DNA from: Fidelibacterota bacterium
GTDB taxonomy: Bacteria > Fidelibacterota > UBA8477 > JABMPR01
Direction of reading: 5' to 3'
Assembly: GCA_021734255.1 (NCBI GenBank)
Contig: JAIPJM010000028.1
Location: 1 to 34,785, forward strand
Length of the DNA stretch: 34,785 nucleotides
In this document: positions 1-34,785 of the stretch, piece by piece
Layout: every line of letters starts with the position of its first letter
Numbering within the stretch: position 1 is the stretch's first letter
Program-made: the position numbers and the translations under genes
Notes under the pieces: model-generated
Told to the model about the DNA's origin: nothing
Database searches by the model: none
The model's input: the letters and a program-made list of their open reading frames with translations, nothing else

Positions 1-617
1 CCTGGATCGGCAGCCTTTAAATCTCTTTCTGCACCACTCAACCCAGTTGCATAAGCTGTACGTACACCAACTGAGTCAATTTTATAGAGAATTTTATCCT
101 CAGCGGCAACGTAGATATTTCCATTGGCATCTGCAGTTACAGTTGTGGCGTTCTTAGCCGGTGCTTCACCTGCGAACCCACCCAGTTTAACCACTGCTCT
201 TTCAACCCGGAAGGGTTGATCATACTCTGCTGGTGAATAAGCTCCCTGGGCTGCGACCAGGATCTGTACCGAATCAACAGCATTAAATTCCGAGCCTCTT
301 GACTCAGTGATAAAAACCGGCGTCGTCAATACAAGCTGGGTGCTCGTTGAATTTGCTTCATCCAGTCTGGCTGCATACCCATTAAAGGTGACCTGGTTCT
401 GACTGGGAACAGATGAAAAGTTGCTGCCCGTGATGGTTATTTCAGTGATACCTTCATAAGCCAGGTCAGGTGGAGACATACTGGTGATCACAGGTGCAGC
501 ATTCCCGGCGTCATCCTCATCCCAGATCGGATCTGGGTAATCGGTGTATTCACACATTAGGAGCGTGAATGCAAACAGGCTGATCGCGATCAATAGTAGT
601 GTTCTTTTTTGTTTCAT
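1..617 (-). CDS. Partial IPT/TIG-domain lipoprotein with beta-propeller-like start
   Basis: This reading frame starts with ATG at 617 and stays open to the left edge, so the C-terminus is missing (205 codons visible). A GGAGAG ribosome binding site lies about 8 bases before the ATG. The N-terminus MKQKRTLLLIAISLF is a signal peptide ending in a lipobox-like LLMC, so Cys22 is the probable lipidation site; Met at -1 is atypical. Residues of about 42-105 match an IPT/TIG immunoglobulin-like fold (APVITSMSP, then ITITGSNF, then VTFNG). After about residue 145 the pattern VTADANGNIYVA...KI looks like the first blade of an NHL or SMP-30-type beta-propeller. It is the last visible gene of operon A, 38 bp after the PorV-like gene. 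The inferred role is a surface or periplasmic sugar- or protein-binding lipoprotein; the ligand cannot be told. Confidence 0.8.
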   Translation of the reverse strand, partial: MKQKRTLLLIAISLFAFTLLMCEYTDYPDPIWDEDDAGNAAPVITSMSPPDLAYEGITEITITGSNFSSVPSQNQVTFNGYAARLDEANSTSTQLVLTTPVFITESRGSEFNAVDSVQILVAAQGAYSPAEYDQPFRVERAVVKLGGFAGEAPAKNATTVTADANGNIYVAAEDKILYKIDSVGVRTAYATGLSGAERDLKAADP

Positions 618-655
618 AAATCTATCTCTCCAAATCATGTAATAAGCAATTTGCT

Positions 656-1660
656 CTAATATGTAAATCTGACAGTTATCATTTGGACCTCATCCAGGAT
701 CCCGAATGGGATATAGGCATAGTCAACACCCAAACCGAATCTGGAGACACCGAAGCCAAATGTTGAATTTCGCTCGTCTCTGTTATGCAGGTATCCATAG
801 CGTAGATACAACATGTCCAGTAAATTATATTCGAATCCCAGATTCAGGTGTTCCGGATAGGATCTGGAATGAACCGCATCCACACTCATCATCAATGAAT
901 GGGCATCGCTGAAATTGGGAACGAAGTTGAGCAGGTCCATGGAGACCCCCATACTGAAGGTCAGGGGCAATTGAAAATTTTCATCCAGAAAGGATATCTC
1001 ATTGGAGAAATTCCGCACATTCATTCCAAAGGCAATTCCATTATAGCCAGTTTTGAACAGGGTCCCAAAATCGAAGGCATAGGCTGATGTAGAGAACTTC
1101 TGGACACCCAAACTGTCCGGTTCGTCCTGGAAATTTGGATGCACTTCAATGACACCATAGCCCAACTGCTGAGCGGCATATTTTGCCTGGCCACCAATTG
1201 AAAAGCGGTCGGACAGCTGGACGGCATACCCCAGTCCAAAGCTTAGTGCCGATGGTGTGAGTAAATTTGTTTCAACCCAGCCCGGGTCTCTTCCCCACAC
1301 CATGGTTCCCTGAATATCTCCATAATTAACAGACTGAGCGGTAACACCAAATACACCGAAGCGCCTGTTTGCGGGGCTAAATGCGATGCTCATGGTCGTA
1401 TGTTCGATGTCTGCGATCCAGGTATTCTTAGAGGCCAGCACATCGACAGATCCTTCCATCTCAGCCATTCCAGCCGGATTAAAGAATAGGGATCCTGACC
1501 TGTATGGGAGTGTCGTCATAGCACCAGCCAGAGCCGCTCCGCGTGCATCCGAGATCACACTCAGGAACTGGAAGCCGGTCTGAGCCAGCTTATTAAACTC
1601 TGCGGTAGCAGTACCCGTAAGCAGCAGGAGCAGGCAAAGTGTTAGAATTTTAATCTTCAT
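656..1660 (-). CDS. PorV/PorQ-family outer-membrane beta-barrel protein (operon A)
   Basis: The 334-residue product has a signal peptide (about residues 1-20, cleavage near TATA-EF). It shows the marks of the PorV/FadL-like barrel family: an N-terminal QTGFQFL segment, a GAALAGA stretch, the SLFFNPAGMA motif, and many alternating hydrophobic strands ending in an aromatic residue (VRFTY). In T9SS bacteria, PorV is the outer-membrane shuttle that carries CTD-bearing cargo from the translocon to the attachment complex; PorQ and related barrels are accessory. It is a paralog of the barrel at 13357-14364: both carry YGDIQGT, YAFDFGT and FQLPLTFS. An AAGGA ribosome binding site precedes the start by about 8 bases. 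It lies 22 bp after the small lipoprotein gene. The family is secure; a role in handling the cargo encoded upstream in the operon is inferred. Confidence 0.88.
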   Translation of the reverse strand: MKIKILTLCLLLLLTGTATAEFNKLAQTGFQFLSVISDARGAALAGAMTTLPYRSGSLFFNPAGMAEMEGSVDVLASKNTWIADIEHTTMSIAFSPANRRFGVFGVTAQSVNYGDIQGTMVWGRDPGWVETNLLTPSALSFGLGYAVQLSDRFSIGGQAKYAAQQLGYGVIEVHPNFQDEPDSLGVQKFSTSAYAFDFGTLFKTGYNGIAFGMNVRNFSNEISFLDENFQLPLTFSMGVSMDLLNFVPNFSDAHSLMMSVDAVHSRSYPEHLNLGFEYNLLDMLYLRYGYLHNRDERNSTFGFGVSRFGLGVDYAYIPFGILDEVQMITVRFTY

Positions 1661-1682
1661 ATTGTCATTCCTTGGCTATAGG

Positions 1683-2327
1683 TCATTCGCTTAAAAACAC
1701 GAGATCAAAGTTGTCCAGAGTGGTTGCTTCCAACCGTGCTATCTCAAATAGATAGGTCCCGGCATCCAGATCATATTCATAGCGACCCTTGATGGCCGGA
1801 ACTGGCCCAGGAAGGTTGTACAGACCCGCAATGAGTTCAGGACTCATATCGTCTTTTTCAATCTCTACCATCGTTCCTGCGCTGGTATATATCGAAGGGG
1901 CGGCATAGTGTTTCAGATAGAGAACATAAGTTCCAGCTGATGCTATTTCCAATAATTGATAGCTCAGACTATCCGCACGAATGGTCGTTGAGTAAACAGA
2001 GTCGTTCACACCGAAAGCCTCATCGCCAACGTCCTGAAATGCTGCATAGATATCGGAAATTTCCAGGCTTGAAATTGCTGTGAGAATGGTATCGATACCC
2101 CCACCAGCAAGGATCACACCGAGACCATTACCAGACGTATCCTCCAGAAGCGTCGCACTTCTCATGGTAAGACTCACTTCTAGTGTGTCCGAGAAGGCGT
2201 CGATGGCAGCAGCATCGATGGTTGAGAGTTCATAGGTCTCATCCTCAAAGTCCTCACAACTGAAAAAGACAAGGCCTAAGAACAGCGTTCCGATCATTAG
2301 ATGTATCATTTTACTATTTCTAAACAT
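1683..2327 (-). CDS. Small lipoprotein of operon A, unknown function
   Basis: I do not recognise this 214-residue protein. The start at 2327 is preferred because GGAGG lies about 7 bases before it; an in-frame ATG at 2348 has no ribosome binding site. The N-terminus is a hydrophobic signal ending FFSC, so Cys24 is the likely lipidation site, although Phe at -3 and -2 is unusual. The mature part is acidic (CEDFEDETYE) and appears rich in beta strands, with a C-terminal stretch (YEYDLDAGTYLFEIAR) like the edge of a small beta-sandwich. It lies 27 bp after the secreted T9SS-CTD protein gene and 22 bp before the PorV-like gene. Operon B has no counterpart. It could be a surface lipoprotein partner of the receptor or cargo, by analogy with SusD-position genes, but it is far too small to be SusD. 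Confidence 0.75.
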   Translation of the reverse strand: MFRNSKMIHLMIGTLFLGLVFFSCEDFEDETYELSTIDAAAIDAFSDTLEVSLTMRSATLLEDTSGNGLGVILAGGGIDTILTAISSLEISDIYAAFQDVGDEAFGVNDSVYSTTIRADSLSYQLLEIASAGTYVLYLKHYAAPSIYTSAGTMVEIEKDDMSPELIAGLYNLPGPVPAIKGRYEYDLDAGTYLFEIARLEATTLDNFDLVFLSE

Positions 2328-2354
2328 GCGTATTCCTCCACTGGTCATTCTGAA

Positions 2355-4550
2355 TTATCGAATCACCACTAGCTTGCGGATAGCCTTGTCACCATCCGGT
2401 GTTTCAAAAGTTACGATATATACACCACTGACAATGATCTGCCTGGATGAAGTGAGCAGGTCCCACGTAGCGACACCTGATCCCTCATGATCATAGCTAT
2501 AGATCTTGTCTCCCCTCTCAGTGAATACGTTTATATCACACTTTTCCGGGAGATTCCAGAATTTGACACTGTTCTGTTCTCCGATATACTGAAGTTGTGT
2601 ATTTCTTACAATGTATGGATTGGGTACAATGGTGATCCCATCAACACCTTCTGCTGGTGGTTTCAGCATGGATGCACCCTTATTCGCTCGTGTGAAAAAG
2701 GGGCTGCTTCTGAGTGGTACACCAGGAAAGAGTGAATTGGTAGAGCCATCATCATAAGCAATGATATAATAGAAATAGAGCTGTCCACGTTCGGCTGTTT
2801 TATCATAGTAGACATTCTCAGTCAGGTTGCCAGCAGATAGGCTCAGATCAGCGATCTCATAGTATGTGGAGTCATAGGAGCCCTTGGCACGATAGATCTT
2901 GTATCCATCAAAGTTGGGATGACTGATCTCCACATTATCCGCCCATTCCAGCTTGATGGCATTACCCTGAGAGGTGATCTCAAATGTGTTTGGTGGTTCC
3001 GGGTTGGGCATTGCACTGAGGTCCATATTCTTGTTCAGGTAAAGATCTCTGGCACGGCGAAATGTCTCAATGAGAGAATCTCTACTCGTATACACCCATG
3101 CGTTTTTAAAATCATCCGCATTGGTTGTGGTAGATCCGTCGGGCATGACAAGCGTTTGCGTGTCGCCCAGGATCTCGTCCTTATACCAGGTGTTTCCAAT
3201 TTCCAGATTCTGCTTGCGACTGATACCGGCAGCTGCTTCAGCAATAACGATACGCACTGTGTCGCCAGGGGCCATATTATAGGGGCCGAAAGACCAGGTC
3301 TGTGAATAACCGCCAGCAACTGAGAACTGGTCGGGGAAACCGCTTCCAACCTGCTCGGCATGACTTTGAGCCTCATGACCGGCGGCAACGAATTGCGTGT
3401 ACCCTCGTTCCATGCGTGAACTGCTAAACTGGTCATTACTGGTCGTTTCCGGATCGTTGGATTCAATTTTCCGAGTGGTGGTAGGCTGCATGGGATCATC
3501 GCTATGATCAGATGGCGATTTGTCAGCATGCAGGACGACACAGCCAGTGAACTGAGAGGCGCCCAACATACCGTCTGCCAGCCATCCCAATACATTTGGA
3601 GATCCAATATTGTCATAACTGAGGGTGGAATGGCGACCGTGCCAGGAGTAGAAAGCGCGCATATACTCACCGTCATTGTCCTGCTCATCAATACCCATTT
3701 TGCCGAATTCACTGGCAAAATCGGATGTTGTTTTCGGATTATTCGGATCTTCACCAATAACATCATTCATGGTGTTCATACCCCAGCGACAATTCTGTGG
3801 CGTTCCCCAGCCTCTACGCCCCCTGAAGTCAATGCCTGATCCTTCTACAGTACCCTCTCCTGCAACGGAATTTCTGTATTGCCAGTGAAAATAGACACCA
3901 TCCAGGGTTTGATTGTGAGCATTCCCAGCGCGGTCATACACGCCTGTATTGACGAATGTGTATTCATAAATAAAGAAGTTGTCGTAATACTGATGGGAAA
4001 AACCGTGGACCTTGCGGTCGAATGAGATCCCAGTTGATGTGTTCACCTGGTTATGGATCATACGGTCTGCTTTAAGATTGGGATCGAATCCACCGGCATC
4101 TACCAGATCGTCAAAGTCCAGGTCGGAAGCAAGCTCCCCATCCACGATCACGGTGGGGGCGGCATACTTCCCGACCATGCCAAAATCCGTAGGCATGAAT
4201 TCACTGGTGGCGATCTCAGGTCTGGGACGGGGTCCACAATGGGCAATTTTATAAGGGAACACTGTGCCTGCCAGCGGGTCATCGTAATTCCTGACAGCGA
4301 TCCACATGCCCTTGGCCGCCTGCATGTCCTGGTGGTCATAGAAGGCATTCCAGCGCATACCGAACTGCTGTTCATCGCCATAGTCTTCTTCAGGTTCAGA
4401 ACCGATAGCCTGGTAAAAGTTATGAAGACTTCCGACCTTGATCCATCGTGCTTCAGCAGCATAATTGACACTGCTGGGCAGCAGGAATACTGCCAGGAGC
4501 AGAAGACTGACCAGGCGTCTTGTACGAGATGTAGCTTGTGTCTTTTTCAT
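2355..4550 (-). CDS. Large secreted protein with FN3 and T9SS type A-like C-terminal domain (operon A)
   Basis: The 731-residue product has an N-terminal signal peptide (about 1-31). Its central region of roughly 500 residues belongs to no family I can name; it is rich in aromatic residues and Asp/Asn. Residues of about 535-625 look like a fibronectin type III domain (IKLEWADN, FDGYKIYRA, YFYYIIAYDDG). The last 93 residues start with ITIVPNPY, continue with INVFTERGDKIYSY and end SGVYIVTFETPDG...IRKLVVIR. That is the layout of a T9SS type A sorting domain, or of a FlgD-like Ig fold. It is paralogous to the protein at 8057-10174; both mature N-termini begin RWIKVGSL/RYIRIGSL. AAGGAATTTAT before the ATG is the ribosome binding site. 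It lies 23 bp after the TonB-receptor gene. Export to the cell surface is inferred; the substrate is unknown. Confidence 0.85.
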   Translation of the reverse strand: MKKTQATSRTRRLVSLLLLAVFLLPSSVNYAAEARWIKVGSLHNFYQAIGSEPEEDYGDEQQFGMRWNAFYDHQDMQAAKGMWIAVRNYDDPLAGTVFPYKIAHCGPRPRPEIATSEFMPTDFGMVGKYAAPTVIVDGELASDLDFDDLVDAGGFDPNLKADRMIHNQVNTSTGISFDRKVHGFSHQYYDNFFIYEYTFVNTGVYDRAGNAHNQTLDGVYFHWQYRNSVAGEGTVEGSGIDFRGRRGWGTPQNCRWGMNTMNDVIGEDPNNPKTTSDFASEFGKMGIDEQDNDGEYMRAFYSWHGRHSTLSYDNIGSPNVLGWLADGMLGASQFTGCVVLHADKSPSDHSDDPMQPTTTRKIESNDPETTSNDQFSSSRMERGYTQFVAAGHEAQSHAEQVGSGFPDQFSVAGGYSQTWSFGPYNMAPGDTVRIVIAEAAAGISRKQNLEIGNTWYKDEILGDTQTLVMPDGSTTTNADDFKNAWVYTSRDSLIETFRRARDLYLNKNMDLSAMPNPEPPNTFEITSQGNAIKLEWADNVEISHPNFDGYKIYRAKGSYDSTYYEIADLSLSAGNLTENVYYDKTAERGQLYFYYIIAYDDGSTNSLFPGVPLRSSPFFTRANKGASMLKPPAEGVDGITIVPNPYIVRNTQLQYIGEQNSVKFWNLPEKCDINVFTERGDKIYSYDHEGSGVATWDLLTSSRQIIVSGVYIVTFETPDGDKAIRKLVVIR

Positions 4551-4573
4551 ATAAATTCCTTGAAAGTCTTCGA

Positions 4574-7500
4574 TTAAAAATTATAAGATAGTTTAATACC
4601 AAAGAATAGATCCCGGGGACTGAGGAAGGTCAGGGACGAGTTCGGTGGATTGTATATATAAGCTTTCGAGTCCTGTGCTTCCTTGACCTCAGCATCGGAG
4701 ACCATCTTCCATGGTTCAGCATCACTATCATCAACGGGTGCGTATTTAAAATAGGCATCATTTGCTTCTGAGTAGAAATAGGTCCCCAGGTCCTCATGGA
4801 TCTCTGAGGGTGTAAACCAGGAGGTAACGTTACCGTTGACATCATACCCAAGGGCGATATCATTCAGGTATTCCATTGGCTGATAATCAACATCGTCTGG
4901 TCGGTAATCCCCATAGCGGTCATCACCGGTCACGTGCTTCATACCCAATTCATCATAGACTTCCTGCTTGAACTGCAGCGAGTTCTGGTACTTGGTATAT
5001 TCAGTACCCAGAGCCATGCCCAGTGTGGTGAAGTGTTTGAAGTTGAACAGGTTAAATGCTTCACCAAGCAGTGTGATCCCAACATTACCAATGCGGTAAG
5101 TTTTGGAGAGTCTGCTATTCACATTATAGGTGTCTTTCCAGCGCACATTGTTGATCACATCGGTCCGGTTCCCGTATTTAGCCCAGGATCCAGCTTTCCA
5201 ATATCCATTGAAAGCCAGATGCCAATCGCCAATGAGATGATCGCCGGCGATCTTCGGACCAAAGTTCTTGGGTGTATGGAAGGTCGTATTGAAATTGACC
5301 CTCGGTCTCGGTAAAGGTTTTGCCTGGACCTGACGGGAGATCAAGGAAAGCTCTTCCCTCTGTTCCGATGGATTCTGATAGAAACGTCTCACACCAAAAT
5401 ATCCAGAGCTGGCAATGGTCACGGTATAGTTGGCAAATCCAGTGAGCCAGTCACCGCGCATTTTTCTTAATTCCAGCTCGAGTCCTCTGATGTCCTGATA
5501 GAAAATATTCTCATACTTGCTATAAGAGACAGTGTTATCAGCGCTGTAATAGTTAACCGTACTGGCCTGATCGCTTTTATCCTTATAGTACCCGGATACG
5601 TGAAGCAGATATTTATCGAAGAATGAGTGATCATAACCCATCTCGTAAGCAACCGTCTTTTCCATGGGAAGTTCAGGATCGCCGAAGGATGACATTTGTC
5701 CGCCAGTTACACGACGAACGCCGAAGAGATAATCAGGATTGAATTTCTGGCGCATGTGTCCATAGTTGAAATAAAGCTTTGAGTTAACCGAGATCGGATG
5801 GGAAATTCCAATTCTGGGCAGGAAGGTCCAGCGTGCCTCAGCAGGCGCTGTTGGTATGGCATCTTCCTGTTCAGGATCATAGCTGGATGAGAACAGTGAC
5901 TTGTCATAAACATCCACATCATACCAATCCGTATTGGGATTGAAGTACTCGGCTCTTAAGCCAACAGAAGCGACCCAGCCTTCGAACTCGATCTTATCCT
6001 GGATATACATCCCCAACTGATATGGGCTTCTATGCCACTTACTGAAGGGCCGACCAGAAGGCAGCACCTTGTTGATCGCTCCATAGTTCATGTCATAATC
6101 AAAATATTCGAACTGAGCACCAGTCTTGATCTGATTATTCTGGTTGAATTGGGTCGTGTAATCAATTTTCATCTTGAATCGCGAGGTGGTAGATGTATCA
6201 CGGGCATTACTTTTCAGACCCATGTCAATGATACCGCCCACCGACTCGGAGATAAAATCAACGAAGCCATAAGGCGCTTCATCGGTCAGGAATTCACCTG
6301 CGCCGGGGAAAATATCATAGTAGGTCGTGGTATCTCGGAACGGATTGGGGTTTGAGTTATACCCTGTTGAAGAGTACTCCACGATACCTTCATAAAATGA
6401 TTTTGAATCGATGATGCCTGTTAGTTTAGCTGACAGCATCGTTGTGGAAATATCGGTGAGCGCATAGTACTCAGGTGCCAGTAATTTCCAGGATTGCTGT
6501 GAGCTGGTGCCGAAAATACTGGCAACGCCCCAGGTGCTGGAAAAATAGTCAGGTTGACCAGTTCCACTTGCTGTAGATGCTGAGATCTCTTTGCGCAGAG
6601 CAGACATAGAGAGTTTGACCTTGGGAGAAATATCTGAGGTCAGGCGCAAGGTCCCAGTCCAATCGCGGATGGCGTCACGTGACAGAGGAATGAGATACAT
6701 ACTCTGTTCACCACGGTAGGAGGCGAAGAAGCGCATATTACCCAGCGCCTTGCCAATACCGGGAACAGGTCCACCCAGACCGGCATCGATAGTATAATCC
6801 GGATCTGTGATATGTCCTGGTTTACGGGCCTGCCATTCGAATAAGCGCTGTGCACCGGCTGGTGTAATATCAATACCTTCCTTCTGCATCTGTGCGGCAA
6901 CACTGTTCCAGCCTTTAAATGTGGGGTAGCGAGCCTGGGTATAGGCATCCCAGCCTTGTGCCCACAAGCCATCTTTATTCTCATCAACAAAGGGTTCCCC
7001 TGCATCCCAGGTATCATTCCCGTTCAGATCAGTGAATGCTTCCTGACTCGTCCCCGTCCAGGCAACATCATCATCAAAATAGGGACGCAAAAAATATGAT
7101 TTTTTGTCAAAGAGTGACATGCCGAAGTGCTTAGGAGCGGGAGGACTATGACGATATGAGAAGCTGAAAGAATATCTGTCCTTACCCCCTTCGCGGGTCA
7201 CAATACTGACCAATCCAGACTGGAGGTCACTGTATTCTGCATTGAAGCCTCCGGACTGGACCATGACCTCTTTTACAGACGTTAATGATATGCCAGTGAT
7301 GGGATCACCAGTTCTATCATCCTTGAGGGTAACACCATCCACCATGAGCGTCATTTCATTGGTTCCACCCCCGCGGATGCTTAAGCCTTCCACACCAGCC
7401 TGAAGTCCCACGACTTCCGAAACACTGGAAACGGGCATATCTACCATCTCATCAGATGACATGTTGCGCTGACTGGAGGCCACATCGCGGTCCACGACGG

Positions 7501-7852
7501 GCTTACTGGCTTCGATCACAACTGACTCACCCTCAAGGGCTTGCGTCGACAGTGAAAAATTTTGAGTCGTGGTCAGATCGATCCTGACGCGGACATCCTC
7601 ATATATGATTGACGTGTAGCCAATGTAGTTTGCAGTCACATCATATGCCCCAGGTCGCACATTCAGGATCACATAGAATCCGTTCACATCGGTTGCAGCA
7701 CCCATTCCAAGTTCTGGAATAAGCACATTCACACCAATGAGAGGTTCCCCGGTCTCAGCGTCTGTGACGATACCGGTGATCTTACCCGTGGTGGCTGCCA
7801 TGACTGCTGTAGCAAGCAGACATAGAATCATGAGTGTATACAGCTTCTTCAT
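4574..7852 (-). CDS. SusC-like TonB-dependent receptor (operon A)
   Basis: The 1092-residue product has a signal peptide (1-19). Residues 22-105 form a carboxypeptidase-regulatory-like domain (GKITGIVTDAETGEPLIGVN). A TonB-box-like ESVVIEA lies near 109, followed by the plug (115-222, ending VMVQSGGFNAEY...GLVSIVTREGG) and a C-terminal 22-strand-type barrel ending in SYNF. Such receptors import large ligands, or act in export or assembly, using TonB/ExbBD energy. Residues 273-295 carry two consecutive DxNxN/DxNxDG loops (FTDLNGNDTWDAGEPFVD) that resemble calcium-binding EF or dockerin loops, inserted near the start of the barrel. The paralog at 10183-13338 has the same insert. A GAGGG ribosome binding site precedes the ATG. 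It is the first gene of operon A. No SusD is present, so polysaccharide import is not supported; the ligand is unknown. Confidence 0.92.
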   Translation of the reverse strand: MKKLYTLMILCLLATAVMAATTGKITGIVTDAETGEPLIGVNVLIPELGMGAATDVNGFYVILNVRPGAYDVTANYIGYTSIIYEDVRVRIDLTTTQNFSLSTQALEGESVVIEASKPVVDRDVASSQRNMSSDEMVDMPVSSVSEVVGLQAGVEGLSIRGGGTNEMTLMVDGVTLKDDRTGDPITGISLTSVKEVMVQSGGFNAEYSDLQSGLVSIVTREGGKDRYSFSFSYRHSPPAPKHFGMSLFDKKSYFLRPYFDDDVAWTGTSQEAFTDLNGNDTWDAGEPFVDENKDGLWAQGWDAYTQARYPTFKGWNSVAAQMQKEGIDITPAGAQRLFEWQARKPGHITDPDYTIDAGLGGPVPGIGKALGNMRFFASYRGEQSMYLIPLSRDAIRDWTGTLRLTSDISPKVKLSMSALRKEISASTASGTGQPDYFSSTWGVASIFGTSSQQSWKLLAPEYYALTDISTTMLSAKLTGIIDSKSFYEGIVEYSSTGYNSNPNPFRDTTTYYDIFPGAGEFLTDEAPYGFVDFISESVGGIIDMGLKSNARDTSTTSRFKMKIDYTTQFNQNNQIKTGAQFEYFDYDMNYGAINKVLPSGRPFSKWHRSPYQLGMYIQDKIEFEGWVASVGLRAEYFNPNTDWYDVDVYDKSLFSSSYDPEQEDAIPTAPAEARWTFLPRIGISHPISVNSKLYFNYGHMRQKFNPDYLFGVRRVTGGQMSSFGDPELPMEKTVAYEMGYDHSFFDKYLLHVSGYYKDKSDQASTVNYYSADNTVSYSKYENIFYQDIRGLELELRKMRGDWLTGFANYTVTIASSGYFGVRRFYQNPSEQREELSLISRQVQAKPLPRPRVNFNTTFHTPKNFGPKIAGDHLIGDWHLAFNGYWKAGSWAKYGNRTDVINNVRWKDTYNVNSRLSKTYRIGNVGITLLGEAFNLFNFKHFTTLGMALGTEYTKYQNSLQFKQEVYDELGMKHVTGDDRYGDYRPDDVDYQPMEYLNDIALGYDVNGNVTSWFTPSEIHEDLGTYFYSEANDAYFKYAPVDDSDAEPWKMVSDAEVKEAQDSKAYIYNPPNSSLTFLSPRDLFFGIKLSYNF

Positions 7853-8056
7853 ATAACCCTCAAATTTTCCAATTTGGTTGTCGTCAATTTTGCCGGATGA
7901 TGGTTTCTAACAGAAATCATATTTTGCTGGTCTATCAGACCACTGTCACCCCATGCTAAAATTATTACTAAATTTCGACATATCTTTTATTACTAAAGTG
8001 ACTGAATATAACCTTTCAAAGAGTTAATACACAGTTTTTATTAACTAGACCACTCC
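7853..8056 (-). promoter_or_regulatory. Regulatory region in front of operon A
   Basis: This 204-bp gap holds no gene. Three structures are visible: the inverted repeat at 8022-8046 (listed separately); an 11-bp direct repeat TTATTACTAAA at 7962-7972 and 7987-7997, spaced 25 bp start to start; and a perfect 6-bp hairpin TGGTCT-ATC-AGACCA at 7928-7942 that would sit in the 5' leader. On the minus strand TTGAAA (8014-8019) is a possible -35 box. No convincing -10 hexamer follows at 16-18 bp, which is compatible with an activated promoter but does not prove one. No terminator hairpin follows the stop codon of the operon B gene at 8057, so some readthrough from operon B is possible. Confidence 0.5.
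8022..8046. promoter_or_regulatory. Inverted repeat AGTTAATA-N9-TATTAACT, copy 1 (candidate operator)
   Basis: Two perfect 8-bp half-sites in inverted orientation are separated by 9 bp. The same 25-bp arrangement with the same half-sites occurs at 14506-14530. On the minus strand, copy 1 ends 2 bp before TTGAAA, and copy 2 ends 3 bp before TTGGTT. A repeat of this size with identical arms, an unconserved spacer and a fixed distance to a -35-like sequence is typical of a dimeric regulator site. The stem has only one G-C pair and no T-tract, so an RNA terminator is unlikely. The regulator is not identified. Confidence 0.6.
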
Positions 8057-10174
8057 TTAGCGAATAACCAGAAGTTTTCGATAAGCAGACAGGCCTTCCG
8101 GTGTCTCGAAATGAACCAGATAAACACCAGAAACCAGTGTCTGTCTGTAATCCGTATTGAGACGCCATTCATGATCACCAGAACCATCCGTGTGTTCCAT
8201 GGTCTTGATCAGATCTCCCCGTTCGGTAAATATACGGATCGTACATTGTCCCGGAACATCCAGGAACATGATCTTATCGAATTGTTCAAAATAAGCCATG
8301 GCTGTCCCAGAAGCCTTGACATTAAAGGGGTTGGGGACAATTCGAATATCTTCCAAAGTCGCCCCTGCCTGTCTTCTCAAATAGGCGCCTTGCGTCGTTT
8401 GTGTGTAAAAGCGACCGGAATGTAACTCCCCTTTCGGGTTCATTTCCGTCTGGTTATTACTGCCATCATTGAATGCGACCACGTAATAGAAGTAGGATTG
8501 ACCTCGCACCGGGGTCGTGTCCTCAAACTCATGCACAATCGTCGGATTACTGGTCCCCTTTCCGCAGGCAAATATCTCGGTATGGACGGTATCCGACTTG
8601 CCAATCGCTCTGAATAGGCGGTACCCTCCGAAGTCTGCATCAGACTCTGACGGACTGGCCAGCCAGCTCAGGATGATCCGGTCGCCACCTGATTGCACTG
8701 TAAAATTCTCCGGTGGCAAGGGTGGTTGGGGAATATTAAAGCCGCTATCCAGATTGCGGAGCGCCCGGCTGAAAGTCAGCATAATGGAGTCTTTCCCAGT
8801 GGCAACCCAGGTATTTTTATAGACATCCTCATCTCCGGTCTGTGATCCGTCGGGAAGATCAAAGGGTCCTGCATCAGCTGTATTTTCATACGCCTGAAGC
8901 CAGCGGGCACCGATGTCCTCGCACATCTGCCGACTCAAACCATTGATTCCCTCGGCTTCAATGATCACAACACTCTCACCTGGCGGAATATCAAACGGGC
9001 CATAGGTGATCATGACATTGGTACCACCGCCATCACCATGGACAGTGAAGGGATCAAGACGATGCGTAATAGACTGGAGATACTCCTCATCCATGCGCTC
9101 GTTGCCACCCTTTCCGTTATAAGGAATACCGCTGAGCATATTATAAACAGCTGTCATCCCGGGAATATCTTCCACTCGCTGATACCCTACGCTGGGGTAG
9201 GTGTCACCAGCATGCCAGCCCAGGAATGTGGGTTGATTTGCATTATCTGTGGAATCATTCCAGCTCTTATCAACATGGAGGACTGCAGACCCAGTATGAT
9301 GAGGAGAGGTCAAGCGGCCACGCTGATCAAGATCGGGAGCCCCGATATTGTCCCAGGTGACATCTTTCGATTGGCCTAAATATGACCAGCCAGCCCTGAT
9401 CCATTGCTGGATGGGATCGGCGGTGGTGATTACATCATTTTGATGGGCAGCATAATCTTCGCCACGCTTGGTGACCCAGCTATGCTTCCCATACCCCTGA
9501 CTACCATCCACCATGGCCCAGGCTGCTTCGCGACCCATGCTATAGCGGGTACCCCAACCCATCCTGACCGCTCTCAGCGTGTCATTTAACTCGATCTCTG
9601 CATCATAATCCGTATTCCCCGTGTTGGTAAAGGTATAGATCTTGATGAAGTAGTTGTCATGATACTGCTGACTAAAGGCCAGGATCGTACGGGTCTGCGT
9701 CAAGCCCATGGATGTATTTACAACATTGTTCACAATACGGTCAGGCACCTGATTTACATCGACGGTGTCGATATCTGCAGCAAAGATGGAGCTCAAATCA
9801 TCACCATCGACATAAATGCTGGGAGGTGCAAATTTCGCACTCTGTTCCATTTCCATGGGGAAAAGGGATATCCCCTCGTCACCCTGGTAGAAATAGACTG
9901 CATAATAGGAAAAATCGGTTCCCTCATCATCCTGAAAATCTTTCGCTGCCACCCAGGCCCGCTTGATAACCGAGTTATCCTGATAGGGATACTGGGCCGG
10001 CCAGCGCAGACCCTCATAATAGGTGCCCGTCCAGGCTCGCTCAGAACCGTAGGCGCTGAAATGCGATTGGAGGGATCCAATGCGGATGTAGCGTTTTTCA
10101 GCAGCAGATACCTGTGCAAAGGCTGTCGCTGTAAAAAGTGATGAAAGTATAGTAAGTATGATCAGCTTTTTCAT
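8057..10174 (-). CDS. Large secreted protein with FN3 and T9SS type A-like C-terminal domain (operon B)
   Basis: The 705-residue product starts at ATG 10174. GAGG sits 6 bases before it and overlaps the stop codon of the receptor gene; a TTG four codons upstream has no such site. The signal peptide covers about residues 1-20 (ends AFAQ). The mature N-terminus RYIRIGSL matches the RWIKVGSL of the operon A paralog. The middle is of unknown family. A fibronectin type III-like domain follows (ILSWLASP, FGGYRLFRA, SYFYYVVAFNDG). The last 96 residues form the T9SS type A/FlgD-like domain, beginning IRIVPNPF and ending SGVYLVHFETPEG...YRKLLVIR. Export through T9SS and surface attachment or release is inferred from this ending. 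It is the last gene of operon B. The protein probably pairs with the PorV-like barrel and receptor encoded just before it. Confidence 0.85.
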   Translation of the reverse strand: MKKLIILTILSSLFTATAFAQVSAAEKRYIRIGSLQSHFSAYGSERAWTGTYYEGLRWPAQYPYQDNSVIKRAWVAAKDFQDDEGTDFSYYAVYFYQGDEGISLFPMEMEQSAKFAPPSIYVDGDDLSSIFAADIDTVDVNQVPDRIVNNVVNTSMGLTQTRTILAFSQQYHDNYFIKIYTFTNTGNTDYDAEIELNDTLRAVRMGWGTRYSMGREAAWAMVDGSQGYGKHSWVTKRGEDYAAHQNDVITTADPIQQWIRAGWSYLGQSKDVTWDNIGAPDLDQRGRLTSPHHTGSAVLHVDKSWNDSTDNANQPTFLGWHAGDTYPSVGYQRVEDIPGMTAVYNMLSGIPYNGKGGNERMDEEYLQSITHRLDPFTVHGDGGGTNVMITYGPFDIPPGESVVIIEAEGINGLSRQMCEDIGARWLQAYENTADAGPFDLPDGSQTGDEDVYKNTWVATGKDSIMLTFSRALRNLDSGFNIPQPPLPPENFTVQSGGDRIILSWLASPSESDADFGGYRLFRAIGKSDTVHTEIFACGKGTSNPTIVHEFEDTTPVRGQSYFYYVVAFNDGSNNQTEMNPKGELHSGRFYTQTTQGAYLRRQAGATLEDIRIVPNPFNVKASGTAMAYFEQFDKIMFLDVPGQCTIRIFTERGDLIKTMEHTDGSGDHEWRLNTDYRQTLVSGVYLVHFETPEGLSAYRKLLVIR

Positions 10175-10182
10175 TGGTCGCC

Positions 10183-13100
10183 TCAAAACTTGATTCTTAT
10201 GCCGAATGTTATCTGGCGTGGACTGAGAAAGGTCATGGACCGGATGTTCGGCATATCAATATACGCCTTATCCTCGATGAGCTGGTCAATGGTGGACTCG
10301 CTGACCTGGTCCCACCCATCGGCTGCATCATCCCATTTCCAATATGATCCACTACTTTCCTCGTAGTAGATCTCATGAGATTGGGGTGTCACCTGTACGC
10401 TGCTGAGTGAATCAGTGGCATACATCGGCCGGAATTCAGTGTCCCAATCGCGGTATTCTCCCCAGCGATCCTCACCATTCTGAAGGCCCTCTTCCCAGGG
10501 ATAATGGAGTGAATTGCTATAGGCAGTTTGGTCACGGGACCCGGCGAAGCCTGTAGAGCTTAGCCATTTTGTATCCAGCAGATTATTCACTTCCATGAAA
10601 AACTCCAGATCACCCATATTGGAGTCAAAAGTCCGTGTCAGACGGGTATCAATATTGTAGGTATCCATGCCCCGTCTTTCGAATTTCTTGTCACCCTGGA
10701 TCCAGGTCTGTTTGGCACCCATGGTGTAGCGGGCCAGGAGACTCAGGTTCCAATTGCCAAGCAGGGATACACCTGCAACGCTGGGACCAAAGTTCTTGGG
10801 CACGTGGAAGACCAGATTTGCCCGGGAATATGGCTGTGGGGTTGTCTCAGAATCTACCAGATTGATCTTTTCGAACTCCCGCTGTTCCTTGGGATCCTGA
10901 TAATACTGGGTCAAGTCAAAGAAGCCTGTACTCCTGACCATGTAGGTGAAATTCAAAAAGCCTGTGAGCCAACGGCCATTCATCTTCTGCACGGTGAACT
11001 CGATCCCACGAATATCTTCGTAGTTGTTACTCATGGGAGTGATGTAGTTGACCGAGCGGTTTACATTCGTATAGCGTACCCAGTTCGGCTGATTGGTCAC
11101 GTCCTTGTAATAAGTTGCGATATTCAGGAGATAATCAGTGAACAGACTTTGCGAATAGCCCAGTTCATAGGCAATGGTCTGCTCCAATTCCAGGCTTGGA
11201 TTTCCAATGGATGTTACCTGGCCATTGGATTCACGCTGAAGACGGAAGCGATAGGTTGACGCCGGTTCCGAATGAAAATGTCCATAGTTGAAGTAGAGTT
11301 TGGACTGATCCGTAATGGGATGAGATATTCCCAGTCTCGGACTGATGGTCCAGAAGGCTTCTGCATCCTCCTGAGGGGCTGTTTCCTCTATGTCTGCGCC
11401 AAATCCCTGGGCATAGGTGCCATCATAGGGATCCAGGAGATACACGGGGGCGTTGGGATCATTGTACTCAGCCCGCAACCCGATATTCGCGATGAATCCT
11501 TCATACTCAAGCTTGTCCTGTACATACAGGGACAGACTGTAGGGTGGCCGATCATAGATCTGCGTTCTGCGCCAGGTATCTTTGTCACTATCCGCAAATG
11601 AACGAATAGCCAGATCGGTATATTTGAACAACAGACCAGCCTTCAACTGATTCCTGTTGTTGATCTGATTGGTATAATCCGCTTTTAAGGTATGGGTCTG
11701 TATGACACTGCTATCTCGACCTATGTTCATCCATTCCCCACCATTATAGCCATAAGGCGCTTCATCGCGCCATACCCCAGGCGATATCTCAAATAATTCA
11801 TCAGAACGAGCGTCAGTCTCGTAGGTCCAGTACTTGCTATGCAGGTACTGGTAGATCACTTCGATGAATTGACTGTTAGAGAACATGTGGTTCACTTTCA
11901 GTCCCACGTTGGACCGGTAGATATCTGAGGGACTAAAGTATCCTGGCATGAACAGGACATTTGACCCACCGCTGACCAGATTGGCGACGCTCCAGGTGGA
12001 ACTGAGTACTGAACCCGTTGGCGTCGTTGTCCAGTTATAAGGGCTGGCCGATTCGTCTGTTGATACCTGGCCAGTCATCGTGAGTTTTGTCTGAGCTGAG
12101 ATATCTGCATTCAATTTCAGTCGTGTGGTACTGGACGAATATCCGTCTCTGGATAGCGGCACAACAAAAGCACTATAGGAATTCTGGTGACTCAGGTAGA
12201 AGCGCAGATTCCCAAAACCATATAATCCAGGTACCGGACCACCAAAACCAAAATCCAGCACATGATCCGGCTCTTCGATAAAGCCGACTCGCCGGTGCTT
12301 CCAGAGGAATTCCCGCTGAGCTTCACTCGGGGTCAGGTCATTGCTGGGGTCGCCATCATTCAGGGTGACCAGAGAGCGGGCATTCCAACCTTCAAAGCTG
12401 ATGTTTTGCTCCTTGGTATAGGGATCCCAACCGGTCCATTCACCATCACCATTATAGTCAACAAACGGTTCACCAATGTCCCACTCAAAGTTGTTATTCA
12501 CATCTGTAAAATCTTCGCCATCGGTTCCAAGCCATGCCACGGCATCATCCAGGTAGGGTCTCAGATAATAGGAATCCTTGGCGTAAGGAGATATCCCATA
12601 ATTTTTCGGCGCAGCAGGTGTATGATAGTAGGTCAGCGAACCCTTATACTTATTATGACCACCCTCGGCAGTCACCACATTGATGATACCGGAGCGGATG
12701 TTGCCATATTCGGCATTGAATCCACCAGACTGTACCTGGATCTCCTCCACTGAATTCAGTGAAAGGGCGATAGTGGGACTATTGGAACGGCCATCACTCA
12801 ACTGGAAACCATCCACAATAAATGCGGTTTGCGCTGTACTTCCACCTCTGACAGAGACACCGGAGACGCCTGCCTGCAAGCCAACAACACTACTGATGGA
12901 TGCCAGGGGCAAGTCCTTGATCGTCTCTTCCCCCACATATAGCTGACTGGCTGAGAGATCTTTGACCACGGTGGGTCGTGTGGCCGTGACCTGAACCTCT
13001 TCCATTCCCAGGACCTCAGAGCTCATGGTTTGATTAATGGTAGTTGTCTGCTCCATGGCTACGACGACTTGCTCGACGACGACGGTGGTATAACCGATCA

Positions 13101-13338
13101 TCATAAAGCGCAGGGTATATCTTCCGGGCGGGATGTTAAGGATGAAGTATTCTCCATCAACCCCACTGGCAGCGCCAACGCCTAACTCCTCGACAACCAC
13201 ATTCACGCCGATCAAGCCTTCATCCGATTCAGAATCCGATATCACACCGGCGATCTTACCGGTCTGACCGGCAAAAATGGACGTTGCAACCAGAAGTAGG
13301 ATGCAGATAAGACTTAAACTTTTTGAAAATTTCATCAT
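10183..13338 (-). CDS. SusC-like TonB-dependent receptor (operon B)
   Basis: The 1051-residue product has a signal peptide (about 1-23). It continues with a carboxypeptidase-regulatory-like domain (27-108, GKIAGVISDSESDEGLIGVN), a TonB-box-like EEVQVTA at 113-119, a plug domain to about 225 (SVEEIQVQSGGFNAEYGNI) and a barrel ending FGIRIKF. It is a paralog of the receptor at 4574-7852: shared blocks include SGGFNAEY, the acidic insert FTDVNNNFEWDIGEPFVD (277-294) followed by YNGDG, and the terminal LSPR...FGI. GGAGAGGAG precedes the tandem ATG ATG start, so either Met may be used. It lies 18 bp after the PorV-like gene and 8 bp before the secreted protein gene. No SusD-like partner is present, so the transported or assembled ligand is unknown. 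Confidence 0.92.
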   Translation of the reverse strand: MMKFSKSLSLICILLLVATSIFAGQTGKIAGVISDSESDEGLIGVNVVVEELGVGAASGVDGEYFILNIPPGRYTLRFMMIGYTTVVVEQVVVAMEQTTTINQTMSSEVLGMEEVQVTATRPTVVKDLSASQLYVGEETIKDLPLASISSVVGLQAGVSGVSVRGGSTAQTAFIVDGFQLSDGRSNSPTIALSLNSVEEIQVQSGGFNAEYGNIRSGIINVVTAEGGHNKYKGSLTYYHTPAAPKNYGISPYAKDSYYLRPYLDDAVAWLGTDGEDFTDVNNNFEWDIGEPFVDYNGDGEWTGWDPYTKEQNISFEGWNARSLVTLNDGDPSNDLTPSEAQREFLWKHRRVGFIEEPDHVLDFGFGGPVPGLYGFGNLRFYLSHQNSYSAFVVPLSRDGYSSSTTRLKLNADISAQTKLTMTGQVSTDESASPYNWTTTPTGSVLSSTWSVANLVSGGSNVLFMPGYFSPSDIYRSNVGLKVNHMFSNSQFIEVIYQYLHSKYWTYETDARSDELFEISPGVWRDEAPYGYNGGEWMNIGRDSSVIQTHTLKADYTNQINNRNQLKAGLLFKYTDLAIRSFADSDKDTWRRTQIYDRPPYSLSLYVQDKLEYEGFIANIGLRAEYNDPNAPVYLLDPYDGTYAQGFGADIEETAPQEDAEAFWTISPRLGISHPITDQSKLYFNYGHFHSEPASTYRFRLQRESNGQVTSIGNPSLELEQTIAYELGYSQSLFTDYLLNIATYYKDVTNQPNWVRYTNVNRSVNYITPMSNNYEDIRGIEFTVQKMNGRWLTGFLNFTYMVRSTGFFDLTQYYQDPKEQREFEKINLVDSETTPQPYSRANLVFHVPKNFGPSVAGVSLLGNWNLSLLARYTMGAKQTWIQGDKKFERRGMDTYNIDTRLTRTFDSNMGDLEFFMEVNNLLDTKWLSSTGFAGSRDQTAYSNSLHYPWEEGLQNGEDRWGEYRDWDTEFRPMYATDSLSSVQVTPQSHEIYYEESSGSYWKWDDAADGWDQVSESTIDQLIEDKAYIDMPNIRSMTFLSPRQITFGIRIKF

Positions 13339-13356
13339 TTAGCTCCTCTCCTGGTC

Positions 13357-14364
13357 TCAGAATGAAAAACGGGCTGAAACTCGGTGAACCTCGCTCCACA
13401 CCCCTTTTGGTGTATAGGCATAATCAAATGCCAGTCCGATCACATTTACTCCGACCCCAAAACTCATATCATTCTGGTCGAAGCTGTCCGTGTTCTCATC
13501 TTCACTTGAATAGAACCCTGTTCGTAGAGCCAGCATATTGATAGGTCGATATTCCAAACCCAGTTTTACCTGCTCAGGATGCGAGCGATAGTGAAGCGCA
13601 TCCAGGGTGCACAGGAGTTGCTGACCACCAACCCGATCCCTTATCAAGTCAAACATATCCATACCGATTCCCAGCGAGAAAGTCAGGGGAAGCTGAAAAT
13701 CCTCTTCTTCAAAGGTGACCGGATTGGAAAAATTCCTGAAAGACATGCCGAATGCCAGACTGTGCCAGCCTGTTTTAAAAATTGTTCCGAAATCAAAAGC
13801 ATAGGAGGAGGCATTGTGGTTCTTGACCGTATCCGGTAGTCCATTTTCATCTGGATAGATGCTTCTGCCATAATCAAGACCGACATATTTGACCTGTCCC
13901 CCGACCGAAAATTTATCAGAGAGTGTCTTGGCATATCCCAAACCCATGGCCACTGCGCCAGGTCGCAGGATCTCTGTGTCAAGATAGCCTTTCTCGTTAT
14001 CCCAAACTGTGGTACCCTGAATATCACCATAGTCAACCATCATCAGTGAGACCCCAAATACACCATACTTGCCAGCTGCAGGGTTGATGGCCGCTGTGAA
14101 CAGGTTGTGGGTTATATCAGCGATCCATTGGTTCTGACTGGCCGTAAAATCGATACGAGACGCCATCCTGGCCATGCCTGCAGGATTAAAAAGAAGGGAA
14201 GCACTATTCATTTCCAGGATAGTGACGGCCTCCGCCATACCAGCCCCCCAGGCATCGGTAGCCACACTAAGAAACTGAGCACCCGTCTGCCCCAGTTTCT
14301 TCTGAGCCATGCCCGTCGACAGGGTCAGGCCAGCAATTAGAATAATTATTAGCGATTTCTTCAT
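13357..14364 (-). CDS. PorV/PorQ-family outer-membrane beta-barrel protein (operon B)
   Basis: The start is set at ATG 14364, because GGAGG lies about 6 bases before it and MKKSLIIILIAGLTLSTGMA is a clean signal peptide; an upstream in-frame ATG at 14406 has neither. The 335-residue product carries the family marks: LGQTGAQFL near the mature N-terminus, SLLFNPAGMARM, VDYGDIQGT, YAFDFGT, FQLPLTFS and an aromatic end (SARFSF). It is clearly a paralog of the barrel at 656-1660. Here the barrel gene comes first in the operon, whereas in operon A it is fourth. By family knowledge PorV-like barrels escort T9SS cargo to the surface; a link to the CTD protein at 8057-10174 is inferred from the operon. 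Confidence 0.88.
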   Translation of the reverse strand: MKKSLIIILIAGLTLSTGMAQKKLGQTGAQFLSVATDAWGAGMAEAVTILEMNSASLLFNPAGMARMASRIDFTASQNQWIADITHNLFTAAINPAAGKYGVFGVSLMMVDYGDIQGTTVWDNEKGYLDTEILRPGAVAMGLGYAKTLSDKFSVGGQVKYVGLDYGRSIYPDENGLPDTVKNHNASSYAFDFGTIFKTGWHSLAFGMSFRNFSNPVTFEEEDFQLPLTFSLGIGMDMFDLIRDRVGGQQLLCTLDALHYRSHPEQVKLGLEYRPINMLALRTGFYSSEDENTDSFDQNDMSFGVGVNVIGLAFDYAYTPKGVWSEVHRVSARFSF

Positions 14365-14505
14365 ACCATATCCTCCAAGGTCAGACCGTATGGATGTGAT
14401 CGTCATAATGACAAAAAAATGCCCTTTCAGCTCAAAACAGCCTTAAACGCTTCAATAATGGGGCACCATAATAAATCTTACATTGTGCAAAATATAAACC
14501 AATAG

Positions 14506-14530
14506 AGTTAATAATAAATCTTTATTAACT
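14506..14530. promoter_or_regulatory. Inverted repeat AGTTAATA-N9-TATTAACT, copy 2 (candidate operator)
   Basis: The half-sites are identical to copy 1 at 8022-8046 and separated by 9 bp of unrelated sequence (ATAAATCTT here, CACAGTTTT there). On the minus strand it stands 3 bp upstream of TTGGTT and about 140 bp before the PorV-like start codon. Its presence in front of both paralogous operons suggests coordinated control by one dimeric DNA-binding protein, or retention after duplication. Confidence 0.6.
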
Positions 14531-14534
14531 ATTA

Positions 14535-14551
14535 AAACCCAATTTTATTGG
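14535..14551 (-). terminator. Weak candidate terminator after polA
   Basis: On the minus strand a 5-bp stem CCAAT-AAA-ATTGG is followed by G and TTTT. It is short and AT-rich, about 85 bp after the polA stop codon. It may end the long housekeeping operon or may be chance. Confidence 0.25.
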
Positions 14552-14635
14552 AAAAACTTAAGGAGAAGTCACTCAGGTCAGGTCAGTACGACAGGGTTCC
14601 TGAGAATTTCGGGCTCCCCTATCCCGAGTGCACCA

Positions 14636-17365
14636 TCAATGTGCTTCTAGCCAGTTCTCCCCCACACCAAGGTCTACAGTAAGCGGTACGTCAAGGTCGA
14701 CGGCTTGCTCCATGGTCTCTTTCACCAGGGTCTTCATCAAATCAAGCTCAGCATCTGGTACTTCGAACACCAGTTCATCATGGACCTGGAGGATCATTTT
14801 ACTCTTACACTGCTCCGCTTCCATTTTTCTATGTACTTCGATCATGGCCAGCTTGATGATATCTGCAGCAGTCCCCTGTATGGGCATGTTGGTGGCCACG
14901 CGTTCTGCTCCTTCTCGCGTCATACGATTGGAGGCATCAATATCAGGTGTTTGTCGCTTCCGTCCGAACATGGTCTGCACGTATTTGTTCTCCCGGGCAA
15001 AATCCAGGGTCTCATCGATGTAGTTCCTGATACTGGGATAGGTATTGAAGTAATTGCTGATCAATTCTGCGGCTTCACTGCGTGAGATCTCCAGTTCATT
15101 GGACATCCTGAAGGGACCGGCACCATACATGATCCCAAAATTGACCACCTTGGCCCGCCGGCGCATGTCATCGGTGACACCAAACAGATCCGTACCGAAA
15201 ACATGGGCAGCAGTCGCCGTATGTATGTCTTCACCATTCTTGAAGGCCTCCAGTAGGCGTTCATCCTGTGAATACTGGGCCATGAGCCGTAATTCGATCT
15301 GGGAGTAGTCAGCCGACATGATCTTCCAGCCACTCTCCTGAGGTCGAAATGCCTTGCGAATATCCCGCCCCAATTCAGTTCTGACCGGAATATTCTGAAA
15401 ATTGGGATTGGTAGAACTCAAGCGACCTGTGGCAGCAATGGTCTGATTAAAGTTGGTATGGATGCGCCCTGTTTTCTCATGAATCAGCAGCGGCAGTGTG
15501 TCTGTATAGGTTGACTTGAGCTTGGCGACCTGGCGATAGTCCAGCATATAGCGCGGAATGGCATGATCCTTTGCCAAGATCTGCAGCACATTCACATCGG
15601 TGGAATAACCGGTTTTGGTCTTACGTACTGGCTTGATCCCCTTCTTCTCAAACAATATCTCAGCAACCTGCTTGGGTGAGGCGACATTGAATTCCTCGCC
15701 AGCATCCTCGTAGATGGCCTGCTCCAGACGATCCAGCTCTTCGCCCAGTGATTTTGACATTTTCTCCAGGATATCAGCATCGACAAAGGTCCCATAGCGT
15801 TCCATTTTCAAAAGCACAGGCATGAGGGGCAGGTCGATCTCATTCAGGACCGATTCCAGTTCATTCTCTTTGATCTTCTCAGCAAGGAGTTCATAGAGTT
15901 GAAAGGAAATGTCTGCATCTTCTGCAGCGTACTCACTGACAACATCCAGACTGACCTGGTCCATGGTGATCTGGTCCTTGCCCTTACCGATCAGAGTCTC
16001 GATATGGATGGGATCCAGGCCCAGATACTGGACACTGAGATCGTTCATTCCGTAGCCCCTGCCTCCCGGGTTGACCAGATAAGCGGCTATCTGGGAATCA
16101 AAACGAACACCGCTTACATCGATATCGTAACTCTTCAGGATGGAGAGATCAAATTTGAGATTATGTCCTGTTTTGTGAATGGATTCACTTTCCCAGAAGG
16201 GTCTCAGTTCACGGAGAACCGTCTGCGTATCATCCTTGGTAAAGCATCCTTCCTGGGGATTGGGGTAATTAACAGCTACATAAACGGCCTGATCCGCTTC
16301 CCAGGAGAAGGAAAGGCCGACGATCTCCGCATTGAACATATCCAGACTGGTGGTCTCAAGATCAAAGGCAACCATTTCCTTTGATTTCAGCGTTTCTACC
16401 AGTTCGATGAGCTCGGGGATATGCTTGACAACACTGTAATTTCTCTTTCTGGAAGGCGCAGAGGCAGCCGCGCCATCATCATAGACCAATCTGACATCTT
16501 CCAGGGGTTTCATCAGGTTGAATAACTCGAATTCCTGGAATATGGAGCGCACCGCTTCGATATCAGGTGAGGATATACGAATATCGTCCACACCTGGGAC
16601 GTCTTCCATATCAGTCTTAATGGTCACAAGCTCCCTGCTCAGGAAAGCCTGCTCCCTATTCTCTTCCATCTTCAATTTTAATTTTGGATTTTTTATATCA
16701 TCGATCTTCTCATAGATATCATGGATACCACCATGCTCCTTGATGAGTTTGAGCGCTGTTTTTGGACCTACGCCGGGAACTCCGGGAACGTTGTCTGATG
16801 TATCTCCCATCAGCCCCAGGAGGTCAATGATCATCTCCGGTGGGACGCCCCACTTCTCAACGACATAGTCGGGGGTCCAGACACTATTGTCCCTGGGGTT
16901 GATGATCTGCACATTTTCATCGACCAGTTGGGCAAAGTCTTTGTCCCCAGTCAACACTTTCACCAGTATACCATCTGCAGAGGCTCTTTTTGCAAGCGTA
17001 CCAATGATATCATCTGCCTCAAAGCCCTCCTGCTTCAGATAGGGGATGTTCAATTTATTTACAATGTCATCAATAACGGGTAACTGCGCTGCCAGTTCAT
17101 CCGGCATTTTTTCACGGGTAGCCTTGTAGTCTGGGTATTGTTTATGGCGGAAGGTCTTTTCCTTCGTATCCATCACCACTGCCAGGTATTCAGGTTTTTC
17201 TTTGGCAATCAGGCTCATTAAGGAGTTCATAAAACCAAAAATAGCACTAACCAGCTGTCCCTTGGAATTGATCAGGGGATTGCGGATGAAGGCAAAGTGT
17301 GAGCGATAGACCAGGGCTGATCCATCCACGAGGTAAATGGTTTTCTGTTTGTCCTTCTTTGCCAT
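14636..17365 (-). CDS. polA: DNA polymerase I
   Basis: The 909-residue product is full length for the family. The N-terminal 5' nuclease (about 10-290) shows YLVDGSALVYRSHFA, FEADDIIGT and GDTSDNVPGVPGVGPKTA. The 3'-5' exonuclease domain keeps its acidic residues (FDLETTSLD near 335, GHNLKFDL, YAAEDAD), so proofreading should be active. The polymerase domain has motif A (DYSQIELR, near 685), motif B (RRRAKVVNFGIMYG) and motif C (QVHDELVFE, near 860). It fills gaps in lagging-strand synthesis and excision repair in the cytoplasm. GGGAG lies 5-6 bases before the ATG. The gene follows rimO by 19 bp and ends the long minus-strand operon. Confidence 0.98.
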   Translation of the reverse strand: MAKKDKQKTIYLVDGSALVYRSHFAFIRNPLINSKGQLVSAIFGFMNSLMSLIAKEKPEYLAVVMDTKEKTFRHKQYPDYKATREKMPDELAAQLPVIDDIVNKLNIPYLKQEGFEADDIIGTLAKRASADGILVKVLTGDKDFAQLVDENVQIINPRDNSVWTPDYVVEKWGVPPEMIIDLLGLMGDTSDNVPGVPGVGPKTALKLIKEHGGIHDIYEKIDDIKNPKLKLKMEENREQAFLSRELVTIKTDMEDVPGVDDIRISSPDIEAVRSIFQEFELFNLMKPLEDVRLVYDDGAAASAPSRKRNYSVVKHIPELIELVETLKSKEMVAFDLETTSLDMFNAEIVGLSFSWEADQAVYVAVNYPNPQEGCFTKDDTQTVLRELRPFWESESIHKTGHNLKFDLSILKSYDIDVSGVRFDSQIAAYLVNPGGRGYGMNDLSVQYLGLDPIHIETLIGKGKDQITMDQVSLDVVSEYAAEDADISFQLYELLAEKIKENELESVLNEIDLPLMPVLLKMERYGTFVDADILEKMSKSLGEELDRLEQAIYEDAGEEFNVASPKQVAEILFEKKGIKPVRKTKTGYSTDVNVLQILAKDHAIPRYMLDYRQVAKLKSTYTDTLPLLIHEKTGRIHTNFNQTIAATGRLSSTNPNFQNIPVRTELGRDIRKAFRPQESGWKIMSADYSQIELRLMAQYSQDERLLEAFKNGEDIHTATAAHVFGTDLFGVTDDMRRRAKVVNFGIMYGAGPFRMSNELEISRSEAAELISNYFNTYPSIRNYIDETLDFARENKYVQTMFGRKRQTPDIDASNRMTREGAERVATNMPIQGTAADIIKLAMIEVHRKMEAEQCKSKMILQVHDELVFEVPDAELDLMKTLVKETMEQAVDLDVPLTVDLGVGENWLEAH

Positions 17366-17384
17366 AATTACTCCCTGGTCCTAT

Positions 17385-18680
17385 TTAATTCTTTGGTGAT
17401 GCATATAGCTCATAGGGGCCTGCATCATCAACAACAGCCCTAATGATCGCACCCTGCTCAATTTCACCGCTGATATAGACGACCTGATCGATCTCCGGTG
17501 CATCCCAGATACTGCGTCCGATCATCTGCCCAGCCACATCGGGATCTGTAGAGTCAATGATCACATCCAGCTCTTTGCCGATCAGTTCCTGATTCTTGTT
17601 GAAGGAAATACTATGCTGCAGATCCATGACCTGATCCATGCGCGATACTTTTACATCTGGTGGAACATCATCCTCCAGCTCTGCCCCACTGGTATCCTCT
17701 TCTTCCGAATAAGTGAAAACTCCAAGCCTGTCGAACTGGATCTCTTCCAGGAAATTCAGCAGGGTATCAAAGTCATCTTGTGTCTCCCCCGGGAAGCCAA
17801 CGATCACCGATGTACGCAGTTTGAGTTCGGGTATCTCGTTTCTCAGATTGAGTAGCAGCCTGCGTAATCCATCTGCATCCAGACCACGTTTCATGGCTGT
17901 CAGCATTGCAGTTGAAGCATGTTGGACAGGGATATCGAGGTAGGGCACGATCCGCCTGGCGTTTTTGAATACGGGAATGAGTTTCCGGGAAAAGTGTGAG
18001 GGATGCGCATAATGAAGTCTGATCCAGTCCAGGCCATCAACCTGATCAAGCTCAGTCAATAATTCATGCAAATAGCGCTTGGGTCTCAGGTCCCAGCCAT
18101 AGGTCGTACTATCCTGGGCGATGACGATCAGCTCCCGGACGCCTCGCTTCACCAGGGAACGGGCCTCCTCCACCAGGTCTTCCAGCGACCGGCTGCGTTG
18201 TTTGCCCCGCATGAGTGGAATGGCGCAGAAACTGCAGACATTGTCACAACCTTCACTGATCTTCAGATAGGCATAGTGTCTTGGTGTCAACAGCTTTCGT
18301 TTATGATCAGGGTCATCTGCCAGATGCGGTTTAGTGGTGATATGCTCAAAGATCCTTTTGAAGTCCTCAGTAACAAAAAACTTGTCAACCTCTGGCATTT
18401 CTTTGGTTAACTCATCTCTATAACGTGCTGACAGACAGCCTGCTACAAGGAGTTCTTCAAGTTTTCCTTTTTTCTTTAATTCAGCGGCTTCGAGAATGAC
18501 TTCCACAGATTCCTGCTTGGCATCGCCAATAAATCCGCAGGTATTAATGATGATCGTATCTGCATCTTCAGCTTCATCGATCAGTTCGATACCTGCCGAC
18601 TCCAAGCCACCGGCAATGATCTCGCTATCAACTGTGTTCTTCACACAGCCCAAACTAATGATGTGTACATTCTTTTTCAT
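17385..18680 (-). CDS. rimO: Ribosomal protein S12 methylthiotransferase
   Basis: RimO is a radical-SAM enzyme that methylthiolates an aspartate of ribosomal protein S12. The start is placed at ATG 18680, giving 431 residues beginning MKKNVHIISLGCVKNTVDSE, the standard RimO N-terminus. An upstream in-frame ATG at 18713 would add MLSVFASLREK, which is encoded by the end of the neighbouring repeat element and not by the gene. The N-terminal cluster cysteines (SLGCVKN, NTCGF, AGCLS) and the radical-SAM CxxxCxxC (GCDNVCSFCAIP) are intact; a TRAM domain ends the protein. Only a weak GAGA precedes the ATG, and that comes from the inserted element, so the native ribosome binding site may have been lost or moved. 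Confidence 0.95.
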   Translation of the reverse strand: MKKNVHIISLGCVKNTVDSEIIAGGLESAGIELIDEAEDADTIIINTCGFIGDAKQESVEVILEAAELKKKGKLEELLVAGCLSARYRDELTKEMPEVDKFFVTEDFKRIFEHITTKPHLADDPDHKRKLLTPRHYAYLKISEGCDNVCSFCAIPLMRGKQRSRSLEDLVEEARSLVKRGVRELIVIAQDSTTYGWDLRPKRYLHELLTELDQVDGLDWIRLHYAHPSHFSRKLIPVFKNARRIVPYLDIPVQHASTAMLTAMKRGLDADGLRRLLLNLRNEIPELKLRTSVIVGFPGETQDDFDTLLNFLEEIQFDRLGVFTYSEEEDTSGAELEDDVPPDVKVSRMDQVMDLQHSISFNKNQELIGKELDVIIDSTDPDVAGQMIGRSIWDAPEIDQVVYISGEIEQGAIIRAVVDDAGPYELYASPKN

Positions 18681-18685
18681 TTTTT

Positions 18686-19196
18686 CTCGCAGAGACGCAA
18701 AGACACTGAGCATTTATTCATAATTGGTGTTCCACCTAATCTTCAAGGTTGTTGACAACCCTCTCGAATCCATATTTCAGTAATTTTTCGTTAAAATTTA
18801 TTAGAAGATCCAATTTAATATCGGTCAACTTCAAATATGTAAGGACCTGTTTCTTGTGCACTGCTGACAATTTTTCCACTGATTTCAACTCAATTAGTAC
18901 TTTCTCCTCCACGATTATATCAGCTCGAAACCCTTTTCCAAATGTTTTGCCATCGTACAAAACCCGTATTGGCACTTGAGTTTGAATCTGCTATCCCTTT
19001 TTCTTTAACTCGTAGCACAGGATTTCTTCATATACCGATTCAAATAGTCCCGGACCTAGCTCCTGGTGAATTTTGACACTTAAATCAAAAATGACTTTTG
19101 ATAAATCATTTTCCTGCATTGTATACGTTTAATGGCTCCGAGTTTCTATTTCATGCTACATAAAAAAACACTCTGCGCCTCTGTTGGCTCTGCGAG
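18686..19196. mobile_element. GxxExxY cassette bounded by inverted repeats
   Basis: A 511-bp segment is bounded by a perfect 9-bp inverted repeat: CTCGCAGAG at 18686-18694 and CTCTGCGAG at 19188-19196. The sequence inside both ends stays similar but imperfect (GACGCAAAGACACTGAG on the left; CAACAGAGGCGCAGAG on the reverse of the right). The segment contains only the GxxExxY pseudogene and starts 5 bp from the rimO start codon and 6 bp from the ftsY stop codon. GxxExxY genes are often found next to such CGCAGAG-type repeats in environmental genomes, from general knowledge. No transposase is encoded, so mobility is inferred. Confidence 0.55.
18736..19119 (-). pseudogene. GxxExxY-family protein, interrupted by an amber codon
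   Basis: Read from ATG 19119 the frame encodes MQENDLSKVIFDLSVKIH, then GPGLFESVYEEIL with the family signature G-L-F-E-S-V-Y at residues 24-30. Codon 43 is TAG (18991-18993). The same frame continues without shift for 84 more codons (VPIRVLYDGKTFGKGFRADI, VLIELKSVEKLS, VLTYLKLTDIKLDLLINF), which is the rest of a normal GxxExxY protein. The total of 127 codons equals the usual family length. A single base change explains the break. The fold resembles PD-(D/E)XK nucleases, with E and K in IELK; the biological role of the family is not established. Readthrough or a sequencing error cannot be excluded. Confidence 0.8.
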
Positions 19197-19202
19197 AGGG
19201 AA

Positions 19203-20129
19203 TTAATTTTGGGGTACTTCAAAGAGCGCTTCCACGTAGGCTTCTGCTTCAAAGGCCTGAATATCATCCATTTGCTCACCGATACCGATGTATTTCACCG
19301 GTATATCCAGCTTATGGTGAATGGCAATGGCTATCCCCCCTTTTGCTGTCCCATCAAGCTTGGTCAGGAACAGATGATCCACGGGCGTAACATCTGAGAA
19401 TTGCTGGGCCTGGATCAAACCGTTTTGTCCTGTCGTCGCATCAATGGTCAAAACCGTCTCGTGGGGAGCATCCGGTATCACTTTTTTCACCACCCGCTGG
19501 ATCTTGGCCAACTCATCCATAAGATTTTTCTGAGTGTGGAGGCGACCGGCAGTGTCAATGATGACAACATCCAATGATCGCTGTTTGGCGCTCTGTAAGG
19601 CATCATAGACTACGGCACTGGGATCCTGAGCATCCTTATGTACCAGCTCTGCACCGGATCGCTGCGACCACACGGATAATTGTTCGATGGCTGCCGCCCG
19701 GAAGGTATCACCGGCAACAAGGATAACTTTTTTGCCCTGGGAAATGTAATGATTGGCCAGTTTTCCAATGGACGTGGTTTTACCTGTGCCATTCACACCG
19801 ATAACAAGGATGACGTGTGGTTTGTGTTCAAGCTCGGTTGAGGTGTCTTGACCTGCCATCCGGCCGATCAGGTCTGATTTTAGAAATGCCACAACGGTTT
19901 CCATCTCAACAACCTGATTCAAGGGGAAATTCTTACGCAGATTCTCAATGATCTCCAGAGAAAGGTCCACGCCGATATCGGCTGAGATAAGCGTTTCCTC
20001 TATCTCTTCAAGGATCTCCTCGGTCATGGGCACCGATCCGGTAAATAGCTTGGAGATACTGTTGTTCAGCTGCGTACGAGACTTGCGTAGCCCTTTTTTC
20101 AGTCGATTGAATGCTGATGATAAAATCAC
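19203..20129 (-). CDS. ftsY: Signal recognition particle receptor FtsY
   Basis: FtsY is the SRP receptor GTPase that delivers ribosome-nascent chain complexes to the SecYEG translocon. The 308-residue product has the helical N domain (about 1-100), then the G domain with P-loop GVNGTGKTT at 111-119, DTFRAAAIEQL, DTAGRLHTQ and TKLDGTAKGG. The acidic A domain of E. coli FtsY is absent, as in many bacteria; the basic N-terminus (RLKKGLRKSR) could bind membrane directly. The start codon is GTG at 20129 with only a weak AGAAG upstream, which makes this start moderately certain. It lies 26 bp after the phosphatidyltransferase gene. Confidence 0.96.
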   Translation of the reverse strand: MILSSAFNRLKKGLRKSRTQLNNSISKLFTGSVPMTEEILEEIEETLISADIGVDLSLEIIENLRKNFPLNQVVEMETVVAFLKSDLIGRMAGQDTSTELEHKPHVILVIGVNGTGKTTSIGKLANHYISQGKKVILVAGDTFRAAAIEQLSVWSQRSGAELVHKDAQDPSAVVYDALQSAKQRSLDVVIIDTAGRLHTQKNLMDELAKIQRVVKKVIPDAPHETVLTIDATTGQNGLIQAQQFSDVTPVDHLFLTKLDGTAKGGIAIAIHHKLDIPVKYIGIGEQMDDIQAFEAEAYVEALFEVPQN

Positions 20130-20155
20130 GGTATATACTTCTTGTTATTAATAGT

Positions 20156-20713
20156 TTAGTTCTGTTTTACATCCACCAGGTACAGGTGGTAGTAGTGCTT
20201 CATGTAGAAGATGAATGAGACGCCTGCCAATCCAGTCGAGAGGTACAGAAAGTATTGTGCCCAGGGATCGATCTTAAAGATCATCAAAATGAACGTGATA
20301 CTGGTAATAAAAATGGACCACTTACCGGTGCGATTAGCCTGCATCTCACGTTTGGACTCTTTGCTGACCAGGTAACCCAGCCCGAATATGAGTGCTTCAC
20401 GCAGCACAACGAAGATGACAAACCATAATGGGATTGCCTCGGCAACCGGTTTGGCAAAAAACAGTACTCCGAAAACGACTATTTTATCGGCCGCAGGGTC
20501 AAGAAATTTCCCCAGTCGACTCACTTCATGATAGTAACGGGCAAACCAGCCATCCAGGTAATCAGAAACGATACCCAGAAGGATCCAGAATACTGCCCAC
20601 ATGGGAAAATTGGCGAGCTTCCCATCCCAGGTGTTCAGATAATACACGATCGGTATGACCATCAAGCCGCGGGCCAAAGATGTTGTATTCGCTGCTGTAA
20701 AGAATTTTCTCAT
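20156..20713 (-). CDS. pgsA: CDP-alcohol phosphatidyltransferase, probably phosphatidylglycerophosphate synthase
   Basis: The 185-residue inner-membrane protein carries the full CDP-alcohol phosphotransferase signature DG-x2-AR-x8-G-x3-D-x3-D at residues 54-76 (DGWFAR, then GKFLDPAAD) and about five to six hydrophobic segments. The family transfers a phosphatidyl group from CDP-diacylglycerol to an alcohol. Size and the LDPAADK wording match PgsA, the first step of phosphatidylglycerol synthesis, but substrate choice cannot be read from sequence with certainty. It lies 12 bp after the second ABC ATPase gene and 26 bp before ftsY. Confidence 0.85.
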   Translation of the reverse strand: MRKFFTAANTTSLARGLMVIPIVYYLNTWDGKLANFPMWAVFWILLGIVSDYLDGWFARYYHEVSRLGKFLDPAADKIVVFGVLFFAKPVAEAIPLWFVIFVVLREALIFGLGYLVSKESKREMQANRTGKWSIFITSITFILMIFKIDPWAQYFLYLSTGLAGVSFIFYMKHYYHLYLVDVKQN

Positions 20714-20725
20714 GTCTACCGGATT

Positions 20726-21385
20726 CTATTCCTCAGTCTGGGATCTGACACCATATACACTCAGATCAAAGTCAGGTTCATTTAACAGTGCTTCTGTTTT
20801 TCCAACCCTGTCCAAAGTGCCATCCTTCATGCAAATGAGGGATGTCGATTCTTTCACAAATGCCTCATTGTGCGATATAAGGATCACCCTTGTATCTATA
20901 GCTTTTAAATTACGTATTTTAGTCAAAAGCACCACTTTTTCTTTTGGAGTGATACCGATTTCCGGCTCATCCAGAATAATTTTATGGTGTTTCAAATAAA
21001 ACATGCTGACCAGGGCAATTCGTCGCCGCTCCCCTCCACTCATGAGAATAAAGGGAAAACTCAGCATGTGGTCAGGGTCAGTGAACCCCAACTCGATCAG
21101 GAGCTCCTGCAGACGCTCTCTTTCTATGCTTTCCGAAAAGAAGGTCTCAAGCTGTTCCAGGAGATTTTCTGCGAACAGGAAACGATCCATGAACTGAGGC
21201 AGATAGAACCAGGGTGGTTCCTGATCAACCTGGGCTAGGGTTTCCGCAAAACTACTTTTTCCGCTGCCATTCTTCCCGATGATACAGGTAAATCCGGTCG
21301 GATCGAGCTGTATCTCACTGGTAGTCAGTCGAAATGAGTCATTTCCCGGATATTCTCTTGATAATGCTGGAATAGTCAGGCTCAT
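20726..21385 (-). CDS. ABC transporter ATPase-like protein, degenerate D-loop
   Basis: The 219-residue protein is a single nucleotide-binding domain: Walker A GKNGSGKSS (37-45), Q-loop LPQ (62-64), signature MSGGER (115-120), Walker B IILDE (136-140) and switch His172 (ILISHNE). The D-loop, normally SALD, reads EIGIT, so its aspartate is missing. Its start overlaps the stop of the preceding ATPase gene by 4 bp (ATGA), implying translational coupling and a heterodimer. The pair resembles the two ATPases of energy-coupling-factor transporters, but no EcfT or other membrane subunit lies nearby. The transported substrate is unknown. Confidence 0.82.
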   Translation of the reverse strand: MSLTIPALSREYPGNDSFRLTTSEIQLDPTGFTCIIGKNGSGKSSFAETLAQVDQEPPWFYLPQFMDRFLFAENLLEQLETFFSESIERERLQELLIELGFTDPDHMLSFPFILMSGGERRRIALVSMFYLKHHKIILDEPEIGITPKEKVVLLTKIRNLKAIDTRVILISHNEAFVKESTSLICMKDGTLDRVGKTEALLNEPDFDLSVYGVRSQTEE

Positions 21386-22035
21386 AGGCGCTCTACCCTC
21401 GGCTGCTGGCTGTCCAGGTCAAGGACATGACTTCCCCAGGCGACTTCTCGCTTGAATTGTGTTGCATGCACAATCGTTCTACCTTGTTCATGTGCGCGAA
21501 CCAAGGCTTTACGAAGTACCTGGGCGGCTTGTTTATCCAGATAGGAGCTAGGTTCGTCCAGTAACAGGAGTGGCGCCGAGTTTGCCAGAAATTGAACCAG
21601 GGCTATCCCCTGCTTTTCTCCTCCTGATAAGGTGTCTATGCGTCGCGGCAACAGATGCTCCATGTTCAGCTGCTCAAGTAGTTGATGATCTTCAGATGTC
21701 AGCTGTTCCTTCTGATAGGATAATTCTTGCGCGACTGTCTCTCCAAAGAACAATTCATCCATCTGCTGAGCCAGATAGGCGATCTGCCCATCCTTGACGC
21801 CATCCACATATCCGAAGCGAACCTGACGCTCACCGACGATGATCGCTCCGGAATTGGGCTCTATTAAGCCCATGATCAATTTGAGCAAGCTGCTTTTTCC
21901 GCTCCCGTTGGCACCTGTGATCGATACAAATGCACCGGGGGGGATATTACAATTAAAAGCCTGGAAAATTGATTTGTGATGGTCTCCCCAATGGTAATCG
22001 AGTTCCAAGTCCCGAACCTGGATCAGGTAATCCAT
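21382..22035 (-). CDS. ABC transporter ATPase-like protein, canonical partner
   Basis: The 217-residue nucleotide-binding domain has Walker A GANGSGKSS (41-49), Q-loop Gln90 (YLAQQ), signature LSGGEKQ (136-142), Walker B LLLLDEPSS with D160/E161, an intact D-loop (YLD) and switch His190. The segment after the Q-loop (MDELFFGETVAQEL) resembles the FG-T-V pattern of cobalt/ECF-type ATPases. It starts 4 bp after the polyprenyl synthase gene and overlaps the next ATPase gene by 4 bp. No permease gene is encoded between 14636 and 25554 except TatC and PgsA, which have other roles, so the membrane partner must lie elsewhere or the pair has a soluble role. Confidence 0.85.
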   Translation of the reverse strand: MDYLIQVRDLELDYHWGDHHKSIFQAFNCNIPPGAFVSITGANGSGKSSLLKLIMGLIEPNSGAIIVGERQVRFGYVDGVKDGQIAYLAQQMDELFFGETVAQELSYQKEQLTSEDHQLLEQLNMEHLLPRRIDTLSGGEKQGIALVQFLANSAPLLLLDEPSSYLDKQAAQVLRKALVRAHEQGRTIVHATQFKREVAWGSHVLDLDSQQPRVERL

Positions 22036-22039
22036 GGGG

Positions 22040-23035
22040 TTATTTCTCGCGTTGAATATTAAAGTCTATGAACTGGCTCATGGAGTGCTTAACCGGGCTG
22101 TCTGTAAACATCTCCAGGCTTTGTTTTGCCTGATCTGAGAAATGCTGTAAGCGTTCCTTGGTATACTCGAGGCCCCCATATTCATTGATGAACCCGAGGA
22201 CGTACTGCTTGATCGCCCGATCACTCCCCTTTTTACTCTGGCGTTTGAATTCCCGGGTCTTCTCTTTACCAGCCTTCTGGAGAGCATGGATCAGGGGTAG
22301 TGTCTCCATGTTGTGCTTTACATCCAATCCGATGGGTTTGCCAACAGATGCAGCGCGTCCCTCAAAATCGAATAGATCGTCCTTTATTTGAAAGGCGATC
22401 CCAAAATTACGGCCATATTCGAAGAGAGCCTCCCAAACCGCTGGATCGTCTGAAGTGGTCATGGCACCAAGCTTACAGGCAGACGCGACCAGAGATGCCG
22501 TCTTGTCTTCGATCATTTCATAATAGGCGGCTTCGGTCATTGTATCGGAACGGGCACGATCGATCTGATCGATCTCCCCGGTAACCAGTTTATCAGCGGT
22601 GTGGGCCAGAAGATCTAACATCTCAGGTTCTTTTAATTCCACCATTTTGATCAAAGCTTTGGAAAAAAGATAGTCACCGATGAGTACGCTGATCTTGTTG
22701 CGCCAGATAGAATTGATGCTGGGCAGCCCTCTTCTCGTCTCAGCTTCATCTACTACATCATCATGAACCAGCGTCGCTGTGTGCATCACTTCAACCAGTG
22801 AGGCTGCCGCATAGGTCTTTTCACTGCATTCACCATTAAGCTTGGCAGAGAGCAGGAGCAGCATGGGGCGCATCTTCTTCCCCTTCTGCGCGATCACATA
22901 TTTCATTACCTGATTGATCAGAAAGACATGCGACTGCAGTGATCTTTCAAAGTGGTGCTGGAAACTGTTCAGCTCAGCCTGTATGGGACGGAGGAGATCA
23001 TCCAAGGAAATCTTCAAGTAGCTCATCCTCTTCAT
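22040..23035 (-). CDS. Long-chain polyprenyl diphosphate synthase
   Basis: The 331-residue trans-prenyltransferase has the first Asp-rich motif DDVVD at 92-96 in the context MHTATLVHDD and the second DDLFD at 219-223. A small residue (Ala) at the fifth position before the first motif is typical of octaprenyl/heptaprenyl synthases such as IspB, so the likely product is the side chain of menaquinone or ubiquinone. It works in the cytoplasm or at the membrane on farnesyl diphosphate and isopentenyl diphosphate. The long start overlaps the end of tatC by 38 bp; ATG 23026, three codons later, is an alternative, and neither has a well-placed ribosome binding site. The next gene starts 4 bp after its stop. 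Confidence 0.92.
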   Translation of the reverse strand: MKRMSYLKISLDDLLRPIQAELNSFQHHFERSLQSHVFLINQVMKYVIAQKGKKMRPMLLLLSAKLNGECSEKTYAAASLVEVMHTATLVHDDVVDEAETRRGLPSINSIWRNKISVLIGDYLFSKALIKMVELKEPEMLDLLAHTADKLVTGEIDQIDRARSDTMTEAAYYEMIEDKTASLVASACKLGAMTTSDDPAVWEALFEYGRNFGIAFQIKDDLFDFEGRAASVGKPIGLDVKHNMETLPLIHALQKAGKEKTREFKRQSKKGSDRAIKQYVLGFINEYGGLEYTKERLQHFSDQAKQSLEMFTDSPVKHSMSQFIDFNIQREK

Positions 23036-23804
23036 TTATGCCGTCTGAGTCGTCATCCGCTTCCTCTGCTTCAACCTTTTTCTGTTTCACGATCCGAGCG
23101 ACCAATATGCTGACCTCATAGAGCAGGATCATGGGTGTGGCAACCCCAAGCATGGTAAAAGGATCGGCAGGGGTAAAGATGGCAGAGACCATCAGGATCA
23201 AGAGATAAGCGAATCGTCGAATACGCTTCAAGATCTGAGCATTGACAATACCGATCTTAGCCAAAAGAAAAATTACAACCGGCAGTTCAAACGCCATACC
23301 GGTGAACATGATCAATATTGTGATATAATTCAGGTAATCCGTGATGGTTACATAGTTGACCAGTCCAGGCAGCCCATGATTCAGGATGGCAAAAAATTTC
23401 AGTGACCAGGGTATCATGACAAAATAGGAGAATAGCGAACCAGTGACGAAACAGGCGATCGTCACCATGATCAAGGCTGGAGCGAAGGCACGTTCATCAT
23501 CAAGCAGACCGGGTGCTATGAAGCGCCAGATCTGGTGAATGATGACGGGCAGAGAGAAGACCACTCCCAGCACGACAGCAACCCTCATTTTTGCCAGAAA
23601 TACACCGAGAATGGTGGTGTTTAGGAGTTCTAACCGGGGTTCCGTTTGCTCAATAGGAAAGCTGAGGATATGGATAAGCTGGTTAGAAAAAATAAAACCG
23701 ATGATAGCAAAAATGAGAATGCTGCTAAAGGCCTTAATAACCCGCCACCTGAGTTCCTCCAGATGCTCGAGTAAAGGCATTTCACTGTTTTGGACTTTAT
23801 TCAT
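22998..23804 (-). CDS. tatC: Sec-independent protein translocase TatC
   Basis: TatC is the twin-arginine signal receptor of the Tat pathway in the inner membrane. The 268-residue protein has the conserved N-terminal HLEELRWR, six hydrophobic segments, and the family block WRFIAPGLLDDERA in the first periplasmic region. The C-terminal tail is unusually acidic (EAEEADDDSDGINEEDELLED). No tatA/B gene is adjacent. No clear ribosome binding site precedes the ATG, and 97 bp with no recognisable feature separate it from meaB. Confidence 0.96.
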   Translation of the reverse strand: MNKVQNSEMPLLEHLEELRWRVIKAFSSILIFAIIGFIFSNQLIHILSFPIEQTEPRLELLNTTILGVFLAKMRVAVVLGVVFSLPVIIHQIWRFIAPGLLDDERAFAPALIMVTIACFVTGSLFSYFVMIPWSLKFFAILNHGLPGLVNYVTITDYLNYITILIMFTGMAFELPVVIFLLAKIGIVNAQILKRIRRFAYLLILMVSAIFTPADPFTMLGVATPMILLYEVSILVARIVKQKKVEAEEADDDSDGINEEDELLEDFLG

Positions 23805-23901
23805 GGCTGATTAAGATAAAAGGTTTCCAATTGAGACAAACCACTAATACCCCTATGCACATAGTAATCCACCATATTTACCTGCTTTCAGGAAGTTGCT
23901 A

Positions 23902-24834
23902 TTAAAAGTCGATAATTGTTTTGGCTATATGTAGTGGAGAGGTTCTGTCTCGTTCTGAGTTCTCTATCAATTGCTGAAATTGTGACTGGCGCTTGTCATT
24001 CCAGAAGGTTGAAAGCGTGTGTGCATCAATATATTTTCGGATCCTTTGTTCGATCCGTCGTCTGAAATTTCGCTTGATCTGCCCTGCCTGCATGAGGTGC
24101 TTCCTGTGCTGGGTAAGGGCCTCCATCAGATCTGCTATTCCATTCTGCTCCAGGGCACTGGTCTTGACAACCTGGGGTGTCCAGTCCTTCTCCATCTGGG
24201 TTCTGGTCTCAAGCATGGATTTGATCTGCGCAAACGCCTGATTGGCACCCTTACGGTCAGCCTTGTTCATCACAAAGACATCGGCGATCTCCATGAGCCC
24301 GGCCTTCATGGCCTGGATGTCATCCCCTGACTCAGGCACCAGGACTACCAGGGTGGAATCAGCCGCATCAGCCACATCCAGTTCAACCTGGCCGACGCCA
24401 ACGGTTTCGTAGATGATGATATCGTACCCGGCTGCATCGAAGAGATCAGCAGATTCCTGTGCTTGCAGCGCCAGGCCACCACGACTACCTCTGGTCGCCA
24501 TGGATCGAATGAAGACACCACGGTCTTCATAATGCCTGCTCATTCTCACCCGATCCCCAAGTATGGCCCCACCCGTAAATGGGCTGGTGGGGTCGATCGA
24601 GATGACGCCGACCCGCTTGTCCTGTGCTCTCCATTTTTCTATGAGCAGATCGACGAGTGTACTTTTACCAGCGCCGGGAGGACCAGTGACTCCAATGCGA
24701 TAGGCGCCGCCCAGATATTGAAAGAGTGAGTCAGTCAGCGCAATATCGAGACCATCACTGTTCTCAACAAACGAAAGCGCCCGGGAGATTGCCAGGCGCT
24801 CAGACTTTAGTATACCGTCAAGGTCAATATTCAT
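23902..24834 (-). CDS. meaB: MeaB/ArgK-type G3E GTPase (methylmalonyl-CoA mutase chaperone family)
   Basis: The 310-residue P-loop GTPase has Walker A GPPGAGKST (51-59), the ISIDPTSPFTGGAILGDRVRM block, switch ETVGVGQ and the base-specificity motif NKAD. Known MeaB proteins load and protect the B12 cofactor of methylmalonyl-CoA mutase. No mutase or epimerase gene is in this window, so the partner must be encoded elsewhere; some homologs serve isobutyryl-CoA or ethylmalonyl-CoA mutases. It lies 15 bp after the Crp/Fnr gene. Confidence 0.93.
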   Translation of the reverse strand: MNIDLDGILKSERLAISRALSFVENSDGLDIALTDSLFQYLGGAYRIGVTGPPGAGKSTLVDLLIEKWRAQDKRVGVISIDPTSPFTGGAILGDRVRMSRHYEDRGVFIRSMATRGSRGGLALQAQESADLFDAAGYDIIIYETVGVGQVELDVADAADSTLVVLVPESGDDIQAMKAGLMEIADVFVMNKADRKGANQAFAQIKSMLETRTQMEKDWTPQVVKTSALEQNGIADLMEALTQHRKHLMQAGQIKRNFRRRIEQRIRKYIDAHTLSTFWNDKRQSQFQQLIENSERDRTSPLHIAKTIIDF

Positions 24835-24849
24835 TAGATCTCGGATCTA

Positions 24850-25554
24850 TTAAAATTTTATCTGATATATTTCCTTAAATTTGCTATACCTGCGAATAAC
24901 TACCTTCTGACCGTCCCTGGCAAGCCAATCCTTCTCTTCCAGCTTTTTCATCATGCGCGAGACAGTTTCTCGCGTCGTACCGGCCATATTGGCGATGTCC
25001 TGCTGCATAGGCATACTATTCAGGGTCACATCCCCCATTTGATACTTGCCGCTTTCCTCAGCCAGGCTAATGAGGATGGAAGCGATCTTACCCTCTGCAT
25101 CACTGAGCGTCAGATACTCCAAATGCATATCTGTTTTTCTGAGCCGCTGAGCCAATTCCATGAGTAGCGCGGTGGCGACCTTGGGATGATGCTCGATCAG
25201 ATCCAGGAACTCTCGGCGATTGATGGTTTGGATCTTGCATTCATTCATGGTAATTATATTGGCTGACCGGGTTTCTCCATCAAGGATAGCCAGCTCACCG
25301 AAGAAGTCACCCTCCTGGAGAAAGGCTAATACAGCTTCACGGCCATCTTCTGCAAGGCGGGTAACTTTGACTGAGCCCTTCTCAATGATGAAGAAATTAT
25401 CTCCCGTCTGTTCCTGGTGCAGAATATGTTCTTCTTTCTTATAATTCTTTTCCTGAGCAACACCCGCCAGGTGTTCAAGCGCCTTGTCATCCAAATCAGC
25501 GAATAGCGGGACGAGTCTCAAGGTATCTTTGACTTCTTCTAATCGGTCGCTCAT
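24850..25554 (-). CDS. Crp/Fnr-family transcriptional regulator
   Basis: The start is set at ATG 25554, because GAGGAG stands 6 bases before it but directly abuts the upstream ATG at 25560. The 234-residue protein has an N-terminal cyclic-nucleotide-binding fold with FFGELAILDGETRSA, keeping the Glu and Arg-Ser that contact cyclic nucleotide phosphate in Crp. It ends with a winged helix (QQDIANMAGTTRETVSRMMKKLEE). The recognition helix R-E-T-V-x-R matches that of E. coli Crp, which predicts TGTGA-type half-sites. It has no Fnr-type N-terminal cysteine cluster. It is first in the long minus-strand operon and so may control its own transcription unit. Confidence 0.92.
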   Translation of the reverse strand: MSDRLEEVKDTLRLVPLFADLDDKALEHLAGVAQEKNYKKEEHILHQEQTGDNFFIIEKGSVKVTRLAEDGREAVLAFLQEGDFFGELAILDGETRSANIITMNECKIQTINRREFLDLIEHHPKVATALLMELAQRLRKTDMHLEYLTLSDAEGKIASILISLAEESGKYQMGDVTLNSMPMQQDIANMAGTTRETVSRMMKKLEEKDWLARDGQKVVIRRYSKFKEIYQIKF

Positions 25555-25656
25555 GTCCATCTCCTCAAATTACCTACAGGTTAATTCAGCAGTGCAGACA
25601 CCTGTATCCCCCACATAGATCTGCAATCAGTTATAGTATTGCTTGAGGCTAAATTA

Positions 25657-25670
25657 GACCGGAAACGGTC
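25657..25670. other. Small perfect hairpin with GAAA loop
   Basis: GACCG-GAAA-CGGTC forms a 5-bp GC-rich stem with a tetraloop of the GNRA type (read on the plus strand). It lies about 100 bp upstream of the crp-like gene, in the 299-bp gap between that gene and the divergent rpsT. Apart from this and the rpsT promoter, I see nothing in 25561-25799. It may be chance. Confidence 0.3.
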
Positions 25671-25799
25671 AAAGGGGAAATACAAAATTTATTTCTGATC
25701 ATAATTTAAATTTTCCCCCAACCGCATTTTCATATGCTTTAGAGAATTTTTCATCGAGATGAAGGCAGGAAAGCGGATGATTTATTTCTACTTAAAGCG

Positions 25800-25828
25800 T
25801 TGACAGGGGCCTGGTGCGCATCTATATT
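25800..25828 (+). promoter_or_regulatory. Sigma-70-type promoter of rpsT
   Basis: TTGACA (25800-25805) and TATATT (25823-25828) are separated by exactly 17 bp. The predicted start of transcription near 25835 leaves a leader of about 25 bases that contains AGGAGAAAGAG. This is the best consensus promoter in the window. Confidence 0.8.
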
Positions 25829-25859
25829 CGCGGGCATTTTTATAGGAGAAAGAGTAAAT

Positions 25860-26114
25860 ATGCCTGTAACAAAAACGATTGCAAAACGTATCCGCCAAGC
25901 CGAAAAGGCGCGTGAACGAAACAAGCATTATAATTCCATGATGAAGACTTCCATCAGGAAGGCGCTGGCTGCTGATAATGCAGAGACAGCAACTGAGCTT
26001 GGTCGCTCGGCCATTTCCCTTATTGATAAAGTCGCCGGTCACGGCATCATCCATAAGAATAAAGCAGCAAACCAGAAATCACGTATTGCCAAACACATGG
26101 CATCTTTTTCCTGA
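25860..26114 (+). CDS. rpsT: 30S ribosomal protein S20
   Basis: The 84-residue basic protein starts MPVTKTIAKRIRQAEKARERN and shows the S20 pattern of long helices (MMKTSIRKAL, GIIHKNKAANQKSRIAKH). It binds 16S rRNA in the small subunit. The start is ATG 25860; a longer in-frame reading from 25800 would begin inside the -35 box and is rejected. The gene is monocistronic, with its own promoter and terminator. Confidence 0.97.
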   Translation: MPVTKTIAKRIRQAEKARERNKHYNSMMKTSIRKALAADNAETATELGRSAISLIDKVAGHGIIHKNKAANQKSRIAKHMASFS

Positions 26115-26146
26115 TCGTCTGAATTAATCTTATAAACGGAATATTT

Positions 26147-26179
26147 TAAAACCGTCTCAATATTGGGACGGTTTTTTTT
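26147..26179 (+). terminator. Intrinsic terminator of rpsT
   Basis: AAAACCGTC and GACGGTTTT pair, and the ten bases between (TCAATATTGG) extend the stem through T-G, C-G and two A-T pairs to a very short loop. Eight T residues follow immediately. It starts about 32 bp after the rpsT stop codon. Confidence 0.85.
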
Positions 26180-26346
26180 ATCCCGATTCTTATCGGGATA
26201 ACCACGCCGAAGTTACGCAATTGCTCATAGAGAGAATGCGAACGAAGGCGGGTTTATAAGCTCTACCAAGCGATATTACTCATTTAGCGGGTATATGTAC
26301 TACTACCTTAACCCGCCTGTCCTTCGGACATCTCCCCTAGGGGAGA
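26180..26346. repeat. Composite palindromic intergenic repeat
   Basis: Four inverted repeats follow one another in this gene-free stretch between convergent genes: ATCCCGAT-TCTT-ATCGGGAT (26180-26199); GGCGGGTT (26247-26254) pairing with AACCCGCC (26310-26317) at a distance; TGTCC-TTC-GGACA (26318-26330); and the perfect palindrome TCTCCCCTAGGGGAGA (26331-26346). The wording of these hairpins resembles REP/MITE-like intergenic repeats common in environmental Gram-negative genomes. The remainder to 26378 shows nothing. Confidence 0.55.
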
Positions 26347-26378
26347 ACTTCTGTTACCCCAACCGGTTATGCGATTAG

Positions 26379-27317
26379 TTAATAGATCTCGTTGGTCAAA
26401 CAGTGAACCGAGCCACCGGCGTAGCGAAAACTACTCAGCGGCGTGACGTGGCGTTCGATCCCGATGGATTCCAGATATGCTTCAACCCCTGGGGTGTTGA
26501 ATTCACTGCTGTTCACCATGACTCCGGGAGCGATGAGTGCATTGACAGCGTAATCCCCTAAGGCATCGCCTACCCCAGACGAGTCAAGCGGTGAGATCTC
26601 TATGATCTTAACACCAAGATCCTTCAAGACGGTCCGACTTTCAGCTGTCAAACTATCCAGGGTCACAATGATCGCAGCCAAACAGTTATCTGCAGTGAGT
26701 ACGGGTGTGAGAACGGTATCAAGATGGTATCCATCAGATTCGATCAGGATATAATGATCGGGTCTAATGATCTCCCGGACAAAATCATGCCCCTGCTTAT
26801 TGGATCTGGAGAGCCCGCCGAAATAATAGTTGCCCTGACAAGTCTCAATGTAGTTGATGTCACCACCCTCCAGAAAAGCACCTTCTGGCAAGGTGACAAC
26901 TGTCTTGCCCAGCTTGGACTCGATAAGCTTGGTGTGGTACTCGCCTTCCAGACTGCGATCTTTGACAGAGAAGCGACTTTTGATCCAGATGCTGCGAAAA
27001 ATAAGTCCAGAGTCACGAATGAATACAGCATCATGGTAGAGGCTATCCGGGCGGTTCAGGGCTTCAGGGAAAGGTACGATGTGCAAGTGAAATCCGGCCA
27101 GGAGTAATGTATCAACGAAATCGAGCCACTCCCGTCGGAGTAAATCCTGATCTGGTATGATACCATGCTTATTAGCATACTCTGTGGCGAAATTGATGCT
27201 GGATTCGGTTTCTCCCTGATGCAGGGGATAGCCTTTATGCCACATGCCCTTGACCTTATCGGTGACCGGGGCCAGCCCCATGAGTATTATCTCTCTATTA
27301 TTTGCCTGATTTGTCAT
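26379..27317 (-). CDS. Amidinotransferase-fold hydrolase, DDAH/arginine deiminase-like
   Basis: The 312-residue protein has the guanidino-modifying enzyme signature: FIRDSG (99-104), EGGDIN (150-155), a catalytic His in GYHLD (His198) and the catalytic Cys in GGSVHCLTNE (Cys306). Enzymes of this fold hydrolyse arginine, methylarginine or related amidino compounds through a cysteine thiouronium intermediate. Length and the HCLT ending fit dimethylarginine dimethylaminohydrolase-like or citrullinase-like members; the substrate cannot be decided from sequence. It is cytoplasmic, with no signal peptide. It stands alone: convergent with rpsT and divergent from the UVR-motif gene. Confidence 0.83.
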   Translation of the reverse strand: MTNQANNREIILMGLAPVTDKVKGMWHKGYPLHQGETESSINFATEYANKHGIIPDQDLLRREWLDFVDTLLLAGFHLHIVPFPEALNRPDSLYHDAVFIRDSGLIFRSIWIKSRFSVKDRSLEGEYHTKLIESKLGKTVVTLPEGAFLEGGDINYIETCQGNYYFGGLSRSNKQGHDFVREIIRPDHYILIESDGYHLDTVLTPVLTADNCLAAIIVTLDSLTAESRTVLKDLGVKIIEISPLDSSGVGDALGDYAVNALIAPGVMVNSSEFNTPGVEAYLESIGIERHVTPLSSFRYAGGSVHCLTNEIY

Positions 27318-27441
27318 GCTTCAATTTAAAGCGGGTGTGATGAAGTAAAAGCAACTAATGATTTGCCCCCCTGCAGGATTCTTAACGTATTCATACCCGT
27401 AATGTGTTGGAGATGAGTCGAATTCGAATTTAATTAAGGGG

Positions 27442-28170
27442 ATGGATATTGAGAATATTTTACAGGATTGGCCCTTCGACCCGCTTAGCATTTCCGCCCG
27501 GATCATCGAAACCAGTACGGGTACAAAGAAAATACAAATGCGTATAGACCTGGGATTGATCCAGATGGAATATGATGGTAGACCGGATGGAAAACGCCCC
27601 AAGGGATACGATTCATATCTAAAATATTATCAGATACTGGCCAATGATGATGAAAATTTTATTCTGAATCCGAAACAACTCCTGAACCTCAGGCAGGAAG
27701 GAATGCAGTATTACCACCGCTACCTGAGTCTGCATCAATTGAAGGATTATAAATCAGTCATCAGGGACACCCGTCACAACCTGGACATCCTTAATCTGAT
27801 CACGAATCATGCCGGATCAATTGAGAATTTCACCAGTCAACAGCATCGTCCTCATCTGCTATTAATGAACACCAGTGCTAAAGTGATGCTCAAACTCGAA
27901 AAGAATAACAAGGTGGAAGCACTGCAAGTGTTGAATGCAGGCATTCGTCAGATCAAGCATGTCTATCAAAGTATTCTTGATGATCCACAACCTGACCTGA
28001 GTCCTGAGATATACCAACTGAAAGAATTAAAACATCGGATCACCGATGACGGTGTTCCCAGCGAATTGCCCCAATTGGAAAAGCTTGAGATCGAACTTCA
28101 GATGGCTCTGCTATCCGAAAATTACGAGCAGGCTGCCACCATACGCGACCAAATATCCAAAGCTAAATAA
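27442..28170 (+). CDS. UvrB/UvrC-motif (UVR) protein
   Basis: The 242-residue protein begins MDIENILQDWPFDP and contains IQMRIDLGLIQMEYDGRPDG, a block I recognise from a widespread but uncharacterised family. It ends in a UVR motif (LEKLEIELQMALLSENYEQA, then AATIRDQI). UVR motifs mediate contacts between UvrB and UvrC and occur in ClpC/McsA-type adaptors. No catalytic domain or zinc finger is seen. AAGGGG directly touches the ATG, which is poor spacing, but no alternative start lies upstream in frame before a stop. It converges with the ROK gene with a 12-bp gap. The function is unknown. Confidence 0.8.
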   Translation: MDIENILQDWPFDPLSISARIIETSTGTKKIQMRIDLGLIQMEYDGRPDGKRPKGYDSYLKYYQILANDDENFILNPKQLLNLRQEGMQYYHRYLSLHQLKDYKSVIRDTRHNLDILNLITNHAGSIENFTSQQHRPHLLLMNTSAKVMLKLEKNNKVEALQVLNAGIRQIKHVYQSILDDPQPDLSPEIYQLKELKHRITDDGVPSELPQLEKLEIELQMALLSENYEQAATIRDQISKAK

Positions 28171-28182
28171 GTTTATTCAGGA

Positions 28183-29433
28183 TCACTCCGGGAGGATCAG
28201 CGATCGATAGGTTGCCAGATTCACAATCGGCGGTTTGAACAGATCCTGCAGTACCATACCCACAGCACCCAGCGTACCTGCCCGATTCTTCAAGGCACCA
28301 GCTTTGATCTGCACAGCGTCAGCCGGAACCGGAAGGTCTCCACCTTTGGTGTAGAGCCTAACCTCATCAAATACAAAGGGGCATTTATCAATGACCGGAC
28401 CACCCAGGATAATCAACTCTGGATTAAAAAAGTTAATCACACTCATATTCAGGTAAGCCAGGATCTGACCATATTCTTTGAGTGCATCCCTGGAGAGTTT
28501 GTCTCCCTGTTTAGCTGCAGCGGCTATTGTGTTGAGGGAGACTTCATCACCGGCCAGAAGGCTGGCATGCCCGCCATTCTTGACTGCCAGATCCAGGCTC
28601 GCTTCCAGGTTTGTAGTGGATAATACCTCTCCAAAGCGATCCTGACTCCGATAGAGTAAGGGAAAATGTCCCTGAGTCACTCCCCTGGCAGAGATTTCTG
28701 TATAACCGATCTCTCCTGCTGAAGCGGAGATGCCTCGATAAATATCGCCATTGATTATAATACCGGCACCAATTCCCTCACCCAGCCATATGTAGACCAC
28801 ATTACTGGCCTCAGAACCGGCACCCCAGTGAAATTCACCGACGGTGATCGCCTTCACATCATTTTCCATGTAGGCAACAGTATCCAGTTCCTGCTCCAGA
28901 TATTTTTTTATGGGATAGCCTTCCCATGCTTTCAGTGAATGACTGGTAAGGATGGAGCCTTCTTCGTAATTTATCAAACCTGGCAGGGCTAACCCTACTC
29001 CCAGGATGGCATCCAATTTTTCCTCACTGCCAAGGATCTTGCGGATGGCCTTAACAATTCGCGACAGAATGGACTCTGGGTTGGTATTGTCATTAAAATT
29101 AACCGTTTTCTCGTGGAGTATCTCAGCATTCATATTGGTGATCAGAATATTCGCCCGATGGAGGTGTACCTCTACCCCCACAGCCAGTCCAGCATCAGCA
29201 TTGAATTTGAGCATGACGGGGCGGCGTCCTCCCTGAACCGTAGACTCACCCTTACCGATCTCAAACAGGATATGCGTATCCAGTAATCGATTGACGATAC
29301 TCCCGATGATAACCTTAGACACCCCCATCTTACGCGCGATCTCAGACCTGGAAATAGGTCCTTCGTCGCGGATAATTCTCAGGGCAGAGATTTCATTTAT
29401 CTGCCGCACAAAATGGAAATTTGATTTACGCAT
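28183..29433 (-). CDS. ROK-family transcriptional repressor lacking the zinc motif
   Basis: The 416-residue protein has an N-terminal winged helix (26-52, GPISRSEIARKMGVSKVIIG) and a C-terminal ROK sugar-kinase-like domain (VGVEVH, LPGLIN, MENDVKAITVGE, GEGIGAGIIINGDIYRG, LIILGGPVI). Relatives such as NagC, Mlc and XylR bind sugar ligands and repress sugar genes. The usual GEIGH reads GEIGY (240-244), and the following cysteine zinc cluster is absent: the whole protein has one Cys only. GGGGAG lies 5 bases before the ATG. It is divergent from the GlmU-like/NagZ-fusion genes, with an inverted repeat between, so an amino sugar or muropeptide sugar is the likely ligand by inference. Confidence 0.92.
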   Translation of the reverse strand: MRKSNFHFVRQINEISALRIIRDEGPISRSEIARKMGVSKVIIGSIVNRLLDTHILFEIGKGESTVQGGRRPVMLKFNADAGLAVGVEVHLHRANILITNMNAEILHEKTVNFNDNTNPESILSRIVKAIRKILGSEEKLDAILGVGLALPGLINYEEGSILTSHSLKAWEGYPIKKYLEQELDTVAYMENDVKAITVGEFHWGAGSEASNVVYIWLGEGIGAGIIINGDIYRGISASAGEIGYTEISARGVTQGHFPLLYRSQDRFGEVLSTTNLEASLDLAVKNGGHASLLAGDEVSLNTIAAAAKQGDKLSRDALKEYGQILAYLNMSVINFFNPELIILGGPVIDKCPFVFDEVRLYTKGGDLPVPADAVQIKAGALKNRAGTLGAVGMVLQDLFKPPIVNLATYRSLILPE

Positions 29434-29496
29434 TTTTCTCCCCAGCGTGAAATAGATCTGGTATCTTCAGAAATCTAGTTTGTATACCTGTGATTA

Positions 29497-29524
29497 ATTA
29501 TCCACTAACCAGTCTGAATGTAAA
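29497..29524 (-). promoter_or_regulatory. Promoter of the ROK repressor gene
   Basis: On the minus strand TTTACA (29519-29524) and GATAAT (29497-29502) are separated by 16 bp; each matches consensus at five of six positions. The -35 box lies 5 bp from the inverted repeat at 29530-29554. Confidence 0.55.
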
Positions 29525-29529
29525 TGGCG

Positions 29530-29554
29530 AGTAAGTTAATTTGTTTTACTTACT
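29530..29554. promoter_or_regulatory. Inverted repeat AGTAAGT-N11-ACTTACT, candidate ROK operator
   Basis: Perfect 7-bp arms separated by 11 AT-rich bases lie exactly between the two divergent promoters: 5 bp from the ROK -35 box and 12 bp from the -35 box of the GlmU-like gene. An AT-rich centre with distant arms is like NagC/Mlc operators. The ROK protein encoded next to it is the obvious candidate ligand. Confidence 0.6.
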
Positions 29555-29566
29555 ATGACCAGCGCT

Positions 29567-29595
29567 TTGTTCATTGTATAAAATCAGCGTATAAT
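29567..29595 (+). promoter_or_regulatory. Promoter of the GlmU-like/NagZ-fusion/dut genes
   Basis: TTGTTC (29567-29572) and a perfect TATAAT (29590-29595) are 17 bp apart. The start of transcription is expected near 29602, about 39 bases before the start codon. Confidence 0.7.
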
Positions 29596-29640
29596 TAGAT
29601 TCGTTGGATTAAATCTTAATTCGTAGAGCAGGACCAATGA

Positions 29641-30864
29641 ATGTCAACGATCGTACTTTTTGAACCGGAAAATATTGGCTCTTTTGGTCCCCTGATCCTT
29701 CTCAGATCAGTTGCTGAGTTAAAATATGGTATTCTCTCCAATCTGGAACGGGCACAAGCGGTCCTGCCACCAGACACTGATCTCCACCTATGGATTCGTC
29801 CGGTCCTGGCAGAGGATCATATCAGGCGCTTCCCGACAATTCCCATCAATAAAGATGTAAAGGATGAGTGCATCCTGCTGCATGCCGGGATCCCAGCCTG
29901 GCACTATCCGGTTTTGTTACAGATACTGTCTAAACATAAAGAGATCGTTCTCCGGCGAGCAGGAGTGATCATTGCGGTCAAATCAGCAGGTCCTCAAATA
30001 TTTAGTCATGATTTTCACCACAGCTTTGAAGCGATTCCGCACAAAGAGCTGGATGATCAGTTGCTGACTGACCTGCCCCTCTGGATCTGGGATTACCTGG
30101 ACCTGATAAGAGCCGGGATAGAATTTGACCTGACCATCTGGAAAGAGGAAAAACAGTACTTGCAGAAGTTAAAGGATCGGCATTCTACCCTGGAGGAGAA
30201 ACAGATATTCATTCACAATACTGCAGAGCTGAATGATTATGTTCATCTGGATGCCAGCAAAGGCCCCATTGTCATCGACCAGGATTCCAAGGTCAGTTCC
30301 TTCTCCTCACTCACAGGTCCGCTATACATCGGCAAGCGCAGTACGGTGAAGCCATCTGCCAATATCAGCCAATCTATCATTGGAAACGTTTGTAATATTG
30401 GTGGTGAGGTCAAAGGCTCCATTATTCATCCCTACAGCAATAAAAGCCATCAGGGTTACCTGGGAGATTCCATGATCGGATCGTGGGTGAATCTGGGAGC
30501 CGGCACAAACGTGAGTAACCTCAAGAATAATTACCATGATATCCGGGTCTCCTGGGATGGGAACAGCTACGATACAGGTCGACAGTTCCTGGGATGCATG
30601 ATCGGAGATCATACAAAGACGGCTATCGGTGTCAGACTGAACACAGGGACATTTATTGGTCCCTTCAGTAACATCTTCCAGAACGATTTCCCCCCAATGG
30701 CGATCCCTTCATTTTCCTGGGGAAATGGTGTCTATGAATTTGACCGAGCCATCGAAACAGCGAAGAAAGTTTTACACAGGCGGGGGAAGGTACCGAGTGC
30801 GACTGAATTGGCGCTCTTTAAGGCCTTAGCCAAAGACACCACCCCATTCACTCATTTCAAGTGA
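29641..30864 (+). CDS. GlmU-like left-handed beta-helix protein (putative sugar nucleotidyl/acyltransferase)
   Basis: The 407-residue protein begins STIVLFEPENIGSFGPLILL with RSVAELKYGIL, the N-terminal pattern of the GlmU-family putative sugar nucleotidyltransferases seen in Bacteroidota relatives. It lacks the LAAGxGTRM nucleotide loop of true GlmU. From about 205 on, hexapeptide-type repeats follow (GPLYIGKRSTVKPSANI, SMIGSWVNLGAGTNVSNL). The KSHQGYLGD segment aligns with the acetyltransferase active-site region KVxHLSYIGD of GlmU and keeps a His. AGGA lies 7 bases before the ATG. It is 28 bp before the NagZ-fusion gene, suggesting amino-sugar metabolism. True activity is uncertain. Confidence 0.8.
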   Translation: MSTIVLFEPENIGSFGPLILLRSVAELKYGILSNLERAQAVLPPDTDLHLWIRPVLAEDHIRRFPTIPINKDVKDECILLHAGIPAWHYPVLLQILSKHKEIVLRRAGVIIAVKSAGPQIFSHDFHHSFEAIPHKELDDQLLTDLPLWIWDYLDLIRAGIEFDLTIWKEEKQYLQKLKDRHSTLEEKQIFIHNTAELNDYVHLDASKGPIVIDQDSKVSSFSSLTGPLYIGKRSTVKPSANISQSIIGNVCNIGGEVKGSIIHPYSNKSHQGYLGDSMIGSWVNLGAGTNVSNLKNNYHDIRVSWDGNSYDTGRQFLGCMIGDHTKTAIGVRLNTGTFIGPFSNIFQNDFPPMAIPSFSWGNGVYEFDRAIETAKKVLHRRGKVPSATELALFKALAKDTTPFTHFK

Positions 30865-30892
30865 TCATTATCAAGACATTACAGGAAATATT

Positions 30893-33800
30893 ATGAGAAA
30901 GAACAATTACACTATCCCTGTCGTTGCTGCAGCCCTGCTGCTATTTGTGGCAGGATGTTCCAGTCCGGCACCAGTAGTTGAAGCATCTCCGTGGGCTCAG
31001 GCCACACTGAAAAAACTAAGCCTGCGGGAAAAGATCGGGCAGATGATGGTTTATACCATGATGCTGAATTATTATGACGCGGAGAGCGAAAAATGGCAGG
31101 AGATCGAAAAGATCCTGGGTAGCGATGGCATCGGGTCCTTACATGTCTGGGGCGGCGATGTGCCATCAGCCTATGCACTCGTTAACGAAATGCAGTCCCG
31201 CTCAAAGGTCCCTATGTTCATACAGGCCGATCTGGAGTACGGTATCAAATCCCGATTCAAAATGGGAACGGAGATCCCCTGGCCCATGGCCCAGGGTGCC
31301 ACAGGCAACCCGGACATGGCTTATGCTGCTGGCAGGATCACAGCGGAAGAAGGTCGAGCGCTGGGGATCAATCTGGCACTGGCTCCAATTGTAGATGTGA
31401 ACAATAATCCACTTAATCCTATCATCAATACCCGCGCTTATGGTGAGGATCCGGCTCAAGTCATCGCCTACGCAACCCGTTTCATGGATGGTCTCCATGA
31501 TGGCGGTATGCTGGCGACAGCAAAACATTTTCCGGGTCATGGAGACACCCAATCAGACTCGCATACAAAGCTGGCCCAGATCCCTGAAGATGCTGACCGG
31601 CTCTGGTCCATAGAGCTGAGACCCTTTCAAGCCATGATCGATGCAGGCGTCGATATGGTCATGATCGGCCACCTGGATGCTGGCAAGTTTCAGATGGAAC
31701 CAGGCGTTCCCTCCTCCCTCTCCCCATTCTGGCTTCAGGATATCCTCCGCCACAAAATGGGCTTTAAAGGAGTGATCATTACAGACGCCATGGCCATGGG
31801 TGGAATAACTCGCGGTTATTCAGACCGTTTTGCCCTTATCCAGACCATTAAAGCAGGATCTGACCTGATCATCCAGAACAATGACTACATCGCCTCCATT
31901 GACTATGTGGAAGAGGCAGTGAAGGATGGCCAGCTCAGCGAAGCTCGGATCGATGAATCTGTGCTCCGTATATTGACCTTGAAATCCAAGCTGGGACTGG
32001 ATAAGAAAAAGACCCTGGACCTGGACCGCATTCAACGAGAGATCGGCTCAGAAAGCAATCTGGAGATGGCTGACCTGATCATGCAAAGTGCCCTCACACT
32101 GGTTCGGGAAGGTGAACAATCCTTCTTTCCTATTAAGAAATCGGAAGCAGAACCACTGTATGTCATCGATATTCGCGATCGGAATAATGATCGTCGGGCC
32201 ACCGAGGTCACGAATGGTCTCAAGGAACAGATCGACCCCCTGATCAATTTCACCATGGATAATTCATTAACGCCTGAAGAATACCAGACGATCCTGGCTG
32301 AGATCCCGGATTCAGCACTCGTGTTGGTGAATGTTATCAGTCAGGTCAAAATGAACAAGAACAGAGTTTTTCTGGTGCAAGCGCACATCGACTTTATTAA
32401 TGCACTGATGAAAAAGACAGAGCGCATGCTTGTCGTCGGCTTAGGTACACCATTTGTTGTGCAATCCTTCCCGGATATCCCAGCATACCTCTGCACGTAC
32501 AGCAATCAGACCGGCATGCAAAGAGCTGTGGTGAAAGGCTTGCTCGGACAAGTTCCGATCACAGGAACATTACCGGTCAATATCCCCGGTATTGCCGACA
32601 TGGGTCATGGTATCACCAAACTGGCAGATCCTCTACCATGGAAGGTGACCGAGGTGCCAGGATATCAACCTAAACCAGCCGAGAGGAACGAATTACTTTT
32701 TCATGTCTCTCCTGAAGAAGTTGGCGCAGATCCTGGTATGGTCATGCCCCACTTGCATCAGGCTTTGGAGGAGAAAGCCTGGCCGGGTGGTGTCCTACTG
32801 GCGGCCAAGAATGGGAAGATCTTCTTTCACGAGTATTTTGGCACACATGAATATGGGGGTGAACAGCATACCTACCGCGGCGACATCTTCGACCTGGCGT
32901 CGGTGACCAAAGTTATTGCGACGACTTCAGCTGCCATGAAGCTTTACGAGGAAGGCAAGCTGGACCTGGACACAACAGTTGTCTCCTACCTCCCCGCCTT
33001 CACCGGACCAGACTCCGTTACAACCGAGATGAAAAATCAGATCACCGTCAAACAACTTCTGACCCATACTGCAGGACTCAAGCCGTTTAAGCGATTCTAT
33101 CAAATGGAAGCCCCGTCAAGAGCCGCCCTGCTTGATAGCGTGTTCCAGTCTGAATTGGATACGCTCCCCGGCACCAAATATCGCTATTCTGATATCGGTC
33201 TCATCACCCTGGGTAAGGTGATCGAAGCCATCGCCGGAACCGACCTGAAGACCTATACAGATAGCGTGATCTTTACACCTCTGGCCATGACCCAGACCGG
33301 TTATTTACCTGACGAGGACCCGAATTGGATCGTACCCACCGAGTATAGTGAGTTCGACTCTGGTTTTGTACATGGACACGTCCATGATGAAAATTCATAT
33401 TCACTGGGAGGCGTTGCCGGTCATGCAGGTCTCTTTTCCAATGCCCGGGATCTGGCTCGCTTTGCGCAGATGATGTTGAATGGTGGTACTCTGGGTGACA
33501 CCACTATTTTCAAACCAGAGACCATTGCGCTTTTCACCCGGCGCGCGAATATGCTGGAGGAAGAGAATTCCCGTTGTCTGGGTTGGGATAGTCCGCACAA
33601 TGGCAGCTCAGGTGGTGTTTACCTGAGTAAGAACAGCTTCGGGCACACCGGTTTTACCGGTACTTCGATCTGGATCGATCCGGACAACCAGATGTTCGTC
33701 ATTTTGCTCACCAATGCAGTTCATCCGGACCGCAGATATAAGTATCCCAATTATTTTGACTGGCGTCAACGCATCCATGCCGCTGTTTATGAGAGCATAG

Positions 33801-33904
33801 GCTTCACCCATCCTACTGACAGTCTGGAATGGCGGGAGCGCTGGATCAAAGAAGAAGAGCGTAAAGACAAGTGGTGGTATAAGCTGCTGCATCGGTCTGA
33901 TTAA
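30893..33904 (+). CDS. NagZ-type GH3 beta-N-acetylhexosaminidase fused to a serine beta-lactamase-like domain, lipoprotein
   Basis: The 1003-residue product has a lipoprotein signal ending FVAGC (Cys22). Residues of about 40-370 are a GH3 NagZ domain: KHFPGHGDTQSDSH (211-224) carries the Asp/His acid-base loop, and Asp298 in IITDAM is the expected nucleophile. A GH3 C-terminal sandwich-like part follows. From about 640 to 960 lies a class C beta-lactamase/penicillin-binding-like domain with SVTK (Ser670, Lys673), Tyr-Ser-Asp at 765-767 instead of YxN, and HTG at 918-920. The predicted role is cleavage of muropeptides in the periplasm: the first domain removes GlcNAc, the second acts on peptide or ester bonds. 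This fusion is known in Bacteroidota relatives. The ROK regulator is probably its controller. Confidence 0.92.
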   Translation: MRKNNYTIPVVAAALLLFVAGCSSPAPVVEASPWAQATLKKLSLREKIGQMMVYTMMLNYYDAESEKWQEIEKILGSDGIGSLHVWGGDVPSAYALVNEMQSRSKVPMFIQADLEYGIKSRFKMGTEIPWPMAQGATGNPDMAYAAGRITAEEGRALGINLALAPIVDVNNNPLNPIINTRAYGEDPAQVIAYATRFMDGLHDGGMLATAKHFPGHGDTQSDSHTKLAQIPEDADRLWSIELRPFQAMIDAGVDMVMIGHLDAGKFQMEPGVPSSLSPFWLQDILRHKMGFKGVIITDAMAMGGITRGYSDRFALIQTIKAGSDLIIQNNDYIASIDYVEEAVKDGQLSEARIDESVLRILTLKSKLGLDKKKTLDLDRIQREIGSESNLEMADLIMQSALTLVREGEQSFFPIKKSEAEPLYVIDIRDRNNDRRATEVTNGLKEQIDPLINFTMDNSLTPEEYQTILAEIPDSALVLVNVISQVKMNKNRVFLVQAHIDFINALMKKTERMLVVGLGTPFVVQSFPDIPAYLCTYSNQTGMQRAVVKGLLGQVPITGTLPVNIPGIADMGHGITKLADPLPWKVTEVPGYQPKPAERNELLFHVSPEEVGADPGMVMPHLHQALEEKAWPGGVLLAAKNGKIFFHEYFGTHEYGGEQHTYRGDIFDLASVTKVIATTSAAMKLYEEGKLDLDTTVVSYLPAFTGPDSVTTEMKNQITVKQLLTHTAGLKPFKRFYQMEAPSRAALLDSVFQSELDTLPGTKYRYSDIGLITLGKVIEAIAGTDLKTYTDSVIFTPLAMTQTGYLPDEDPNWIVPTEYSEFDSGFVHGHVHDENSYSLGGVAGHAGLFSNARDLARFAQMMLNGGTLGDTTIFKPETIALFTRRANMLEEENSRCLGWDSPHNGSSGGVYLSKNSFGHTGFTGTSIWIDPDNQMFVILLTNAVHPDRRYKYPNYFDWRQRIHAAVYESIGFTHPTDSLEWRERWIKEEERKDKWWYKLLHRSD

Positions 33905-33925
33905 AGGGAATGCACAGGAGACAAC

Positions 33926-34363
33926 ATGCACATAAAAATTAGGCCGCATAACCAGACTGCTCGGGAGCGTTACGAGAATCACGGCCATTATCACACGGGT
34001 GATGCAGGTCTCGATCTTTTTGTAATGGAATCACTGACTATTCCAGGTGGTGAGACACTGCCCATTAAGTTGCAGATATCTTGTGAGACTGCCACAGGTC
34101 AGCCTTATTACCTGATTCCCCGCTCAAGCATATCCAAGACGCCCTTGCGTATGTCCAATTCTATTGGACTCATCGATGGCGGCTACCGTGGTGAGATCAT
34201 CGCCATGGTGGACAATATCAAATCTGACGATTACACAGTGAATGCTGGTGACCGCCTGTTCCAACTGGTTGCCATGGATGGATCACCTATCACCTTTGAG
34301 CTGGTTGAGGAGTTGAGTGATACCACCCGGGGTAGCGGTGGGTTTGGTAGTACGGGAAGCTGA
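33926..34363 (+). CDS. dut: dUTP diphosphatase
   Basis: The 145-residue protein has all five trimeric dUTPase motifs: DAGLDLF, PRSSISKTPL, IGLIDGGYRGEI (with the catalytic Asp and the uracil-binding Tyr), GDRLFQLV and RGSGGFGSTG. It hydrolyses dUTP to dUMP and pyrophosphate, keeping uracil out of DNA and feeding thymidylate synthesis. GGAG lies 7 bases before the ATG. The gene begins 21 bp after the NagZ-fusion stop and is likely in the same transcript. Confidence 0.96.
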   Translation: MHIKIRPHNQTARERYENHGHYHTGDAGLDLFVMESLTIPGGETLPIKLQISCETATGQPYYLIPRSSISKTPLRMSNSIGLIDGGYRGEIIAMVDNIKSDDYTVNAGDRLFQLVAMDGSPITFELVEELSDTTRGSGGFGSTGS

Positions 34364-34381
34364 TTTCACTCCTTTTTTTTC

Positions 34382-34474
34382 TGTCATCCTGAACGAAATG
34401 CAGTGAAGTGAAGGATCTTGGTCCATTGTTTCGAAACTGTGGGTCAAGATCCTTCGCTCCCGCTCAGGATGACA
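34382..34474. repeat. Long inverted repeat, TGTCATCCTGA family
   Basis: Outer arms TGTCATCCTGA (34382-34392) and TCAGGATGACA (34464-34474) are perfect complements. Inner arms GAAGGATCTTG (34410-34420) and CAAGATCCTTC (34445-34455) also are. The centre holds the palindrome GTTTCGAAAC (34428-34437). The whole can fold into one long hairpin. This wording is that of an intergenic repeat I know from many environmental bacterial genomes. It lies between dut and groEL, and with the T-run at 34373-34380 may help end dut transcription. Confidence 0.7.
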
Positions 34475-34514
34475 TATCCCCTTTCTAAAGTGTGCCAATC
34501 ACAGATCATTTCCC

Positions 34515-34543
34515 TTGGAGACACATGCTATGCTGAATATTAT
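34515..34543 (+). promoter_or_regulatory. Candidate groEL promoter
   Basis: TTGGAG (34515-34520) and TATTAT (34538-34543) are 17 bp apart, and the -10 box directly abuts the CIRCE element. This places the transcription start inside CIRCE, the usual arrangement for HrcA repression. The -35 box matches consensus at only three positions. Confidence 0.55.
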
Positions 34544-34570
34544 TTGGCGCTCTATATTGGAGAGTGCTAA
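34544..34570 (+). promoter_or_regulatory. CIRCE element (HrcA operator)
   Basis: TTGGCGCTC-N9-GAGTGCTAA matches the CIRCE consensus TTAGCACTC-N9-GAGTGCTAA. The right arm is perfect and the left arm differs at two positions. HrcA binds this site and represses chaperonin genes until heat shock. It lies 76 bp before groEL. Confidence 0.92.
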
Positions 34571-34622
34571 ACGCACATTTAAATAAGAATTTATTGTCAG
34601 GATCACCTGACATCGCTATTAA

Positions 34623-34785
<163 letters not shown>

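Follow-up and report, generated by a model that had tools for sequence, protein, structure and literature searches.

The window, the whole stretch of 34,785 nucleotides that was analysed, carries two sets of three gene types: a PorV/PorQ-family outer-membrane barrel, a TonB-dependent receptor and a secreted protein (cargo) with a C-terminal domain (CTD) of the T9SS kind. The six triad genes are all confirmed on the minus strand within 656-14364 (Table 1), and their coordinates agree with the original prediction that the three types occur twice on one strand in different order. They are transcribed in the order barrel B, receptor B, cargo B, receptor A, cargo A, lipoprotein, barrel A and IPT/TIG lipoprotein, with a gap of 204 nt between cargo B and receptor A and of 6-23 nt at all other junctions; promoter and terminator scans gave results near or below chance. 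An alternative start of barrel B (ATG at 14406) was the one used for its NF033709 and Pfam scans. The small lipoprotein gave no match in a Pfam scan, and its lipobox-like cysteine is invariant across 14 aligned members. Where the IPT/TIG lipoprotein is truncated here, relatives hold a gene of ~400-430 aa after the barrel.

Table 1. Genes of the two modules and the CTDs of their cargos, in order of transcription
Feature	Position	Strand	Basis
Barrel B, PorV/PorQ-family outer-membrane barrel	13357..14364	minus	NF033709 178.4 bits (cut-off 90)
Receptor B, TonB-dependent receptor with N-terminal CarbopepD_reg_2 and plug	10183..13338	minus	Pfam; 40% identity to receptor A
Cargo B, secreted, cassette-class T9SS CTD	8057..10174	minus	33% identity to cargo A
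CTD of cargo B, last 112 residues	8060-8395	minus	135 bits with a cassette-CTD profile (A9) that includes cargo B
Receptor A, TonB-dependent receptor	4574..7852	minus	Pfam CarbopepD_reg_2, Plug and OMP_b-brl_3 above cut-offs
Cargo A, beta-super-sandwich-like N-domain, fibronectin-III-like domain and cassette-class T9SS CTD	2355..4550	minus	AlphaFold2, fold searches, profiles
CTD of cargo A, last 112 residues	2358-2693	minus
Small lipoprotein between cargo A and barrel A	1683..2348	minus	Lipobox-like cysteine
Barrel A, PorV/PorQ-family outer-membrane barrel	656..1660	minus	NF033709 166.1 bits (cut-off 90)
IPT/TIG lipoprotein, truncated at the contig end	1..638	minus	Pfam TIG 44 bits

Paralogy and family membership

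Modules A and B are paralogous well beyond chance, as identity is 46% between the barrels (E=2e-109), 40% between the receptors (1086 columns, E=0.0) and 33% between the cargos (E=1e-105). Sequence blocks that had been singled out beforehand as shared (YGDIQGT and FQLPLTFS, SGGFNAEY and the DxNxN insert, GSL N-termini and RKLVVIR/RKLLVIR ends) are visible in the alignments. Both barrels belong to the PorV/PorQ family by NF033709, and neither reaches the model of canonical PorV (NF033710, 61.0 and 82.3 bits, cut-off 250) or canonical PorQ (NF033711, 77.7 and 72.0 bits, cut-off 220); against Pfam PorV (cut-off 27), barrel B scores 30.6 bits and barrel A 19.1. The receptors exceed the Pfam cut-off for the Plug domain (26.8 and 31.8 bits, cut-off 23.9) and for CarbopepD_reg_2. 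The SusC/RagA model (cut-off 368) gives 51.7 bits for receptor A and no match for receptor B, and the receptor profile finds no PDB sequence at E<=0.001. The original prediction had also noted that no SusD is present, and none was found when the window proteins and a set of neighbour proteins were compared with Pfam.

Recurrence of the cassette

The two modules, first seen as a feature of this locus, are both real, but the genome has about ten such cassettes, these two among them, and a special double module unique to the locus is rejected. The genome encodes 12 PorV-family genes above cut-off, and 11 of them are near a cassette-class CTD. Its one canonical PorV-like barrel, on contig C5, scores 213.7 bits against the PorV model (cut-off 250) and has a match to the Pfam family FadL that stays below cut-off. 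For a same-class receptor on contig C33, the flank available up to the contig end contains neither cargo nor barrel.

The cassette was surveyed in named genomes of Fidelibacterota/Neomarinimicrobiota, KSB1, Ignavibacteriota, Calditrichota, Balneolota and Rhodothermota. Linkage of the three families in relatives had been proposed as a check, and it is borne out: 45 of the 49 loci found via the receptor hold receptor, cargo and barrel, and at the remaining four the contig stops short. Two seemingly cargo-less loci (L088 and L120) have the cargo under an antisense ORF call. Neighbourhoods were also counted from the barrel, within 4 same-strand genes, across 100 regions that cover 102 of the 106 above-cut-off PorV-family genes. 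Among 59 barrels scoring at least 200 bits with the cassette-barrel HMM, 56 have a cassette cargo, 53 a cassette receptor and 51 both; the same holds for both partners in 2 of 48 other barrel ORFs. Gene order varies, mostly receptor-cargo-barrel and also barrel-receptor-cargo or receptor-barrel-cargo, and composition is kept. Pairing is not universally 1:1:1, as nine loci have two receptor-cargo pairs and one barrel in the fetched stretch, and L234 and L185 have two cargos beside one barrel.

The CTD class is present in 61 of 61 genomes examined in the phylum, the present one included. Three of these, of 0.9-1.0 Mb, hold exactly one cassette CTD each, with a receptor alongside wherever the stretch is whole. 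As the class is found in every genome examined and the small genomes keep one copy, a hard-to-lose function is suggested.

The cargo CTD, its barrel and their co-inheritance

The cargos had been predicted to end in a T9SS CTD, which holds in the sense of a divergent T9SS-like class and is only marginal for the standard type A domain. Against the type A model (TIGR04183, cut-off 23 bits), cargo A scores 19.7 bits in one scan and 23.7 in another, and cargo B has no match at E<=0.01 in one scan and 17.9 bits in another. The cargo alignment (A4) holds 48 of the 60 cargos from the loci and the two window cargos; TIGR04183 matches 22 of 50 cargos and 13 of 13 standard-CTD neighbours, and TIGR04131, the type B model, matches none of the window proteins or the 50 cargos. 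PorZ is the commonest partial match of the cargo CTD: its model (NF052228) is matched at E<=0.01 by 33 of 50 cargos, always partially and below the whole-protein cut-off of 260, with 17 unmatched, and by 0 of 13 standard-CTD neighbours. The PorZ match falls at the CTD in every cargo match for which a position is shown, and cargo A itself gives a weak PorZ-CTD profile match and an fn3 match. Likeness to PorU does not discriminate, as its model matches 1/50 cargos and 8/13 standard-CTD proteins.

CTD-profile scores in six genomes are bimodal, with cassette CTDs at 73-144 bits and the other 50 matches at or below 50 bits. The high-scoring group lies beside barrels: 52 of 56 cassette CTDs are within 10 kb of a same-strand PorV-family gene and 43 within 1 kb, whereas the figures for the 50 weaker matches are 10 and 3. 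Fifteen of the 56 had gone into the profile itself, and 37 of the 41 held-out CTDs are likewise PorV-linked within 10 kb. On the bimodal scores, the PorZ likeness, the marginal TIGR04183 scores and the lack of TIGR04131 matches, neither a plain type A nor a plain type B domain is accepted for the cargos; judged by these profiles, their CTD forms a class of its own, distinct from standard type A.

The linkage bears on what the barrel does. PorV belongs to the FadL superfamily, and the C5 barrel has its FadL match; on this ground the cassette barrels could be transporters of hydrophobic compounds, with the CTD left to canonical PorV and the linkage due only to a substrate pathway in common. This is very improbable, as the barrel class is tied to one CTD class (52 of 56 with a PorV-family gene nearby), and linkage by substrate alone would not predict a barrel that tracks the export tag.

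Trees were built for receptor, cargo and barrel; they draw on 23 of the 49 loci, on the window and on a further module from its genome. Matching topologies had been anticipated for co-evolved modules; all three trees contain an A clade and a B clade with the same members (support 100/99 or better), but branching inside the clades differs between genes. Within-genome distances correlate for all gene pairs across 58 triads (r 0.60-0.94, 0/1000 permutations), which comprise ten from the own genome and 48 of 53 surveyed after incomplete, short or duplicate triads were dropped. A first partial-correlation run gave 0.73 for receptor and cargo body, 0.31 for CTD and barrel, 0.24 for receptor and barrel and 0.05 for cargo body and barrel. 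These values were set aside because they changed under deduplication and ranks, and a clean interaction graph from them is rejected: the CTD-barrel value is 0.12-0.15 after removing near-duplicates or using ranks (52-86/1000 permutations as high), and the receptor-barrel value is 0.42-0.54 in all four robustness variants. In a first mirror test on the ten own triads, the CTD-barrel correlation was non-significant without the two window modules (177/2000). The drop in the CTD-barrel partial correlation means that the concordance could come from block co-inheritance.

Ordinary block duplication of an operon whose three products are functionally uncoupled would fit these weak CTD-barrel correlations. 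It is nonetheless hardly credible, as composition is kept across several phyla despite reordering, which is unexpected for unselected blocks, and the barrel-neighbour counts (51/59 against 2/48) and the CTD-barrel linkage speak against it. The three genes are, on genomic evidence, a well supported co-inherited module, given the linkage at 45 of 49 loci and the same A and B clades in three trees. The original prediction of dedicated machines, with one barrel and one receptor for each cargo, stands as far as co-inheritance goes and breaks down in places as to strict pairing; a physical role of barrel and receptor in serving the cargo is something we infer.

A possible surface capture complex

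The machinery that such a module would draw on is encoded in the genome. It contains SprA (735 bits, neighbours in the frame included) and PorU (674 bits), along with TonB_C, MotA_ExbB and two ExbD. Of the core T9SS genes named beforehand for checking, sprA and porU are thereby found. The GldN (PorN) model has no match in nine genomes, and the GldM (PorM) model none in the own genome; both are silent in the control genomes too, so their silence is uninformative.

Each module may be an instance of the recurrent cassette at work in assembling a capture complex on the cell surface, with the barrel as shuttle and anchor and the cargo over the TonB receptor; this reading is preferred tentatively, at a little under even confidence. 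The CTD would direct the cargo to export through SprA, and the cargo would be collected by its own PorV/PorQ-family barrel, not by the single canonical PorV. It would then stay docked through an uncleaved PorZ-like CTD, as PorZ does on PorQ and PorU on PorV, so that its N-terminal part works over the receptor of the same operon and binds a substrate, which the receptor would import with TonB energy. The result would be a SusCD-like uptake unit with its surface subunit held by a protein barrel instead of lipid. The PorZ-like CTD, the separate CTD class and the tight barrel-CTD linkage are counted in favour of this reading, as are the barrel-neighbour counts, the composition kept under reordering, the correlated within-genome distances and the TonB, ExbB and ExbD genes. 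Against it count the drop in the CTD-barrel partial correlation, the partial and incomplete PorZ matching, the operons in which one barrel stands with two cargos or two receptor-cargo pairs, the C33 receptor and the low SusC scores.

Release of the cargo is the rather unlikely alternative, in which the barrel is a cognate shuttle only: it would collect the cargo from SprA, PorU would cleave the CTD, and the cargo would be released or attached elsewhere, with the receptor merely co-regulated, for example importing what the released cargo liberates. PorU is indeed in the genome, and CTDs of ordinary P. gingivalis cargos are generally cleaved, according to PMC11285876, which ascribes to the uncleaved CTDs of PorU and PorZ an additional beta-ribbon that follows strand five. 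In the AlphaFold2 model (pLDDT 85.3, pTM 0.83), the CTD of cargo A has seven strands, and this ribbon is not seen; the missing ribbon also counts against the capture complex. Yet the cargo CTD resembles PorZ and not the standard class, and the receptor adjoins most cargos despite changes in order, which suggests more than co-regulation.

As to what the preferred capture complex would bind, the N-domain of cargo A matches GH15, GH94 and GH116 enzymes in fold searches; matches to the super-sandwich-like fold also include YidC, which is no carbohydrate enzyme, and TM-scores are low (~0.3). In two of the three relatives in which the third gene beyond the barrel was scanned, it encodes a GHL10 glycosidase. 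Apart from propeller repeats in one and a FlgD_ig match below cut-off in another, cargos of the genome's other cassettes have no Pfam domain. In the window's subfamily the substrate would most likely be a glycan or glycan fragment. These neighbours and fold matches favour uptake over a receptor for export or signalling, in which TonB energy would drive cargo conformation or assembly, or ligand-bound cargo would signal through the receptor. Such a role would suit the single cassette CTD, with its receptor, kept by the 0.9-1.0 Mb genomes and the receptor-barrel correlation in the four variants, but it is improbable, and no signalling partner was noticed among the small sample of neighbours scanned.

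Two known arrangements are taken as precedents for the mechanism. In P. gingivalis, PorQ anchors PorZ, an uncleaved surface protein, in the T9SS attachment complex (PMC5562754). There, as proposed for the cassette, an exported protein with an uncleaved CTD is held by a PorV/PorQ-family barrel, and the cargo CTD is most often PorZ-like; PorZ-PorQ and PorU-PorV, however, form one sortase complex without a TonB receptor, whereas the cassette has about ten paralogs, most with a receptor, and the cargo A model lacks the ribbon of PorU and PorZ. The second precedent is the type B CTD proteins of F. johnsoniae and P. gingivalis, which have cognate PorP/SprF-like shuttles (PMC12618676 and PMC9143113). 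These systems resemble the cassette in that one genome has several CTD cargos, many of them next to a dedicated barrel that acts as their shuttle or anchor, with some crosstalk. They differ in the CTD family (TIGR04131, unmatched here), in the barrel family (PorP model, cut-off 90.55, 18.9 bits for barrel A and none for barrel B) and in having no TonB receptor. With canonical type A cargo and PorV, the cassette shares the modelled seven-strand CTD and a genome with SprA and PorU, but its CTD is a separate class and one canonical PorV-like barrel stands beside eleven cassette barrels.

The SusC-SusD systems of Bacteroidota comprise many paralogous pairs of a TonB-linked receptor and a surface protein. 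The cassette is similar in its many receptor/surface-protein pairs and in the CarbopepD_reg_2 of the receptor; it differs in that the SusC cut-off is not reached and SusD is absent among the scanned proteins, and SusD is a lipoprotein whereas the cassette's surface subunit would be T9SS-exported and barrel-held. The abundance of SusC-SusD is treated in PMC12611786, and passages of that paper examined for a link to the Bacteroidota BAM complex hold nothing cassette-like. No description of this cassette was found in the titles and opening abstract lines of open-licence PMC literature.

Recent papers describe T9SS as exclusive to Bacteroidota, with all type A CTDs recognised by PorV (PMC12618676), or allow it across the Bacteroidetes-Chlorobi-Fibrobacteres superphylum (PMC12421860). 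Several other phyla are found here to carry many PorV-family barrels, more than half with their own CTD-class protein and mostly with a TonB receptor as well. The recurrent triad points to an undescribed mode of displaying surface proteins and putting them to use. It is conceivable, if still doubtful, that these are TonB-coupled surface machines across several FCB-group phyla, in which a dedicated PorV/PorQ barrel extracts the cargo from the T9SS translocon and keeps it as the permanent outer subunit of a TonB receptor; with the same reserve, this would be a third route, alongside lipid anchoring and covalent linkage to LPS, to give receptors surface-exposed binding subunits. Should the barrels prove to be cognate anchors, a genome sequence could tell which surface protein pairs with which receptor, in groups represented here chiefly by metagenome assemblies, and T9SS would have built an independent counterpart to the SusCD logic.

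Receptor-cargo-barrel triads in the genome of the window

The window comprises all of contig C53 (34,785 bases) from a genome of 2.87 Mb in 59 contigs, 91% complete, and its proteins cluster with Neomarinimicrobiota (Fidelibacterota in trees and in the NCBI taxonomy). The two modules seen by the original prediction are confirmed: all six genes are present, the A and B copies are paralogous (receptors 40%, cargos 33% and barrels 46% identical), and the sequence blocks it had named occur in barrels, receptors and cargos. The genes of both modules are encoded on the minus strand, separated by 271 nt from polA, which lies upstream of them, and are transcribed in the order barrel B, receptor B, cargo B, receptor A, cargo A, a small lipoprotein, barrel A and an IPT/TIG lipoprotein, the last truncated by the contig end; 204 nt separate cargo B from receptor A, and the remaining intergenic gaps are 6 to 23 nt. 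Pfam and NCBIfam identify the receptors as TonB-dependent and the barrels as members of the PorV/PorQ family; cargos A and B had no Pfam match, and their C-terminal domain (CTD) matches the standard T9SS type A model only marginally. Both receptors carry a DxNxN-type insert (FTDxNxN..EPFVDxNxDG), possibly calcium-binding, which is not in the majority consensus of 47 related receptors.

The PorV/PorQ family model (NF033709, cut-off 90 bits) matches at 19 places in this genome, 12 of them above the cut-off, and the relatives found there with receptor-pair and cargo-pair profiles adjoin these same barrels. Gene maps of fetched stretches give receptor, cargo and barrel on contigs C38, C14, C31, C17, C50, C35 and C27; C26 holds all three parts in a different order, the very start of C17 has a second cargo-barrel pair whose receptor position would fall off the contig, and C33 has a cassette-class receptor with cargo and barrel absent on the visible side, the other side being the contig end. 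The window holds two of about ten cassettes in its genome. A cassette CTD lies within 10 kb of 11 of the 12 barrels above the cut-off; the twelfth, on contig C5, resembles canonical PorV (213.7 bits against the PorV model, whose cut-off is 250), and it adjoins a protein that carries a standard CTD and is similar to the M6-like inactivated metalloproteases (304.5 bits against a family cut-off of 600). Standard type A CTDs exceed their cut-off at 71 places, two of which are cassette cargos. Two of the cassettes are flanked by SurA/PPIC-type chaperone-isomerase-like genes.

Coordinates of features in the window and in fetched loci
Feature	Location	Strand	Remarks
Triads A and B	window 656-14364	minus	
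Receptor A	window 4574-7852	minus	DxNxN-type insert
Receptor B	window 10183-13338	minus	DxNxN-type insert
312-aa protein	window 26379-27317	minus	weak, sub-cut-off match to dimethylarginine dimethylhydrolase
1003-aa protein	window 30893-33904	plus	GH3 glycosidase fused to beta-lactamase-family domain
Chaperone-isomerase-like gene, own genome	L066:14104-15612		SurA_N match below cut-off
Chaperone-isomerase-like gene, own genome	L067:13368-15017		Rotamase_2 domain above cut-off
Canonical PorV-like barrel with its M6-like neighbour, contig C5	L070:12209-16317		
Cassette cargo, own genome	L065:147-2786		
Receptor-cargo-barrel, ~1 Mb genome	L272:8863-16392		
Cargo, ~1 Mb genome	L273:8874-10341		truncated by contig end

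Linkage of the triad and its CTD class across phyla

The receptor alignment, scanned against one genome per species, found 49 loci. Their titles name Neomarinimicrobiota, KSB1, Ignavibacteria with Melioribacter, Calditrichia, Balneolaceae and Salinivenus; a few are Bacteroidota/Bacteroidetes MAGs and a few have no assignment. Searches with HMMs built from the window genes recovered cargo and barrel in 43 of these loci, and in two more the cargo was masked by an antisense ORF call; the linkage of the three families expected in relatives was therefore found, with a complete triad in 45 of 49 loci and the other four (L095, L117, L126, L127) truncated by contig ends. Downstream of the barrel, many loci encode a lipoprotein of ~415 aa (both of the two scanned carry a TIG domain) and then a standard-CTD protein of ~460 aa. 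Among three scanned, the third gene after the barrel encodes a GHL10 glycosidase in two (L081, L101); in L102 it encodes an FG-GAP protein. The double arrangement of the window is whole in L081, L082, L084 and L096, after a polA-like gene of 908 aa.

One receptor, one cargo and one barrel per cassette is the usual pattern, with exceptions. Two receptor-cargo pairs flank a single barrel in nine Neomarinimicrobiota-type loci (L085, L086, L089, L090, L110, L112, L119, L122, L124), in which a TIG-kind lipoprotein follows the second cargo where the fetched stretch ends, so that a further barrel may lie beyond; L113 and L123 likewise have two pairs to one barrel as far as the stretch reaches, and L185 and L234 have one barrel with two cargos.

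A profile of 26 cassette CTDs, searched against six whole genomes, split the scores into 56 matches at 73-144 bits and a next match at only 49.9 bits. Of the high-scoring CTDs, 52 lie within 10 kb and on the same strand as a PorV-family gene above the cut-off, 43 of them within 1 kb; for the weaker matches these numbers are 10 of 50 and 3. As the profile itself included 15 of the 56, all of them linked by selection (our count), the held-out value is 37 of 41; three of the four unlinked CTDs come from G007, a fragmented genome, and the fourth from G003. In the other direction, a cassette CTD occurs within 10 kb of 50 of the 83 PorV-family genes in these six genomes, indicating that the family has members of other kinds too. 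A barrel survey of 100 stretches from eight genomes covered 102 of 106 PorV-family genes above the cut-off and yielded 107 barrel ORFs. The cassette-barrel HMM scores 59 of them at 200 bits or more; within four same-strand genes, a cassette-class cargo accompanies 56 of these, a cassette-type receptor 53 and both 51, compared with both in only 2 of the remaining 48. Training of the barrel and receptor HMMs used the window's genome alone; seven cargos of the surveyed genomes formed part of the training set of the cargo HMM. L215, L216 and L230 are the three high-scoring barrels lacking a cargo, and L216 has a cassette CTD just past the fetched stretch.

Within the phylum of the window, the CTD class is present in 61 of 61 genomes (its own and 60 drawn; E<=1e-14) at 1 to 22 copies each. 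Three genomes of 0.9-1.0 Mb (96-98% completeness) have exactly one, and this single-copy cassette is a widely kept member; in L272 the triad is complete, its barrel scoring 146 bits with the cassette-barrel HMM, short of the 200-bit line, and exceeding the cut-off of the PorV-family model. The single-copy cargo in L272 and L273 ends in LKLAVIQPEQRLDVY, near the ending of the own-genome cargo in L065.

Joint inheritance of the parts

Maximum-likelihood trees of receptor, cargo and barrel contain an A clade (window, L081, L082, L084, L096, L083) and a B clade (window, L081, L082, L084, L096) with identical members and support of 100/99 or better. The matching topologies anticipated for co-evolved modules were thus obtained for clade membership, but the branching within the clades differs among the three trees. 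Across 58 triads from nine genomes, distances measured within each genome are correlated among all four parts (r 0.80-0.94; 0 of 1000 permutations as high), also after deduplication or with ranks (r 0.60-0.89; 0 of 1000). The CTD-barrel partial correlation is not robust (0.12-0.15; 52-86 of 1000 permutations as high). The triad is a unit inherited and diverging jointly, and the distance tests do not tell which of its parts touch.

Cargo structure and a proposed surface complex

At E<=0.01 the PorZ NCBIfam model matches 33 of 50 cargos and the standard type A model 22, compared with 0 and 13 of 13 neighbouring standard-CTD proteins; the PorU model is non-discriminating (1 of 50 cargos, 8 of 13 standard-CTD proteins). 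Among the nine other own-genome cargos, seven show a PorZ match located at the CTD, and two (L062, L063) show none. Against the PorZ crystal structure 5m11 the cargo profile matches weakly at the CTD (E=0.12), and a fold search of cargo A places 5m11 third, many such matches being driven by fibronectin-like domains. According to passages of PMC5562754 and PMC11285876, PorZ and PorU retain their CTDs, held by PorQ and PorV; given the likeness to PorZ, the cassette cargos may therefore remain on their barrels. Counting against this, the AlphaFold2 model of cargo A, which is confident (pLDDT 85.3, pTM 0.83), has no extra beta-ribbon of the kind described for PorU and PorZ. The N-domain of this cargo, modelled alone (pLDDT 83.5, pTM 0.89), resembles GH15 dextran dextrinase, GH94 phosphorylases, cyclic glucan synthase and GH116, and also YidC; with TM-scores of ~0.3 and high rmsd these matches name the fold type at most, and the common part is what we take to be a beta-super-sandwich. 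In the other own-genome cargos no Pfam domain exceeds its cut-off bar propeller repeats in C38.

Of the T9SS core genes sought, SprA and PorU give strong matches in this genome, which also encodes TonB, ExbB and two ExbD; the PorN (GldN) model was silent in nine genomes, this one included, and the PorM (GldM) model in this one, and no control genome matched either. The closest system with dedicated barrels to have been tested is the type B CTD with PorP/SprF shuttles, in which, as far as PMC12618676 and PMC9143113 describe it, cargo-barrel pairs are specific with some crosstalk; unlike the cassette, it has a different CTD family, a different barrel family and no receptor. No description of the cassette emerged from searches of open-access PMC papers, assessed by title and the opening of the abstract.

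Across phyla, the CTD class, the barrel subfamily and the TonB receptor are strongly linked, and no description of this linkage is known within the literature searched, yet every mechanistic step past co-inheritance is one we infer, so that the original reading of each module as a dedicated machine is supported in part: the co-inherited unit stands on trees, linkage and distances. In the mechanism favoured here, the barrel would take its own cargo from SprA and retain it at the surface, where the cargo body would act as a capture subunit serving the TonB receptor in one complex.
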